Source: an uncultured Verrucomicrobiota bacterium (GTDB taxonomy: Bacteria; Verrucomicrobiota; Verrucomicrobiia; Methylacidiphilales; UBA1321). Taken from it: DNA of 64,000 nucleotides. Where the stretch lies: assembly GCA_903863295.1 (NCBI GenBank), contig CAIPBM010000145.1, positions 1-64,000 on the forward strand, given 5' to 3'. Numbering within the stretch: position 1 is the stretch's first letter; each line of letters starts with the position of its first letter. Below the pieces are notes generated by a model. It saw only the letters and a list, made by a program, of their open reading frames with translations. It was not told where the DNA came from and did not search any database. Of the stretch, positions 1 to 64,000 are shown one piece after another. The position numbers were made by a program, and so were the translations under genes.

Positions 1-67
1 AAGGCACTCGACTCGAAATCGAGCGTACCCTCTAAAGGTACCGTGGGTTCGACTCCCACCCTGTCCG
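1..67 (+). tRNA. tRNA-Ser(CGA), 3' part
   Basis: The 5' part lies before the window. An anticodon stem CTCGA/TCGAG closes the loop CTCGAAA, giving anticodon CGA. A long variable arm (GTACC/GGTAC) follows, as expected of a class II serine tRNA. The T arm is GTGGG-TTCGACT-CCCAC, then the acceptor 3' strand and discriminator G at 67. No CCA is encoded. tRNA 3' ends are common integration targets, and a tyrosine recombinase follows within 220 bases. Confidence 0.93.
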
Positions 68-141
68 CCCTTCCCGAAAAATCGTTACTTTCAGAGGTAA
101 CGAAGCCCGAAAGAAGGCTGGCAGACGTGGGAAAAAGGGGC

Positions 142-165
142 AACTGTCAACGAAACTGTCAACAG
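142..165. repeat. two 12-bp direct repeats before the integrase
   Basis: AACTGTCAACGA is followed directly by AACTGTCAACAG. The pair lies between the tRNA 3' end and the integrase start. Tandem sites of this size next to an integrase gene are typical arm-type or excisionase binding sites; that role is inferred. Confidence 0.55.
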
Positions 166-284
166 ATGGGGTAAGAAAGGGGCGCACGGCCACTTTCTTC
201 CACCATCGCTGATAACACGCTGACTACCCTTTAGGGTCACTGGGGCTCTATCCGGCACAATATCTCGCACAACGGAGAACCGTT

Positions 285-1373
285 ATGCAGAAACAGCGTT
301 ACAGATTATTCCGCCGACAGAACGGCACCTACTATTCCTTCGAAAACGGCACGGGGCGGCAGACCAGCCTTTATACCAAAGATCGGGCAGAGGCCACCGG
401 ACTTCTTGCAGCCAAGAATCAGGCCACCGCCCAACCGATCCTCAACGTCGCGATGGCTAAGGTTTACTTAAGTGCCAAGTCTCCCGAACTTCTCACCCGA
501 ACGTGGGGAGAATTGATTCAACTCATGGCCGAGGGCTACAGCGGTCCCACAGCCACCCGATGGAAGAAATTTCAGATCAGTGCACCCATGCGAATGCTGG
601 CCAATTTTCCGATCTACCAGACCGAGGCCACCCACTTCGTGGCCGTTCTCAATCACAAGAAGGCGGGTGTTTCGACCAACGTCTGGTTGCGTATCCTCCA
701 CAATCGCGCCTTGGACTTAGGCTGGTTGCTCGCACCCGTCACGCCAAAACGCGCTTGGCCTAAAGTCCGGTACGGGGAACGCCGGGCCATCACCCTCCAG
801 GAACACGAAAAGATTCTCGCCTCCGAGCGTCTGGCGGACTATGCGCTCTTCTTCAAGCTTCTTTGGGAGACGGGCGGCAGTCAGTCCGACGTGGCGCATC
901 TCAATGCCGAGGATGTTGATTGGGCCGCGCGCCGCCTCTACTACTCGCGCCGCAAGTTGGCCAACCGCGGAGGGGGGCGGGCCTCTCTTGCCGTCGGAGC
1001 CCGACTGGACGCCTTGCTCAGGCAATTACCGTCCGGCGGCCCCCTGTTCCCTCGCATCCGACTTCTTAGCGAAGACGAACGCGCCAGCCATTTCCGCAAA
1101 GTATGCTTGCGCGTGGGAGTGTCGGGGGTAACGCTGCACAGCTACCGCTACGCATGGGCGGAGAGAGCCTATGCCGCTGGTATGCCGGAGCGGGAAGCCC
1201 AAGCCCATCTCGGACATGGCAGCAAGGCGGTGCATTGGGCTTACGCCAAACGCGCCCAAGTCGTCACGCTTCCGCTGGAAGATTATGAAGCCATCAAAGA
1301 TAAAAAGCTTCTGGCCTTTCAAACCGCAGAACTCGAAAACGCGCCTACTGGATCGCAACTAGCACTCCATTAA
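285..1373 (+). CDS. tyrosine recombinase / phage-type integrase
   Basis: A 362-residue integrase that probably catalysed site-specific integration at the adjacent tRNA-Ser gene. The C-terminal half carries the HxxR motif (HSYR, about residues 285-288), an LGHGSK box and a WAYAK box with the presumed nucleophilic tyrosine near residue 320. The N-terminal part (about residues 45-150) would be the SAM-like core-binding domain. The position of the first catalytic arginine, normally in a TGLRxSE box, reads TGGSQSD, so that arginine seems absent or displaced. A GGAGAACC stretch precedes the ATG. The gene reads away from the tRNA, as in islands inserted at a tRNA 3' end. Which of the downstream elements it serves is not clear. 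Confidence 0.9.
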   Translation: MQKQRYRLFRRQNGTYYSFENGTGRQTSLYTKDRAEATGLLAAKNQATAQPILNVAMAKVYLSAKSPELLTRTWGELIQLMAEGYSGPTATRWKKFQISAPMRMLANFPIYQTEATHFVAVLNHKKAGVSTNVWLRILHNRALDLGWLLAPVTPKRAWPKVRYGERRAITLQEHEKILASERLADYALFFKLLWETGGSQSDVAHLNAEDVDWAARRLYYSRRKLANRGGGRASLAVGARLDALLRQLPSGGPLFPRIRLLSEDERASHFRKVCLRVGVSGVTLHSYRYAWAERAYAAGMPEREAQAHLGHGSKAVHWAYAKRAQVVTLPLEDYEAIKDKKLLAFQTAELENAPTGSQLALH

Positions 1374-1500
1374 TGGTCCGCGAGTAGGGCGGAAGGGGTG
1401 GGATTCGACCGATTCCGACCTCTGAAGCTAAATTTATGGTGCCTTCTTTGCCTCCGAAATTCAAGAAAATCCGTCCTAACTTGCGATTATTGACTTTAAC

Positions 1501-1524
1501 TTTTTGGTGTCGTTTTTGGTGTCA
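1501..1524. repeat. two 12-bp direct repeats after the integrase
   Basis: TTTTTGGTGTCG is followed directly by TTTTTGGTGTCA. The 12-bp period equals that of the repeat pair at 142-165 on the other side of the integrase gene. This suggests a second recombinase arm-site cluster; that role is inferred. Confidence 0.5.
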
Positions 1525-1529
1525 AATCA

Positions 1530-1554
1530 GTTCTCCAATTTTGAATTGGAGAAC
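1530..1554. terminator. 11-bp stem hairpin
   Basis: GTTCTCCAATT and AATTGGAGAAC form a perfect 11-bp stem with a 3-base loop (TTG). No T-run follows on the plus strand, so this could be a terminator of weak type or a protein-binding palindrome near the integrase. Confidence 0.4.
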
Positions 1555-1841
1555 CGCGTCAGTGCTCGATAAGACACGTAGGATCAGTGCCAGGACGACA
1601 TAGCTCCGGAGGCAGTGATGAAGCTAGGACGCGAAGGCAATTGGAGGAAGCTAAATACTCGTTCGACGAGGAGCGTCCCCCATTGGCAGAAGACAGTGGG
1701 GCACCCGACAACACAGCCGAATCTGGCAGTCAATGCCCGTGAGGCCGAGCAGGCTTGTTCTGGCGGATCGGTAGAGCCAGAATTAGAGACGGGAACCCTA
1801 AAAGCAGCGAGGATCGGTTCGCTTCCAGCCGCAGTGGTTCA

Positions 1842-2280
1842 AAGCCGTGTCCACCTGAGGGCATTCTTGCCCTCCTTGATTCACTGCTCCGCCGTCCCCC
1901 ACTGATTGTAAAAACGCACCACCCGTTTTGCCGACCGGCTCAGATTGGTGACGATGAATCCGATGCGAGGGAACAACTTCCCCCGGTACCATTCCACTTT
2001 GGCAATCACCCGGCTGGGACAGTTCCGACTCTTGGCCTGATAGGCAAAGTCCCTATACCGCACCTGAGGTTTTTCAGGGGGGCTTCCCACCGGACGAACC
2101 GTCAGCGGTTCAACCATTTTGTTCAAGGTGTCATTGGCTGGAAGCCGGATGGCATACAAAAAGCCTTCCCCTTACAGATACTCATAGATGTCAGGATTGG
2201 CAAAGGCGGCATCGGCCCGAAAGTATCAGTCGATCTGTTGGCCGCGATAACGGGCGACAATCGGTTCGAGTAAACTGTCG
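1842..2280 (-). pseudogene. IS1380-type transposase remnant
   Basis: Reading the minus strand gives the C-terminal part of an IS1380-family DDE transposase: LLEPIVARYRG, YFRADAAFANPDIYEYL, LYAIRLPAND, RPVGSPPEKP, VIAKVEWYRGKLFPRIGFIVTNLSR and RFYNQWGTAEQ are family hallmarks. The frame is interrupted by three stops: TGA before YFRAD (where Trp is usual), TAA after YEYL, and TGA between AEQ and IKEGKNALRWTRL (again a Trp position). Homology ends abruptly at RWTRL, so the C-terminal third is missing, and the N-terminal half is not recognisable upstream. The element is dead. Confidence 0.85.
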
Positions 2281-3027
2281 GTTTTAGGTTTGAATGGGGC
2301 GCTCTCCCCGCGGTTGAGAGCGCCGCCAGAAAATGTGTAAACCTGATTGGGTTCGGCAGTAAAAAGTTGGATCACCGTGGCACCCAAAAGGAGTTGACCC
2401 GAAACCTTTGCCGGCGCCAGCCCCACCATTTTCCGAATGTTTCTCGCGTAGTCCGCTTCAACGCTCAGGTCGACGGGAAAGGCCTGCGCTGGAAAACTCG
2501 CCAAGGCATAAGCGAGGCTGACAGACGCTTTAACAACGAAAGTCTGCAAACGCACAGAATCAAGTGACAGGCGAAAACAAGCGGGCCAATCCATCCCTCG
2601 CAGATTACTTGATACTTCCGTTTCAACAACAACGATCAGTGCATTCCGTTCAATGTTTTACGAAAAAACTTCTGTCGCGAATCGGTGCAAAGCTCAAGCT
2701 GCATTGGAGACTTGACGCGGCCCTCCCGGCTACCTACAGGGAGAGAGAACTTGGCGGGACGGTTATATCCCGCCGCGTGATTTAGTACCGAACGAACAGG
2801 ACATACGATATGCACAAATGGGCAATTCAAATGCAAGGTTAGGGGTTGATTGCAATCGGTGTTTAGCGCAATATTTCTACGATTAATCAATCAGAGATAT
2901 AGGTTATCCTCTATCGAAGGGGTAAACACCCATCCGCAACGACAAATCAAAAAGCAAATGAAACTCTTCCAGGAAAATCCCTACAACGCCCGAGAAAACT
3001 CAATATGACCCATGGACTACAACTCAA
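2281..3027. other. no recognisable gene
   Basis: Short open frames on both strands lack recognisable domains or good ribosome binding sites. The left part may hold unrecognisable N-terminal remains of the IS1380 transposase. The right part, more AT-rich, is the 5' flank of the GH5-like gene. Confidence 0.45.
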
Positions 3028-4338
3028 ATGAGAGATTCCGGTCTATCAATGTGGCGACTCTTTTGTTTTTTATTGTTCTTTGGCGCGGTCCCCTTTTGCT
3101 TAGGACAGACCCCACCTGCTTCTTCAAATAAGGTATTAGAAGAGTCAGATGTGATCTCCTTGAGGGATGGAAAGTTCTATCTCGATGGTAAGCCCTTTGC
3201 TGAGATTAGTTTCAATAAGTTCGATCTGTTTTGGGCGCTTTATAACGAACTCCTTAAGCACCGTGAGCTGAACGAGCAAAACGCGATCGTAAAGGCACAG
3301 GAAAATGCCCTGCTTAATCTTCACAAGATGGGATTCAGGAGTGTACGAATATTTGCATTTCCTTGGGGCGATAATGCGGCGGAAAAGTTTCAGGATCCTG
3401 ATTCTCACCGGATCATCTTTGAAGCTTTGGACAAAACTATTGAGCTCTGCGAACGATACCATATTGGAATAATCTGGTCGCTGGGCTGTAATCAATTCAC
3501 GGATGACAAGGAACACCTAAAAGAGCTTTGCGCCAATCCTTCGGCGGTAAATCGCGAGGTTCTCCGCTCCTACCTTTTTCAGGTTATCGACCGATACAAA
3601 AATAGCCCGGCAGTTTTGATGTGGGAAATTGGCAATGAGCTCACTTTATCGGCCGATGTAGGAGACGAAAACGGAGTCTTCAATGGAAAACGGATGCCTA
3701 CGCTTCATGATGTTGCCAGCTTTTACAACGACGTAGCAAAAATCATCAAAAGTATAGATCCTCTCAGGTTGGTTAACAACGGGGGGGCTAATCCGCGGGA
3801 ATATCAGTGGAATCTCTATCTGAAAAATGGTTGGAAAAAAGATACGTACGACCAGCAATCCAGATGTTTCGATTTACTTTTCAGGCATAGCGCGGTAGAT
3901 GTAGTCGATATCCATTACTATGCGACTAATAAAGGAGGGCCCAAGATCGCCGGAGACGATGGCAGCGATACTGAATTGAGTATGACGGATTACATGGGCT
4001 TTGCCGCTCAGGAGGAGAAACCGCTGATGGTGGGAGAACTAGGATGTACCCTTTATGCAAAGACAAACCAAGAAGTGTGGGCAGAAACTCCCAATTACAT
4101 GACAACTATTTCGGATGCAAACTCTGCCCTTCCATGGGTAAACAAAGTTTTGAATAATGTCGTGAATGCCGGTGTCCCATTAAGCTATTGGTGGGCGTAT
4201 CAATCCGACCGCGATATGGATCAAAATGACCCGATGCGTTTGGATGTTTCCTTTGAGAGAAACCCTGAAATTATTAACGCCATCATTGATGCAAACAAGC
4301 GGCTCAAGCAAAAACTCGGAATAAAAAGCGCCGGGTAG
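3028..4338 (+). CDS. secreted GH5-like TIM-barrel glycoside hydrolase
   Basis: A 436-residue exported enzyme that probably cleaves a beta-linked hexosan such as mannan or glucan. A signal peptide follows the second Met (residue 8: MWRLFCFLLFFGAVPFCLG), so translation may start at 3049. The mature part has family 5 landmarks: KMGFRSVRIFAFPWG near residue 105, the WEIGNE box with the presumed acid/base glutamate near 202, a DVVDIHYY strand near 290, and LMVGELG with the presumed nucleophilic glutamate near 337. The length fits a single catalytic domain without binding module. It lies upstream of a rhamnosidase gene with a 260-base gap. The substrate cannot be fixed from sequence; mannanase is a guess from the mannose-related operon elsewhere in the window. 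Confidence 0.85.
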   Translation: MRDSGLSMWRLFCFLLFFGAVPFCLGQTPPASSNKVLEESDVISLRDGKFYLDGKPFAEISFNKFDLFWALYNELLKHRELNEQNAIVKAQENALLNLHKMGFRSVRIFAFPWGDNAAEKFQDPDSHRIIFEALDKTIELCERYHIGIIWSLGCNQFTDDKEHLKELCANPSAVNREVLRSYLFQVIDRYKNSPAVLMWEIGNELTLSADVGDENGVFNGKRMPTLHDVASFYNDVAKIIKSIDPLRLVNNGGANPREYQWNLYLKNGWKKDTYDQQSRCFDLLFRHSAVDVVDIHYYATNKGGPKIAGDDGSDTELSMTDYMGFAAQEEKPLMVGELGCTLYAKTNQEVWAETPNYMTTISDANSALPWVNKVLNNVVNAGVPLSYWWAYQSDRDMDQNDPMRLDVSFERNPEIINAIIDANKRLKQKLGIKSAG

Positions 4339-4598
4339 TGGCGTGGAATCGATAGAACGCCTCTTGGCATTGATTCAAGCCAGATTCTCCTGATGCGCCG
4401 AATACACGTGGAAAGCCAAGCCCAACAGGATTTTTTGGCCAATAGGTTCTCCGATGAGACTTTGCATTTAGTGTTTTTCCTATTCATGAATCATGGCGCC
4501 CGGCAAGGGGCCCTTGGCCATCATCATGGCATCTTTTTTACCTGTCCTACCACAGTCCCTATTTCTTATTTAAAGTCGAATTATCAACGCTAGCGCAT

Positions 4599-7500
4599 AT
4601 GAAACAAAAAACCGTTTGCTTAGCTTTATTGCGAGCTCTGACTTTTTGGTTGATCGGATGTTTTCCTGTGTGTGTTTATTCTCAAATTCAAACTCTTTCC
4701 AGGCAGCATAGGAGCGAGGATTCGCTCGCAGAATCGTTTGTTCAACCGCCAGCCGACACCCGGCCCCAGTGCTATTGGTATTGGATGAACGGTCATATTA
4801 CAAATGAAGGTATCAACGCTGATCTTGAGGCAATGAAGCGGGTAGGGATCGGCGGTGTCGAGCTCTATAATATTGGAAGTGGCGACGATCACGACGGAGT
4901 TGGAATCATGAGTCCGGAGTGGAAGAAATACATGCACGATGCGATCTCGAAGGCCGGCCAATTGGGCTTGGAAGTGGATCTCAATAATTCTCCCGGCGGC
5001 TGGTCCGCCAGTGGCGGGCCCTGGATTACGCCAGAGCTTTCCATGCAAATGGTGACCTGGAGTGAAACCCAGGTTTTGGGCGGCAAGCCCCTTAGCGTTG
5101 TCTTGACGGTGCCACCGACCCGCGAGGGCTTTTATCGGGATGTTGCTGTTTTGGCTTTTCCAACACCGGAAGCAGAGTTGAATCCTCCGGTACCGATCGA
5201 AATCAGTGCTAGTGATCCCGCTTTGAAAACCTCAGTGTTGATGGACGGAGACGAATCGACCTCAACCAATGTGGCTCCGCCTCTCGCGGGGCAGCCCCAG
5301 TTTGTGCAGTTCACCTATGCCAAGGCTATTCTGGCGAGGTCCCTTCATATTCTTCCCCGTACCTTTGATTCTCTCCCCCAAGGGAAACTATTTGCCTCAG
5401 ACGATGGAGAGCATTGGCGGGAAGTGGCCGCGTTCGACCGTTTGCGCGAGCAAGCACCGTTGGATCTTGTATTTCCCGCCACGAGTGCACGCCTATGGAG
5501 GGTTGAGTTTGAAGGAAATTCCGAAGTTTCGCTGGCAGAAATTTATCTGGGTTCCCGGTATCGCATTTCCGATTGGTCCGGCAAGGCGCTCTTTGGTTGG
5601 TGGGGTGTGGATAAGCCCGAGTTCACTCCGACATCGTTGGATGCGCCCCTGGAGTGCTGCATCGACCCTGATCGAGTAGTCGATTTGACCGCAGCCATGG
5701 ACGAGCATGGTCTTCTCAAGTGGGACGCTCCGTCTGGGAACTGGACCATAATGAGATTCGGCCATACTTCCACAGGCATGCACACGGAACCGGCAGGCCC
5801 CGGCGCAGATGGTCTCGATTGCGACAAATTTAGTGCCGCAGCTCTCGACGTCCATTGGAACAAGGGGATCGGACCTTTTGTAGAGGACAAAGAACTTGGG
5901 CCGTTCATTCAAGATATTCACTGTGACAGTTGGGAGATGGGAGGACAAAATTGGACGGAAGATTTCGCGGCAGAGTTTCAAAAAAGTCGCGGCTATGATC
6001 TTCGGAAGTATCTCCCAACCATCGCCGGACGCGTGATCGGGAATGTGGAAACCTCGGAAAGGTTTCTCTGGGATTTCCGACAAGTCTGTGGAGGCCTGAT
6101 GATCAAAAACTATTTTGGCCATCTTCACGACCTCTGCCACGCCCATGGGAAAAAGTTCACCTTGGAACCGTATCACCAGTCGCAATTCAAAAATGTTGCG
6201 GCTGGCAGTACCGCCGATATCCCCATGTGTGAATTTTGGACAGGCGGCATGCCTGCGCCGTATTGGTTCAAGCTGGGAGCCTCTCCCGGACACATTTATG
6301 GGCATAACCTTATTGGCGCCGAATCCTTTACTGCACCAGCCGGTGCTGGTGGGGATTTCACGACGGATCCTTGGGCGCTGAAGGTTTTGGGCGACCGAGC
6401 TTTTTGTTCGGGAGTGAACCGTTATAACTTACATGTTTTTGCCATGCAACCTTGGTTGAATCAGGCTCCAGGCCAAACGGTGGGAGAATACGGGACCCAC
6501 TTTGAACGAACAAATACTTGGTTCGAGCAAATGACGGGATTTAACGAGTATATCGCCCGCTGTCAGCTCATGTTGCGGCAGGGCCATTTCACGGCGGATG
6601 TTCTCTATTTCGACGGCGAGAATTCACCCGATGATGGATTGCATCTTAGTGATCCCACGAACATGCCCGATGGTTACGGCTACGACGTATGTGATATAAA
6701 TGCGCTGAGGTCCCGGTTTACGGTGACGGATGGAAAGCTGACGTTGCCGGAAGGCTTGAGCTATCGGCTGCTGGTCCTGCCGAACACGGATCGCGTCACG
6801 CCAACCTTCTTGAACCTCCTTCGCAATATTGTCGAGGCGGGTGTGACTGTAGTCGGCCCCAAACCTCTTAAAACCCCCGGCCTGACTGGGCAGCCGGAAG
6901 CAGATCAGGAGGTGCAAAAGCTGGCCGATGAGATCTGGGGGGATTGTGATGGGATTAAATGCAGAGAGCATCACTTTGGGAAAGGAAGAGTGGCGTGGGG
7001 GAAATCGTTACAGGAGGTGCTTAACGAAATGCAGCTTCCGCCCGACTTCGAGACGCGTGAACATGACGCGCAGATCACTTACATCCATCGCGTCCTCCCG
7101 GACGGGAATCTGTATTTTATGGCCAATGAATCAGATGAGCCAACAGCAGTGGACGCTGTCTTCCGTGTCATGGGTGAGCAACCCGAGCTCTGGGATCCCG
7201 TAACCGGGGAACAAAGAGTGCTTCCCGTTTTTCAACAAGATCACGGACGTACCGTGGTGCCGCTTGACCTTCCCGCTCGGGGTTCTGCGTTCGTGGTTTT
7301 TCGGAAGTCGGCCAGCCCAACCCATACACAGGAGGCCGAGGCTAATTTCCCCAGTTGGAAGGTGGTTCAGGATCTGAGCAGCGGCCCGTGGTCAGTCGCG
7401 TTTAATCCCAAATGGGGTGGACCCGCCGAAGTCACTTTGTCAAAGCTAGAGGATTGGTCACAAAATTCAGATGAGAGGATCAAATATTATTCGGGCAAGG

Positions 7501-7958
7501 CGACCTACAAAAAGATATTTGATTTCCCCGACAGGGGAATCGATCCCGAATCGAGGCTTTATCTGGATCTGGGAAACGTTAAGAATCTTGCAGAAGTCCG
7601 ATTGAATGGGCAGGACTTGGGCGTTGTGTGGTGTGCTCCCTGGCATGTGGAAATTACCAAAGCAGTCCGACTCCATGGAAATAATTTGGAGATCGATGTC
7701 GTTAACCTCTGGCCTAACCGCATGATCGGTGACGAAAGATTACCTGAAGATTGTGAGTGGAAATCGCCTCTGGGCCATTACCCGCTTTACCTCAAGAGCT
7801 TGCCTCCTTGGCTCCTGGAAAACAAACCGCGACCTAGTGGTCGGTACTCCTTTGCCACCATCAAATTCTATACAAAAGATTCTCCATTACTGCCGTCCGG
7901 ACTCCTCGGCCCCTTGACTCTTCAGGAGAGCAGGAATGTAAGGATAAATGACAAGTAG
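4599..7958 (+). CDS. secreted GH106-family alpha-L-rhamnosidase-like protein
   Basis: A 1119-residue secreted protein expected to remove alpha-L-rhamnose from pectic or glycoside substrates. The N-terminus is a signal peptide (MKQKTVCLALLRALTFWLIG...VYSQ). The diagnostic start of the family 106 barrel follows: WYWMNGHITNEGINADLEAMKRVGIGGVELYN, then LGLEVDLNNSPGGWSASGGPW. The middle contains barrel segments such as DIHCDSWEMGGQNWT and HGKKFTLEPYHQSQF. The C-terminal approximately 150 residues form a galactose-binding-like beta-sandwich (YLDLGNVKNLAEVRLNGQDLGVVW, LEIDVVNLWPNRMIGD) usual for the family. The size matches full-length GH106 enzymes. I did not locate the catalytic glutamates with certainty. 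Confidence 0.88.
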   Translation: MKQKTVCLALLRALTFWLIGCFPVCVYSQIQTLSRQHRSEDSLAESFVQPPADTRPQCYWYWMNGHITNEGINADLEAMKRVGIGGVELYNIGSGDDHDGVGIMSPEWKKYMHDAISKAGQLGLEVDLNNSPGGWSASGGPWITPELSMQMVTWSETQVLGGKPLSVVLTVPPTREGFYRDVAVLAFPTPEAELNPPVPIEISASDPALKTSVLMDGDESTSTNVAPPLAGQPQFVQFTYAKAILARSLHILPRTFDSLPQGKLFASDDGEHWREVAAFDRLREQAPLDLVFPATSARLWRVEFEGNSEVSLAEIYLGSRYRISDWSGKALFGWWGVDKPEFTPTSLDAPLECCIDPDRVVDLTAAMDEHGLLKWDAPSGNWTIMRFGHTSTGMHTEPAGPGADGLDCDKFSAAALDVHWNKGIGPFVEDKELGPFIQDIHCDSWEMGGQNWTEDFAAEFQKSRGYDLRKYLPTIAGRVIGNVETSERFLWDFRQVCGGLMIKNYFGHLHDLCHAHGKKFTLEPYHQSQFKNVAAGSTADIPMCEFWTGGMPAPYWFKLGASPGHIYGHNLIGAESFTAPAGAGGDFTTDPWALKVLGDRAFCSGVNRYNLHVFAMQPWLNQAPGQTVGEYGTHFERTNTWFEQMTGFNEYIARCQLMLRQGHFTADVLYFDGENSPDDGLHLSDPTNMPDGYGYDVCDINALRSRFTVTDGKLTLPEGLSYRLLVLPNTDRVTPTFLNLLRNIVEAGVTVVGPKPLKTPGLTGQPEADQEVQKLADEIWGDCDGIKCREHHFGKGRVAWGKSLQEVLNEMQLPPDFETREHDAQITYIHRVLPDGNLYFMANESDEPTAVDAVFRVMGEQPELWDPVTGEQRVLPVFQQDHGRTVVPLDLPARGSAFVVFRKSASPTHTQEAEANFPSWKVVQDLSSGPWSVAFNPKWGGPAEVTLSKLEDWSQNSDERIKYYSGKATYKKIFDFPDRGIDPESRLYLDLGNVKNLAEVRLNGQDLGVVWCAPWHVEITKAVRLHGNNLEIDVVNLWPNRMIGDERLPEDCEWKSPLGHYPLYLKSLPPWLLENKPRPSGRYSFATIKFYTKDSPLLPSGLLGPLTLQESRNVRINDK

Positions 7959-7969
7959 ATTACTTTCTT

Positions 7970-7987
7970 CCGGCCTGCTCGGGCCGG
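7970..7987 (+). terminator. GC-rich hairpin after rhamnosidase gene
   Basis: CCGGCC-TGCTCG-GGCCGG lies 12 bases after the stop codon. The T-run after it is weak, so this is a probable rather than certain intrinsic terminator. Confidence 0.5.
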
Positions 7988-8143
7988 TTCGGATCATTTC
8001 AGAAGCGCTGGCGTCACCCTAAAACCGGATTGCGGGGCTGCAAGAGATCAGAATTGCGCGCGTGAATGGTGTGGTTCTTCCGTAAGCGTCCAGCGGAGTG
8101 CCTCTAGCTGAAGCAAAGGAAGAAGCCGTACGCTGGGCAGCTT

Positions 8144-8547
8144 ATGACCCAAGCACTGGTAACCACGGAAAAATCATCAAGGCGGACACGCGCGGGCGGC
8201 TGAGAACGACGGCTGAACGTCGGGAGTTCCTGCTGGGGGAGTTCGAGCGGAGTGCGATGACGGGGCGCAAATTTGCGGAGTGGGCAGGCATTAGGTATTC
8301 GACGTTTGGCAATTGGCTACGGGCACGGCGAAAGTCAGGGAGCCCACAACTGCCTGCACCGGTGGTCGAGGGTGCGCCTGGCACGCGGTGGCTGGAGGCG
8401 GTGGTGGAGGGTTCGGCACCCAAGCAGGGCGGCAAGATCAAGCCCGCTGTGCTCATCGTGCATGGGCCGGGTGGAGTGCGCTTGGAGTTGAGCGAGGCGA
8501 GGCAAATCAAACTGGCCGCGCAGTTACTGCGTGAACTCGGATGCTGA
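8144..8547 (+). pseudogene. tnpA: IS66 accessory protein TnpA, frameshifted
   Basis: The first small protein of IS66 elements, an HTH protein of unknown exact role in transposition. Recognisable parts are KADTRGRLRTTAERREFLL, AMTGRKFAEWAGIRYSTFGNWLRARR and GGVRLELSEARQIKLAAQLLRELGC. The native ATG is at 8144 (MTQALVTTEK), but an A-run at 8169-8173 has five A where the copy at 52476 has six, which shifts the frame. An open frame starting with GTG at 8098 reads through in the shifted phase with a non-native N-terminus. The stop overlaps the tnpB start (ATGCTGA). Confidence 0.8.
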
Positions 8548-8610
8548 GTTTTACCGGCAGTCTCAAGATTTACGTGGCAGTGGAACCGTGCGATATGCGC
8601 AAGAGTTTTG
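8541..8610 (+). pseudogene. tnpB: IS66 TnpB, 5' fragment interrupted by intron
   Basis: The translation MLSFTGSLKIYVAVEPCDMRKSF matches the start of the intact TnpB at 55195 almost exactly, then diverges right after the RKSF codons where group II intron sequence begins. The remaining approximately 90 codons are absent from the window at this locus. Confidence 0.85.
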
Positions 8611-9363
8611 GTACGCCAAGCAAAGCTGGGCGTATCCAGCGGGTGAAATTCCCGTCCGGGAAAGGAGGAGAGCCACTCCACCCGGAATCGAGTCTTGGGC
8701 TCATGGAGGTAACGATATGAGTCAAGTGTAGACAGAGCGACAACCGGGCCGTAACGCAAGTGAAGGGGTTGAGCCTCGTGACAACAGCAACCGGATGCCG
8801 ACCTCGTCGTACTGAGGGAAGGCGAAAGTAGGTGATCGCGAAAGGCAAGATCATCGGAGAATCCGGCGGGGTCTTAGACCACGGCACGGTTGGAGATGGA
8901 TACGGTCGGAACTTGGGAGATCCTTCGTTGCCTCGGGCAAATGCCCGAGTATGTCCAGCATCAGGCACAACCGAAAGCAGACAGATGCGGCGGAGGAAGT
9001 CGGACCTGTTGGTAGTACTCCGAGTCTGGGAAAGCCAGATACAAGGGGAAGCGACAGGCGGAGCCGATTTCGGAAAAGGAAACATTCGCTTCACGCAGAG
9101 GAAGAAAACGAATGAGAACAAAATTGGAAGAAATAGCCAGAAAAGCAAGGAGCTGTCGGACGACGAAGTTCACGTCGCTCGCGCACGTTCTGACCCCGGC
9201 TTTCCTTCGGGAAAGCTGGGAAAAGCTGAACAAGCGCGGGACTTACGGTGCGGACGAGGTGACGACAGCCCAATACCGGGAGCATCTGGAGGAAAATCTT
9301 CACACGTTGTGGAGCCGCCTCCGGACTGGGAGCTACCGCGCAGCGCCGGTCGATTCCGTCTAG
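8611..9363 (+). mobile_element. group II intron, 5' part
   Basis: Intron sequence starts with GTACG, a variant of the group II 5' consensus GTGYG, exactly where tnpB homology stops. The following approximately 500 bases look like the structured 5' domains: conserved group II-like stretches such as the GAGTCTTGGGCTCATGGAGG region at 8690-8709 and GCAAGTGAAGGGGTTGAGCC at 8756-8775. The reverse transcriptase frame starts at 9112 and breaks at 9363. No domain V hairpin or intron 3' end follows, so the intron is truncated and cannot splice or move by itself. Confidence 0.75.
9112..9363 (+). pseudogene. group II intron reverse transcriptase, N-terminal fragment
   Basis: An 83-residue fragment with the typical start of bacterial intron-encoded reverse transcriptases: KFTSLAHVLTPAFLRESWEKL, then GTYGADEVTTAQYREHLEENL and LRTGSYRAAPV, corresponding to the N-terminal extension and RT0 region. 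All catalytic RT blocks, the maturase domain and any endonuclease domain are missing. The end of homology at about 9357 probably marks a deletion or insertion junction. Confidence 0.85.
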
Positions 9364-9791
9364 TAAAGGCTGAGGTCCCCCGCGAAGCCATAATCTCTCG
9401 GTAGGAAAGTCCGAGCGCAAACGAGCGACGTAGGAAATCTGTTTTTTCGTTCGATAACGGAAAGGCAGGATTCTGACCGTTATGCTAAAGTGGTTGCAGC
9501 GAACCTACGATTATCCTACACGGATTGTAGTTCGTTTGACAGTAATCAGATCGCCCCTCCTTTTCTTTTTTGCCTACTATCCTCTTGTTGCTTCGGTCTT
9601 AGTTCCGCTGATTAGTGACCCCGGTTTCAAGTAGTATCTATTTTCATTGAAACGAATATTACGGCAGGAGTGCTCTTCATGCCCAAGCGCGCTCTCACAC
9701 CCCAAAGAATCTTGAAACTGCGTCTGAAACGAAAGTAACCCATGCGCGCTATCTTAACCGAGGTTGTGGACAAACGTAGTCCCTATGCTGC
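9364..9791. other. junction region between intron and block A
   Basis: No large gene. A GGTAGGAAAGTCCGAGCGC stretch at 9400-9418 resembles one RNase P RNA motif, but nothing else of that RNA is present. Two tiny open frames exist. One is listed at 9482. The other, 9679-9738, encodes a 19-residue basic peptide with a good CAGGAG ribosome site 8 bases before its ATG. Confidence 0.4.
9482..9634 (+). CDS. possible 50-residue membrane peptide
   Basis: A small open frame with a basic N-terminal part (MLKWLQRTYDYPTRIVVRL) and a hydrophobic stretch (SPLLFFFAYYPLVASVLVPLI) that could span the membrane once. An AAAGGCAGG stretch lies upstream. I do not recognise a family. It lies between the broken intron and block A and may be chance. 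Confidence 0.25.
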   Translation: MLKWLQRTYDYPTRIVVRLTVIRSPLLFFFAYYPLVASVLVPLISDPGFK

Positions 9792-10184
9792 TTATTCACA
9801 GATACTTTCAAGAAGAATGGAGGAAACGAATATCTTACTGTCATCAAATGCATCACGATCTAACGCAGTTTCGTATAAAACTTCCAATGAGCCTTGATCG
9901 AGAGCAGCGGCAATCCTGGCTAGTCCTCGTCCTGAGACGGTGATGAGGTCGGGCCCAGCCTCGATCTTCAATTCTTCCTGATCCCGGCCACGGCTCCGAA
10001 GGTGCCAAGATGAAAGCACGCGGTAAGGATAGGAATGCAGTTCCTCGTAATCCTTACCCTTGCAAATCCGCAGGGTATCAACCGAGCGAGGGGTAGGGCT
10101 TATTTTCCCCCATGGCCCGCTCCAATCATCGGTTTTCGGCGGAGCTTCGACCAGATTTTGATTTTCTTTGAGTTTAATGGGCAT
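9792..10184 (-). CDS. conserved small protein of the mobilization block (copy A)
   Basis: A 130-residue protein without a family that I can name. It has a paralogue at 23162-23551 in block B, and both sit directly after the relaxase-helicase gene with overlapping ends (11 bases here). Shared features are a GPWG box near residue 24, a TLR(I/L)CK segment, HSYPYRVLSSW near residue 51, EELKIEA and an SGRGL/KGRGL box near 85. The strict linkage and overlap suggest translational coupling and a role with the relaxase, perhaps as an accessory DNA-binding or anti-nuclease factor; that is inference. The end reads ESICE without a domain hallmark. Confidence 0.75.
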   Translation of the reverse strand: MPIKLKENQNLVEAPPKTDDWSGPWGKISPTPRSVDTLRICKGKDYEELHSYPYRVLSSWHLRSRGRDQEELKIEAGPDLITVSGRGLARIAAALDQGSLEVLYETALDRDAFDDSKIFVSSILLESICE

Positions 10185-11868
10185 GGCTTCTTAATCCTTG
10201 AATAGTTTTGTTGGGCTGACTTTCCCGAGCCGATAGAGCCAGATTTCGGCGCTCTGCCCAGGCTTCAGCCTGTTCGGTTAATTTTTGAAAAATCTTCCAG
10301 CGACGGATGCGTTCATCCACAACTTCCGTGGCCAGTTTACGCTCTCCGGGTGTAGCCATTGCATCAACGGCAGCTTTTTTGTCCGTGGTGTAGGTTGTAT
10401 GGCTCTCCTCAAATCGGGAGTGACTCACGTAAGCCTGCCGCAAATTGGCGGCTCGAATGCCATCGCCCGCCATCAGGACGATGCCCCGGTCAATGGTCTT
10501 GCCTTGACCGGCGTGGGATGTCGTGGCGTACCCATGCGAGAATTGGCGAAATTCTGGTGGGATCGTTCTCTGGTCGGAAAGGACCAATGTTCCGTCCTCT
10601 ATGATCCGAGCAACTTGGACGATATTTCCGTTGAAAAGCTTATGATCTTTCAGATTGGCCCGGATCAGCAACCGCTCGCCCACGGCAATCGGTAAAGACC
10701 GTGACAGTCCGACATCAAAGCCGGGGGTCTTCGCGGGATCGAAGAGGAAATGCTGCCCCTGCTCATCCCGCACGACAATCTTGTCCTCCCGCCGCTCCTC
10801 GAAATGGACATATTCGCCCTTACGAAACCCGCTGCTGTCCTGATGAAAAGCGAGAACGTCACCTTTCTGGTAATTCCGGGCATGTCGCTGATCGGCCTTG
10901 GTCCATTGGTAGGATTGGAAGGTGTTGATCACCCGATCCTCTGCACCGAGAAGTCCCGCGTCCTTTAATTTCGGTCTTACGGTGTCGGTAAAGCGATGGA
11001 TGTCCGACCAGACAGGAGAAATCACCAGACACGATTTTTGCTGCTGGTTCGTTTTGACGTAATCGTCCGCAGCCACCTGCATCAATTGTTTTACATCGGT
11101 AATCTGTTGAACCGCGCCCAGTCGGTCGAACTCATGGAAGGCAGTGTACGCCTTTCTATCGGCTAGGAGGGAAACGGCTTTGCGAAAGGCAGGATCACGC
11201 TGGCGCAAGATTTTCGTCAGCCGAGCGGTTGTCACCTTGCCGTAGGTTTGGAGGGCACGCAGGGCATCGCCTGCCTCGACCGAGTTGTGCTGACCAATGT
11301 CGCCTACCAGCACGAGCCGGTTACCATTCTGACGGGCTATCCGGCATAAATCGCGCATCTGACGGGTTGAAACCAATCCTGCCTCATCGACAATGATGAC
11401 CCTGCCTTTGATCCGTCTTTGCAAATCGTGGTTAATCAGCAATTGCTGCAAAGTGTCAGCTTCTGGGGTCAATCGTTCACGAAGCACTTCGGTCGCTCCT
11501 GACGATGGTGCGCAGGCAAAAACATCGTTACCAGCTTTACCGATGCCTTTGACAACTTCCTTGAGCGTCAGAGTCTTGCCCGATCCTGCTTTACCCTGAA
11601 GGATCACCATTTGATCTTCACAGAAAAGAATCTTCTTCACGGCTTCGCGGTATTCGCCTTTCAGTGCCGAGTCGAGGTCCGACACTTTCCCAAGGTCGCC
11701 GTGACGGCGCTTATATGTCAAAGTCCAGTTCAGATACTCACGTTCCATCAGGAGCGTCTCCTTGGAAACAATCTCGTCTCCCTGTCGAATGAGATCACCC
11801 TTCCTGATCCGGGCCTCAATCTCCTGTTTTAATTCTCCCAGCTGAATATCACCGCGTCCGTAGATACC
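10174..11868 (-). pseudogene. MobF relaxase-helicase, N-terminally truncated (copy A)
   Basis: This is the C-terminal helicase half of a TrwC/TraI-type conjugative relaxase. It has a Walker A box LQGKAGSGKT near 11590, VIIVDEAGLVS (Walker B), LVLVGDIGQHNSVEAGDALRALQ and the RecD-like motif YATTSHAGQGKTIDRG. It aligns along its whole length with residues from about 340 onward of the intact copy at 23535-26240. Homology stops at GRGDIQLGEL near 11860, where the sequence switches to the oppositely oriented methylase-helicase gene. The three-His relaxase domain is therefore lost. An ATG at 11748 could still give a 524-residue free-standing helicase. Confidence 0.88.
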
Positions 11869-11989
11869 CGAACGGGTTTATGCGGAACAGACGCAACGCG
11901 TATCGGTTTCAAATGATGTCCTAAGCGTTCTTGTTCCCGATGACATCAAACCCAATGGCTATACCCTGATCGAAACGGATCAAGGCAAC

Positions 11990-14900
11990 ATGGTTGCCGT
12001 GCGGGATGGTGACCAACTCGTCACCCGTCCCGATCTTTCCAGCGATGCTTCTCGCCGCATTCGGGCCTTGATTAAGGTCAGGTCTGCTGTCCGGGAGTGT
12101 CTTCGCGCCCAGGTAGAAAACAAACCTGAATCTGAAATCCTCAGAACGCGCCGCCAGCTTAATTCAGAATACGATCAGTTCTATTCGCGCTTTGGTGCTA
12201 TTTCGGAAAGGACCAACACACGGGCATTTGCCGGAGACCCCGACTTGCCACTTTTGCTTTCCCTCGAAAGTTTCAACGAGGAAACCCGAGTCGCGACCAA
12301 GACGGCGATTTTCCGGGAACGTACCATCCAGTACCAAAAGCCTGCCGAGTCGGCTCAGACGGCGAGGGATGCTCTACTCATTTCGTTAAATGAAAATGGC
12401 AAGGTTGACTTGCCGCATATGAGTTGGCTTCTCAAAAAGCCAGCCGAAGAAATCATCCTTGAGCTTAAGGGAGCCATTTTCCTGAATCCCCAATCGCAAA
12501 AATGGGAAACCGACGACGCTTATCTGTCCGGCAACATCCGGGAAAAGCTGGCCGTCGCGGAAGCCGCCACGATCACGGACGCTCGTTACCAGGAAAATGT
12601 TGAGGCGCTCAAATCCGTTCTTCCCGAAGAACTCAAAGCCACGGAAATCGACGCGCGTCTTGGCTCGGCTTGGATACCCGAAAGCGACATCGAAAAATTC
12701 GCGCACGAATTGTTGAATCTGACCTCCTCAGACTCGCTTCAAGTCCGTCACCTTTCCCCGTTGGGATCATGGACGCTCCAGGCCGATTACAGTGCCAAGA
12801 GTTCGGTCGGCAATACCACAGAATGGGGCACACCTCGTTACAGCGCCATCGACCTCATGGAGGACGCCTTGAATCTGCGGACACCGACCATTTACGACAT
12901 GGACCCCAAAACCGATCAGAGGATTATCAACGCCTCGGCGACGGAGGCCGCCCGCGAGAAGCAGCAGCAAATCAAGGAACGGTTTGGGCAATGGATCTGG
13001 CAGGATGACGAGCGCCACGCGCGCCTCGTCGCCAAATACAACGAGGAATTCAACAACATCCGAGTCCGCACTTTCGACGGAACCCATCTCTCGTTGCCCG
13101 GAGCTAGTCCGATTATCACCCTTAGGCCCCACCAGAAGGCATCCGTTTGGCGCATCCTGCAAACGCCCAATACGCTCTTGGCCCACGTTGTGGGCGCCGG
13201 AAAGACCTACACCATGGTGGCTGCGGGCATGGAGGCAAAGCGGCTGGGACTTTGCCAGAAGCCGTTGTTTGCCGTCCCCAATCATATGCTCGGGCAATTT
13301 TCCTCTGAACTGCTGACCCTGTATCCGAGCGCAAACATCCTCGTGGCCGGAAAAGAGGATTTCGAGGCTTCCCGCCGCGCCCAGCTTTTTTCGAGGATCG
13401 CGACCGGCAAGTGGGATGCTGTCATTGTCACCCACTCAGGCTTTGAACGAATTCCCATGTCGAAGGAAGCCCAGGAAAATTTACTTAAAGAGCAAATCGA
13501 CGAAATGGAGATGGCCATCCTCAAACAGAAATCGGACAAAAGTTTCACCCGGCTGGTCAAGCAATTGGAGACGGCCAAGAATCGGCTGGAAACACGCCTT
13601 AAGGTCCTTTCCGCCGAGCACAAGAAGGACAATACCTTGACCTTTGAAGAGCTTGGGATCGACCGTCTGTTCGTCGATGAGGCTCATTACTTTAAGAATC
13701 TGTTTTACGTGACCAAGATGAGTCGGGTGGCTGGGCTGCCCCAAACGTCGTCCCAGCGGGCCTTCGATATGTTTCTCAAGGTGCGACACATGCAAAATCT
13801 AAGCGGCGGCGGCGGGGTGATCTTCGCCACCGGCACGCCAGTGACAAATACCATGGCCGAGATGTTCACCATGCAGCGGTATCTTCAGCGGTTCGATTTG
13901 GGAAAGCAGGGCTTGCAGCATTTTGATTCATGGGCGGCCACTTTTGGCGAACCAGTCACGGCGATGGAACTTTCTCCTGATGGCGCGGGATACCGCTTGA
14001 ATACGCGGTTTGCTCGTTTCGTCAATGTCCCGGAACTCATGCAGCAATTCCGGCAGATGGCAGACATTCAAACCTCCGAAATGCTCCAGTTGCCGGTTCC
14101 CAAGCTCTCCCAGGGCAGGGCGATGGTCGTCAGCGCCCCAGCCACCCCGGAGTTAAAGGCCTTTGTAGCGTCTCTGGTCAAGCGCGCGGAGCGCCTTCGT
14201 GGCGGGCGGGTCGATCCATCCGAGGACAATATGCTCAAGATCACGGGCGATGGCCGGAAGGCGGCGCTCGATCTCCGGTTGGTTCAGCGTGGCCGCGACC
14301 ATCCCGAGAGCAAAATTAACTACGCGACTAAGGAAATCTTCCAGATTTGGGAGCAGACGATAGACCAGCGCCTGACCCAGCTTGTTTTTTGCGATCTATC
14401 CACACCTCAACAGGGAAAGATAAAAACGTTTTCCGCCTACGACGACTTAAAGGCGAAGCTCGTCCATAAAGGAATTCCCGCCGAAGAAATCGCCTTCATC
14501 CAGGATTGCGATACGGATGCCGCCAAAGTGGCACTTTTCAAAAAGATTCGAGCCGGACAGGTGCGCGTATTGATGGGTAGCACCCAAATGATGGGAACGG
14601 GAACGAATGTTCAGGAACGCTTGATCGCGCTGCATCATCTCGATGCCCCATGGCGACCGGCCGATATTGAGCAGAGAGAAGGCCGGATTTTGCGCCAGGG
14701 AAACAAGAATCCCGAAGTAAAAATCTTCCGTTACGTGACCGAGGGCTCCTTTGACGCGTACATGTGGGGTGTGCTGGAAACCAAGGCCAAGTTCATCGGA
14801 CAAATCATGACTAAGGAAAGTCATGTTCGCAGGATCGAGGACTTGGACGCGCCGGCCCTGACCTACGCCGAGGTAAAGGCCATCGCCTCCGGTAATCCCC

Positions 14901-15616
14901 TTGTCATGGAAAAAGCCAAGGTCGATGTCGAGGTGATGCGAGTGAGTCGTCTTCGGTCCCAACACAACGAAGCGTTATTCATTACACGCAATTCGATTCG
15001 ACGAGCCCAGGAGGACATTGCCCGCTTGGAAAAGAAAATCACCCATTTGCAGGCCGACTTGCAAATCCGAAAAAACACCAGAGGGGAAGCTTTCACAATC
15101 AAAATCGAAAATCGATTCTACCAAAACCGCGAGGAAGCAGGTGCCGCCTTGAACCGTCTGGCGGATAAGCATCTCTTGACTGAAAAAACGGTGGACGTTG
15201 GCGAATTTGCCGGATTTAAGATTCAGTTTTGGCCGGATCGAGTTAAGGAGGTCGTGCTTTGGGGTAGCAACGCCTATACCGCCAAAATTTCGGACTCGCC
15301 ACTCGGAACCATCAGTTCTCTGGAACACGTCGTTCGGTCCCTTGATGAACGCATCAACGAATTCCGCAACGACCTTGCCGGAACGCTGCGCCGTCTGGAG
15401 GAACTACAGCCTCATGCCCACAAGGCATTCGAGCACGAAGAAAAGCTGAAAGGCCTGATTCAACGCCAGCAGGAGATTGTCCAAGCCCTCGATCTAACCA
15501 AAAATCAAGCCGCTAATTCGTTGGCGGCTGAAACGCCTATCATCGCGGAAGAATCCATCCAGGAAAAGCAATCCATAACCGTGTCCAACAAAGAAAATCC
15601 GAAAATAACAGTCTAA
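11990..15616 (+). CDS. SNF2-type helicase, N-terminally truncated (copy A)
   Basis: A 1208-residue protein paralogous to the C-terminal two thirds of the methylase-helicase at 30283-35427. It keeps the whole SNF2 helicase: LRPHQKASVWRIL, Walker A VVGAGKTYT near residue 400, DEAH box FVDEAHYFKN, TGTPVTNTMAEM, and the C-terminal helicase boxes MGTGTNVQERL and QREGRILRQGN. Homology to copy B begins upstream of the ATG at 11864 (IPERVYAEQ versus LPEKIYQAP), so the gene has lost its methylase domain. The ATG at 11990 is internal to the ancestral frame, and no clear ribosome site precedes it. The C-terminal 250 residues are coiled-coil rich. Expression and function are uncertain. Confidence 0.85.
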   Translation: MVAVRDGDQLVTRPDLSSDASRRIRALIKVRSAVRECLRAQVENKPESEILRTRRQLNSEYDQFYSRFGAISERTNTRAFAGDPDLPLLLSLESFNEETRVATKTAIFRERTIQYQKPAESAQTARDALLISLNENGKVDLPHMSWLLKKPAEEIILELKGAIFLNPQSQKWETDDAYLSGNIREKLAVAEAATITDARYQENVEALKSVLPEELKATEIDARLGSAWIPESDIEKFAHELLNLTSSDSLQVRHLSPLGSWTLQADYSAKSSVGNTTEWGTPRYSAIDLMEDALNLRTPTIYDMDPKTDQRIINASATEAAREKQQQIKERFGQWIWQDDERHARLVAKYNEEFNNIRVRTFDGTHLSLPGASPIITLRPHQKASVWRILQTPNTLLAHVVGAGKTYTMVAAGMEAKRLGLCQKPLFAVPNHMLGQFSSELLTLYPSANILVAGKEDFEASRRAQLFSRIATGKWDAVIVTHSGFERIPMSKEAQENLLKEQIDEMEMAILKQKSDKSFTRLVKQLETAKNRLETRLKVLSAEHKKDNTLTFEELGIDRLFVDEAHYFKNLFYVTKMSRVAGLPQTSSQRAFDMFLKVRHMQNLSGGGGVIFATGTPVTNTMAEMFTMQRYLQRFDLGKQGLQHFDSWAATFGEPVTAMELSPDGAGYRLNTRFARFVNVPELMQQFRQMADIQTSEMLQLPVPKLSQGRAMVVSAPATPELKAFVASLVKRAERLRGGRVDPSEDNMLKITGDGRKAALDLRLVQRGRDHPESKINYATKEIFQIWEQTIDQRLTQLVFCDLSTPQQGKIKTFSAYDDLKAKLVHKGIPAEEIAFIQDCDTDAAKVALFKKIRAGQVRVLMGSTQMMGTGTNVQERLIALHHLDAPWRPADIEQREGRILRQGNKNPEVKIFRYVTEGSFDAYMWGVLETKAKFIGQIMTKESHVRRIEDLDAPALTYAEVKAIASGNPLVMEKAKVDVEVMRVSRLRSQHNEALFITRNSIRRAQEDIARLEKKITHLQADLQIRKNTRGEAFTIKIENRFYQNREEAGAALNRLADKHLLTEKTVDVGEFAGFKIQFWPDRVKEVVLWGSNAYTAKISDSPLGTISSLEHVVRSLDERINEFRNDLAGTLRRLEELQPHAHKAFEHEEKLKGLIQRQQEIVQALDLTKNQAANSLAAETPIIAEESIQEKQSITVSNKENPKITV

Positions 15617-15980
15617 CTTGCGACAGCATGTTTTTTGCAGGAAAGACCATTCTAACAATAGTTTCAACGTAGTGATCACCGCAAATGGAATGCGACCTTC
15701 TCTACCAAACGTCGCCATTTAATTGCATTAAAATAGCAGCCGCGCTAGGACTCGAACCTTCATCGGTCCAGGAAAAGGCATTTTTCGTAAAAATTAGGGC
15801 CTCAAAAAGGGCAGGCCTGAGTTTGCATGACGACTCTTTTAGCGCACGTATTCCTTGCTTGCGGAAAGGCACGAGTTCGAAGGATTCCAGCGTGTTGCCC
15901 TCTGAGCTTGACTCGCCGTCGCCTCAGGTCGTGAACAGAGTCACCGACCAAACATAGGCCAGAAGCGAGATGCATTTTAG
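15617..15980. other. junction region after block A with tRNA-like stub
   Basis: No convincing gene. On the minus strand, 15760 to 15735 reads GGTTCGAGTCCTAGCGCGGC, which looks like the T loop and acceptor 3' strand of a tRNA, but the 5' half of the T stem is mismatched and no other arms are seen. Such stubs can mark old attachment sites. The open frame 15685-15957 has no recognisable domain. Confidence 0.35.
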
Positions 15981-16178
15981 AGCATTCTTGCCGCGCTCGG
16001 GCAACAGCAGCAGACCGCTACCGATCAGATCGTCACCCAAAGCATCTCCAACCAAAACGACCAGCAAATGAAGTCACAGGCCGCCAATCAGGCTGCCGAC
16101 CACGAGTTGAACGTCTCTCTGCAAAATCTCATGCAGTGGGAGGGCCAGATCACCAGCGACCGCACCGAGTTCAAATAA
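15981..16178 (+). pseudogene. C-terminal remnant of a VirB5/TrbJ-like secretion protein
   Basis: The frame from AGC at 15981 to the TAA at 16178 reads SILAALGQQQQTATDQIVTQ, ending QWEGQITSDRTEFK. The Gln/Ala-rich helical tail and its place just before two membrane protein genes resemble the end of P-type conjugative pilus-tip proteins (TrbJ/VirB5). A stop codon lies directly upstream in frame, so the N-terminal two thirds were lost at the block A junction. The family call is tentative. Confidence 0.5.
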
Positions 16179-16181
16179 CCC

Positions 16182-16523
16182 ATGAAATATCTCTACCTGC
16201 GTTATCTCAATTTCCGGCTCTGGCTGATCCGTCGTCGTCTCCGGCGCATGAACCTTCACTCCGCCTCGGCTCAATCCAACACGAAGTCGCACTCAGTGAC
16301 CAGCGTGGACGAGCAGAGACTGGCGCTCGACTGGATCAAAGTTGGAATGATCGCCTCCGCTGTCTTGAGCATGTGGGTGATCTTTGGGCTTCTCAGTCTG
16401 GAGCATCTCCCAATCATCACGCCGCTTCCGTCGCATTCACCCTCGCCACCCGCGTTCCCCGATCCCATCACGCCCGAAAGCCAGCCTTGGGACGGCTCAC
16501 ACCCAAAATTCAAAGTTGTATGA
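16182..16523 (+). CDS. small single-pass membrane protein of the transfer cluster
   Basis: A 113-residue protein with a basic N-terminus (RLWLIRRRLRRM), one hydrophobic segment near residues 53-73 (VGMIASAVLSMWVIFGLLSL) and a Pro/Ser-rich tail. It starts three bases after the preceding VirB5-like stop, and its own stop overlaps the ATG of the next gene (ATGA at 16520-16523). I know no family for it. Its place between VirB5-like and VirB6-like genes suggests a type IV secretion accessory. Confidence 0.6.
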   Translation: MKYLYLRYLNFRLWLIRRRLRRMNLHSASAQSNTKSHSVTSVDEQRLALDWIKVGMIASAVLSMWVIFGLLSLEHLPIITPLPSHSPSPPAFPDPITPESQPWDGSHPKFKVV

Positions 16524-17452
16524 CGATCAGTGACCTAGTTCCCACTCTCCAGCCGATGGTCGAAGCCCTGAACCAGCAGTTGCGCTTCATCTGCTTCTTC
16601 ATAATGACCGCCGCCATCGTTGTCCGCACGGGTAGCGGCAGCACCAGCATCAGCCAATTGCTGCGCCCCATCGTGACCAACCTCATGATTTGCGGCCTGC
16701 TCGCCACGCTCCCGTTTTGGTTCAACGCCATCCGGGACGAATTCTGGAACATAGCTGTTGCCATCCGCAAGGAATTCACCGGCAGCCTCGACGGCACCGG
16801 CGCGGCGCTCATGCAGTTGATCGAGCCCCCCGATACCGGAATCAATTGGCTCGATGTCGGCAACTCGATCATGAAGGCCGTCCAATATGGCATCGGCTGG
16901 CTCCTGGTCTGGATCGGCGGAATGATCCAGTTCCCCATGATGATCGTGCAGTATGTCATGGAGTGTCTCTGCTATTTGTTTCTGCCCATTGCGCTCAGCC
17001 TCTTCGCCTTTGACAGCACCAAGGGGCTCGCCATTCGGTATCTCCAGCAGACCTTGGCCATCCTCGCTTGGCCCATCGGTTTCGCCGTCGTAGATCTGGT
17101 CGGCTATGCGCTCTTGGCCAGCGTCACCTCCGCCGTGAGCGCCGGTGCGATTGCCGTCGGCGTGGCCACCAAGTTCACTCCAGCCACCCTGGTCATCGGC
17201 GGCATTGTTGCTGTCTGGCTCATTCTCGGTAGCCTTGTCACCCCCATTGTCATGCAGATGCTCTTCTGCTCGGGCACGCCCATGTCCGTTTACTTCCGTC
17301 ACTTACCTTACCGTCGTCTTTTATGCCTCTTACTGGCTGCCAGCCAGCTCATGCCCTTGCCCGATTCCATCGAATCGGTCGAAGCCCATCTTCCCCTTGA
17401 ATTTATTCGGGTGGTTCCTGATCTCACCCAAAACCTTTCCACCTTGAAATGA
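16520..17452 (+). CDS. polytopic membrane protein, VirB6/TrbL-like
   Basis: A 310-residue inner-membrane protein with about six hydrophobic segments: FICFFIMTAAIVV, TNLMICGLLATLPFW, YGIGWLLVWIGGMI, CYLFLPIALSLF, ILAWPIGFAVVDLVGYALL and LVIGGIVAVWLILGSLV. The long extracytoplasmic loop with DEFWNIAVAIRKEF and the GxxW segments fit the VirB6/TrbL class that forms part of the type IV secretion inner-membrane pore. The frame is open further upstream, but the ATG at 16520 is coupled to the previous stop by ATGA. Hydrophobicity at residues 270-285 may be a further segment. Other channel genes are not present in the window. Confidence 0.6.
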   Translation: MTISDLVPTLQPMVEALNQQLRFICFFIMTAAIVVRTGSGSTSISQLLRPIVTNLMICGLLATLPFWFNAIRDEFWNIAVAIRKEFTGSLDGTGAALMQLIEPPDTGINWLDVGNSIMKAVQYGIGWLLVWIGGMIQFPMMIVQYVMECLCYLFLPIALSLFAFDSTKGLAIRYLQQTLAILAWPIGFAVVDLVGYALLASVTSAVSAGAIAVGVATKFTPATLVIGGIVAVWLILGSLVTPIVMQMLFCSGTPMSVYFRHLPYRRLLCLLLAASQLMPLPDSIESVEAHLPLEFIRVVPDLTQNLSTLK

Positions 17453-17459
17453 GCTCATC

Positions 17460-17813
17460 ATGCAATTCGATCAAAAGCAGCTTTTTCAAATCGCTCGGGA
17501 TTACCCTTGGTTTCTCTTTACCGGAGAAGAAATCTCAGAACTTTGCAACGTCGGTGAGGACCAGGTCCGCCGGGTCCGAAATGCCCCGGACAGCCCTTTT
17601 CGTTACAATAAATGCCGCCCCGAGTGGTTCACCGAATGGATGCAAAATCATCCCGAATATCAATCAGGCAAAGCATCACCCTCTGCCCCTCCGCCTTCGT
17701 GTGAGCGTTGCGCCGAAGCGGTTCGAAAAAATCTGCGACTGAAGCCTCTCCGGGATCAAAAAAACAAGAAAACCAAACGCATCTCAGGACGACTGCTCGC
17801 CGGGGATTCCTGA
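17460..17813 (+). CDS. small soluble protein, possible DNA-binding
   Basis: A 117-residue protein starting 7 bases after the VirB6-like gene. The first 65 residues look globular and may include an HTH: GEEISELCNVGEDQVRRVRNAPDSPFR. The tail is basic (LKPLRDQKNKKTKRISGR). I do not recognise a family. Co-orientation and short spacing suggest that it belongs to the transfer cluster. Confidence 0.5.
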   Translation: MQFDQKQLFQIARDYPWFLFTGEEISELCNVGEDQVRRVRNAPDSPFRYNKCRPEWFTEWMQNHPEYQSGKASPSAPPPSCERCAEAVRKNLRLKPLRDQKNKKTKRISGRLLAGDS

Positions 17814-17839
17814 TTAGTTTCCCCTTGGTTTGCTGGCGA

Positions 17840-18888
17840 TCACTTGAGGGTATAGCGCGCCCCGCGACCCTTGCCGATTTGCGCGAGGTAGTGCTGCGCT
17901 GCCAGCTTCTTCAAGTGAGCCTTGATCGTGTTGCGGTTGGCGCCCGTCGTATCCTCGATCTCCTTGACCGTGATTTCACCACGCGTCTTGGCGAGGTCGA
18001 GGATCTGCCGCGAAAGCGCGGGCAGTGTCGCCCGCAGCGATTGCTCTTCCTTCACCTTCGCCGCCAGGTTGTCTTTCTGCTTCACCATCGTTTTCAGGAA
18101 AAAGACCAGCCACGGCTCCCAATTCTGCGCTTCCTTGCGGATGGTCTGCTGGGTGCGGCGCAAGGCGAGGTAATAGCCATCCTTGTTCGCCTCGATGACG
18201 CCTTCCATCGAACTATAGGGCACATAACCGTATCCGACCCGCAACAGCAGCAAAGTCGTCAGCACCCGCGAAAGCCGACCGTTGCCGTCCTTAAATGGGT
18301 GGATCGCCAAAAACACCGCGATGAAATCCCGATCAGGATCAACGGATGATGGACCTCCTCGTTGACCGCTTGGTTGTACCAATCGACCAGCTCTTTCATC
18401 CATCCAGGCGTTTCAAAAGGCGTGGCCGTTTCAAAAACGATGCCGAGACTCTTGCCGTCCGGTCCGAAGGCTTCAACGTTATTCGTCACTGTCTTGTATT
18501 CGCCCCGATGTTCCTGGTCCTTGGTGCTGTACTTGAGCAAGACCCCATGCAACTGCTTAAGATGATTTTCCGTCGGCGTGATCGCTTCGTACCCGTCGAA
18601 GATCATGTCCATCGCGTCGGCATAGCCCCCGACCTCCTGCTCGTCACGGCTGACAAACGATTTGGCCCGCAACCCGGAAAGTAACTTTTCCACTTCTGCG
18701 TCGCTGAGCTTGGAACCCTCGATGCGGGTCGACGATCCTACGCTTTCAATCGTCGCAATGCGCCGCAGGCTCGTCAGCCTTTCAGGCGCGAGTGTCTCGA
18801 TGACTTTCCAGCGCCCCTTGAACTCGTCGATATCGGCGATGAGCTTCAAAATCTCCGGGGTAATGGTGATGTTCTTAATCTCAACCAT
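17840..18888 (-). pseudogene. Fic-domain protein with C-terminal winged HTH, frameshifted
   Basis: A Fic protein that would transfer AMP or a related nucleotide to a target protein. The N-terminal part (from 18888) has ATIESVGSSTRIEGSKLSD, which contains the S/TxxxE(G/N) inhibitory motif. The core has HRGEYKTVTNNV, VHHPL and the complete Fic motif HPFKDGNGRLSR. The C-terminal 60 residues form a winged helix (EITVKEIEDTTGANRNTIKAHL). The reading frame changes between PLILIGI and FIAVFLAIHPF. A run of three T on the coding strand at 18324-18326 probably lost one T. Restoring it gives about 350 residues, the usual length. It may be a real mutation or a sequence error. Direct repeats in its promoter suggest autoregulation. 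Confidence 0.85.
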
Positions 18889-18895
18889 AGGTCAC

Positions 18896-18965
18896 AATAT
18901 CCATTTGCACCCGTTTATACCCATTTAGAGACTTAATAGAAAGGAAGAATATCCATTTATACCCG
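18896..18965. promoter_or_regulatory. paired 18-bp repeats upstream of fic
   Basis: AATATCCATTTGCACCCG (18896-18913) and AATATCCATTTATACCCG (18948-18965) differ at two bases and lie 52 bp apart, close to five helical turns. Related half-copies (TATACCCATTTA, GATATCCAATT) lie between and after them. The array covers the fic promoter side, and the encoded protein carries a winged HTH, so these are likely operators. Confidence 0.55.
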
Positions 18966-19048
18966 ATACTACCCGTTCGATATCCAATTGGTCGGAGAAT
19001 CTTTGCCGACCCTCTTCGTCTTTTCCAGACCCTGTCAAAATAATTATT

Positions 19049-19103
19049 TCGGCGTTAATCGGCGAATATCGGCAAAAATCGGGGAAGTTCGGGGAATTTC
19101 CGG
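19049..19103. repeat. exact 10-bp-phased TCGG repeat array
   Basis: Units read TCGGCGTTAA, TCGGCGAATA, TCGGCAAAAA, TCGGGGAAGT, TCGGGGAATT, TCCGG, so TCGG returns every 10 bases five times. The array ends 63 bases before the ATG at 19166 and lies between fic and the divergent gene set. Its helical phasing suggests cooperative protein binding along one DNA face, or iterons. Confidence 0.7.
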
Positions 19104-19165
19104 ACGCAAAAATTCAGAAAAAAGAACCGGTGTTAGGACTTGGCCACGCAAAAGGAACCAAGTCT

Positions 19166-19660
19166 ATGAAAACACAAACACCACTCTCTAAAAATCATCT
19201 CACCAAACTCGTGGAGCGCGGCTTCGTCCTCCAAAACCAGCTCCTCGTCCTCCAGGCGGAATTTGCCGGCATCAAGGACCAGTTGAAAGCCGAAGCGCTC
19301 ACCCGGGCGGGCGAGCATATCCCGCTCTCCGACAAAAAAAGCGAAGGAGACCAGTGGATCGCCACCGGCAAAGATTGCGAGTGCCGCATCGTCTTTCCCG
19401 CGCCGAAAATCAAAACCGACCTTGATCCCTTGGAACCCGATTTCAAGACGATCAAGGCGCTGACCGGCGACCACTTCCGTTCGTTGTTTCACCGGGTCGT
19501 TTCTTATGAACCGCAGGACAAGAAAACCTTCCGTGACGATGTGAGTCGTTTTCTCGCCGAATCGGCGGCGACTCAACTGCTCGATCTCTGCACCAGTCCG
19601 TCCGAACCCAAGGCGGTTTGGAAAGCTCTTCCCAAGCCCGCGAAAGGCAAGTCCGCCTAA
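19166..19660 (+). CDS. hypothetical protein, first gene of HTH/ATPase set
   Basis: A 164-residue soluble protein. I chose the ATG at 19166 (MKTQTPLSKNHLTKL) over an upstream in-frame start at 19130, since it follows AAAGGAACC at a proper distance. The N-terminal 50 residues look helical. The middle holds GEHIPLSDKKSEGDQWIATGKDCECRIVFP and the C-terminal part is acidic and helical. I recognise no family. It lies directly downstream of the 10-bp repeat array and 12 bases before the next gene, so it heads a three-gene unit. Confidence 0.6.
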   Translation: MKTQTPLSKNHLTKLVERGFVLQNQLLVLQAEFAGIKDQLKAEALTRAGEHIPLSDKKSEGDQWIATGKDCECRIVFPAPKIKTDLDPLEPDFKTIKALTGDHFRSLFHRVVSYEPQDKKTFRDDVSRFLAESAATQLLDLCTSPSEPKAVWKALPKPAKGKSA

Positions 19661-19672
19661 GGGGAGCCGCGT

Positions 19673-19954
19673 ATGATGAGCGAACACAAAGCCAAATTTC
19701 TCACCTGCCGCCACCTCCCGGCGCGGCTGACCGTGATCGAAGCCTCTTGGTATCTCGGTTTCAGCGAGAACGACATCCCGGTGCTGGCCTCACGCGGGCT
19801 CCTCAAGCCGGTGGGCAATCCCACCCAGAACGCGACCAAATACTTCGCCTTAAAAGACCTGAAAAAAATCCACGAAAATCCCCGCTGGATCAATCGCGCC
19901 ACCGCCGCCCTCAACCAATTTTGGCGGCTCAAAAACGACAGTCGAAAAAAATAA
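19673..19954 (+). CDS. small HTH (excisionase/MerR-like) protein
   Basis: A 93-residue protein with LTVIEASWYLGFSENDIPVLASRGLLKPVG, the shape of an excisionase-type helix-turn-helix, then a wing-like KYFALKDLKKI. Residues about 12-75 align with residues about 40-103 of the next protein (LSVQEAAWLLGFKPHDIPVLVSYRLLQPMG), so the two genes share a duplicated domain. A GGGGAGCC stretch precedes the start. The role may be local repression through the repeat array upstream, or element excision control; both are inferred. Confidence 0.65.
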   Translation: MMSEHKAKFLTCRHLPARLTVIEASWYLGFSENDIPVLASRGLLKPVGNPTQNATKYFALKDLKKIHENPRWINRATAALNQFWRLKNDSRKK

Positions 19955-19961
19955 TCCCCTT

Positions 19962-21818
19962 ATGAAAAAACCTTCTTCACCCCAATCGCCCAACCTCGTT
20001 CTGACCTCCGCTGAATTCGCCGCCTTGGTCCGGTGCGGCGAGGAATGGGACCGCATCCAATTCATGAATTTGTCCCGGCTCCCCGGACGCCTTTCCGTTC
20101 AGGAAGCCGCCTGGCTCCTCGGCTTCAAGCCTCACGATATTCCGGTTCTCGTCTCTTACCGCTTGCTTCAGCCCATGGGTACGCCGCCCAAGAATGGAGA
20201 GAAGCATTTTTCCTCCGGGCAACTGGAGCGGTTGAGCCGCGAGGCCTGGATCGAACAGGGAATACCGCGCATCCGAGGCATCTCGCCAGACCCAGAGCGA
20301 AAGCTCTGCCCCTTCTGCGCTCAGGAGATCAGCGGCTCGACTCTGATCCGCGATTACCAGACGTACTTCGACGAGTCCTACCGCGCCCTCAAGGCAGAGG
20401 TTGACGCCCGCGGCAAGGCGTTGGCGTCGGCCCACGGGGGAGATAATCGCGCTACTTTCGAGCGAGCCGTTCGGGTTGCTGTCGAGACGAGAGATTCTTG
20501 GATCAGGTACGTCGAAGTCCCCGAGATCAACATCGACACCGCTCGCATCTCCGATGTGTGGCGTGCGGCGCGCGAAACCGTCTTCACGCAACTCCGTGCC
20601 AAGCAGGCAGCGCCACTTGACGCGATGAGCCTGTCTCCCGAAGCAGCGGCGGCGGTGGATGCTTATCATGTCGAGCGCCAAAAGGTTCTCGAAGTGTCAC
20701 AGCGACTGCAGGCTCTCAACACCGAGATCACCCGCGTTAAGGAACGGTCGTTCAGGGCGGACCTCACGACGCTTAGAAACGAATTAACGCTGCTGAAGGC
20801 GACACAAGCCCGCCATGCTGTGCCCACCGCCACTCGCTGCGTGGAGTATATGGCGGAAAAGGCCGCCAAGCAGGTCACTGAACAGGCCCGGGAAACGGCG
20901 CGTGTGGCACTGGAGAACTACAGCCAGAACGTCTTTCCGCAATACCAGACGGCGATCAATGAATACCTGGATCGTTTCAATGCTGACTTCAAGCTGGACT
21001 CGGTGGGTCCGCGCGGAACCCGAGGGGGCACGGTTTGCAGCTATTCGGTCCTAATCAACAATATCCCAGTTGATATCATGGCCAGCTCGGGACCTTCCTT
21101 CAAGACCACGCTGAGCGCCGGCGATCGCAACACGCTCGCTCTGGCGTTCTTCTTCGCCTCCTTGGATGCCGATCCCCGTCTGGCCCAGATGACCGTCGTC
21201 ATCGATGACCCGATGACCAGTCTTGATGAGCACCGCTCTCTCGCGACCGTGCAGGAAATTCGCCGCCTGGGCAACCGGGTGGCCCAACTAATCATCCTGT
21301 CGCACTCCAAGCCGTTTCTTTGCGCGATGTGGGAATCTGACACGAGCGCGAACAAAACCGCACTGAGCATCATTAGGGATGGCACTGGCTCCACGTTGGC
21401 AGCGTGGGACGTGACGCAGGACTGCATTACCGAGCACGACCGCCGGCATCAGATGATCCAAGCCTATATTGCAGGCGGAGCCGCTGCCGCAGCGACGGCA
21501 AGGGATACCGCCATTGCCCTACGCCCAACGCTGGAAGGCTTCATTCGGGTGGCCTACCCGGAAGTCTTTCAGCCTGGCTGCATGTTGGGAAATTTCGTCA
21601 CTATCTGCCGCCAGCGGATTGGGGCAACAAATCAACTTCTTTCCCAAGCCGACGCGGAAGAGTTGGACCAGATCGTTGATTACGCGAACCGATTTCATCA
21701 CAACACCAATCCGAACTGCGTTTCAGCGGTGATAAACGATCAGGAGCTGCTGCGCTATTGCAGACGAACGATCGCATTTACGCGGCGGACGGCGCCTCCA
21801 GCGAGGCCCACCCCATAA
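19962..21818 (+). CDS. chimeric HTH / AAA_13 (PrrC/RloC-like) ATPase lacking Walker A
   Basis: A 618-residue fusion. Residues 1-106 are an excisionase-like HTH segment. From KLCPFCAQE (about 113) onward it matches the C-terminal half of AAA_13 ATPases: a CPFC zinc-hook-like motif, a coiled coil (about 130-330), the ABC signature LSAGDRNTLALAFFFASLD (about 384), Walker B VVIDDPMTSLDE (about 412) and H-loop LILSHSKPF. The N-terminal ATPase lobe with Walker A is absent. The tail has RPTLEGFIR and later NRFHHNTNP, which recall the R-x3-E...H arrangement of PrrC/RloC anticodon nucleases; I cannot confirm that. The start follows the previous stop by 7 bases. It may be a decayed gene fusion or a subunit needing a partner for ATP binding. 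Confidence 0.75.
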   Translation: MKKPSSPQSPNLVLTSAEFAALVRCGEEWDRIQFMNLSRLPGRLSVQEAAWLLGFKPHDIPVLVSYRLLQPMGTPPKNGEKHFSSGQLERLSREAWIEQGIPRIRGISPDPERKLCPFCAQEISGSTLIRDYQTYFDESYRALKAEVDARGKALASAHGGDNRATFERAVRVAVETRDSWIRYVEVPEINIDTARISDVWRAARETVFTQLRAKQAAPLDAMSLSPEAAAAVDAYHVERQKVLEVSQRLQALNTEITRVKERSFRADLTTLRNELTLLKATQARHAVPTATRCVEYMAEKAAKQVTEQARETARVALENYSQNVFPQYQTAINEYLDRFNADFKLDSVGPRGTRGGTVCSYSVLINNIPVDIMASSGPSFKTTLSAGDRNTLALAFFFASLDADPRLAQMTVVIDDPMTSLDEHRSLATVQEIRRLGNRVAQLIILSHSKPFLCAMWESDTSANKTALSIIRDGTGSTLAAWDVTQDCITEHDRRHQMIQAYIAGGAAAAATARDTAIALRPTLEGFIRVAYPEVFQPGCMLGNFVTICRQRIGATNQLLSQADAEELDQIVDYANRFHHNTNPNCVSAVINDQELLRYCRRTIAFTRRTAPPARPTP

Positions 21819-21868
21819 CCTTGATCGCTATCGCGCGTCGCGAACAGTCCCATCGCCGACGATTCGGA

Positions 21869-22897
21869 TCAGGCGCGCTTACGGCAGGACGTCGGCAGAA
21901 CCACGATCGTTCCATCGTCCTGGCGCTTGAATCGCGCATGGACTTTAATGCTGTCTTGGACCTGCGAGACTGCGTGGATGATCTTCCCGAGGACTTTGTC
22001 GAAGTTGTCGAAATTCACGACCAGGATTGATCGTGTGATCTGGCGGAACAGCACTTCGAGGTACCATCTCGGTGTTTGGGTGCCGCCGAATTTCCGTAAT
22101 GCATGAAGCTCCTCAAGGCGGCTCACGACGGTGGCATTGAACAAGAGTAGCGAACCGGCTTTCTGGAGCGCAAAGCTCTCCAGCCCCTCATCTGGCGACT
22201 GTGACCACAACAGCGCCGGCGTGTTTTTGGCCACATCGCTTTCCTTCTTGGCGGCGTGGTAGTGCTTCAATGAAAGCCCTGCCTTGAGAACGAAGAGCTT
22301 CGCTGTAGTCAGGAGTATGGGCACAATGAACATCGGTTCGATGTCCCCTGGCGATTCGAACTGGTTCACCATGAGTTGGCGGGCCAAAGCCGGAAGCGCA
22401 TAGCGAAGCTGCTTACCTCCTTTTTCGATCCCTAGTCCCTCGGGAGATTCGGCCCCTTTAAAGCACCACGGCAACGATCGGTTGAACGCCGTCAATGGTG
22501 CGTGCCCACGGATAAGCGACGATGCGGTGAGATGGTCCAAGACCGAAATGACATCATGGCCTCCAAGGTAACTTACCTGCGGACTAAAGAACCATTGAGA
22601 GCCGGGGTGGATGTATTTGCACTCGATAAGGAAAATGATCCGAGATTTCTTGGCTCGGTGGTAGGGCCACTTGAATCCGTAGTGGGCGAATAGATCAATA
22701 CTGAACGATTTATCGATTCGGTTTTCGTCCTGGCGCATGTAGGTGAACTCGCCTAGGACCTGGCATTTTCTCGCGTGCAGCATCCGCGCGGCAACACTTT
22801 CGAGCGGTAGTCCGCTTTTCAGCAGATTACTTTTCCATTTCTTGTCATCGCCCGAGCCTGACGGCAGAGTTTTGGCCTTGTGCGATTGCTTTGTCAC
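21869..22897 (-). CDS. PD-(D/E)XK nuclease-like protein
   Basis: A 342-residue protein with a probable restriction-endonuclease-like fold: PLESVAARML (helix with Glu33), SIDLFA (Asp68) and IIFLIECKY (Glu92, Lys94) give the E...D...ExK pattern with the right hydrophobic strands. The rest (HDVISVLDHL, LPWCFKGAE, FVLKAGLSLKHYHAAKKESD, VLFRQITRSILVVNFDNFDKVL) has no family that I recognise. The start appears to be GTG at 22897. It is convergent with the AAA_13 chimera, with 50 bases between the stops. ATPases of the AAA_13 type often sit near nucleases in defence islands, so a defence role is plausible but inferred. Confidence 0.6.
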   Translation of the reverse strand: MTKQSHKAKTLPSGSGDDKKWKSNLLKSGLPLESVAARMLHARKCQVLGEFTYMRQDENRIDKSFSIDLFAHYGFKWPYHRAKKSRIIFLIECKYIHPGSQWFFSPQVSYLGGHDVISVLDHLTASSLIRGHAPLTAFNRSLPWCFKGAESPEGLGIEKGGKQLRYALPALARQLMVNQFESPGDIEPMFIVPILLTTAKLFVLKAGLSLKHYHAAKKESDVAKNTPALLWSQSPDEGLESFALQKAGSLLLFNATVVSRLEELHALRKFGGTQTPRWYLEVLFRQITRSILVVNFDNFDKVLGKIIHAVSQVQDSIKVHARFKRQDDGTIVVLPTSCRKRA

Positions 22898-22980
22898 CCC
22901 GAGAACGGTAGCCAGACCAAAGTTATCCCGTCACGCTTTGACATATTGCTGAGACACTTTTTTGAGCTTAAAACAGTCTC

Positions 22981-23112
22981 TTGAAAGCCATTATCCTGAG
23001 CGTTCTGCTTTTGTCGTCCGCTCCTATTCTGGCTGATACCTACACCAGCGTCGCCTCCGGCGTAAAGCATTTCTCGAATGGAGGGGGCGCAGTGGACCTC
23101 GACGAAAAATAG
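22981..23112 (+). CDS. possible 43-residue exported peptide
   Basis: From a TTG at 22981 the frame encodes a good signal peptide (KAIILSVLLLSSAPILADTY) followed by only about 24 residues (SVASGVKHFSNGGGAVDLDEK). It may be the truncated start of a larger secreted protein, cut near the block B boundary at about 23115-23160. No clear ribosome site. Confidence 0.3.
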   Translation: MKAIILSVLLLSSAPILADTYTSVASGVKHFSNGGGAVDLDEK

Positions 23113-23161
23113 GCGAGGCACTCAATTCGTTATTGGGCGATCACCGTTTCTTGGCGAAACG

Positions 23162-23551
23162 TTACGACTGGGAAATGGTAATGGATGAAACCCAGATTGG
23201 ATTCTCGAGGTCAGCAGGCTTACCAGCAGGTTCCTCACTAACAATTTCTAATGCATTCAAATCTAGAGCCTCAGCCAAGCGGCCCAGTCCACGACCCTTG
23301 ATGGTGACGAGGTCGGAGCTGGCCTCGATTTTTAATTCTTCCTCGCCAACCCCGCCAAGCCAATTCCAAGAGGAAAGCACGCGGTAGGGATACGAATGGG
23401 TTTCTTCAGTAGAGGGAGACGCCTTTTTGCAAAGCCGAAGCGTAATGACTGATTGAGGCTCGGGATTGATCCGGCCCCAGGGACCGCGCAATTCATCCTT
23501 TCGGTTAACGGGTTCAGATGGAATGTGAGATTTTTTAGGTTTGAGAGACAT
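23162..23551 (-). CDS. conserved small protein of the mobilization block (copy B)
   Basis: A 129-residue paralogue of the protein at 9792-10184. Shared blocks are GPWGRINPEPQSVITLRLCK, ETHSYPYRVLSSW, EEELKIEASSDLVTIKGRGLGRL and a hydrophobic end (WVSSITI). Its start overlaps the end of the relaxase gene by 17 bases, which points to coupled translation. I know no function. Conservation of both sequence and position in two diverged blocks argues for a real role next to the relaxase. Confidence 0.78.
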   Translation of the reverse strand: MSLKPKKSHIPSEPVNRKDELRGPWGRINPEPQSVITLRLCKKASPSTEETHSYPYRVLSSWNWLGGVGEEELKIEASSDLVTIKGRGLGRLAEALDLNALEIVSEEPAGKPADLENPIWVSSITISQS

Positions 23552-26240
23552 AAGTTCTTTGAGTGATTGGGTTGCGGTGCGCCTTGCGAGCGGTCATCGC
23601 CATGCGGCGGCGCTCGGCCCAGGCTTCAGCTTGTTCGGTTAGTTTCTGACAAATCTTCCAACGGCGAATGCGCTCGTTGACAATCTCAATGGCCAAGGCG
23701 CGATCAGCGGGCGTGGCCATTGCGTCCATCGAGGCACGCCGGTCAGTGGTATAGGTGACATGGCTGTCCTCGAAACGGGAATGGCTAACGTAGGCTTGCT
23801 TGAGGTTAGCAGCCTGAATCCCCTCACCGGCCATGAGGACAATGCCCCGATCCACCGTTTTGCCTTGTGCGGCGTGGGATGTTGTCGCGTAGCCGTGGGA
23901 AAACCGCCGGAATTGTGGGGGGATGGTGCGTTTGTCTTTGAGGACAATCGTGCCGTCCTCCCTCACGCCAGCCACCTCGACAATATTCCCGTTGAAAAGC
24001 TTGTGCTCTTTCAGGTTGGCGCGGATGAGGAGCCGTTCGCCGATGGACACCGGCAGCGACCGGGACAAGCCGACGTCGAAGCCCTTGGCGTCCGAGGGAA
24101 CAAAGGCGAACCGTCGTCCCTCTTCATCCCGCACCACGATCTTTTCCCCACGCCGCTCCTCAAAGGCGAGATATTCACCCTTGGAGAACCCGGCGCTGTC
24201 TTTATGGAAGGCGAGGACATCACCCGCCTGGTATTTGCAGGCATCCTGGCGAGACGCTTCCGTCCACTGGTACGAATGGTAGGTGACGACGGACTTATCC
24301 TCTTCGGCCAGAACTCCCGCCGCCTTGAGCCGTGGCCGGACCTCGCCGGTGAACCGATGAATGTCCGACCAGACCGGGGAAATTACCAAACATGATTTCT
24401 TCTGGCCGATGGTTTTCACATAATCGTCCACCGCCATGTGCATTAGCACCTTGGGATCGGGGATTTCCTTGACCGCGCCCAGCCGGTAAAATTCCTCGAA
24501 AGCCCGATAAGCCTTCTTGTCGGCCAGCAATGAAACGGCACTGCGGAAGGCTGGGTCTCGCTGGCGGCGAATCTTGATCAATCGTGCCGTGACTACGTTG
24601 CCGTAGGTCTGCAACGCGCGGAGAGCGTCCCCCGCTTGGACGGAGTTGTGCTGGCCGATGTCGCCCGTCAGGAGGAGACGATTGTTGTTCTCCCTCGCTA
24701 TTCGGCATAGGTTACGCATTTGCTGCGTCGAGATAAGCCCTGCTTCATCAACGATGATGACTTTGTTTCTGATTCGTTGTTGCAGGTCCTCGTTGACGAG
24801 CAATTGCTGCAACGTATCGGCCTTGAGCGTCAGTTCATTTCGCATCACTTCCGTCGCCCCCGATGATGGTGCACAGGCAAAGACATCGTTCCCGCCTTTT
24901 TCAATACCTTTGACGATTTCCCGTAGCGTGCGGGTTTTACCTGTTCCAGCCTTCCCCTGAAAAATAATCACCTGATCGCGGTTGAAAAGGATGGTGCGGA
25001 CGGCCTCGCGTTGTTCCTTGGTCAACTCGGGATCGAGATTGGACACCCGGCCCAAATCGCTGTGACCACGTTTATACGTCAGCACCCAATTGAGATATTC
25101 CCGTTCCATCGCAAGCATTTCGCGGGAAATGATGTTCCTGCCCTTCCGAATAAGATCACCTTTGGCGACTCGTACAGCAACTTCCCTTCGTAAATCCCCA
25201 AGCTGAACATCAGCCCGGCCCGAGATGAGGGCTTCCCGCAGCAGTATCCGCACGTCAATCACGGAATGGCGCTCGAATACTTCGGCTTGCGCTCGATCCA
25301 TCGCTTCCGATACCGATCTGGTGTGACGGTGCTTGGCGATGCCATCCGCCTGCGCGATGACGCCCTTGACGACGTTGAGATGATCACCGCTGGCCTCGCA
25401 CCATTGACGACGTAATTCTTCCGGCTCAACGGCGATCTTATTGGCGCGGGTACTTCCGGCAATCTTTTGCAACCCATCCTGACTCGTCACATTCATGCTC
25501 GCGGCGACACGTTCAATTTCCTCATGCCGCTTGCTGAACTGGTCACGCAGGGTTGGTGGAAAGCCCTTGATATGAAAGCCGATCTTTCGTGCTTCCTCGA
25601 TTTCGTAACCGGCTTCCGTCATGCGTTCTGCCAGTTTATTATAGCAGACCTCCCGGCAAAATGACTGGTATTGATAATACCCCTCTGGTTGCACCGCCTT
25701 CCATTGTTGTTCGACATCATCATAGCTAATGTTCATGATGCAAATATGGGTGTGTAATTGCGGGTCAAGGGCACGGCTGGCATCGTGTGTGACGATGGTC
25801 GCCACCATCCTGTTCGTGTAACGGTCCTGATTATCGATGCCCCCCTTCCTGATCCTGACCGCCGTGACCGCCTCAATTTCCTTGATGGTGTCGTTAACCG
25901 CCTCTTTCCACCAACCGGCAATTCGTTCATCTCCCGCGACGAGATAGGCAATGGACACATCTTTTGGTGGTGAAATTTGACCGAAGTAGCAGACTCGTTT
26001 TTCAGGACCGCTCTCCCTCGCAGCTAATCTTTCACCTGTGACCGGATGCTTGCCTGCACAGAGGCGGGTGAATTCTGTTTGACGCACATGGCCACTCAAT
26101 CCGAGCTGCTTTGCTCCTTCACCCACCCAGGTCATTTCCGATTGTCCCCCTTGCGAGAGATAGTCTTTCTTGGCCATGTGCGTGCGGAAATACTTCACCG
26201 CCGCTCTGACTTGCTTACAGGGTTTATCAAATCGAACCAT
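23535..26240 (-). CDS. MobF-family conjugative relaxase-helicase
   Basis: A roughly 900-residue relaxase of the TrwC/TraI type, which nicks one strand at oriT and unwinds it for transfer. The start at 26240 (MVRFDKP) has an AGAAGG site 8 bases upstream, better than the in-frame start at 26267. The N-terminal domain has candidate catalytic tyrosines (VKYFRTHMAKKDYL), ISPPKDVSIAYLV and the metal-binding box THDASRALDPQLHTHICIMN. The C-terminal helicase has Walker A FQGKAGTGKTRTL, VIIVDEAGLIS, LLLTGDIGQHNS and HGYATTSHAAQGKTVDRG. All motifs of an active enzyme seem present. It is transcribed away from the repeat-rich region at 26268-26706, the likely oriT side. Confidence 0.93.
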   Translation of the reverse strand: MVRFDKPCKQVRAAVKYFRTHMAKKDYLSQGGQSEMTWVGEGAKQLGLSGHVRQTEFTRLCAGKHPVTGERLAARESGPEKRVCYFGQISPPKDVSIAYLVAGDERIAGWWKEAVNDTIKEIEAVTAVRIRKGGIDNQDRYTNRMVATIVTHDASRALDPQLHTHICIMNISYDDVEQQWKAVQPEGYYQYQSFCREVCYNKLAERMTEAGYEIEEARKIGFHIKGFPPTLRDQFSKRHEEIERVAASMNVTSQDGLQKIAGSTRANKIAVEPEELRRQWCEASGDHLNVVKGVIAQADGIAKHRHTRSVSEAMDRAQAEVFERHSVIDVRILLREALISGRADVQLGDLRREVAVRVAKGDLIRKGRNIISREMLAMEREYLNWVLTYKRGHSDLGRVSNLDPELTKEQREAVRTILFNRDQVIIFQGKAGTGKTRTLREIVKGIEKGGNDVFACAPSSGATEVMRNELTLKADTLQQLLVNEDLQQRIRNKVIIVDEAGLISTQQMRNLCRIARENNNRLLLTGDIGQHNSVQAGDALRALQTYGNVVTARLIKIRRQRDPAFRSAVSLLADKKAYRAFEEFYRLGAVKEIPDPKVLMHMAVDDYVKTIGQKKSCLVISPVWSDIHRFTGEVRPRLKAAGVLAEEDKSVVTYHSYQWTEASRQDACKYQAGDVLAFHKDSAGFSKGEYLAFEERRGEKIVVRDEEGRRFAFVPSDAKGFDVGLSRSLPVSIGERLLIRANLKEHKLFNGNIVEVAGVREDGTIVLKDKRTIPPQFRRFSHGYATTSHAAQGKTVDRGIVLMAGEGIQAANLKQAYVSHSRFEDSHVTYTTDRRASMDAMATPADRALAIEIVNERIRRWKICQKLTEQAEAWAERRRMAMTARKAHRNPITQRTYVSQT

Positions 26241-26295
26241 GCCAACGACCTTCTCACATGACAGCAATCGTAGTCATGAACTCCGTGGTATTTTT

Positions 26296-26313
26296 GGTAG
26301 TGCCGACACTACC
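26296..26313. repeat. perfect hairpin GGTAGTG/CACTACC
   Basis: Seven-base perfect arms with a CCGA loop. The arm sequence GGTAGTG recurs as direct repeats about 320 bases away at 26618-26644, so one protein may bind both sites. Confidence 0.65.
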
Positions 26314-26617
26314 GACAACGATTTGACCTCGTGATTGATCGTATGCTTCGTCATGATTCATGCTCAAATCCGTAAAGAATCGGATTTCAAGGAGCAAAAA
26401 TAGGGTCAGGGAAAAGGGGGGAGGACACGCCACCCCGAACGAAGTTCGGTTTAGGCCGGCGCAGGGTGCGTGATTCGTCATCATTCCTGATGCTTCATCA
26501 TTGATCGTCGTGCTGACTTCACGCTCATTGCTCGCGACGATTCATCATAATAGCGCCACCGATGCTGCTGCTGCTCCCTAGTCGAATCGTTCGGCAAAGG
26601 AGCCGATTCCATTTTCC

Positions 26618-26665
26618 GGTAGTGCCGGTAGTACGGGTAGTGCGCGTCCTACCAAAACTACCAGC
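26618..26665. repeat. three 9-bp direct repeats plus inverted half-sites
   Basis: GGTAGTGCC, GGTAGTACG and GGTAGTGCG follow each other with a 9-bp period (26618, 26627, 26636). Inverted half-sites CCTACC and ACTACC follow. They end about 45 bases before the ATG at 26707, whose product has an HTH-like segment, so autoregulation or partition-like binding is plausible. Confidence 0.65.
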
Positions 26666-26706
26666 GAAATTTTGCTTTCGGATGTTGATCATGGCTATGT
26701 GGCACC

Positions 26707-27075
26707 ATGAACAACCAAGAACTTCAAGCGGACCTCGCCAGGGTCGCTGCGGAGTATAATCACTCCGTTTTACAACAGGCAGTTTTAGAAAACTACAAGG
26801 ATTCGATTCTTCTCTTACGAGCGAAGTACGCCAGTTACGAGAAGATTTCAGAACTCCTCAACGAGCGCGACATCAAGGTGTCCGTCGCCACGGTGAGGAA
26901 GTTTTGCCGGAAGTACCAGGAGGAGGCACAACGCCTTCGCGCCGAGATCGCGGCAGATAGCGGCACGGAGGACAAGCCTGCGCCACAGCCAACCGCACCG
27001 GCGAATAACAATCGCCCGCCACTCACCAGTGAACCGGGCAAACGCGGACCGCGCACGGCTCGCGATCAACTGTAA
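26707..27075 (+). CDS. small DNA-binding-like protein, first gene of coupling operon
   Basis: A 122-residue protein. Residues about 30-65 (SILLLRAKYASYEKISELLNERDIKVSVATVRKFCRKY) read as a helix-turn-helix of the kind found in small conjugation or mobilization regulators. The C-terminal 45 residues are Pro-rich and basic (KPAPQPTAPANNNRPPLTSEPGKRGPRTAR), probably disordered. It sits right after the GGTAGT repeats and 12 bases before the ParA-like gene. A TrwA-like accessory role at oriT or a ParB-like role is inferred from context only. Confidence 0.6.
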   Translation: MNNQELQADLARVAAEYNHSVLQQAVLENYKDSILLLRAKYASYEKISELLNERDIKVSVATVRKFCRKYQEEAQRLRAEIAADSGTEDKPAPQPTAPANNNRPPLTSEPGKRGPRTARDQL

Positions 27076-27087
27076 TCACGGAGAACC

Positions 27088-27810
27088 ATGACTATTGAAC
27101 TCAAACCACAACCTAAGAAAAAGCTGATCGTCTTTCCGCAGGACAAAGGAGGCATCGGCAAAAGCTTCATCGCCACCCTGCTTTACGATTATCTCACCGA
27201 ACAATCCATCAAACTCAAGACGTTCGACCTGGATCATGCGAACAGCACGTTTCAGCGCTTCGTACCGGAAGCCGACTTTCTCGATACCGATGTCGATGCG
27301 AACAAGTTGGCCGTGCTCGACACGATGGTCAACGCGCTTGAGACCGTAGATGTCGTGTTGGTCGATAACCGGGCATCAGGCGGAACCAAGGTGCTCCGCT
27401 ATATCGAGGACAGCCGATTGACACAACTGCAAAAGGACCTCGATTTCGAGTTGCTATTCGTTGTCGTCGTCCTCGAAGACAAGGATGCCATTTCGCAAAT
27501 TGCCGACTTGCTGGACGCATACCATGACCGCGTGCGCTGGCTCGTCGTGAGGAACTACCGCGATACGGCAACGATCACGATGTACGACGGATCGAAGACC
27601 CGCGAACGGTTGCAAACCATGGGAACCCTCGAAATCGAAGTGCCGTGCCTCACGGAAGTGACGCGGAACAAGCTTCAGTTGAACAATCTCACTGTGAGCA
27701 AAGGTCGCACTTCTCCCAAGGTCCACCTGCTCGATCGCAGCCGTTGCAAAACCTTCCACGAGGGGATGGCCGCTCAGTTCGACAAGGCGAAAGGAGAGAT
27801 TCTGCCATGA
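27088..27810 (+). CDS. ParA/MinD-like ATPase (StbC/TraL type)
   Basis: A 240-residue ATPase with a deviant Walker A (FPQDKGGIGKSFIATLL, about residues 16-30), KTFDLDHANSTFQRF and VLVDNRASGGTKVL as the switch and Walker B-like regions. The rest (VVVVLEDKDAISQIADLLDAY, WLVVRNYRDT) keeps the P-loop fold. It resembles the ATPases that accompany coupling proteins in mobilizable elements rather than chromosomal ParA. It is preceded by an ACGGAGAACC ribosome site, and its stop overlaps the next start (ATGA at 27807). Confidence 0.8.
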   Translation: MTIELKPQPKKKLIVFPQDKGGIGKSFIATLLYDYLTEQSIKLKTFDLDHANSTFQRFVPEADFLDTDVDANKLAVLDTMVNALETVDVVLVDNRASGGTKVLRYIEDSRLTQLQKDLDFELLFVVVVLEDKDAISQIADLLDAYHDRVRWLVVRNYRDTATITMYDGSKTRERLQTMGTLEIEVPCLTEVTRNKLQLNNLTVSKGRTSPKVHLLDRSRCKTFHEGMAAQFDKAKGEILP

Positions 27811-28307
27811 GCACTCCCGATCAACTTAAACAACCGGCGCAGTTGCCCGACGACCTCAAGGTGCTTCTGGCTGAAATAAAAGTACCGACAACCGATCCGC
27901 TCCTGCCGTTACTGGCGTGGATTTGGAAACAAATGGTGGATACCAAGGCCGTCCTTGAATCAGCCAGGTCATCCGCTGCCGCCGTATTTGACAACCGGCT
28001 GGAAAGGATGAACAAGACAGCAGAAATACTGATCTCCGTCGATGAGAGTTTACAGCAGGTCGATGAACAGCTTCGAGCCAAGCCCCTGCAAGTAAAGGAG
28101 CAGGTCGAGGAAGAGTTGGCTGAGCCGATCAAGGCCGCCGTCGAATCGTGCCGCAAGCTCGACCAGCAGATGAAAAGCCTGCTGCAAAGGCTCGATCACA
28201 AGGTGGGGCGAACCCAACGGGCGCTCAACATCGCATTATTCGTGGCGGGATTCACCGGAGGAGGACTCATAGGCTTATGTATTGGTCATCTTTTCTCTTC
28301 GCATTAA
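27807..28307 (+). CDS. coiled-coil protein with C-terminal membrane anchor
   Basis: A 166-residue protein beginning MSTPDQLKQPAQL. The frame is open further upstream, but the ATG overlaps the ParA-like stop. The middle is a helical coiled coil (DNRLERMNKTAEILISVDESLQQVDEQL to LLQRLDHKVGRTQ). The C-terminal 25 residues form a membrane segment (ALNIALFVAGFTGGGLIGLCIGHLF). It overlaps the coupling protein gene by 31 bases. I know no family; the layout recalls small anchors that pair with coupling proteins. Confidence 0.65.
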   Translation: MSTPDQLKQPAQLPDDLKVLLAEIKVPTTDPLLPLLAWIWKQMVDTKAVLESARSSAAAVFDNRLERMNKTAEILISVDESLQQVDEQLRAKPLQVKEQVEEELAEPIKAAVESCRKLDQQMKSLLQRLDHKVGRTQRALNIALFVAGFTGGGLIGLCIGHLFSSH

Positions 28308-29788
28308 TTACCACGGCTCTGGCCGTGGCCTTCATCGGACTCGATCACGAGATTTGGGCGTTGATCCTGACCCCGGCGGCGGCATGGTTCGCCTTTCTGA
28401 CCTTCGCCCTGGACGAGGCCGAGGAATGGAAATACGTCCTGACCCTCGGCGGCGTGCGCTGGACGGAGGCCGATTTTTGCCGGGGCTGGGAAATCGACGG
28501 GCGCACCGGCTCCGGCAAGACGGCCAGCGGCGTCGTGCCGATCATCCATGCACTAAAGATTAGCCGACCGGACATGGGCATTCTGGCGCTCGATACCAAG
28601 GGCGATCTCAGCGAGCCCTTGCTGGCCATTGCCGAGGAATTAGGCCAGGAGTCGGAGATTCGGCAATTGGAAGTCCGGCCCGACAACGCGCCTCCCGATT
28701 GGCAACCATCCTACACGATCAATATTCTGGCTGACCGAAGCATTCCGTTTTCGACCTATGCCAAAATCCTGGTCGATGTGGCAACCGCCGCCGGCCAAAA
28801 AGGCGGACAGGCGTTTTTCAAGAATGCCGCCCAAGTTGCCATTGAAAATGCGATGGCGCTCTTGGATGCCCTTGATTGGCCCGTGACCATCGACAACTGC
28901 TATTATCTGGTCACAGACATGACGGAACTGACGGACCGGGTTGAGGAAATCGAAAAATTGGACAAACCCGAGCATGGGCACCTGCTCGATTATTACCGGG
29001 AGTTCGTCAAACAGCCGCCCGAGCAATTAAGCGGCATCCGCTCCACTGTCTTCAATTACCTTCAGCCGTACACCGCGCCGGACATCGCCGAGATTTTTTG
29101 CACCTCCGATCCAACCTTCGCCATCAAGGAATTGGATTTAGGACGGCTGGTGACGATTAAGATTCCGCAGAAATTCCAGACAGAGAAAAAATACATCAGC
29201 CTCTTGCTGAAAGTTCTATTTTACCTTCATGCTCTTCGGCGATACGACCTCCCGGCCGATGAGCGGGACCAGAAGAACCTCATTGTTCTGGTGTTGGACG
29301 AGGCACAAGAAACCGTTCTTGTCAGCGAGGATGGCATTTCCGACTACAACGTCGTGGACAAAATTCGCGGGGCGCGGGCAACCACGATCAATTCAACGCA
29401 GTCACCCACCTCGTATATTCCAGCGATGGGCAACCGGGAGAAGGCGGACGTCTTTCTCCTGAATCTCGGGAACAAGATTTACTTCACCGCAGCGGACAAG
29501 CTTTCCTCGGAAATGCTCGCCGACTCCATCGGCAAGCACACGATCAAGAAGCGCACCTATGGCCGTTCCCTGGGTAAAAGCAACACAAGCTGGACGGAAC
29601 AGGACGAGCACCTGATTAAGCCGCACGTCCTCCGCGCCCTGCCCAAGCACACCGCCATCATCAAGCATTGCGAGCGGCCCTATAAGCGCGTCTTCCTTCG
29701 GCCATCTCCTTTCACCAAGCCCAAACCGGCAGTGAAACCAGAACCCTTACAGGTCTCTCAAACCAAAACCAAAAAATCGACCCCATGA
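28277..29788 (+). CDS. type IV coupling protein (VirD4/TraD-like)
   Basis: A 503-residue ATPase that would deliver the relaxase-DNA complex to a secretion channel. The ATG at 28277 (MYWSSFLFALITTALAVAFIG) gives two N-terminal membrane segments; an upstream in-frame start at 28148 would only add basic sequence overlapping the previous gene. Walker A is EIDGRTGSGKTASGVVP near residue 78, and Walker B is LIVLVLDEAQETV near 340. DTKGDL, IRSTVFNYL and INSTQSPTSYIPAMG fit the family. The length is that of a short VirD4 without a large C-terminal extension. Cognate channel genes are not seen in the window apart from the fragments at 15981-17452. Confidence 0.85.
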   Translation: MYWSSFLFALITTALAVAFIGLDHEIWALILTPAAAWFAFLTFALDEAEEWKYVLTLGGVRWTEADFCRGWEIDGRTGSGKTASGVVPIIHALKISRPDMGILALDTKGDLSEPLLAIAEELGQESEIRQLEVRPDNAPPDWQPSYTINILADRSIPFSTYAKILVDVATAAGQKGGQAFFKNAAQVAIENAMALLDALDWPVTIDNCYYLVTDMTELTDRVEEIEKLDKPEHGHLLDYYREFVKQPPEQLSGIRSTVFNYLQPYTAPDIAEIFCTSDPTFAIKELDLGRLVTIKIPQKFQTEKKYISLLLKVLFYLHALRRYDLPADERDQKNLIVLVLDEAQETVLVSEDGISDYNVVDKIRGARATTINSTQSPTSYIPAMGNREKADVFLLNLGNKIYFTAADKLSSEMLADSIGKHTIKKRTYGRSLGKSNTSWTEQDEHLIKPHVLRALPKHTAIIKHCERPYKRVFLRPSPFTKPKPAVKPEPLQVSQTKTKKSTP

Positions 29789-29931
29789 ATCTCATTAAAG
29801 AATGGATCAATGCCATCCTTCGAATCGCAAAAAATAATGCCGAATACAGTGAACTCCACCGGAAGGTACAGGAGCGTATTTTCCTTTTTGGTATCGAGAT
29901 CGGCCTAAAGAGAAAACTCAGCCCGCAATAG
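29785..29931 (+). CDS. 48-residue protein after the coupling protein
   Basis: A short frame starting with ATG in the ATGA overlap with the coupling protein stop (MNLIKEWINAILRIAKNNAEYSELHRKVQERIF...). It is helical, charged and free of membrane segments. The overlap and direction suggest that it is translated with the operon. Family unknown. Confidence 0.5.
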   Translation: MNLIKEWINAILRIAKNNAEYSELHRKVQERIFLFGIEIGLKRKLSPQ

Positions 29932-29952
29932 CGTGCCCAATATAAGAAGACC

Positions 29953-30273
29953 TTGATAACGGCTCAGACATTGTTCCTCTTTGCCGAAAAGGACGACGCC
30001 AAATTGACCGGTCCCAACCCTGTCGATCATCTGACGGCGCAATACCTGTTGCATGACTGGATTGCAGAAGAGCCCTCGGTGCGCGCGATGCTCGAAAAGG
30101 AGTTGGGACATAGTTTTGATGAACTTGACCACCTGCCCGCCATGTCACCGCAGTTGCGGCAGATGACGCTGGATCAACTCAAGCTAATTTCCCTCCTTTA
30201 TCCCGAACAGCTTCCCGAGGAAGAGATCGCCGCGATCCTCGACCGGCTGGACCATCCGCTTGACCGGGCATGA
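29953..30273 (+). CDS. small acidic protein between coupling protein and helicase
   Basis: A 106-residue frame with a TTG start preceded by ATAAGAAG. It has no membrane segment or Cys motif. Segments such as DHLTAQYLLHDWIAEEPSVRAMLEKELGHSFDELDHLP and ISLLYPEQLPEEEIAAILDRL look like a helical soluble protein. The stop is 10 bases before the next large gene. I do not recognise a family. Confidence 0.55.
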   Translation: MITAQTLFLFAEKDDAKLTGPNPVDHLTAQYLLHDWIAEEPSVRAMLEKELGHSFDELDHLPAMSPQLRQMTLDQLKLISLLYPEQLPEEEIAAILDRLDHPLDRA

Positions 30274-30282
30274 GGACAGAAC

Positions 30283-33200
30283 ATGCCGCTCAAACCCAAA
30301 CCTTCAAAACAGGCTGACCAGCTCGATCTTTTCGACTATGCTCCACGACATGACTCTCACGCAGTACGGACGGATGGCCGAACGACATTGGCGGGAATTT
30401 CTTCCCAACAGAGTGCGGGAACTGGAAGCCAAGAGTCAGCTACACGAGGCTCTCTACGAGGCGGAAGAAAAGACGAAGGACGAGATGGACCAAGCCATAC
30501 GGGACTTTCGGAAACAGGGATACACGCCCCAGCAGGCTCACGACACCGCGTGGGAAATCGTCCGCGAGAGGTATATCCTGCTTCCTCCCGAACAGCCTTA
30601 GCCCAAAACAACCGCAATTATCGGATCAGCCCTTCCGATACGGTTGGAATCGGGTCGCTCAAACAGAAGTTTAAACAGAATGTCTCTGCCATCCTTACCT
30701 TGCGCCTGATTGAGCAGGAGAAACGCCCTGCCACCCCCGCTGAGAAGGCGGTGTTGGTCAAATTCGTCGGCTGGGGTGGAATACCCCAGGTCTTCGCCGC
30801 CATTCCACCGGATGATTGGCAGAAGGAGGCCGAAAAGCTTTCCCAAGTGCTCAAACCGGAGGAATGCGAAGCGGCACGCGCTTCCACCCTCAATTCTCAT
30901 TACACGTCGCCCGGGACCATCCGTGCCATATACACCGGAGTAGAACGGCTCGGTTTCAAAGGTGGTCGCATTTTGGAGCCCGCCTGCGGAGTCGGGCATT
31001 TCATTGGCCTTATGCCCGAGGCCATCCACACTCAATCCTCCGTTACCGGCATCGAACTCGATCCGATCACGGCGCGGATTTCCAAAGTGCTCTACCCCGA
31101 CGCGGACATCCGGCATTCCCCCTTTGAAAAAGCGCTCTTGCCCGATGGCTCTTTCGACCTCGCCATTTCCAACGTGCCCTTCGGGGACTATCAGCCCTAC
31201 GACAAGCGGTTCAACGGCCATAAATACCCCATTCACGATTATTTCTTCGCCGCCTCAATGGAACGGATTCGGCCAGGTGGCTTGGTCGCCTTTATCACGA
31301 GCAAGGGCACGCTCGACAAACAAAGTTCCCGGCTGAGACGACACCTTTCCAAGCAGGCTGATCTCGTGGCCGCTATTCGATTGCCCAACACCGCTTTCAA
31401 AGGAAATGCTCACACCGAAGTGACCACCGATATTGTGATTTTGCAAAAGCGGCTGCCGGGACAATCACCATCCGGTCCAGCCTGGCAGGAGAGCGTTGCC
31501 TACACCAACTCCCAGGGGGAGGAAATGGTCCTGAACGAATACTTTGTGGCTCATCCCCGACAAATGTTGGGCACGATGACTCTGGAAGGCCGGATGTATG
31601 GCCGACAGGAGGCCACTCTAACGAGCGACGGACGCGATTTGACCAAGGCTCTCAGCGAAGCGATGGAGCGTCTGCCCGAGAAGATTTATCAGGCACCGCA
31701 AACCGGCCTTGATCCTTCGATGGAAGTAGCCGCCATTCCCGCTCCCAGCGACATCAAGCCCAATGCCTATGCGTTGATTGATACCGACCTGGGAACGCAG
31801 GTTGCCGTTCGTGAGGGCAATGAGCTTATTCCGATTCCCGACCTTCCAAGTTCTGTCGCCAACCGTATTCGCGGCATGGTTCGCCTGAGAAACAGAGTTC
31901 GCGAATGCCTCCGTAGCCAAGTGGATAATGCACCCGAAGCAGAAATCCTTCAGGCGCGGACCCATCTTAATCAGGAATACGACCGATTCCATGCGCGATT
32001 TGGAGCCGTTTCCGATCAGGGCAACGTGCGCGCTTTCGCAGGCGACCCGGATCTTCCCCTGTTGCTCTCACTTGAAAACTTCAACGAAGAGACCCGCCGC
32101 GCGACTAAGACCGCCATTTTCCGGGAGCGCACAATCCAGCACCAAAAGCCTGCCGAGTCAGCCCAGACCGCCAAGGAAGCCCTGCTTATTGCACTAAACG
32201 AAAATGGCAAGGTGGACCTGCCGCATATGAGCTGGCTGCTCAAAAAGCCGGTGGAGGAGTTCTTGCCAGAACTGAACGGGGTTATCTTTCTCAATCCCCA
32301 AACGCAGCAATGGGAAACCGACGATGCCTACCTGTCCGGCAACATTCGGGAAAAGTTGAGTGAAGCGCAGCAGGCCGCCCTGACCGAACCGCGGTACCGG
32401 GAAAACGTCGAAGCATTGAAGGCTGTCCAGCCCGAGGAACTAAAGGCCACCGAGATCGACGCCCGGCTCGGATCAGTCTGGATACCTGAAAAGGACGTGG
32501 AACGGTTCGCCCAGGAGCTTCTAAATCTTCCGTCATCAGAATCGGTTCAGGTTCGCCATCTCCTCGAAATGGGAGCGTGGACGCTGCAGGCCGATTATCA
32601 GGCCAAGGTTTCCGTTGCCAATACCACCGAATGGGGCACGTCACGTTATTCCGCCATTAACCTGATTGAAGATGCGCTTAATTTGCGGACTCCGACAATT
32701 TACGATCCTCATCCCGATGACCGCGATAAGCGAATTATCAACCCTCCGGCCACCGAAGCCGCCCGCGAGAAACAGCAACAAATCAAGGAGCGATTCACCC
32801 AATGGATTTGGCAGGACGATGAACGCCGGGCACGGTTGGTTAAACAGTACAATGAGGAATTTAACAACATCCGCATTCGGACCTTTGACGGCAACCATCT
32901 GACCCTGCCGGGAGTCAGTCCGGCTGTGTCTCTCCGGCCCCACCAAAAAGCTGCCGTTTGGCGTATCCTGCAGACGTCCAATACACTCCTGGGTTATGTC
33001 GTCGGTGCAGGCAAGACTTACACCATGGTTGCGGCGGCGATGGAGGCAAAACGGCTGGGGCTTTGCCAGAAGCCTCTTTTCGCCGTCCCCAATCACATGC
33101 TCGGGCAGTTTTCATCCGAGCTGCTTAACCTCTACCCCGGAGCCAATATCCTTGTTGCCGGAAAGGAGGACTTTGAGGCGGCCAGCCGAGCCAAGCTCTT

Positions 33201-35427
33201 TTCCCGCATTGCCACCGGCAATTGGGATGCGGTCATTGTCACTCACTCGGGGTTTGAGCGCATCCCGATGTCTCTCGCAGCCCAGGAAGACCTTCTCAAA
33301 GAGCAAATCGATGACTTGCATGATTTGATCCTTCGTCAGAGCGGCGACAAGAGTTTTGTTCGGCTCGTCAAACAGTTGGAAGCCGCCAAGAACCGGTTGG
33401 AGACGCGGCTTAAAATTCTTTCTGCCGAGCATAAGAAGGACAATACGCTCACCTTCGAGGAGCTTGGCATCGACCGACTGTTCGTTGATGAGGCTCACTA
33501 TTTCAAAAACCTCTTCTACGTCTCAAAAATGACGAGAATCGCGGGCCTTCCGCAAACATCGTCTCAACGAGCCTTCGATATGTTCCTGAAGGTTCGCTAC
33601 CTCCAGCAACGGAACGGCACTGGCGGCGTGGTCTTTGCCACCGGAACACCAGTGACGAACACGATGGCGGAAATGTACACGATGCAGCGGTATCTCCAGC
33701 CAGCCGACCTGAAACGGCAGGGCTTGCAGCATTTCGATTCGTGGGCGGCAACCTTTGGCGAACCGGTTACGGCCATGGAACTTTCGCCCGACGGCGCGGG
33801 ATACCGGTTGAATACCCGGTTTGCCCGGTTTGTGAATGTGCCGGAACTCATGCAGCAATTTCAGCAGATGGCCGATATTCAGACCTCTCAAACGCTTCAG
33901 TTGCCGGTACCCAAAATCTTTCAAGGAAAACCAACTGTCATCAGCGCCCCGGCCACGCCGGAGCTGAAGGCATTTGTCGCCTCCCTCGTCAAACGGGCGG
34001 ACAGGCTTCGCAACGGGCGTGTGGATCCGTCCGAGGACAACATGCTCAAGATCACGGGTGATGGCCGGAAGGCGGCGCTCGATTTGCGGTTAGTGCAAAA
34101 GGGCCGCGACCACCCCGAGAGCAAAATCAACTTCGCAGCCAGAGAAATCTTCCAGATTTGGGAGCAAACGAAGGACGAACGACTGACGCAGATCGTCTTT
34201 TGCGATCTCTCAACACCGCAGCAGGGAGCACTAAAAAGGTTTTCAGCCTATGACGACTTGAAGGCCAAGCTCGTTCAGAAGGGCATTCCCGCCGATGAAA
34301 TTGCTTTCATTCAGGATTGCGATACGGATGCCGCCAAAGTCGCCCTTTTCAAAAAGGTGCGAGCCGGGCGGGTCCGGGTGTTGATGGGAAGCACCCAAAT
34401 GATGGGCACAGGGACGAACGTACAGGAACGCCTGATCGCGCTCCATCACATCGACGCCCCATGGCGGCCTGCCGACATTGAGCAGCGCGAGGGCCGGATT
34501 TTGCGCCAAGGAAACAAGAATCCGGAGGTGAAAATCTTCCGTTACGTCACCGAGGGTTCTTTCGATGCGTATATGTGGGGTGTACTGGAAACCAAGGCCA
34601 AGTTCATCGGGCAAATCATGACGAAAGAAAGCCACGTCCGTAGGATCGAGGATCTGGACGCGCCCGCCTTGACGTATGCCGAGGTGAAGGCCATTGCTTC
34701 CGGCAATCCCCTCGTCATCGAAAAAGCCAAGGTGGATGCCGAGGTAATGCGGTTGAATCGCCTTCGTTCCCAACACAGCGAAACGTTATTTATTACGCGC
34801 AACTCGATTCGACGAGCACAGGAAGACATTTCCCGTCTGGAGCAGAAAATCGCGAATATCCAAGCAGACTTGGATATTCGCCAGAACACCAAAGGGGAAG
34901 CCTTCGCCATCAAAATTGAAAATCGAATTTATGAAAACCGTGGGGAGGCTGGCGTTGCCTTGAACCAATTCGCCGAAAGGCATCATCTCACCGCAAAATT
35001 ACTGGATGTTGGCGAGTTCGCTGGATTCAAGGTTCAGCTTTGGCCTGAGCGAGTCAAAGAAGTCGTTCTTCGCGGGAAAAATGCCTACACCGTCAACATT
35101 TCGGAAACACCACTCGGCACAATTAGTTCTCTGGAGCATGTCGTCCGATCTCTTGATGGACGCATAAACGAGTGCCGTAATGATCTTGCCCAAACAGCGC
35201 ACCGCCTTGAGGAGTTACAACCTCACGCCCACAAGCCCTTCGAGCATGAAGAAAAACTGAAATACTTAAACCACCGCCAAGAGGAGATCGTGCAGGCTTT
35301 AGACCTCACCAAGAACCAAGCCTCTAATTCCTTGGTTGCAGAACCAACCCCAGTCGCCGAAGAATCCGTTCAGGAGAGACAGTCTATTACCCCGGCGAAC
35401 AAACAGACACCAAAACTAACCGCGTAA
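30283..35427 (+). CDS. N6-adenine methylase / SNF2 helicase fusion (DarB-like)
   Basis: A 1714-residue protein joining a DNA methylase and a helicase, as in phage P1 DarB and in large proteins of integrative elements, where it is linked to protection from restriction. The methylase has motif I LEPACGVGHF (about 231-240) and motif IV SNVPFG (about 297), an NPPY-type box with Val. The SNF2 part has LRPHQKAAVWRIL, Walker A VVGAGKTYT (about 907), DEAH box VDEAHYFKN (about 1069), TGTPVTNTMAEM, MGTGTNVQERL and QREGRILRQGN. The C-terminal 300 residues are coiled-coil rich. A GAGGAC site precedes the ATG. Residues about 20-105 are low-complexity and overlap another reading frame that looks truly coding. 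Confidence 0.88.
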   Translation: MPLKPKPSKQADQLDLFDYAPRHDSHAVRTDGRTTLAGISSQQSAGTGSQESATRGSLRGGRKDEGRDGPSHTGLSETGIHAPAGSRHRVGNRPREVYPASSRTALAQNNRNYRISPSDTVGIGSLKQKFKQNVSAILTLRLIEQEKRPATPAEKAVLVKFVGWGGIPQVFAAIPPDDWQKEAEKLSQVLKPEECEAARASTLNSHYTSPGTIRAIYTGVERLGFKGGRILEPACGVGHFIGLMPEAIHTQSSVTGIELDPITARISKVLYPDADIRHSPFEKALLPDGSFDLAISNVPFGDYQPYDKRFNGHKYPIHDYFFAASMERIRPGGLVAFITSKGTLDKQSSRLRRHLSKQADLVAAIRLPNTAFKGNAHTEVTTDIVILQKRLPGQSPSGPAWQESVAYTNSQGEEMVLNEYFVAHPRQMLGTMTLEGRMYGRQEATLTSDGRDLTKALSEAMERLPEKIYQAPQTGLDPSMEVAAIPAPSDIKPNAYALIDTDLGTQVAVREGNELIPIPDLPSSVANRIRGMVRLRNRVRECLRSQVDNAPEAEILQARTHLNQEYDRFHARFGAVSDQGNVRAFAGDPDLPLLLSLENFNEETRRATKTAIFRERTIQHQKPAESAQTAKEALLIALNENGKVDLPHMSWLLKKPVEEFLPELNGVIFLNPQTQQWETDDAYLSGNIREKLSEAQQAALTEPRYRENVEALKAVQPEELKATEIDARLGSVWIPEKDVERFAQELLNLPSSESVQVRHLLEMGAWTLQADYQAKVSVANTTEWGTSRYSAINLIEDALNLRTPTIYDPHPDDRDKRIINPPATEAAREKQQQIKERFTQWIWQDDERRARLVKQYNEEFNNIRIRTFDGNHLTLPGVSPAVSLRPHQKAAVWRILQTSNTLLGYVVGAGKTYTMVAAAMEAKRLGLCQKPLFAVPNHMLGQFSSELLNLYPGANILVAGKEDFEAASRAKLFSRIATGNWDAVIVTHSGFERIPMSLAAQEDLLKEQIDDLHDLILRQSGDKSFVRLVKQLEAAKNRLETRLKILSAEHKKDNTLTFEELGIDRLFVDEAHYFKNLFYVSKMTRIAGLPQTSSQRAFDMFLKVRYLQQRNGTGGVVFATGTPVTNTMAEMYTMQRYLQPADLKRQGLQHFDSWAATFGEPVTAMELSPDGAGYRLNTRFARFVNVPELMQQFQQMADIQTSQTLQLPVPKIFQGKPTVISAPATPELKAFVASLVKRADRLRNGRVDPSEDNMLKITGDGRKAALDLRLVQKGRDHPESKINFAAREIFQIWEQTKDERLTQIVFCDLSTPQQGALKRFSAYDDLKAKLVQKGIPADEIAFIQDCDTDAAKVALFKKVRAGRVRVLMGSTQMMGTGTNVQERLIALHHIDAPWRPADIEQREGRILRQGNKNPEVKIFRYVTEGSFDAYMWGVLETKAKFIGQIMTKESHVRRIEDLDAPALTYAEVKAIASGNPLVIEKAKVDAEVMRLNRLRSQHSETLFITRNSIRRAQEDISRLEQKIANIQADLDIRQNTKGEAFAIKIENRIYENRGEAGVALNQFAERHHLTAKLLDVGEFAGFKVQLWPERVKEVVLRGKNAYTVNISETPLGTISSLEHVVRSLDGRINECRNDLAQTAHRLEELQPHAHKPFEHEEKLKYLNHRQEEIVQALDLTKNQASNSLVAEPTPVAEESVQERQSITPANKQTPKLTA
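30338..30601 (+). CDS. small protein nested out of frame in the methylase-helicase 5' end
   Basis: In a frame different from the large gene, 30338-30601 encodes MLHDMTLTQYGRMAERHWREF, then LHEALYEAEEKTKDEMDQAIRDFRKQGYTPQQAHDTAWEIVRERYILLPPEQP. This is well-formed helical protein and ends with a motif (WEIVRERYILLPPE) seen in small proteins of mobile elements. The large gene's own frame over the same bases is low-complexity. So this frame is probably real, and the large gene either overlaps it or starts further downstream. Confidence 0.6.
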   Translation: MLHDMTLTQYGRMAERHWREFLPNRVRELEAKSQLHEALYEAEEKTKDEMDQAIRDFRKQGYTPQQAHDTAWEIVRERYILLPPEQP

Positions 35428-35451
35428 AGCGTGCTCTGTATGACCTTGACC

Positions 35452-35706
35452 TTAAGGCAATTTGGGAATTGCTCTAGGGCGTGTCTGGTTGTTGATGGCA
35501 CCACTATCGTCAACCACGAGTTGCCTGCCAGGCGCTCCGGTGACGAGGCCAGAACTGTCCGCGCAAGCCCAAGGGTTATTGTTTTTGTAGGAACTGGTGA
35601 AGTTGTCGGAAAAGATAGGGCCGTCTGCTCGCGCTTTGTCCTCCAGGACCTGACTGACAAAAACGAGAAGCACCGATAGAAAGAGACATTGGCGAACTCG
35701 CTTCAT
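35452..35706 (-). CDS. short exported protein, probably 3'-truncated
   Basis: An 84-residue frame with a signal peptide (MKRVRQCLFLSVLLVFVSQVLEDKARA) and then GPIFSDNFTSSYKNNNPWACADSSGLVTGAPGRQLV, which looks like the start of a larger secreted protein; a similar DNFT start follows the signal peptide of the PEP-CTERM protein at 52665. Its ATG overlaps the previous stop (ATGA), so it is coupled to the large secreted gene. It ends only 25 bases from the end of block B. I infer that insertion of block B removed the 3' part. Confidence 0.6.
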   Translation of the reverse strand: MKRVRQCLFLSVLLVFVSQVLEDKARADGPIFSDNFTSSYKNNNPWACADSSGLVTGAPGRQLVVDDSGAINNQTRPRAIPKLP

Positions 35707-38700
35707 GGCTTCGCAGTACCGGGCGTTGCACAGACCTGGGCAGAGTTGACGCTTTCGCCGGCCGGGGTGGCTGCGCTGATGACGTAGTAATATAGGGCCT
35801 CGTTGGTTAGGCCCGTCGAATTGAAGGAGGCCGTGGTCGGTGTCCCGATCACCGAGTAGGGCCCGCCCGATACTGTGGATCGCCTCACTTTATAGCTCGT
35901 CGCTCCAAAGACGGGGCTCCATGTTAGACCCACCTGGGCGTTACCCGGTGTGGCCACGATCCCCGTGGGGGCGACCCGGACGTTGTAGATGGTGCCGTTG
36001 TTCACGATGGTGGGAAGCGTCAGCGAAGTGCTGCTGTTGATGATGACTCCATTGTTGGTGATCGTCCCGGTCGCCCCGAACTGCGCACTCCCGGTAAAAA
36101 CCAGCGTGCCGCTGTTGACGATGGAGCCGGCGGCATAGAGCTTGCCCGAAACGGAGACCTGTGCTCCCGCAGCGATGCTCACAGAAGAGGTGTTGGCGAT
36201 CGTCCCGCCGAGGATGAGAATTCCACCGCTCACGGTCGTGGCTCCTCCATACGGGTTGGTTGCGGTCAGCTCCATTGTGCCCGCACCGTTTTTTGTGATG
36301 CCGCCGTTGTTTATAATCCCGGAAACCAGGAGATCCGTCCCCACACCGGCAACTGAATCTGCAACATTGAACGTTCGAATACCGCCCAACATGGTAACCG
36401 GCGCACTAATCACGGAGAGGGCAGTCCCCCCTACTGTCACATCGCCATTCAAGCTGAAGTTGCCGTAGCTGGCTTGAACCGTGCCCCCAACGGCCAGCGT
36501 GCCCCCGTTCAAGGTGAGCGCCCCTAGTGAATGATTATTTCCCACGACACAATCCGCAGAAAGCACTCCTCCATTTTGGATGGTGATCGGCCCAAGGTTG
36601 AGGGAAAGAGCATTCTGGGTGCCTTGCAGGCTCATCGTCGCGCCATTGATGGTGATCGATTTGATGTTCTTGAGAGCAAGGCCGATATTTTGATTTGCCC
36701 CCGACGAGTCGGTCACAACCACGGTGCCGCCATTGACGACAAATGCACCACTGATTTCGTTGCCAGTAGCAGCTTTGTTGTTGATGGTGAGAGTGCCTGC
36801 TCCGTTCTTCACCAGTCCGGTGGCTCCGGTGATCAACGAGGAGATCATTGCACTCCTCCCCGCATCCACCTGAATTACCGAGGTGGCCCCGAAATTGATG
36901 GCACCACCCGTAAGGGTGTAGGACTGGTTGGCAAATTTCAAATTGCCGACCGTCGGGTTGAATCCACGGCCAAGGGTCACGGTGTAGGGGGTGTCGCTGC
37001 CGGTCCCGATGCCAAACACCGCGTTATTCGAATCGGTCCACACCGCAGCGGAAGTAGCCCACCAATTAGCGATGGTTGCATCCCATATTCCGGCGTTATC
37101 CGAGGGGTTTCCACCGCCGCCGTTCCAAGTGAGACTCTGCACGGTGGTCACGACGATGCTGGCGTAGTTCGTCACCGCCCCGAGTTGCACCTGAATTCGG
37201 TCAGCGCCAGATTTAGTGATCTTTACGGCGGGGGCCGGTGTGGTCGGTGAGAGCACCTGGACCCGGATATTTGCGAGACTTGCCGAGGCGAGCCATGCGG
37301 GAGCTTTGACCGTGAAAATCGTCGCGGGCGTGGCAGTTACGATGTCAGTCGCCAGATTTACGTCGTAGTTGTTGACGTCAATGAAAAAGCGCAGGGCAGC
37401 GGGATCCTCGTAGAGATTGATTCCGACGGTGTCTGGGATGGGTGTGACCGGGTAGAGGAGTGTCTGGGCCTTGCCGAGCACCTGATTCATTGCAGTAGAG
37501 AAACCCGAGATCAAATTGGCGCGATCGGTAGCCGTGCTAGCGTTGAAATACGCTAGACCGATATTGTTTTTAATATAATAGACTTTGCCGAAACCAATCG
37601 TAGTGAGCTGGGTGGCGGGAGCCCCGGAGCATAATATTGTCACGCCGGTTAGAGCAGAGAGGGAGAAGTTGGCGTAGAGATCGAAGTTACCGGACTCGCC
37701 CTTGCGAGCCCCGCTGCTTCCTGTGACGATGAGCCGGCCGCCGGCTGTGACCCAGGGTGTAATGATGTTGCTCACGTCGACCGAGTCGAGGACATCGGCG
37801 TTCGGGATCACCAGCACCCGCAACTTGGCAAGGGTATCTGCTGTCAGTTTCCATTCGGGAATCGGGCGGTATTGGTAATGGAGATTGCCCAGGGCGGTTC
37901 CCCAGCCATTGTAGGCACCGGCGTGTGGCTGGTTATTCATGTCGTAGAAACCTGCCGGCGTCATGTATGCGATGACGGAGGAGGTCGAGTAATAAATCCC
38001 CACGTCAGCGAGCGAATCGCGCCCGCCGAAGGTCGCGCGCGTAGCTTTGACGAAATTTGTGAACCCGCCGTTGATCGTTGCGCTCTGGGTCGTACCGGCA
38101 TTTCCGGGGAGAAGCATTGGCATGGCGTGATTGGCCAGCATTTCATAGTAAACCGTGTTGACCGCGCCGGGATTCTCTTTGTATGGCTCGTAACCGTTAT
38201 TGAAATACATCCAAGTATTTAAGAGTCGGCTCTTGGCGTGTTCGCGGCCGAGTTTATACATCGGCGCGAAGCGGCCAACGGGAGGGATCATGAAACCTCG
38301 AGCGCTGGTGCCCATTGACCAACCGGGTGTGACTTCCGTGCTCACCATGTCAAGCGTCCCACGACAGTAGCCCAAGCTAAAAACAGGGATGTCGTTTCCC
38401 AAGACGGCGAAATCGGACACTCCCATATGGGCGGCCGCATCCTTAGAGACATTGTAATAGTTGGTGAGGGCTTCCGTACCGACCTGCCGCTTGAAGATCT
38501 TGTAGGCGCGCCAGATTGAATCATCCAGCCAACTGGCATCATTCCACTTGCTGTCGTCAAGATTCGTATAGGTGCCGCCAAGGGCGGTGAGCTTGCTACG
38601 TAGCGCGGTGCGCACGTCGAAGGTCTTCACATGGGAGACGCCCATCGCCGTCAGTTGTGCGGTCGTGAAATTAGCTCTGAGGTAAGTGCGGAATCTTGCG

Positions 38701-39635
38701 ACCGACCAGTCGCCGAATGCCACCTTGACGGGCGGGTATCCGAAATTATCCCAGGGACTGAAATTATCGGTCCAGATCCCGTCAATCTGTCCCATAGCAA
38801 CGCTGTAGAGAATCGACGAGCGCTGTTGATCAATCCACATCGGGCATGCCGCATCCTTGGCGGTACTCAAATAGCCCGCCAAGTGAGTCGACCCGCTGAC
38901 GGTTACCGGGAGCAAACCTCCCGAACGCAGCGGGTTTCCGGCGACCCCATCCACATAACCCAACCAGTTCTCAACATTTCCAAGAATGTCTTTCGAGGAA
39001 CATGCGTCGAGCACACGGCTTTTCCGGGGATCGGTATTGTCATTGCCGAAATAGCCGGTGGCGGGCGTCCCATCGGGATAAGTCATCGCCCGTCCGCTAG
39101 CCCCGTACACCGGGTGCAACCGGGTGTACGGGCCGCAAAAGCTCTCCGCATCGAAGTAGTTTTGAGGCCCGGCCCAGCGAAACGCCCCTCCCTTGGTATC
39201 TACCATGTTCCAGGACCAATAGAACCGGTAAACGGAGCTGTCTCCCTCCGGTTTAGTGGGTCCCAGCTCAAGGATGAAGGAAGTTGAAGTGCCGAAGGTT
39301 TCATAATAGGTGATGTATTTGCAGCCCGCGTTGTGCAAGGTAACAGGCGGATGCCAATCGCCGATTTCCTTTTGGGCATACATGCACCAGGAGGGATCCC
39401 CGTTGCCAAATCCGCAAGTCCCGTTGTTCGCCTGCACGGTGGCAAGATCGTTGCTTCCGACAATTATGGGATAATTATCCCACCAGGGGCGGGTTTGGGC
39501 TGTCAGAGGTGAAAGGGCGCCAAGTAAAAGCGCAGTAATTGCCTCGGCGAGCCGGATCTGAAATGAGAAACGGCTGGGAAATAAGCGAAGCATTTGGGTG
39601 GGACGGATGTTAATAATATTGGAGTTGGATTTCAT
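35703..39635 (-). CDS. very large secreted protein with autotransporter-associated beta repeats and fibronectin-III end
   Basis: About 1310 residues. I prefer the ATG at 39635 to an upstream TTG at 39716, since it gives a signal peptide (IRLAEAITALLLGALSPLTAQ). Residues after that form an approximately 800-residue domain with TIM-barrel-like features (WTDNFSPWDN, HMGVSDFAVLGNDIP) and a ThuA/GATase-like segment (LRVLVIPNADVLDSVDVSNIITPWVTAGGRLIVTGS), resembling glycosidases of unknown family. Then come beta-strand repeats with GLVKNGAGTLTINN and GITKNGAGTMELTATNPYGGATTVSGGIL, the autotransporter-associated repeat. The last 90 residues are a fibronectin type III domain. No transmembrane barrel is seen, so it is secreted or surface-bound, probably acting on polysaccharide. 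Confidence 0.78.
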   Translation of the reverse strand: MKSNSNIINIRPTQMLRLFPSRFSFQIRLAEAITALLLGALSPLTAQTRPWWDNYPIIVGSNDLATVQANNGTCGFGNGDPSWCMYAQKEIGDWHPPVTLHNAGCKYITYYETFGTSTSFILELGPTKPEGDSSVYRFYWSWNMVDTKGGAFRWAGPQNYFDAESFCGPYTRLHPVYGASGRAMTYPDGTPATGYFGNDNTDPRKSRVLDACSSKDILGNVENWLGYVDGVAGNPLRSGGLLPVTVSGSTHLAGYLSTAKDAACPMWIDQQRSSILYSVAMGQIDGIWTDNFSPWDNFGYPPVKVAFGDWSVARFRTYLRANFTTAQLTAMGVSHVKTFDVRTALRSKLTALGGTYTNLDDSKWNDASWLDDSIWRAYKIFKRQVGTEALTNYYNVSKDAAAHMGVSDFAVLGNDIPVFSLGYCRGTLDMVSTEVTPGWSMGTSARGFMIPPVGRFAPMYKLGREHAKSRLLNTWMYFNNGYEPYKENPGAVNTVYYEMLANHAMPMLLPGNAGTTQSATINGGFTNFVKATRATFGGRDSLADVGIYYSTSSVIAYMTPAGFYDMNNQPHAGAYNGWGTALGNLHYQYRPIPEWKLTADTLAKLRVLVIPNADVLDSVDVSNIITPWVTAGGRLIVTGSSGARKGESGNFDLYANFSLSALTGVTILCSGAPATQLTTIGFGKVYYIKNNIGLAYFNASTATDRANLISGFSTAMNQVLGKAQTLLYPVTPIPDTVGINLYEDPAALRFFIDVNNYDVNLATDIVTATPATIFTVKAPAWLASASLANIRVQVLSPTTPAPAVKITKSGADRIQVQLGAVTNYASIVVTTVQSLTWNGGGGNPSDNAGIWDATIANWWATSAAVWTDSNNAVFGIGTGSDTPYTVTLGRGFNPTVGNLKFANQSYTLTGGAINFGATSVIQVDAGRSAMISSLITGATGLVKNGAGTLTINNKAATGNEISGAFVVNGGTVVVTDSSGANQNIGLALKNIKSITINGATMSLQGTQNALSLNLGPITIQNGGVLSADCVVGNNHSLGALTLNGGTLAVGGTVQASYGNFSLNGDVTVGGTALSVISAPVTMLGGIRTFNVADSVAGVGTDLLVSGIINNGGITKNGAGTMELTATNPYGGATTVSGGILILGGTIANTSSVSIAAGAQVSVSGKLYAAGSIVNSGTLVFTGSAQFGATGTITNNGVIINSSTSLTLPTIVNNGTIYNVRVAPTGIVATPGNAQVGLTWSPVFGATSYKVRRSTVSGGPYSVIGTPTTASFNSTGLTNEALYYYVISAATPAGESVNSAQVCATPGTAKP

Positions 39636-39751
39636 CGGCGCCGTGGGCGCGATCAATTGATTTTTTTCGTAGTTGGGTTTTTGGAGGGATAAAGTCTTCC
39701 GGATAACGCCGGACAACTATTGAGGGAACGATATTTGCCGCGGAAGCCGGC

Positions 39752-40432
39752 TTAATCTGCGGGGTAAGATTTATTTAACGGGCTTGGAACTGCATTTAAA
39801 TCAGGGGGCGGGATGACATCCCGAAAACTGACCATAGGCAACCCGTAATAGTTACCAAGTCGTACTTGTTCCTTCTGGGCGCTGTTGCCGTCCGGATGAT
39901 TGAAGAAAAGTTCCATGACAGCAGGTTGCTTGGGATTCGAGAGAATCTGACGCAAAACCCCCTCATAACTGTCGTCCAGGAGGAAACCGGCAAACCAATC
40001 ATTTACCGCGTACTCAACGATCACAAAATCAGGATTTTTGGATAAGACATCGCGCTGAACCCGCAGCGCCCCGTATCCCGAATTAGTCGATCCAATGCCC
40101 GCATTGACGAATGTCACTTTTGAATTCGGAAACTTTTCCTGAAACCATTTAGAGACTTGGGAAATGTATCGATTGGCGGGGTCTTTTGTACGCTCCCCGC
40201 CCGCGGTGATAAAGCCGCCCAGCGCTGCCACAACAATTGGCTCACCACGTCGCGCTTTGGCAAAGACAGCATCAAGTCGCGCCAAGTCACCCATGCTTAT
40301 TAATGATCGTTGCCGCATACTGTCAGTAACGACATCAGGGGAATCACCACGACCAATCGTCGAACCTAAGGCGGCAAACGTTAAGATTAAAGCGATGGAA
40401 ATGAAACAAATTTTCACAGATAATAGTTTCAT
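39752..40432 (-). CDS. SGNH/GDSL-type hydrolase, catalytically defective and truncated
   Basis: A 226-residue exported protein with a signal peptide (KICFISIALILTFAALGSTIG). Block I reads AALGGFITAGGE, where active families have GGSIT, so the nucleophilic Ser is Phe. Block II has NAGIGSTNSGYGALRVQRDVL, and block III FVIVEYAVNDW. The end is NKSYPAD followed by a stop exactly where the DxxHPN block with catalytic Asp and His should follow. Two of the three catalytic elements are thus missing. It may be a decaying acetylxylan or rhamnogalacturonan esterase gene, or a binding-only relative; decay is more likely. Confidence 0.75.
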   Translation of the reverse strand: MKLLSVKICFISIALILTFAALGSTIGRGDSPDVVTDSMRQRSLISMGDLARLDAVFAKARRGEPIVVAALGGFITAGGERTKDPANRYISQVSKWFQEKFPNSKVTFVNAGIGSTNSGYGALRVQRDVLSKNPDFVIVEYAVNDWFAGFLLDDSYEGVLRQILSNPKQPAVMELFFNHPDGNSAQKEQVRLGNYYGLPMVSFRDVIPPPDLNAVPSPLNKSYPAD

Positions 40433-40530
40433 GTGTAGTGGGGGGGTTTATATTGCTAAAGGTAACTTGTTTTTTGGATTCAGGACGGGAAAGGATTTCA
40501 TTCGGTGGTGGTGTTCTGAAGCGTTAATAG

Positions 40531-42141
40531 CTACTTGCCCGGATTCGAAGGAAAATTCAGCGAGAGTGAGTTGTCCCCGGACTTGAGCAGCATCGGTATA
40601 AAGAGTCCGTTTTGACCGAGAATCTTCGTCCCGGCGAGCGCATTGGCTGGAACGGCATAGGCGCTGTAGTTACCCCAAAGCATGACGCCGTACGGCATAG
40701 CCTCGTCCCTATAAACCGCGTTCGGGATCGTCGAGGCCTTTATTGAAACCGTCAAGCCACCGGCGCTCTTGCTGGTTTTCACGTCGGCTTGGGGAATAAA
40801 CTTCGCCGTGTCAAACCAGGCAGACATCTCCGGCAGAATGCCCATGCTGTAGGAGTCTTTGGGAAGATTTGAGTACGGGGTGATCCGAACAGGTGACGAC
40901 TTTCCTTCATTGAAAATCACCAACCCGTTCTTATCGTAATAGCTGAAATTTTTACCAAATTGGTCGATCTTCTGTCCGTCGGCATAGTAATAATACCAGG
41001 TTCTGTCCACGCGGCCCGTGGCGTAGAATCCGTTATACGTAGGACCGAAACATTTGTATTGCGCTTTTTTGTCGATGGAAAATGGCTCAGTGACCGGTTG
41101 GAGACTTTTGTTACTTTTAATAATTGGAGTAGTTGCCGCGATATTCCCAAAGAGACCGTAAGTCGGGGGCGTTTCCATCGGGTACGCCGCCTTGTACATA
41201 TCAATCGCATCGGACACCGTAACGACTTGAATACCCTCTTCCTTGAGAACCTTGAAAAGGTTTTCTAAGATGGCTTGACCCTCTGTTTTCCGTTTATTCC
41301 CCGTCGTGAAATCAAGTTCTTCTATTTCCTGCTGAATCACCAACGTCACGATCTTATTGTACTTGGCCTGCTTTTTATATTCTTCAACTTCAGCACGCCA
41401 AAAGGAGTCGTCGGTTGCAGTGGCGACACCGATATCCTGAGGGTCGTTCGGATCAAAAGTAAAAGTCGATTGCTGGGCCGTGCGAAAAACCAGATTCAGG
41501 TCGTTCGAAAGCCAAGGCACGCTGATGATTCCACCCTGATCCAGGTTAGGCGCCTTGTAACAATCCGGCCTCGCATAGTAGAAGCCAAATGGACTGCCTC
41601 TGTCGGAGATACCGTCTGTCGCAGTCTGTTCGTAACAGCGTCCCCAAACCGAATCGATGCCGTTCTGCTGTAAAAAGTTCACCCACGGCGCACCATAATG
41701 GAGCAGCCCCGTGGTCCGTATTTTCTGTCCAGGGAGGAGATCGCGTATTTGCTTTAACTCAGCCCCGGCCTTATCAACAGAGTCACCGTCTGAGAACTAT
41801 CCCACCTCATCGCCATTGGATTTGTTCCATTCTTGAATCTCCGTCTGACACGCCGCAACGGTGTCGGGCTTCAAATAGTAAGTGGCACGAAAACCGTACT
41901 TATGGAGAAGCTCTGCCAGACCTTTCAAGCCTGCCTCGCTTCCGGGCGTGTTTTTGTAAACCCCTTTGGAGGCGAAGCACACGACAAGCTTGCCTTCTGC
42001 CTGGTCCTGACCAGTGGTGACACCACCGCCACCTGCCGTGCCTGAGGCGGGCATGTCGGCGCGGGCCGTAAGATTGGCCAAGCCCGTTCCTGTGAGTAAC
42101 ACAGACAAAAGGAGGATCTTTATTGTTGCTTTAAACGGCAT
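40531..42141 (-). pseudogene. secreted polysaccharide-deacetylase-like protein with in-frame TAG
   Basis: Start at 42141 gives a signal peptide (MPFKATIKILLLSVLLTGTGLANLTARA). The first segment reads GKLVVCFASKGVYKNTPGSEAGLKGLAELLHKYGFRATYYLKPDTVA...EWNKSNGDEVG, the opening of a NodB-like barrel. A TAG (41797-41799) follows where Asn is usual (GDEVGNH). The same frame then continues without shift: FSDGDSVDKAGAELKQIRDLLPGQ through a long C-terminal part to 40531. A restart at GTG 41682 would give 383 residues lacking the barrel start. One nonsense mutation therefore splits a gene of about 536 codons. The Asp usual at the start of the barrel is Ala (CFASKG). Confidence 0.75.
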
Positions 42142-42672
42142 TGTTTTTGGTGAAAGGGAATACTCAGGTTGGTCACTGCAAAGTTTTGACATGATCTTTT
42201 GAGTATACTTTAGAGGAAGGTCACGGGCCATTTTGTAAGCATGATTAAGCATCAGAAACGTATTATTAAGCAATGTCGTACAGTGCCATTTACATGTCTT
42301 TTAGCGCCATTGTCAGGGCCGTACTATTGGAGACCGATTTTAGCTTTGGATCATATTACATTTTGATTTCCAAGGCATGTCGTTCTAACGTCCTTCCGAA
42401 ATTGACGACTGGCCCAACCACCGCATTGCGGAACTCACCCTGCCTAACTAGAAAATATCTCGCCCAGCCTGATCGCTTCAATCCCGGAAAGTATTGCCGG
42501 AGGCGGGATCAGCCAGCAGATGGAGTTTCCCGTCTGGATACAGTCCATCATCGCCCTCCGCCGATTGTTACTCGAGCAACGCATATTCGTGAGCCGGAGG
42601 TGTCCTGGGAGAATGTCAAAAGCTTTGTTGAGGCTGCGCGCGGATCGAAATATTCAAACTCTGAATAGGTGA
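42142..42672. other. no recognisable gene
   Basis: An open plus-strand frame 42273-42668 has no domain. Its end (RPPPIVTRATHIREPEVSWENVKSFVEAARG) vaguely recalls the tail of LacI-type regulators, so a decayed regulator is possible. No strong promoter or terminator is seen. Confidence 0.35.
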
Positions 42673-44001
42673 TTAGGAGCCCAGTGAGAACACGCAGTCT
42701 TTCAGCTCTAAGCCCGTAACTCGGTTAGTTATAGGTTCAATAGAAAATATAATCCCCTCCGCTTTTCTCGAACCAAGAAAGTTGCGGATCCGCAGGCCAT
42801 TCACATCAATCGCATAGATCGATGGAATATGTCGGGCAGGATCCGGAGACGGGATGGGATTCCCCGGCAAGACATCAAACATCTGCTTGAACAAAGCCCG
42901 ATTGTTTCCGAATCGAAGTTCGAGGATCCAGTCTCGGAGCTCGATATTGCGAATACTGGCGTTTTGCGAGGCAATGACAACGCCATTATCCGAGAAACTC
43001 CTGACGTTATTAACTGAAATACCGTCGATGCGTCCGGTGTCCTCGCCGGAAATCACCAAGGGTTCGCCCTTGCCCCACCACGCTCCGGCAATCTGGCGCG
43101 TATCCATCAATACGTTGGAAATCACCACGTTTTCGACCCATCCGCACTTGCCCGCAAATATCGCAATCCCCCGGTTTGTGTCGGTGATGACCAGATTACT
43201 GACGACGACATTCCGCACCTTACTCGCGAGGTGTCCAAAACGAAGCGCAGCGGACCGTGATGTCATGATGCAATTTGAGATGACGATATTCTCGGAAATA
43301 GTCTCCCATGAGGTGATTCCCGTGACGGCGATGCAGTCATCGCCGCAGGAGAAAATACTGTCGCTGATAACCACATCCCGCGACGAACAGATGTGAATGC
43401 CGTCTGAATTCGGAGCCCGCAGATTATTTTTTATGATTAGACTAGTGATCTTGATGTCCCGGCTGCAACTGGCGGTAATGCTCCAACAAGGGGAATTGCG
43501 GACCGTGACTCCGTCCATCCGTAATCCCTGGCAGTCGTGGAAGAATATGGGCTGGGTGGGACGTTTAAGATCTTTGGCGGTTGATTCTTCGCGCTGCCTC
43601 TCGTTAAAGACGACCTCATGAGCCATACCTTCGTCACTGCGAAATTGTTCATAGTCGATGAAACAGCAGTCGTTTAGATCGATCTCTCCCCCGCCGGTTA
43701 TGCGGATGTCAATTTTCCCGATTGCCCAAAGTAGGGAACGGGTTTCTTTCATTTCGTTGTGATGAAACGGATTGGGAGGATAGTCATCTAGGTTGTCGGA
43801 ACCCCGCAAGACGCATCCTGGCAACAGAAACAAGGTGACATGGGATTTCATTTCCACCGAGCCGGATCGGAAAACGCCCGCAGGAATTATCACCATGCCG
43901 CCACCTTTTCCGGCGCAGTCATCGACGGCTCTCTGGATGGCTTTCGTATTCATTGTTTGGCCGTCCCCGACGGCCCCGTATTGTGTTACGTCCATATGCA
44001 A
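42673..44001 (-). CDS. GH28 polygalacturonase-like enzyme, cytoplasmic
   Basis: A 442-residue right-handed beta-helix glycosidase of family 28, expected to hydrolyse galacturonide or related pectic oligosaccharides. The start VTQYGAVGDGQTMNTKAIQRAVDDCAGKGGGMVIIPAG is the usual helix opening. The catalytic region has NSDGIHI and SCGDDCIAV with the conserved aspartates (about residues 200 and 222), then LRFGHLAS in place of GHG and TDTNRGIAIF in place of the RIK box. No signal peptide is present, so it acts inside the cell on imported oligomers. Last gene of the operon; 9 bases separate it from the MFS gene. Confidence 0.88.
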   Translation of the reverse strand: MHMDVTQYGAVGDGQTMNTKAIQRAVDDCAGKGGGMVIIPAGVFRSGSVEMKSHVTLFLLPGCVLRGSDNLDDYPPNPFHHNEMKETRSLLWAIGKIDIRITGGGEIDLNDCCFIDYEQFRSDEGMAHEVVFNERQREESTAKDLKRPTQPIFFHDCQGLRMDGVTVRNSPCWSITASCSRDIKITSLIIKNNLRAPNSDGIHICSSRDVVISDSIFSCGDDCIAVTGITSWETISENIVISNCIMTSRSAALRFGHLASKVRNVVVSNLVITDTNRGIAIFAGKCGWVENVVISNVLMDTRQIAGAWWGKGEPLVISGEDTGRIDGISVNNVRSFSDNGVVIASQNASIRNIELRDWILELRFGNNRALFKQMFDVLPGNPIPSPDPARHIPSIYAIDVNGLRIRNFLGSRKAEGIIFSIEPITNRVTGLELKDCVFSLGS

Positions 44002-44010
44002 CTGGTAGGG

Positions 44011-45348
44011 CTATTGCTCAGGAGCTTGTCCCAGTGAGACAGGATCCGTAATGATCTGCTGATTCGACACCGGGATGGTATCCTCGGATGTGTCGTTCGG
44101 GGAATGCAGAGTTTCTTCCGAACAACCTAGGATCAGTTTGCTCGCGATAGGAATTGCGAGGAGCTGGACCACCGCGACAATTGGAAGCGCATACCGAAGA
44201 GCAAACGTGTCCGAGATATAGTTGGCGAGAAGAATAAAAAGAATGCATCCGGCGATTCTGCCGATGAAGTTGCCGAATTCCTGATTGACGATATAGGCAA
44301 ACTCGTTGCGCATTTCGATTCGTGACACGGTGTCAATTGTACGTAATTGGATCGTCAGGAAGGCCATGTCTTGAAGGGGACGCGCCAGTAGTAGGCAGGC
44401 CATAAAAAACAGCACGCCGAGAGCATTGAAAAAAAACATATTGGGCAGCACTCCGATTGCAAAAAGAGCCAGACCGACGGTGAAGATGGCAATTCGGTGA
44501 CGGGGTTTTGTCGTCCTGCCAATCACATAAAGAATCATCGCAGAGAGGATACCTCCGAGTGACTGGATCAAACCAATAGTTCCCTCCTTGCCCACCAAGG
44601 TCATAATCAACATTGCAGGGGCAGTGACGATATAACCTGATCCGATGCCTTTAAGAATAGCAAGAAATTGCATTCGGGTCCATAGCCTGTGAAATCGAAA
44701 ATATACAAATGGCGATTTTGGTGGATTGTGAAAATTACCGCTGTGGACTACCACCGAAGCGATCATTGTCAGAAGGAACACCGCGCCGGTAATAATCTGA
44801 TATGCGTGGTTGACATGGCCTCCGAACCAACTATTCCGCTCAGAAGCAGCGATGAATGTTCCGATCAAAAGCGGGATTACAATCCCGACATTGGTTCCAA
44901 AAAAAGTTTCCAGCCCGTAGTAATAGTTACGGTTTGAATCGTCGGTAGTTGAAAGGGCCAAAAAATCACGGTTGGCCCAATACAAGCCAAAAGACATCCC
45001 CATTACCAACCCGGCAATCACCAAACCAGGAACTGTGAGCTGGCCGAGCGACATCATAAAAGCCATCGACACTCCACTTAGAAGCATCCCGACCGAATAC
45101 AACCGGGCAATACCCACAAATCTCAGCAACCAGCCATTGAGAAAGAACATGACAGGAATTCCGGTGTAGAGTGCGATTTGATAGGTTATGACCAGTTTGA
45201 CGTCATTCGAATTTCGCATCACGTAAGCCCCAACAAATAGCTCGATGATAGGCAACACCAAGGCGTAGATGAGGTTTGTAACTAAAAGAACCCGCATATT
45301 CCACGGGCATGAAAGAAAGAGGCGGTATTCTTGAGCTAGATGATCCAT
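44011..45348 (-). CDS. MFS transporter
   Basis: A 445-residue major-facilitator permease with about 12 hydrophobic segments: VLLVTNLIYALVLPIIELFVGAYVM, IPVMFFLNGWLL, LVIAGLVMGMSFGLYWANRDFLALSTTDD and others in the two six-helix halves. The NRDFLALSTTDDSNRNYYYGLETF loop is distinctive of MFS proteins that I associate with sugar clusters. The C-terminal 40 residues are hydrophilic. It lies 7 bases after GH130 in the operon. The substrate is unknown; a mannoside or disaccharide is likely from context. Confidence 0.85.
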   Translation of the reverse strand: MDHLAQEYRLFLSCPWNMRVLLVTNLIYALVLPIIELFVGAYVMRNSNDVKLVITYQIALYTGIPVMFFLNGWLLRFVGIARLYSVGMLLSGVSMAFMMSLGQLTVPGLVIAGLVMGMSFGLYWANRDFLALSTTDDSNRNYYYGLETFFGTNVGIVIPLLIGTFIAASERNSWFGGHVNHAYQIITGAVFLLTMIASVVVHSGNFHNPPKSPFVYFRFHRLWTRMQFLAILKGIGSGYIVTAPAMLIMTLVGKEGTIGLIQSLGGILSAMILYVIGRTTKPRHRIAIFTVGLALFAIGVLPNMFFFNALGVLFFMACLLLARPLQDMAFLTIQLRTIDTVSRIEMRNEFAYIVNQEFGNFIGRIAGCILFILLANYISDTFALRYALPIVAVVQLLAIPIASKLILGCSEETLHSPNDTSEDTIPVSNQQIITDPVSLGQAPEQ

Positions 45349-45355
45349 GATAGCT

Positions 45356-46399
45356 CTAGCTTAGCGAATGAAGAATTTCGTGGATTGAAAATTCCGCTCC
45401 GCAGACCACGGTATCGGAAGCTCCGTAATACATGGTGAGTTTATCGCCGTCAACCAAATGACCATTGGTGAAGACCACATTCCCGAAAAAGCCTGTCCTC
45501 TCGTAGTCAGCAAGCGGCTCCATGATCGGTTTTTCGGAACGGGCCAAAACTTTCCAAGGCTCCTGAAGGTCGAGAAGTAGCGCCCCCAGGCAGTAGCGAT
45601 TTACTTCTGTGGCTCCGTGGTAAATTTCCAACCAGCCTTCCTCGGTTCGGATAGGTGGTGCTCCCGCTCCAATGCGTGCGCTGTCCCATAAGGCGGGACG
45701 GGTGCGGGCAATGCAGCGATGATGGCCCCAATGCTGAAGGTCGGGGGACTCGGCGATCCAGATGTACTTGCCCCCAATTTCCGGACTGCTCGGCCGGTGC
45801 AGCGCATAGTATTTTCCTTCGATCTTCTCGTCAAATATAGCGCAATCCTTGTTGTGTGCGTGCATAATAAGGCCATGCTGCTCAAAGGTTCGCCAATCAC
45901 GAGTGCTACGCATCCCGACGGCAACACCGTTGGCCGATGCGACCGAGAAAGTTAAAAAGTACTCCTGGCCGATCTGCGTGACGCGACAATCCTCGATTCC
46001 ATACGTTTCGTGATCGCCTTGCCCCATCAGCGGGGGATACGAAGGATCCTCGCGGAAGTGGATACCATCTTCGCTGCAGACAAGGCGAAGATGGGACATG
46101 GTCGTCAAAAGATCCTCGCCGTCGTAATTTAAGATACGGGGGTCGCTCAAATTCAACTTGGGGTCGGAATTTTTATATTCGCGAATAACAAATCTCCCGC
46201 TTTCCAAGACTGGAAAACTTGTTGTTCCAGGCTTCTGCACAGGCCGCTCGGCTACCCGTAGTAGCAGCCAGATTTTTCCATCGAAACGAAAAGCTCCGGG
46301 GTTCAGTAGGCACTCAATTGTGAGATTTTCCATGCTGGGCCGTATATCAGTCGGACGAAGAAGAGGATTGTTAGAAAAACGCTTGGCCAGATCAGTCAT
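45356..46399 (-). CDS. GH130 family mannoside phosphorylase-like enzyme
   Basis: A 347-residue five-bladed propeller enzyme of family 130, which cleaves beta-mannosides with phosphate (phosphorolysis) or water. Diagnostic parts are NPLLRPTDIRPSMENLTIECLLNPGAFRFDGKIWLLLRVAER, the YGIEDCRVTQIG box with the catalytic Asp (near residue 139), NKDCAIFDEKIEGKYYALHRP, and RIGAGAPPIRTEEGWLEIYHGATE. FFGNVVFTNGHLVDGDKLTMYYGASD closes the propeller. No signal peptide. Combined with two permeases it points to uptake of beta-mannosides and intracellular phosphorolysis. Confidence 0.92.
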   Translation of the reverse strand: MTDLAKRFSNNPLLRPTDIRPSMENLTIECLLNPGAFRFDGKIWLLLRVAERPVQKPGTTSFPVLESGRFVIREYKNSDPKLNLSDPRILNYDGEDLLTTMSHLRLVCSEDGIHFREDPSYPPLMGQGDHETYGIEDCRVTQIGQEYFLTFSVASANGVAVGMRSTRDWRTFEQHGLIMHAHNKDCAIFDEKIEGKYYALHRPSSPEIGGKYIWIAESPDLQHWGHHRCIARTRPALWDSARIGAGAPPIRTEEGWLEIYHGATEVNRYCLGALLLDLQEPWKVLARSEKPIMEPLADYERTGFFGNVVFTNGHLVDGDKLTMYYGASDTVVCGAEFSIHEILHSLS

Positions 46400-46402
46400 G
46401 TA

Positions 46403-48382
46403 TTAATTGCTTTTTGTAATGGATTTATTGGATGGTCGAAAAGAGGTGGGAGTTCCTGATTCATAGCGGACGTGGTTGAGCAGCCATGTAAACTCGATTA
46501 TCGTCATTGGCGAAAACAGTGATGGCTTTACCCCACTCGCAATCGGACCATTTTTTATGCACTCAGCGAATTCGCCTGCTTTAATAGAATCCCGCAAAAA
46601 TATTTTAACATACGGTTCCGCTTCAGGCATGTTGCGATCCAAAAGGCCATAGGCTGTTATGTTCAGGTCTGGATATTTTCCTATTTTAAAGCCAGCAAGC
46701 GGCTGTTTGAGATTGTAATAGGATCGGAAATTGGCTTTTGCTTGTTCGACCAAATCGGGAGGCAACTCCTTGCAACCTAGTACGCTTGAAATCACGCTCG
46801 GAACCTTTTCGTGACGGTCTTTGGTAGCATGCATTCTGCTATCTGTAAAATAGAGCTGTTCGATATTGTGATTATCATCGAAAAACCATCCGCGCATCTC
46901 CCCCACCATTGCGACCTGTCTGCTGTTCCAAAATACGTCCTCGCCAGGAATACCAAGTTCTACCGCAATCTTTTTGGCGTAATCAACATCCATTAACCAT
47001 GAAACCACAAACTCAATATCCTTTTCATCTGTGATATTATTGGTTCCGTAAATCCATCTGGGATTTTGTTCCCGCCAGAGGAGGTATCGCTTGAGAGCTG
47101 GATAGACCTCCTCGAGTCTCGTGCGGTCTGGCTTTGCTTTGTATAGGATCCACGCCGTTTGCGCTTTACGAGAAGGCAAAGATTCGCCGTCAAGCTTGCC
47201 CTCAGCGTCCACAAGCGTCATCATTCCTGCGAAAGCTTTCCATGCGAGATCAGGCTCCAAAAAGGAAAGCCACTGCAAACCCAAAAGGCTTTCCCAACTG
47301 GAAGTGCCGGGAGAGTTTTTTTCGCCCTCATCCCAAAGCGAAGCCTTTCCAACAGTTAGTTGAGGATATTGATAAGCGGGGTTTTCAGGAAGCGCATCAA
47401 GTATGTTTTCAAGCAGGAATGCCCAAGCCGCATAGTAAGCCCTGCGGTGCTGTTGTTCTGTGATTTTATCGCCACCCTCCGTGAAACCCAATTGCTGGGG
47501 TTCTGGCACCCTCCTCAGGTATTCATCCATGACTTTCTTGCACCTAGACAAAGCAATCTCGCAGGGCACCGAACATGCAGAGGCTGCCAATGCAATAGCT
47601 TTTGATTCACCCGCCTCCTGCGGTGAAAGCCCGATGGCGATCTCAAATGTTGCAGCGCCCTGCGGCACGGGTAGTTCAAGGGCCCAGTTATCGTCGGTAA
47701 TCTTTGGCTCTTCGGGCAGACTCGAAAAACTTTTTACAGCCCCTTCAAGGCAGGCGAACTTCATCGCATAGTAGTATCCCGGACCACCAACAAGTAATGC
47801 TTTATTGGAAGGAACCCACTTGGCGCTGCCCCTCGCCGGTAACTGGCCACTTAGCCGTAACAGTGCTCCCTTTGGACCGTTCACCACAAGTTTGCGCAGA
47901 AGAGTTCCGTTAGCATCAGGAAAAAAATCGCACCCGCTTATTTTATTTTTTTGCGGAAATATCGCGTTGAAAGTGATTTGGTAGGGATACCACACTGTAG
48001 AGACGGATTTGGCCGGTTGCGGCTTCCCGTCTTCTCCGAGAATTTCAACCGTCATGAGATTCATCTGCCTGATCGTTTTGACACCGATGTACGCGCCCAC
48101 CTTGAGACGCAGATCGTTCTCCATTGGTGGCATTTCCCATCTGGCCGCTTCCCCCACTTCTTTACCAGGAACAGGATTCAGGGTCAGTCGGCTTCCCGGA
48201 AAACTCAGCCAACGCCACTGATTTGCGTCGCCATTGCAGATGCTGTCACTGTCAAATGATGGATTCCCTGAGAGAATAACCTCGACTTCGGCTTTTACTG
48301 AAGGCGCGCCAACCAGCAAGAGAATGAGTGCGATGGAGAAAAAAAAACGATGAATCGGCATGCAAACTGAATAATATGCCAT
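46403..48382 (-). CDS. secreted (alpha/alpha)6-barrel glycosidase-like protein
   Basis: The start at 48382 (MAYYSVCMPIHRFFFSIALILLLVGAPSVKA) yields a signal peptide. The longer frame up to 48607 only overlaps the upstream transporter gene. About 659 residues. The first 270 form a beta-rich domain (VEVILSGNPSFDSDS, NQWRWLSFPG). The rest reads like a six-hairpin helical barrel: AYYAAWAFLLENILDALPENPAYQYPQLTVGKASLWDEGEKNSPGTSSWESLLGLQWLSFLEPDLAWKAF, later WIYGTNNITDEKDIEFVVSWLMDVDYA and MRGWFFDDN. This is the shape of GH63/GH15-type enzymes, with acidic residues in WDEGE and FDDN as catalytic candidates. Exact family unknown. Confidence 0.7.
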   Translation of the reverse strand: MAYYSVCMPIHRFFFSIALILLLVGAPSVKAEVEVILSGNPSFDSDSICNGDANQWRWLSFPGSRLTLNPVPGKEVGEAARWEMPPMENDLRLKVGAYIGVKTIRQMNLMTVEILGEDGKPQPAKSVSTVWYPYQITFNAIFPQKNKISGCDFFPDANGTLLRKLVVNGPKGALLRLSGQLPARGSAKWVPSNKALLVGGPGYYYAMKFACLEGAVKSFSSLPEEPKITDDNWALELPVPQGAATFEIAIGLSPQEAGESKAIALAASACSVPCEIALSRCKKVMDEYLRRVPEPQQLGFTEGGDKITEQQHRRAYYAAWAFLLENILDALPENPAYQYPQLTVGKASLWDEGEKNSPGTSSWESLLGLQWLSFLEPDLAWKAFAGMMTLVDAEGKLDGESLPSRKAQTAWILYKAKPDRTRLEEVYPALKRYLLWREQNPRWIYGTNNITDEKDIEFVVSWLMDVDYAKKIAVELGIPGEDVFWNSRQVAMVGEMRGWFFDDNHNIEQLYFTDSRMHATKDRHEKVPSVISSVLGCKELPPDLVEQAKANFRSYYNLKQPLAGFKIGKYPDLNITAYGLLDRNMPEAEPYVKIFLRDSIKAGEFAECIKNGPIASGVKPSLFSPMTIIEFTWLLNHVRYESGTPTSFRPSNKSITKSN

Positions 48383-48456
48383 GGTTGCACTACGGTAAAT
48401 GCCCTGCCGTGCATATCGGACGAACCGGCGTGCCACCCATTGACAACAATCAATGA

Positions 48457-50001
48457 TTACGTCGTCCGGTCGATCTCGGCTGATTGGCGCTTCCGCTGCT
48501 GCAAAACATACTGTGTTCGTTCGGACTGGGATCTCGTGATGGGGTAAAATGCCATGAAGCCCATACTGCCAAGTATGAAAAGAAACTGCGTCGCGATCAG
48601 AATCCATTTCATTCCGAGTAATTGCTCTAAACTGGGCTTCACGGTCATGTTAGTGTACCCGGCCAAGAATGGCATGAACCCGGCGAACCCTAGTAGCAGA
48701 ATCATCACCGCTTGATTCAGCACCCCGGATACTGACGCATAAGCACCTTCACGGCGCATCCCAGTTGCCAGTTCGTCTTCATCACAGATATCTGCGGTCA
48801 TCGAACCGAACATCAAATTGCAACTTTGCAGTCCAAGATTCATCAGGATCCCCGGTAACATGGTCAACCACGGGTGGTATTTTTTGGGCAGCAAAGGAAG
48901 CCACCCATAACTCGGGGCCAAGAAAACAATTAGCATAGTCACGCCGAGAAGAATGCCGCTCAGCCCCAAGAGAGCTGTCCGGCGTTTATCTAGATGCGTG
49001 GAGAGCCACACGCCAAGAACCATTCCCGCGTAAGTAGCCAGATTGGAAACAGTTCCGCTGATACCTAAGAGCAGGCCGAAGAACTTCTCATCCCCTCCAC
49101 AGACGTAATCTAGCAGGAGATAAAAGCCCACAGTTCCCCCGCAGCAGACCCCCACTTGCATGAACAGGTATCCTCCTTGGAGCAGAAGAAAGGCCTGGTT
49201 CTGAAACGTAAATTTGAGCGCTTGCCCCAGTGGGATTTGTGCTTGCTTCTGTGCCACAACCTTCTCGGGACTGAAAATGACTGCTAACACTGCTCCGAGC
49301 AGCATGATGGCCCCGGCGATTCCACTTAGCCAGCGAACCCCGACCACCAGATTTGGAAACAAACTAAGGGAACAAAACCAAAAAAACCAAGGAGCCATGA
49401 AAAAGCCAATCCCTGACATGCAGCCTTTCCACGCCTGGACGCGGGTCCGTTCATCATAATTGCTGCTGAGTTCATACCCTAGGGCCTGATACGGAACAAA
49501 GAAGATTGAGTAGAAAATCGAGTAAATACACATCAACAACGTGATGTACATAAAAAGCCCTGCGTTCCCGTATATAGTCGGGGGGTTCCACATAAAAGGA
49601 AGCATGACGGCCCCTGCGGCGGCACCAAGTAAGACAAAAGGTCGGCGGCGCCCCCATCGACTGCGCGTATTATCAGAAATATTGCCAATCAGCGAGTCAG
49701 CCCCGGCTGCTACTAGGCGGGGTAGCGCGGTTGCTAATCCCAAAACCCTTGTATCCATACCGAAATGCTTCGAATAAATCGGTAGCGCCATGTTATTTGG
49801 GACAGTGAGGAACAAAAAATCGCAGATGCCTCCCGCCCCATAGCCGATCTTGATGCGAAGTGAAATCCGCTCGCTCATTGGAGAGGGGTGTTTTACCAGG
49901 TGCTCCTGCTCGGAAATACCGCCAGACTGATGTGCCACCACTTCTTTACTGGGATGAGATGGGGCTTGAGCATTGACCGAGTTTTTCAGACTCCTAAACA
50001 T
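48457..50001 (-). CDS. GPH-family sugar:cation symporter (MelB-like)
   Basis: A transporter of the glycoside-pentoside-hexuronide family, taking up a glycoside with Na+ or H+. The start at 50001 (MFRSLKNSVNAQAP) has GGGAGAG upstream; MSERISLRIKIGYGAGG at 49879 is an alternative and closer to family starts. Hallmarks are KIGYGAGGICDFLFLTVPNNMALPIY, GSMTADICDEDELATGMRREGAYASV in the second half, and the DNTRSRWGRRRPFVLLGA loop. About 12 membrane segments. It appears to head the operon with the glycosidase, GH130, MFS and GH28 genes. Confidence 0.9.
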   Translation of the reverse strand: MFRSLKNSVNAQAPSHPSKEVVAHQSGGISEQEHLVKHPSPMSERISLRIKIGYGAGGICDFLFLTVPNNMALPIYSKHFGMDTRVLGLATALPRLVAAGADSLIGNISDNTRSRWGRRRPFVLLGAAAGAVMLPFMWNPPTIYGNAGLFMYITLLMCIYSIFYSIFFVPYQALGYELSSNYDERTRVQAWKGCMSGIGFFMAPWFFWFCSLSLFPNLVVGVRWLSGIAGAIMLLGAVLAVIFSPEKVVAQKQAQIPLGQALKFTFQNQAFLLLQGGYLFMQVGVCCGGTVGFYLLLDYVCGGDEKFFGLLLGISGTVSNLATYAGMVLGVWLSTHLDKRRTALLGLSGILLGVTMLIVFLAPSYGWLPLLPKKYHPWLTMLPGILMNLGLQSCNLMFGSMTADICDEDELATGMRREGAYASVSGVLNQAVMILLLGFAGFMPFLAGYTNMTVKPSLEQLLGMKWILIATQFLFILGSMGFMAFYPITRSQSERTQYVLQQRKRQSAEIDRTT

Positions 50002-50073
50002 AATAGAATTAGGCTCTCCCAGTTGCCAAAATGCAATCGCTTCCTTGTGACCTGACACCGGAAGTAGGAGACT

Positions 50074-50334
50074 TCAAAAGTGTAGTTCGATCCGGTTGTT
50101 TCGCTGCTGCCGGATATCAACTGTGACCGTGTTTCGAAAAACTGGGCGGTTGTCTGTGGCGAAACAGGTCCATGGTTCGGATCCCAAGACACCATCGGTG
50201 AGCCCCGGTTTTTCCAAGCCATATATTTTGGGAGCACCGCTTGTGTAATCGTAGTGCACTGCAAGGTTGTTCGATGACGAATCATCCGATTGCGCAAACG
50301 TCAAAGATGGCAGGGTCAAAAGAAAACCGAGCAA
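50074..50334 (-). pseudogene. exported protein start, cut short
   Basis: From a TTG at 50334 the frame encodes a signal peptide (LLGFLLTLPSLTFAQ) and SSSNNLAVHYDYTSGAPKIYGLEKPGLTDGVLGSEPW..., which resembles the start of a galactose-binding F5/8-type domain (NLA...LTDG...W). After VTVDIRQQRNNRIELHF it meets TGA, only about 70 bases before the symporter start. It looks like the remaining 5' end of a larger carbohydrate-active protein gene. Confidence 0.5.
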
Positions 50335-50489
50335 GCCTTTCTTATAATACCTCGTATCAGGAAATATTCATTACGGCAATTCTCAGCATCAATTGTAAGG
50401 TTTACTTTAGCGGCACTTCCTTAATCTGCAAAAGTTGAACGGGCCCGAGCAGCCCAGCCGGACGAAGCGGGCTGTCCTATTGATAGTAC

Positions 50490-51119
50490 CCTTAAAATCG
50501 ACCGGCACACACGTTATCGAGACACGAGGCGGCCCGGCTGGTTTCCCAGTGGTAGACGACATCGCCACCCAGACGCGAGGCGGTCCAAAAGTAACCGGTC
50601 TTGGTTTTGCCATGTCCCGGCGCGAGGAAGTCTACCGGCGTCTCGTCCACCTGGACGTAACCGCCCGCCATGACGCCGGTGCGGATGCGCTGATAGATGG
50701 GCTTCAACCAATCGGCGGCCAGTTCCATCCAGCGGGCCAGATTTTGCCTCGGCAACCAGACCCGGTGCCGCGTCCAATAAATTAGTTCCTGCCGGTAAAG
50801 CGGAAGATGATCGCAAAATTTACTGACGATGATTTGCGCCAGCAGGCCAGGAGCCAACCCCACTGCGCTGCTGCAACATCGCAGGCAACTCGGCGATCAC
50901 CGGCGCGGCATCCGGATCGACCTTGCTGACGTACTTGCGCCGCACCAGTCGGCGGCGCAGGAACCTCGGTGGTTCATAATCGAGGTGCTTGCTGACTTCC
51001 TCGCCGATGCAACGCCACGCTCCGGGCTGAGCTTGACCTCCTCGGGAACGATCACCTGCTCCACCACCGGCAGATCCTCGGGCAGACGTCGGTCCGATCG
51101 GGACATGCGAGGACGAGGC
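50490..51119 (-). pseudogene. tnpC: IS66 TnpC, N-terminal half, frameshifted
   Basis: On the minus strand this reads RRLPEDLPVVEQVIVPEEV, RCIGEEVSKHLDYEPPRFLRRRLVRRKYV, then after a frame change LAPGLLAQIIVSKFCDHLPLYRQELIYWTRHRV, WMELAADWLKPIYQRI and VMAGGYVQVDETPVDFLAPGHGKTKTGYFWTASRLGGDVVYHWETSRAAS. It corresponds to about residues 90-285 of the intact TnpC at 55599 and contains the first catalytic Asp. The C-terminal half, with the second Asp and the Glu, is absent here. Homology peters out at 50400-50490. Confidence 0.8.
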
Positions 51120-51204
51120 GTAAGCGTCCAGCATACTGCCTCTTGACTGATGGGCGGATGGTACAGGTGGTACATTTGGGTGCGTACCACACGTTCCATC
51201 GGAC

Positions 51205-52034
51205 TCAGGCGGCGCGGTGGAACGATTGGGTTTGTCTGGCCCAAGCTTCGGGGGTGAGTTGGTCGATCTGCCGATTGGTGGAGTGAGGCAGTTGGGTGAG
51301 GACGTGGAGCAGGTAAGCGAAGGGATCAAGCCCGCGCCGACGGTAGCATTCGACGATGGTGTAGAGAACGGCGCTACGCTGGCCGGCGCCGGCCTCGCCG
51401 ATGAACAGCCAGTTCTTTTTTCCGAGAGCTGTGGGGCGGATGGCATTTTCCACCAGGTTCTGGTCGATCTCGATGCGGCCATCGCCGAGGTAGATGCCGA
51501 GTTGAGGCCAAAGGTTGAGCGTGTAATCGATAGCCAAGCCCATGGCGCTACGCGGCAGGTGACGACGCTTCATCTTGAGGCGCGTGAGGACACGATGCAA
51601 CCGAGCGTAAACGGGTTTGGCCTGATGAGCGCGGGTCGCGGCACGAAGTTGTGGCCCACTCTTGGTGCGGCGCAGTTTTCGTTCGAGACGGTAGAGATGA
51701 CCAGTCTGGCGAAGCAGCCACGCTGCCACCAGCGGGTCCTGTTCGCGCGCCTCGTGGAACTTGCGGCGAACGTGCGCCCAGCACGCGGCCGTTTGCCGAT
51801 ACTCTTTCTTGCGGGCAAAGCTGGCGTAGGCCGCGTAGCCGTCGCACTGTACCGTGCCGCGAAAATCCACCGGCAGCACGCTATTCTGGCACGCTGCGCC
51901 CCGACAGGTTTGCCATTGGTAAACGACATCACCGCCGGGGCGCGAAGCCGTCCAAAGTAGCCGGTCTTGGTTTTACCATTGCCCGGATTGAGATAAGGCA
52001 CCGGCGTTTCATCGACCTGGACATAGCCTCCCAC
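51205..52034 (-). pseudogene. tnpC: IS66 TnpC, C-terminal half, frameshifted
   Basis: The frame from 52034 reads GGYVQVDETPVPYLNPGNGKTKTGYF, then shifts. From 51879 it continues MLPVDFRGTVQCDGYAAYASFARK through NLVENAIRPTALGKKNWLFIGEAGAGQRSAVLYTIVECYRRRGLDPFAYL to the natural stop. The catalytic Asp and Glu positions are kept, but the N-terminal half is missing and the frame is broken near 51885, so it is inactive. Confidence 0.85.
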
Positions 52035-52069
52035 TTAGTGCCATTCGAGGCTCCCGGTAGAACTCAGCA

Positions 52070-52476
52070 TCCCTCGCTCCTACCAAGTTCGCGCAGCAAC
52101 TGCGCCGCCAGTTTGATTTGGCTCTCATCGCTCAGTCCAATCGAACTCCGCCCCTACCGTGCACGATCAACGGTCCTGCTTTCCGTTGACCTAGAGCCTC
52201 CGACACGGTTTTTTTCACCACCGCTTCCATCCAGCGGGGCCCCGTCGTGTTTTCCGGCCCAGTCGTCGTGGCCAGCTCCGTGCGGCGCAACTTCTTTCGC
52301 GCTCGCGACCAGTTGCCAAAAGCCCGGATGCCGGCCCATTGCGCAAATTTGCGTCCCGTCATCGCGCTGCGCTCGAACTCGTCTAAAAGGAACTCCCGCC
52401 TCTCCGCCGTCGTTCGCAACCGCCCGCGCGTGTCCGCCTTGATGATTTTTTCCGTCGTGACCAAGGCTTCGCTCAT
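52070..52476 (-). pseudogene. tnpA: IS66 TnpA, frameshifted near the end
   Basis: The start MSEALVTTEKIIKADTRGRLRTTAERREFLLDEFERSAMTGRKFAQWAGI matches the copy at 8144 and keeps the six-A run lost there. AGIRAFGNWSRARKK lacks three residues (YST) relative to that copy. After GGVRLD a stop occurs, while another frame continues LSDESQIKLAAQLLRELG to the tnpB start, so one base was lost near 52135. Only MLSSTGSL of tnpB follows (52070 leftward) before the internal deletion. Confidence 0.75.
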
Positions 52477-52556
52477 AGCCCTCCAGCTTACGACTTCCCC
52501 CTCCCGAGCAGCAGAGGCACCTCGCTGGACGCTTACGCATAAATTGACGATGCTGA

Positions 52557-52595
52557 GAAAAAAAATCGGCGTGATTCAGTACTGAACCACGCCGA
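52557..52595 (-). terminator. intrinsic terminator of the PEP-CTERM gene
   Basis: On the minus strand TCGGCGTGGTTCAG and CTGAATCACGCCGA pair almost perfectly (52566-52595), followed by a T-run (52557-52565). It lies 70 bases after the PEP-CTERM stop codon. This is a textbook intrinsic terminator. Confidence 0.85.
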
Positions 52596-52664
52596 CATTT
52601 TATCCGAGCGCGGCCTGTTCTATAAGAGGTCTCGAGGCTTGCAGGGACGAGCTTAAAATTTGAC

Positions 52665-53510
52665 TTAAGCGCGGCGACGACGTAATGCTACCAGAAGGAC
52701 TCCCAACCCACTAAGCATCATGACATAAGCTGATGGTTCGGGGACGGCGGCGGTCTCGATGAGCAAATTGTTGATGCCGGCAGATTGTAGATCGCTGGTT
52801 CCGAAGCTGAGATAAGCAGTGGTCATGTTGCCAGTCAAATCATAGGTACCTATCGTGGAACTGCCATTCATTAGAGTTATCTGGGTTCCATTACCCGCAA
52901 ACGCCGAGCCTGTGCCGTTTACTCCTGTAAGAAGCAACGAGAACTGATCACTGGTTTGGGTGGCACCGCCAGAGAAAGTCCCACTAGCCCAACTGTCTAT
53001 CCCTCCACCTCCAAAAGCTAAAAACCCGAAAGCACCAGGTCCGTTTTGAATGGGAAAACCCGAAAAATCAGCACCGAAACCGGGGTTAATTGTTGGCGTT
53101 AACGAGAATGACGTCCATTGGTCCAAAGGACCGCCGCCCGAGTACATATCAAAACTGATAAGGAGAGGTGCGTTCACGTTAGACGAAGTCAAAGCCAATC
53201 CCGCGAGGCTTACCTGTTCTTTATTAGCAAAATAGAGATAATTCCCGTTCGTTCCAACCGGCTGACCTACATTAGAAGTTGTATTCCCGACCTGAGCTAC
53301 GCCTAGGCTGGTGCCAACATCATATGCTGTCCAACTCTGAAGCGCCGCTGAGCCAGTTTGACGTCCGGCGAGGTTATAGTTGATATTTGAGGGGTCTGTC
53401 GTGCCGGTAGCCGTAAAATTATCCGAAAGTATAACTTGAGCCTTTGCGTTTATACTAAATGCAATTATGGATAGCATGGCTGTCAATTTTATGAGTTTTA
53501 GCGAATTCAT
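52665..53510 (-). CDS. PEP-CTERM sorting-domain exported protein
   Basis: A 281-residue secreted protein. The N-terminus is a signal peptide (MNSLKLIKLTAMLSIIAFSINAKAQ). The body is Gly/Ser/Thr-rich and beta-like (ILSDNFTATGTTDPSNINYNLAGRQTG..., LLISFDMYSGGGPLDQWTSF). The C-terminus has the sorting signal: VPEPSAYVMMLSGLGVLLVALRRRRA, that is PEP box, hydrophobic helix and Arg cluster, read by an exosortase. The substrate or role is unknown; such proteins are linked to extracellular matrix formation. It has its own terminator and is flanked by insertion sequences. Confidence 0.92.
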   Translation of the reverse strand: MNSLKLIKLTAMLSIIAFSINAKAQVILSDNFTATGTTDPSNINYNLAGRQTGSAALQSWTAYDVGTSLGVAQVGNTTSNVGQPVGTNGNYLYFANKEQVSLAGLALTSSNVNAPLLISFDMYSGGGPLDQWTSFSLTPTINPGFGADFSGFPIQNGPGAFGFLAFGGGGIDSWASGTFSGGATQTSDQFSLLLTGVNGTGSAFAGNGTQITLMNGSSTIGTYDLTGNMTTAYLSFGTSDLQSAGINNLLIETAAVPEPSAYVMMLSGLGVLLVALRRRRA

Positions 53511-53715
53511 GGTGAAGGGCGTCTTTCGATGGTTTACAGTTATTAATACGTTTCTGACTTGATGCTATTATTGCTTAAGTCCCAATGTTGTCAAAAGCTG
53601 TGGGTTTCCTAACTATGCATTTCAGATACCCAAAAATGTCTGTCACATGTCTGTCACCTTACAAACTCCACCGCGCATTCTCGGTGGTCTGACTCCACGG
53701 AGTGGACAGACTAGA

Positions 53716-54668
53716 AGTTGCTTTGTTGAAACCTTTTCCTGAAGCCTGAGTTTAAAGAGGGATGAGGAAGGAAGCGATCGGTTGCTGGGTGTAGCGCGGC
53801 TGGCGATGAAACTGGGTCGGGAGCATATGAGCGACTACGGGGCGGTGACCAGCCGCAAGGACTTCACCCAGCGCCAACTCATGGCCTGTTTGGTGCTGCG
53901 GGCTTATCTCAAGACGACCTATCGGGCGTGATCGAGATTTTGGAAACCAGCGAGGCGCTGCGCAACGAGTTGGGGATGAAAGAGAAGCTGCCCCACTACA
54001 GCACCCTGGCGAAGTTCTGCGAGCGCAGCGCGGTGCTGGAAATCCTCGGGGCGATGCTGCACAGGCTCGGCGGAGCGGCCCTGCGTCAGAAATCCGAGCC
54101 GATGGCCATCGACGCCACGGGTTTGGAAACCAGCACGGCCAGCGCCCACTTTGTCAGCCGCAGCAAGAAGGAGCGCAAGAAATGGGTCAAACTTTCGGTG
54201 GCGGTGCTCACCACGAGCCTGTTGCCGCTGGGCGCGGTCTTGGACTGGGGGCCGAACAACGACAAGTGCCAGGTCTGGACGCTGCTGCAACAATCGCTCT
54301 CGGGCCAACCGATCCCACTGCCCAAGCTTTACGCCGATGCGGGCTACGATGCCAAGTGGGTGCACGGAATCTGCCGCGATGAGTTCGGCATCGCGACCAC
54401 GGTAATCAAACCCGCCCGCTGCGCCGCAGATGGTTCGCGCCGGGGCGAGTACCGCAGCCAGATGTCAGAAAATTATCTCAAGGAACAAGGCTATGGCCAG
54501 CGCTGGAAAGTCGAAAGCTACATGAGCGCTCTCAAACGCACCACGGGGTCAACCTTGCTGGCCCGCAAGCCCGCCAACCTCCTCAAGGAAGCCGCCTTCA
54601 AGGTGCTGGCCTACGCCCTCAATCGTTAGAGGGCTGCGGCGTGAGCCAGGCTTTTCAACAGTGCAACT
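53716..54668 (+). mobile_element. IS5-like insertion sequence
   Basis: AGTTGCTTTGTTGAAA (53716-53731) and the inverted TTTCAACAGTGCAACT (54653-54668) are imperfect terminal repeats with two mismatches in 16 bases. CTAGAAG occurs at both outer ends, so a short target duplication is likely but its exact limits are unclear. The transposase inside is frameshifted. Confidence 0.75.
53806..54629 (+). pseudogene. IS5-family DDE transposase, frameshifted
   Basis: The N-terminal frame (MKLGREHMSDYGAVTSRKDFTQRQLMACLVLRAYLKTTYR) ends at a TGA near 53928. The next frame continues without gap at GVIEILETSEALRNELGM. Catalytic boxes are intact: AIDATGLE, YADAGYDAKWVHGI and WKVESYMSALKRTTGS, the DDE triad. 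One base is missing at about 53922-53926 (CGGGCGTGA). No slippery sequence is evident, so a mutation is more likely than programmed frameshifting. Confidence 0.8.
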
Positions 54669-54784
54669 AGAAGTATAGTTCCGCTCGTTGCTTCAAACCA
54701 ACCCACATGCTCCATCCGTAAAGTGTAAGCGGTGCATGAAGCACCACGAATTGGAGGTGTCATAGAGACCGTAGATTTTCGACT

Positions 54785-55201
54785 ATGGTCTCTATGACGG
54801 ATGGAGTTGTTCTGCGAACCGATGCTAAGGGACGAGTCGTAGTCACCCGTGATCGGCGGGAGGCGTTGTTGGAGGAATTTGGAAAGAGCGGGATGAGTGG
54901 GGCGCAATTTGCGAAGTGGGCCGGAGTGAAGTATTCGACCTTTGCCTATTGGGTACAGCAGCGGCGCAAGGAGCAGAAGAGCGGTGAACCGATCAAATCG
55001 CGAGGTGAACCTGGGCCTGACGTCCGGTGGCTGGAAGCGGTGGTGGCCGGGGAGCAAAAGCCTCAGGCCGGTGAACAGACGGCAACGTCATCCTTGGTCA
55101 TGCACGGGCCGGGTGGCCTGTGGTGGAAGATCGAGAGCGAGGACCAGGCGCGAATGGCAGCGGTGGTGTTGCGACATTTGGGAACGGCAACGGCATGCTG
55201 A
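54785..55201 (+). CDS. tnpA: IS66 accessory protein TnpA
   Basis: A 138-residue first protein of the IS66 operon. TDAKGRVVVTRDRREALLEEFGKSGMSGAQFAKWAGVKYSTFAYWVQQRR is the HTH-containing part shared with the copies at 8144 and 52476. The tail ends LVMHGPGGLWWKIESEDQARMAAVVLRHLG. The start may be ATG at 54785 or 54794. The stop overlaps the tnpB start (ATGCTGA). Confidence 0.9.
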   Translation: MVSMTDGVVLRTDAKGRVVVTRDRREALLEEFGKSGMSGAQFAKWAGVKYSTFAYWVQQRRKEQKSGEPIKSRGEPGPDVRWLEAVVAGEQKPQAGEQTATSSLVMHGPGGLWWKIESEDQARMAAVVLRHLGTATAC

Positions 55202-55542
55202 GTTTTACGGCCAGCCTCAAGATTTACGTGGCGCTGGAACCGTACGACATGCGCAAGAGCTTTGAGGGCTTGTCGGCCCTGACCGCCACGGCGCTGCGTG
55301 AGGATGTGCGTGACGGAGCCCTCTTTGTCTTCAGCAACCATCGCCGCAACCGGCTCAAAATCCTCTACTGGGATGGGACGGGGCTGTGGGTGATGGCCAA
55401 GCGTTTGGAAAAAGGAACGTTCTCATGGCCGGAGGGAGAAGAAAAAGTCATCCGGTTGCGCTCGGAAGCGCTGGCCATGCTCACGGGTGGAGTAGATTTG
55501 TGGGGAGCAAAAATGCGTCCCTGGTATGATCGGGGCGATTGA
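55195..55542 (+). CDS. tnpB: IS66 accessory protein TnpB
   Basis: A 115-residue protein with the full family signature: MLSFTASLKIYVALEPYDMRKSFEGLSALT, GALFVFSNHRRNRLKILYWDGTGLWVMAKRLEKGTFSWP and LWGAKMRPWY. It is required for IS66 transposition in tested elements, though its biochemistry is unknown. It starts inside the tnpA stop region, which implies coupled translation. It shows what the intron-split tnpB at 8541 has lost. Confidence 0.95.
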   Translation: MLSFTASLKIYVALEPYDMRKSFEGLSALTATALREDVRDGALFVFSNHRRNRLKILYWDGTGLWVMAKRLEKGTFSWPEGEEKVIRLRSEALAMLTGGVDLWGAKMRPWYDRGD

Positions 55543-55598
55543 GCATTTACCTCTGAAAATACGAGAAAACGGCCCAGCTCCTGCTTCACGATAATCGA

Positions 55599-57110
55599 GT
55601 GAAAGAGCTGAGCAAAAAGCAACTGCTCCAACGGGTCGAGGAGCTTCAAACGGAAAACACGCTGCTGCGGCAGAAGGTCGATCTTCTCATCCAAAAAATC
55701 TTTGGAGCCAGCAGTGAAAAACTGGACGCAGCACAGCTCGATTTGTTTTTGCTGCAAACGGAGAACGCGCCGGGAAAATCGGTGGCCTCCTCCGCACTGG
55801 AGGAGGCTGACCCTCAACCCCAAGCTCGTGCGAAAGCGAAGCGTGGCCGGGCCCGCTGGCCCGAGGACTTGCCCGTGGTGGAGCAAGTGATCGATCCCGA
55901 AGAGGTCGCGGCCCAGCCCGATCAGTGGCGTTGCATTGGCTCCGAAGTGAGCGAGCAGCTCGATTATGAACCCGCCCGGTTCCTGAAACGCAGGCTGATC
56001 CGGCGCAAATATGTCTCGCGCCAGGATGCGTGGGCCATGCCAATCATCGCACCGCTTCCCTCGGTCTTGCAGGAGCGTGGCAGCGCGGCTCCGGGACTGC
56101 TCGCGCAAATCATCGTGAGCAAGTTCGTGGATCATCTTCCGCTTTATCGGCAGGAACAAATTTATCGAACACGGCACGGAGTGGATTTATCCCGGCACAC
56201 GATGGTGCGCTGGCTGGAACTGGCCGCCGATTGGTTGGGGCCGATCTACCGGCACATCCACACGGGAGTCATGGCCGGTGGTTATGTTCAAGTTGATGAG
56301 ACGCCGGTGCCCTATCTTGAACCCGGCCACGGCACGACTCGCATGGGCTATTTTTGGACGGCATCACGGCCCGGTGGCGATGTTATTTACCAATGGCAAA
56401 CTAGTCGAGGCACTGCCTGTCTGGACAACGTGTTGCCGGTGGACTTTCGCGGGATCGTGCAGTGCGACGGTTACTCGGCCTACGCCAGCTTCGCTCGCAA
56501 AAGAGACAACATTGAACTGGCGGGCTGCTGGGCGCACGTCCGGCGCAAGTTCCATGAGGCCCGTGGACAGGACCCGCTTATGACCGTGTGGCTCCTGCGC
56601 CAGATCAATCATCTTTATCGCATTGAGCGAAAGCTGCGCCGCGCCAAGAGCGGCCCTCAATTACGCGCCGCGCTGCGTGCGCACCAGGCCAAACCCGTTT
56701 ACGCCCGACTGCATCGAATCCTCACCCGGCTCAAATTGAAACGACGCTACCTGCCACGCAGCGGAATGGGGATGGCCGTCGCCTACGCCTTGAACTTGTG
56801 GCCGCAGCTCGGCGTTTATCTCACTGACGGTCGCGTCGAAATCGACCAAAACCTCGTGGAGAACGCCATCCGCCCGACGGCTCTCGGCAAAAAGAATTGG
56901 ATGTTCATTGGCCACGCCGAAACCGGCCAGCGTAGCGCCATCCTGTACACCATCGTCGAGTGCTGCCGGCGGCGTGGTCTCGATCCCTTCGCGTACCTGC
57001 GTGACATCTTCACGCGCCTGCCCTCGGCCACCAATTGGCAAATTGACCAACTGACGCCTGAAGCGTGGGCACGACATCGATGCCTAGGCCAGATGGCACA
57101 TGCAGCCTGA
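55599..57110 (+). CDS. tnpC: IS66 transposase TnpC
   Basis: A 503-residue DDE transposase. The N-terminus is a leucine-zipper-like coil (KKQLLQRVEELQTENTLLRQKVDLLIQKIFG) followed by the basic zinc-finger-related region (LPVVEQVIDPEEV, YEPARFLKRRLIRRKYV). The catalytic core has YVQVDETPVPYL (Asp), VQCDGYSAYASFA (Asp) and NLVENAIRPTALGKKNW (Glu). The C-terminal LDPFAYLRDIFTRLP and LTPEAW close the protein. Start is GTG at 55599. Length and motifs are complete, so the element is probably active. Confidence 0.95.
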   Translation: MKELSKKQLLQRVEELQTENTLLRQKVDLLIQKIFGASSEKLDAAQLDLFLLQTENAPGKSVASSALEEADPQPQARAKAKRGRARWPEDLPVVEQVIDPEEVAAQPDQWRCIGSEVSEQLDYEPARFLKRRLIRRKYVSRQDAWAMPIIAPLPSVLQERGSAAPGLLAQIIVSKFVDHLPLYRQEQIYRTRHGVDLSRHTMVRWLELAADWLGPIYRHIHTGVMAGGYVQVDETPVPYLEPGHGTTRMGYFWTASRPGGDVIYQWQTSRGTACLDNVLPVDFRGIVQCDGYSAYASFARKRDNIELAGCWAHVRRKFHEARGQDPLMTVWLLRQINHLYRIERKLRRAKSGPQLRAALRAHQAKPVYARLHRILTRLKLKRRYLPRSGMGMAVAYALNLWPQLGVYLTDGRVEIDQNLVENAIRPTALGKKNWMFIGHAETGQRSAILYTIVECCRRRGLDPFAYLRDIFTRLPSATNWQIDQLTPEAWARHRCLGQMAHAA

Positions 57111-57298
57111 TCTGCGACGACTGTCATAGAGACCATAGTTTTACAAATACGGTCTCTACGACCCATAAAGTGTAAGGGTGATCGTCTGTCAATAGGTGCT
57201 CGGTGCACCGCTTACCGTAAAGTGGAACCCCGAGTGGTCCACAATTTTCTGTGGCCTAGATCTGGCCTACCACAATTGTCATCGTGTGCAGGGCAGGC

Positions 57299-58462
57299 TT
57301 ACTTCATTTGCAAGTGGTTTTCCCGGTAGGCCGACGGCGGGATGCCCTCATGCGATTTGAATGCTTTGCTCAGGGAAACTGCAGATTGAAAGCCGCACTC
57401 TGCCGCAATGGCATGCTGCTTGAGCTCAGTCGTTGAAAGTAGTTTTTTTGCAAGATTGAGACGTTGGCGCAGGATTTCGGTGGCGATTGAGTGATGCAGG
57501 TGGCTGTCGAATTTTCTGTAGAGCGCACGTCGAGAGGCTCCAGATGCGGCAACCACATGTTCAACATCAAACGGCTCCGATATGTGCAAGGCAATGAAAC
57601 GCAGCGCTTTGGACAAACATAGGTCTTCCGTTGCAAAGACATCGCTACTTCGTCTCAGAGCAATCCCGCCAGCAGGAATTCGGAGGGCAATCTTCGGTGG
57701 CTTTTCCCCTCGCATCAGTCGATCCAGCAACTCTGCGGCCCGATATCCCAGTAATTCCCGGTTGCTCAACACGCTGGTGAGAGGAATCGGCCCCAATTGG
57801 CTATAGATAGGGTCGTTATCAACACCAACGATGGCGACATCCTCCGGCACCCTCAACCCAACATTTAAGCAGGCACGGACAATGTGAACGGCCTCCCCAT
57901 CATGCTGCGCCATCGCTCCGACCGGCCGCGGTATCCGTGTGAGTTCTGCGCCCAGCCAAGGGATCATGCGAATGGCTGCACGAGGCTTCCTCCATTTCTC
58001 GGTAAAGTCGAGCATGTGAAAGCTGCCTCCGGCGGATTCTACAGCGTGGCGAAACCCGCTCATACGTTCCAGGACTACATTTGCATTCCTGTTTACAGCG
58101 AAGAATGCAAATTGGGTAATCCCTCGTCCAAGAAGCTCCCTGGCAGCAATTTCGCCAATCCCCTCATTATCGGGAAGCACTTTGGGAAAGCGAAGGTTTG
58201 GATCTTCGTTGCAAAGATTCACCACGGGAATGCGGGCCCTTTGAATTAGTCCAGCTAGAGGTGTCCGCGCGCTCTGAAGCAGAGTTATGGCCCCGTCGCC
58301 AAACCAGCCAGGCGGGATCACTCCACCATGGGAGGCATTATCATCAAGGATCCAATCGGTTTCGTGGGCGTATCTTGCGACGCCTAAAGCAATCTCCGGG
58401 ATATATCTTTCCAGTGCAAGGAGGACGGATTTTTTCCTTTTTTTGGTTTTCGAGAGAATCAT
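57299..58462 (-). CDS. XylR-type regulator (LacI-like sensor, AraC HTH)
   Basis: A 387-residue transcription factor. The first 270 residues form a periplasmic-binding-like sugar sensor: GVARYAHETDWILDDN, IPVVNLCNEDPNLRFPKVLPDNEGIGEIAARELLGRGI, VPEDVAIVGVDNDPIYSQLGPIPLTSVLSN and YRAAELLDRLMRGEKPP. The last 100 are an AraC-type double HTH (FDVEHVVAASGASRRALYRKFD, RLNLAKKLLSTTELKQHAIAAECGFQSAVSLSKAFKSHEGIPPSAYR). This is the XylR layout common in this phylum, where such genes control nearby sugar operons. The immediate neighbours are an IS and Verru_Chthon genes, so the target is unknown. Confidence 0.93.
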   Translation of the reverse strand: MILSKTKKRKKSVLLALERYIPEIALGVARYAHETDWILDDNASHGGVIPPGWFGDGAITLLQSARTPLAGLIQRARIPVVNLCNEDPNLRFPKVLPDNEGIGEIAARELLGRGITQFAFFAVNRNANVVLERMSGFRHAVESAGGSFHMLDFTEKWRKPRAAIRMIPWLGAELTRIPRPVGAMAQHDGEAVHIVRACLNVGLRVPEDVAIVGVDNDPIYSQLGPIPLTSVLSNRELLGYRAAELLDRLMRGEKPPKIALRIPAGGIALRRSSDVFATEDLCLSKALRFIALHISEPFDVEHVVAASGASRRALYRKFDSHLHHSIATEILRQRLNLAKKLLSTTELKQHAIAAECGFQSAVSLSKAFKSHEGIPPSAYRENHLQMK

Positions 58463-59116
58463 AGGTTAAATGTATTGCAGAAGCTGCGAAAAGCCACGAG
58501 CTTCTTTCTGGCACGAACAGCTCTTAATATGGATATGCCTGACGCGCAGCCGAAATTATGGGAATGGCTGGACAACATCGGATTCTTTTGTCAGCGCCCT
58601 TTCATTTACATGGTTTGTAAATCCAACCGTTCAGCGGGAATGCCAACCAAGCAGTTTTGCTACCACCAAGACGGAGTTAGCTAACTCTGCTTCTGTATTT
58701 TCAGTTTTTACATGTTTTATATTTTGGAAATGTTGGCAAATCATTTGTGCATACGGTTATATTAGCTGGAGAAATCCTCATAGTGAATTTGATTATTGAA
58801 CAGAGATCGGGAAACTCATTTCACATTTCACATTTCACATTTCACATTTCACATTTCACATTTCACATTTCACATTTCACATATGCAATTCGGCAATACG
58901 AGTAACACCTCGACTATAGCCACGTTTGTGGTGATTAGTTTTTTAAGCGCATTACGATAGTTAAGTATAGATCTACAATGTAACTTTCAACTTTCAACCG
59001 CAAAGATCCGCTGATTTTTGTGGTTGAAATTTCTTCAAGCCTTTGTTTATGCGAGCTCAAAGCTTTGAAGCCGAGAAGCGTAGAAAAACGAATGGCCGGA
59101 GCTCCTCGTCCATTCA
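58463..59116. other. intergenic region with microsatellite
   Basis: No convincing gene. It carries the promoter side of the XylR-type gene and a heptanucleotide array listed separately. The left part has an open frame (58470-58799) with biased, Cys/Trp-rich translation that looks like chance. Confidence 0.5.
58817..58882. repeat. heptanucleotide tandem repeat (CATTTCA), about 9.4 copies
   Basis: CATTTCA is repeated without error from 58817 to about 58882. It lies about 355 bases before the XylR-type start codon and 235 bases beyond the end of the Verru_Chthon gene. Perfect copies suggest recent or continuing slippage. Confidence 0.9.
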
Positions 59117-62100
59117 TCACTGCCCAAAGCGCTTGCAGCTAAGCACCCTAAAGCAGTAGTGAGAGTCAAGCGTCTCAGTGGGGGCTGTTGCAAAATCCGG
59201 GATCGTGGGATCATTAGGATCAACGTAGCGCTCGATGGCAAATGAACCACGGAACTCCCCAGCCACCTGATCACGGCCTTCTTTGAATGTGTTCTGCTGG
59301 CCATCGCTGCGGATTTTCATCAAGCTCTGCACCCAGACATGAACCATGAAGGAGTTAGATTTGGTGGTCAGTCGCGGATAGAGGTCCCGGTAGGGACGCT
59401 CCAGCGTGTTGTCGCCCGTCAAGACGTGCGATTGCTCGGTGGCGCCGTACGCGGTGGTTTTATTGGCATTCCAAAAAGTCGCCAGTTTAGTTTCGATGCT
59501 GGCCATCGAGTCCGTATAAGTAATGCCCGCATTCAGATATGAGACATTATTGGTGGTCGGCATGTCGGACGGAATGAGTGGAACATCACAAATCTCCGAA
59601 GGGGAAACAAAGCAGCCGCGGCTGGAGGAATTGTTGAAATAAAGTTCGTCAAACTGGCGCAGAGTGTCGTCAATGTCAATGTTGCGCCGGACGGTGACTC
59701 CGATTCCTCCTCCTTGAGTCGCACTACCTAACTGGATTTGATTGGAAAAATCTGGTTCTATTGCATCGCCCAAAGTGCCGGTTGTTTTATATCCTTGGAT
59801 CATGGTCCAACCTGTCGATGTCCTTTGATTCGGATTGATGGCCGTGATTTTTTCCGACTGCAGAAGCGCCCGCATTCCGGTGTCGCGCTTGATATAGGTG
59901 AATGGGACGATCTGATAATTCATGTTAACCTTGCCCGCAGTGGATAAAGGCTCGCTAATCGCGTAAGGCTCAACCACTGGCATCCAAAAGAGGTCCAGCA
60001 GCAGGTGATCGGGGGGAATGCCCCCTGCGGCCCCGCTACCTGGGTGGTTGATACCGCCTGGGAGATAACTTTTTGCCGGGCGAAACAGTAGCGTCTGCCA
60101 CGGCAGGTTGCGGAGCACACCCGTTGAAAGCGATCCAAACATTACCGCTGAGGGAATCATCCGGTTTGGAGAAAAAAATGTATTCTGCTGGGAACACGGG
60201 TCTTGATATGAGCGGTCACTGCCGATATAGGGTGGACCGGCTGAAAAATAGGGGACTGTGTTATTTATTTTGTAGCGTCCCCGATTCATCCCCTCATCGG
60301 GTTTGTTGAGATAGGGGCCATCGATGAGGTAAGCAGATCCATTATCCCAATCACCAAGTTGGCCATTTGCGTTTTTTACGCCTGCAATTCCTGCCGGGAT
60401 AGGCGGAGCGTATCCTTTGCAGAGGCTGCTATAGGAAGGCCAGGCGTATGAGAATCCTTTCACAAGGGTTCCAAGATTCAAGGGAATAGAAAGGTCGTTG
60501 GAAGATCTTCCTGTGTTAATAAGGCTGTGTTGCAAGTATCCCGACCTAAAGGGGTAAAGAGCAAATTCGGTGCTAAGATTGCTTTTGCCAGCCACCAATC
60601 GTAAGTCACCCTGAAGATTATTCCCAGTAGCGACGAGTGAAATGACCGAATCTATAACGCCATTTATCCCCGCCCCGGTTTGGCCATACATTATAACTCC
60701 AAGCAGCCCCAGATCAGAGTTATGCATAAAGCGTCTTCCCCTCCGGAGCCCCCCAGTCCCATATTGTAAAGTTCTGTCATCTTCATCAAATCCTGCAGGA
60801 TCATACCCCGTTGTTCCATTAGGATACTGTGTAGAAGAGACTGCCCACGAGCCACCATAGAGATTCTGCGTAGATGTGTTTTGATCTGTGTATATACCCA
60901 GCCTCGGAATCGGCATGGTGGTTCCCGGGGGAATTGTGAAGGTGAAAGTTTGAATGGCGGGGCCACTGTTGGGAGCATGGATCTCAACAGTAACAGACCC
61001 GGCTATGTTAAAGGTGTCTGCTCCAGAGACACCAGCGGGCGGGGAGGTCCCGTCGAGTACGATGACACCGGTCGGCGGCACTGAGTCGATCGGGGATCCA
61101 ATATTTAGCGGAATCGTGGTGCTAGCAGGTTCCGTGAGACTGTAAATGCCGGTATATCCACCAACTTTCGTGGGCCCCGTGTCGAAGTCTCCCATACGTC
61201 CGACATCGTAGAGATCGGGTTGAACGCCCGAGCCATTTCCGGCGGCGAAGGGCAGGCTCGAGAAGGGGGTGTAGGTTATGCCGTCCTTATCCGTCACGGT
61301 AAGGTTGATAGAGGTGAATTTAATCCGGATGTCATTGCACAAAGCCGTAAGCCCGGCCATCGGGCAGAAGAGGTCGGGCAGCAACGCGAACTGGATTTTT
61401 GTCTTTTTTGTATTGTCGTAGCCGAGGGTGACGCTGTTATTGACACTATTTACAGGGTCCGTCTCAGATTTTGTAATGTCTATGCGGTTATCAACCTTAA
61501 GCGCGGCAATACCTAACTCCTTAATCGTCGCGATACGACCAAATCCCCGCGTGCCGTTTCCGGGGACAATTGGGACAACTTGCCCCTGCTTTGTCAGTCC
61601 GGTGTATCCTGTTGAGCTTTCATCGGTAGTATCCGTAGGGGTGTAACTTTTGGCTGTGCCGTCGCTGGTGTCTGCCAGATTGGTACAGCGGATGTAATCG
61701 AAAATCTCTGTGAGAATCTGGTCGCGATCCGCCCCGTATTTGGATGCAAAGTTGCTCCCACCAAATCCGGGAAAAGCTTGGCCGGTGAGGGTCTGGAGAT
61801 AACTGTATAGTTGGCTGTTCCTCGTGGACCAGTCAGTTGTGGAACTGGCTGGATCCTGACGCGCAAAATAGTAGGGATAGCTAGTGCTGGCGCTGTTGCC
61901 CAGTGTTCCGCAGAAAGCAATGAGCTTGTCGAATGGAGTCATTTTGCTCACATCCGACAAGTTATTTATGTTGGTTTTGGTGATCGGCCAAATGACAACG
62001 CGCGGTTTGTTGAAGAGGTTCACTTCGGGGGCCCGGCTGTTCGCAGTGAGGAAAAATTTCGAGGTTTCCATGAACTGTTCCCAGTTTGAGACACTGGCCC

Positions 62101-63436
62101 ATTGGGGCGTACGCAGGGTGTTCAGTGCCAGTTCATCTTGGGACGCAAATAGACGGTCCATGTCGGTATTCACCTTATAAACCGTAGTATCCAATGGCGA
62201 CATATTGGCTGGCCCCGCCCGCTTGGTACCTCCTTGGGAGGAGTTGGCATCATCGGTAATGCGAGGAACAATATCCGTGATCGCCTTGACGTAGGCAGCC
62301 CAGTTGGCCCCGGACAACTGAGCAGGCTCAGCCGGCAACCCAAGATTTTTCCTGATCAGTGTCCCAAGGACCGGGGTCAAGGAGGTGGTGGCTGGATGCC
62401 CCGGATAGCGCTGGTATTCATGCTGCGCGCCCTGGCGTTCGGCCAGATCCCATTCGTAAGCGTAATTCGGATCAAAAGTCTCCGGCGAGGTCACACTGTT
62501 GCTCGGCGATTGTGTGTTGCAGACCGGTGTATCCCAAAACGTCCCCTCACTGGCGGTATTGATGTTGATCTTGGCCGTCTCGTCATCTGTCCAGAACGCC
62601 ATTCGCGCCACGATCGGATTTTGATAAGTCGGCAACTTATCAGCCGCCACCGAGGTCCATGTGGCAATTTTTCCAGTGGAGTCCACGCCGTCGGGCGCTG
62701 TCAGGGTTCCATCACGCAGCATATAAATCCATTTGACCGGCATCGACACAGGGGTGTTACTGCCGGAGAGCGGCAAAGCTGGATTGTAGCTCACCTTGAC
62801 GGGATTGACTGAAAAGCCGTCAACATCCGGGTATCCGTCGCCGTCCACATCATAGCCAAAATATTGTGGAACCGTTGAGCCGGCGGCGGTTTTGTTGATA
62901 GCTTTTATTCCATTGCCATCAATAATTGGAAACATGGCCGTGCCCGAGGTTGATAATGGGCTATTCAAATCGCACCAGATAGCCGGTTTGGTGCTCCACA
63001 TGGCATCAAAATCGGAGGTTGGGTTGAATGGCATCTGGTTGGCGCTCACGACCATGTTGTCGGAGGAATAGAGTTTGTAATAGGCCAACGGGGCATAGGA
63101 GGCGGTCCCATTGCTGTTTCCGTAAGTGCGAATCATGCCCGGCTGCGAAGCCCATGCGATATTGCTCCCCTGCGAGGTTGCCTGGCGAATCGTCCCGATC
63201 ACACAGTTCAATGCTGAGTCGGCCACTTGTTTTGTGGATACCTCGTTTGCGTAACTGTTCGCACTGATGGATTCCGTGGTAACGCTGGTAAAGAACGCAA
63301 CAACGAGCACAGTCATTAGCACAAGAAAAGCAAGTGCAATCAATAGGGCTCCACCTGCCTTGCGGGTCGCGGCAGACCTTTTTTGCCATTGGAGGAACGA
63401 GTTCCTCGTGGTCAATCTGCTTGTTCGGTGCTCCAT
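59117..63436 (-). CDS. Verru_Chthon cassette protein A-like, giant pseudopilin-type protein
   Basis: A 1439-residue protein with a pseudopilin-like N-terminus: a basic leader (RSAATRKAGG) then a hydrophobic helix (ALLIALAFLVLMTVLVVAFFTSVTTESISANSYANEVSTKQVADSALNCVIGTIRQATS). The rest is a long repeat-poor extracytoplasmic domain with RMAFWTDDETAKININTASEGTFWDTP and RYPGHPATTSLTPVLG, which I recognise as features of Verru_Chthon cassette protein A. The C-terminal VQSLMKIRSDGQQNTFKEGRDQVAGEFRGSFAIERYVDPNDPTIPDF fits as well. Its start overlaps the end of the upstream cassette gene by 25 bases. The cassette's function is unknown; a cell-surface assembly made through a type II-like pathway is assumed. 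Confidence 0.88.
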   Translation of the reverse strand: MEHRTSRLTTRNSFLQWQKRSAATRKAGGALLIALAFLVLMTVLVVAFFTSVTTESISANSYANEVSTKQVADSALNCVIGTIRQATSQGSNIAWASQPGMIRTYGNSNGTASYAPLAYYKLYSSDNMVVSANQMPFNPTSDFDAMWSTKPAIWCDLNSPLSTSGTAMFPIIDGNGIKAINKTAAGSTVPQYFGYDVDGDGYPDVDGFSVNPVKVSYNPALPLSGSNTPVSMPVKWIYMLRDGTLTAPDGVDSTGKIATWTSVAADKLPTYQNPIVARMAFWTDDETAKININTASEGTFWDTPVCNTQSPSNSVTSPETFDPNYAYEWDLAERQGAQHEYQRYPGHPATTSLTPVLGTLIRKNLGLPAEPAQLSGANWAAYVKAITDIVPRITDDANSSQGGTKRAGPANMSPLDTTVYKVNTDMDRLFASQDELALNTLRTPQWASVSNWEQFMETSKFFLTANSRAPEVNLFNKPRVVIWPITKTNINNLSDVSKMTPFDKLIAFCGTLGNSASTSYPYYFARQDPASSTTDWSTRNSQLYSYLQTLTGQAFPGFGGSNFASKYGADRDQILTEIFDYIRCTNLADTSDGTAKSYTPTDTTDESSTGYTGLTKQGQVVPIVPGNGTRGFGRIATIKELGIAALKVDNRIDITKSETDPVNSVNNSVTLGYDNTKKTKIQFALLPDLFCPMAGLTALCNDIRIKFTSINLTVTDKDGITYTPFSSLPFAAGNGSGVQPDLYDVGRMGDFDTGPTKVGGYTGIYSLTEPASTTIPLNIGSPIDSVPPTGVIVLDGTSPPAGVSGADTFNIAGSVTVEIHAPNSGPAIQTFTFTIPPGTTMPIPRLGIYTDQNTSTQNLYGGSWAVSSTQYPNGTTGYDPAGFDEDDRTLQYGTGGLRRGRRFMHNSDLGLLGVIMYGQTGAGINGVIDSVISLVATGNNLQGDLRLVAGKSNLSTEFALYPFRSGYLQHSLINTGRSSNDLSIPLNLGTLVKGFSYAWPSYSSLCKGYAPPIPAGIAGVKNANGQLGDWDNGSAYLIDGPYLNKPDEGMNRGRYKINNTVPYFSAGPPYIGSDRSYQDPCSQQNTFFSPNRMIPSAVMFGSLSTGVLRNLPWQTLLFRPAKSYLPGGINHPGSGAAGGIPPDHLLLDLFWMPVVEPYAISEPLSTAGKVNMNYQIVPFTYIKRDTGMRALLQSEKITAINPNQRTSTGWTMIQGYKTTGTLGDAIEPDFSNQIQLGSATQGGGIGVTVRRNIDIDDTLRQFDELYFNNSSSRGCFVSPSEICDVPLIPSDMPTTNNVSYLNAGITYTDSMASIETKLATFWNANKTTAYGATEQSHVLTGDNTLERPYRDLYPRLTTKSNSFMVHVWVQSLMKIRSDGQQNTFKEGRDQVAGEFRGSFAIERYVDPNDPTIPDFATAPTETLDSHYCFRVLSCKRFGQ

Positions 63437-64000
63437 TTTGCGGACTTCAAGCTGATGTTGGTGGTTAAGATACGATAATTGATCTTGTTGCGAATTAGAT
63501 AGGCTTCAAGGGAGGGATCTTGAGAAACATCCGTTTGAGGATTCAAGTAAAGATCTGAGGTGAACGCTGATGCATTGGTAAAAAGTGAGCCAATCTTTTG
63601 CAGTAACAACTGGTTTGCTTGCGCGCTCATCCGCTCGGCGGATGCTTCATCAATAGCCACCATGGCGACTTGGAGCACAGGCGGCAGCTGATTCTTGGAG
63701 TTGGTTTCTGGGTCCGCATTGGCAACGGTTGTATCGTAGGAATACGCCGGTGCCAGCGCATCCGCCGAAAAAGGTACAGCTGATGAGTTTTTTTCATATG
63801 CAGCAAACCTAGGAAGAATCACGAGCGCTATAATATTTTCCGCCATCACCCGCTTAGGCGATGCGGAGAGCGGATGTGTGTACCATTCGGAGCCCTGGTA
63901 GCTAGGGTTCTTGGGGTTCCCTGAACTGTTCGTACCGGAAGTATACTGGTAAAGAGTCAGGTTCTCGGTGGGCTCGGTCATCTCAATGAGCCGGAATCGA
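63412..64000 (-). CDS. Verru_Chthon cassette protein C-like, 3' part
   Basis: The frame is open through the window edge (...FRLIEMTEPTENLTLYQYTSG), so the N-terminal part lies outside. The visible 196 residues contain KRVMAENIIALVILPRF, LPPVLQVAMVAIDEASAERMSAQ and NKINYRILTTNISLKSAKWS, which resemble the C-terminal region of cassette protein C. Its stop overlaps the start of the protein A-like gene, and the two are surely co-transcribed. Assignment to protein C rather than B or D is from memory of the ENVIALVILPR-type motif. Confidence 0.75.
   Translation of the reverse strand, partial: RFRLIEMTEPTENLTLYQYTSGTNSSGNPKNPSYQGSEWYTHPLSASPKRVMAENIIALVILPRFAAYEKNSSAVPFSADALAPAYSYDTTVANADPETNSKNQLPPVLQVAMVAIDEASAERMSAQANQLLLQKIGSLFTNASAFTSDLYLNPQTDVSQDPSLEAYLIRNKINYRILTTNISLKSAKWSTEQAD

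Follow-up and report, generated by a model that had tools for sequence, protein, structure and literature searches.

The window analysed here, a 64,000-nucleotide stretch of a contig from an uncultured Verrucomicrobiota bacterium, contains a stop-free open reading frame in which an HTH part is followed directly by the C-terminal two thirds of an ABC ATPase. The read-through from HTH to ATPase in one ORF was confirmed and is a real observation. The features of the locus are as follows.

19166..19660, plus strand: conserved gene (DUF, ~164-176 aa), located directly before the HTH gene in related elements, with 53-57% identity in L039, L041, L165 and L169
19673..19954, plus strand: standalone HTH protein of 93 aa, a paralogue of the fusion N-terminus (~40% identity to the fusion HTH) and member of a ~95-aa protein family
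19962-21818, plus strand: HTH–ATPase fusion ORF, 618 codons, stop-free
19962..20240, plus strand: HTH part of the fusion, aa 1-93, with a conserved core at aa 30-91; matches HTH family model positions 5-80 of 97, with 53-58% identity to standalone relatives
20235..20243, plus strand: fusion junction, codons 92-94, directly before W96, where HTH homology ends and ATPase homology starts
20241..21818, plus strand: C-terminal two thirds of a putative RloC-like ABC ATPase-HEPN protein, aa 94-618; aligns with residues ~250-764 of full-length homologues at 48-56% identity
20307..20318, plus strand: CPFC zinc-hook motif, aa 116-119; C116 and C119 identical in 86 of 86 sequences
21111..21125, plus strand: ABC signature LSAGD, aa 384-388, from the alignment; S385, G387 and D388 identical in 86 of 86
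21195..21227, plus strand: Walker B and D-loop VVIDDPMTSLD, aa 412-422; D415, D416 and D422 identical in 86 of 86
21300..21305, plus strand: H-loop Ser-His, S447-H448 (LSHS), identical in 86 of 86
21429..21794, plus strand: likely HEPN-like RNase domain, aa 490-611, with R521-x3-E525 and H579-H580, from the predicted fold and conserved residues

Alignment with full-length relatives revealed that the ATPase homology runs from E94-A95-W96 through to the C-terminal end, and W96 is identical in all 86 sequences compared. Pfam AAA_13 matches residues 90-536 (E 3.1e-17) over profile positions 237-656 of 713, and the start of this match at position 237 indicates that the N-terminal third of AAA_13 is missing from the fusion. 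Walker A, present as G/AENGRGKT in relatives, is absent from the ORF, bearing out the description in the first-pass annotation of an HTH fused in frame to an AAA_13-type second half without Walker A. The family-model match of the HTH stops at position 80 of 97, so that the fusion HTH lacks the last ~20 residues of its family; with the HTH end and the ATPase front both lost, both fusion partners are truncated. The earlier annotation had overlooked the HTH's own lost end and the C-terminal HEPN RNase domain.

The HTH part had been described as paralogous to the protein just upstream, and comparison of the two gave about 40% identity across ~60-70 aa, in agreement with that description; other standalone copies are nearer to the fusion HTH, with 53-58% identity. 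The source assembly contains seven copies of the HTH family, the fusion included, and about 30 are present in 12 genomes of the taxonomic family, with a few more in the wider phylum. The relatives in the taxonomic family are standalone proteins of ~95 aa, with no fused example other than this one, and the aligned standalone members have a terminal segment around W..A...L..HW. No Pfam match at cut-off was obtained for the family: the HTH_17 model scored 13 bits for the upstream paralogue, against a cut-off of 27, and gave no match for the fusion HTH. No PHROG match of the family is convincing either, the MerR-like phrog_2474 giving E 0.11 for the upstream paralogue. An excisionase-like identity of the family may be taken as a lead only. 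In the structure model of the fusion, the HTH portion is unreliable (pLDDT 25-50), and no claim is based on it.

The CPFC, ABC signature, Walker B and H-loop had been listed as retained, and alignment confirmed this, with the individual residues named in the list above identical in 86 of 86 sequences. Full-length relatives, with 48-56% identity, are proteins of 760-800 aa that carry Walker A, the CPFC hook, ABC signature, Walker B, H-loop and a C-terminal HEPN domain, and plasmid-borne examples are found in Sphingobium, Methylocystis, Rhizobium, Ketogulonicigenium and Paracoccus (48-54% identity). They begin ~250 residues earlier, with an N-lobe containing GENGRGKTT or close variants. In the fusion, the HTH replaces this N-lobe and the outgoing coiled-coil arm; the CPFC and the return arm of the coiled-coil insert are kept. 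The best defence-library match of the fusion is the PADLOC candidate PDC-S06, with the fusion covering only positions 263-709 of 784; the full-length relatives cover most of the model PDLC04895, beginning at its start. Several of the ATPase relatives adjoin type II restriction-modification genes, including BsuBI/PstI-type, PaeR7I-type with an Eco57I-type methylase, and Eco29kI-type. In the model of an intact relative, both lobes form one Rad50/SMC-type head (Z 23.0 to 5da9_B), and the model of the fusion contains the C-lobe alone (Z 12.7 to the Rad50 C-lobe chain 1f2u_B).

The C-terminal domain of the fusion is predicted to be a helical bundle. Model residues 490-616 match the HEPN structure 2hsb (Z 9.6, rmsd 3.2, 113 aligned), and the same stretch matches the HEPN structures 5yep_C (Z 9.5), 7bxo_D (Z 9.0) and 3o10_D (Z 8.8); these matches carry moderate weight, since for helical domains a Z below about 13 may reflect a common arrangement. 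Of the sequences with a residue at the position, 85 of 85 share R521 and E525, and 84 of 85 share H579 and H580. With four HEPN entries on one stretch and the conserved residues in place, a C-terminal HEPN domain is likely.

RloC is characterized by Arg-x3-Glu-x(36-52)-His, a CxxC hook and a size of 658-897 aa (PMC2610378), and the RNase domains of PrrC and RloC belong to the HEPN superfamily (PMC3710099). The layout of the fusion family recalls that of RloC. A central CxxC hook sits in a coiled-coil insert, of which the fusion keeps CPFC and the return arm; the ABC signature, Walker B and H-loop are in place; and the likely HEPN domain at the C-terminus has R-x3-E, followed further on by a His. 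The RloC size range takes in the full-length relatives (PMC2610378). Unlike RloC, the fusion itself has an HTH where Walker A, the N-lobe and the outgoing coil arm would be expected. Its E525-to-H579 spacing is 53 residues, compared with the published 36-52 for RloC. The ATPase family is thus more specific than AAA_13, with an RloC-like layout and a catalytic spacing just beyond the published range, and tRNA cleavage by the fusion's branch is putative. In PrrC, too, an ABC ATPase precedes a HEPN anticodon nuclease, whose catalytic residues are of the same kind (PMC2610378, PMC3710099); PrrC differs in having no coiled-coil/hook insert, half the size and a tie to a type I R-M system, and the PrrC defence-library match of the fusion is weak (E 1e-4). 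Rad50/SbcC resembles the fusion family in head fold and zinc-hook layout and differs in having no HEPN domain.

To survey homologous loci, genome_contigs was scanned with an alignment query, which gave 126 relatives, of which 80 loci were kept; a single-protein query found none. Among these 80 loci, the N-lobe is encoded at every locus with a readable start, with a P-loop nearly always of the form ENGRGKT or ENARGKT. The N-lobe is broken by a frameshift or stop in L065 and L093, and in L108 and L124 the homologue is cut near contig ends. L177 (IMG/VR, around 4001) is an RloC-like copy without its 5' part that lies, out of frame, next to a fragment of a restriction helicase. On one Sphingomonas plasmid, the copy is divided between two genes. 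Together, L065, L093, L177 and the split Sphingomonas copy indicate that broken copies are not rare. In a partial sampling of 12 genomes of the taxonomic family and 388 of the phylum, full-length relatives were found in G285 (767 aa, 50% identity), G009 and G300. An N-lobe query easily detected these three (E 1.7e-82, 6.7e-32 and 1.3e-26, respectively), yet returned nothing at E <= 1 from the source assembly, which is about 94% complete. No second example of the HTH–RloC joint was found among the 80 loci, the HTH relatives in the taxonomic family or the phylum genomes sampled. Viral contigs searched for an exact match to the joint gave nothing, and phage records contained no relative.

The pair formed by the DUF gene and the HTH gene recurs in related elements, often near the same neighbour gene, and the DUF gene also lies directly before the HTH gene in the more distantly related L170 and L171. 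In G011 (L170, G011:C4, 4173-7694), CBASS genes lie behind the pair on the same strand, encoding an HNH-SAVED effector and a CD-NTase, and in G004 an HNH gene lies among unknown genes 3' of the HTH gene. Given these differing genes, the region behind the HTH gene looks like a cargo site, with defence cargo in G011. Near the DUF-HTH pair of G005 there is, in L165 (145-1116, minus strand), an alpha-glutamyl/putrescinyl thymine pyrophosphorylase-like (hypermodified base) gene.

Other genes of the window were also inspected. Just upstream of the fusion region, a Fic-family gene (17840-18888, minus strand) is frameshifted, with its N-terminal part in one frame and its HPFKDGNGR catalytic part in another. 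Comparison of 9810-15616 with 23162-35427 revealed that the transfer region is present a second time in damaged form, having lost a large internal segment: remnants of the relaxase (aa 348-903) and the methylase-helicase (aa 464-1713) meet near 11864, and the ~6-7 kb that separate them in the other copy are missing. At 21869-22897 on the minus strand lies an orphan gene of 342 aa, in which an IECKY motif resembling PD-(D/E)XK was recognized by eye. It was considered as a partner of the fusion and dropped, since relatives are absent from plasmids and from 288 other genomes of the phylum.

The terminal branch of the fusion is among the longest of the 86 sequences (five are longer), and one of 63 near-invariant sites is changed (F179S). 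Divergence of the hook/coil, head and HEPN regions is in ordinary proportion, and no regional relaxation marking a partial loss of function was seen across them. Given the fusion's own codons, a neutral sequence would keep its conserved sites this intact for only ~0.03 substitutions per site (at 0.03, the joint probability is 0.025), which sets an upper limit to the age of the deletion if the fusion is now neutral. There are two ways to read this, a recent deletion or a fusion that selection still maintains, and we favour the recent deletion because of the uniqueness of the joint and the damage to both folds.

We propose, with a probability of about 0.84, that a one-off deletion within the cargo region of a conjugative-type element gave rise to the fusion ORF. 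In the parent, a standalone HTH gene would have had behind it, in the same orientation, a full-length RloC-like gene encoding, in order, the Walker A N-lobe, outgoing coiled-coil arm, CPFC hook, return arm, C-lobe and HEPN RNase. A single deletion would have taken the last ~20 HTH codons, the intergenic gap and the first ~250 RloC-like codons, with the reading frame kept by chance, as would happen in about one third of random deletions. The observation that over 600 codons remain open had been offered as unusual for decay; the argument is a weak one, since a deletion younger than ~0.03 substitutions per site stays open and a third keep the frame. The same-strand defence cargo behind the HTH gene in G011 provides an arrangement in which a single deletion would yield such an ORF. 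Also in favour of a deletion are the damage elsewhere in the window, namely the frameshifted Fic gene and the internally deleted transfer-gene copy, and the loss of the 5' part in another homologue, L177. The parental order, the recency of the event and the inactivity of the product are what we infer; the fusion is most likely an inert remnant, and its product is expected to be inactive.

The first-pass annotation had weighed a recent deletion fusion against a regulator that borrows a split ATPase. The former gained support: the joint was found only here, homologues elsewhere are as a rule full length and carry Walker A, and the assembly yielded no P-loop lobe to a query that detects it in relatives. 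Of the pattern that it had anticipated for a one-off deletion, the uniqueness held, but the intact rloC-like gene in the same syntenic place, behind an HTH gene, was found at no locus in relatives. The ORF is also free of stops, and the conserved motifs that it retains are undamaged; continued selection would likewise account for this. On that alternative, the ORF would encode a working chimera. The HTH would then have stepped in for the ATPase lobe to control or target the HEPN RNase, and the protein would be either a regulator bound to DNA or a nuclease with altered gating. The frame kept for 618 codons, the intact HEPN active-site residues and the lack of regional relaxation are consistent with such a protein, yet we regard it as unlikely, given the single example known, an HTH without its conserved C-terminal end, and a head without the N-lobe strands and helix and the outgoing coil arm, where the model of the intact relative has one complete head. 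RloC RNase activity is moreover dependent on the RloC ATPase (PMC3874168). An expressed and selected fusion, in which the HTH instead of the ATPase lobe would switch an RloC-type HEPN RNase, is very unlikely and draws no support from the findings; if true, it would represent a control mode not described in the literature consulted.

The two lobes of Rad50 can be supplied as separate chains, and the C-lobe model of the fusion matches Rad50 chains that consist of the C-lobe only, such as 1f2u_B. Supply of the N-lobe in trans by another gene is nevertheless exceedingly improbable in view of the empty N-lobe query of the source assembly, at its ~94% completeness, and the regulator with a borrowed split ATPase is left unsupported, with neither an N-lobe partner nor a second example found. 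The draft state of the genome (194 contigs, 4% estimated contamination) and the single occurrence of the joint could alternatively point to an assembly chimera, with two unrelated stretches joined at about 20240. However, the joint is in frame and lies at a shared tryptophan, codon-position G+C is alike on its two sides (third position 0.70 and 0.70), and the assembly offers no alternative path through either half, making such an artefact quite unlikely.

As a remnant left by a deletion, the fusion is of little weight in itself; it illustrates how defence cargo behind a recurring HTH gene in these elements can be lost by deletion, and it cautions that an open, motif-rich chimeric ORF may be a recent wreck. 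For the ATPase family, the PADLOC PDC-S06 branch of AAA_13 appears to end in a HEPN-like domain, which makes its full-length members candidate RloC-type RNases.
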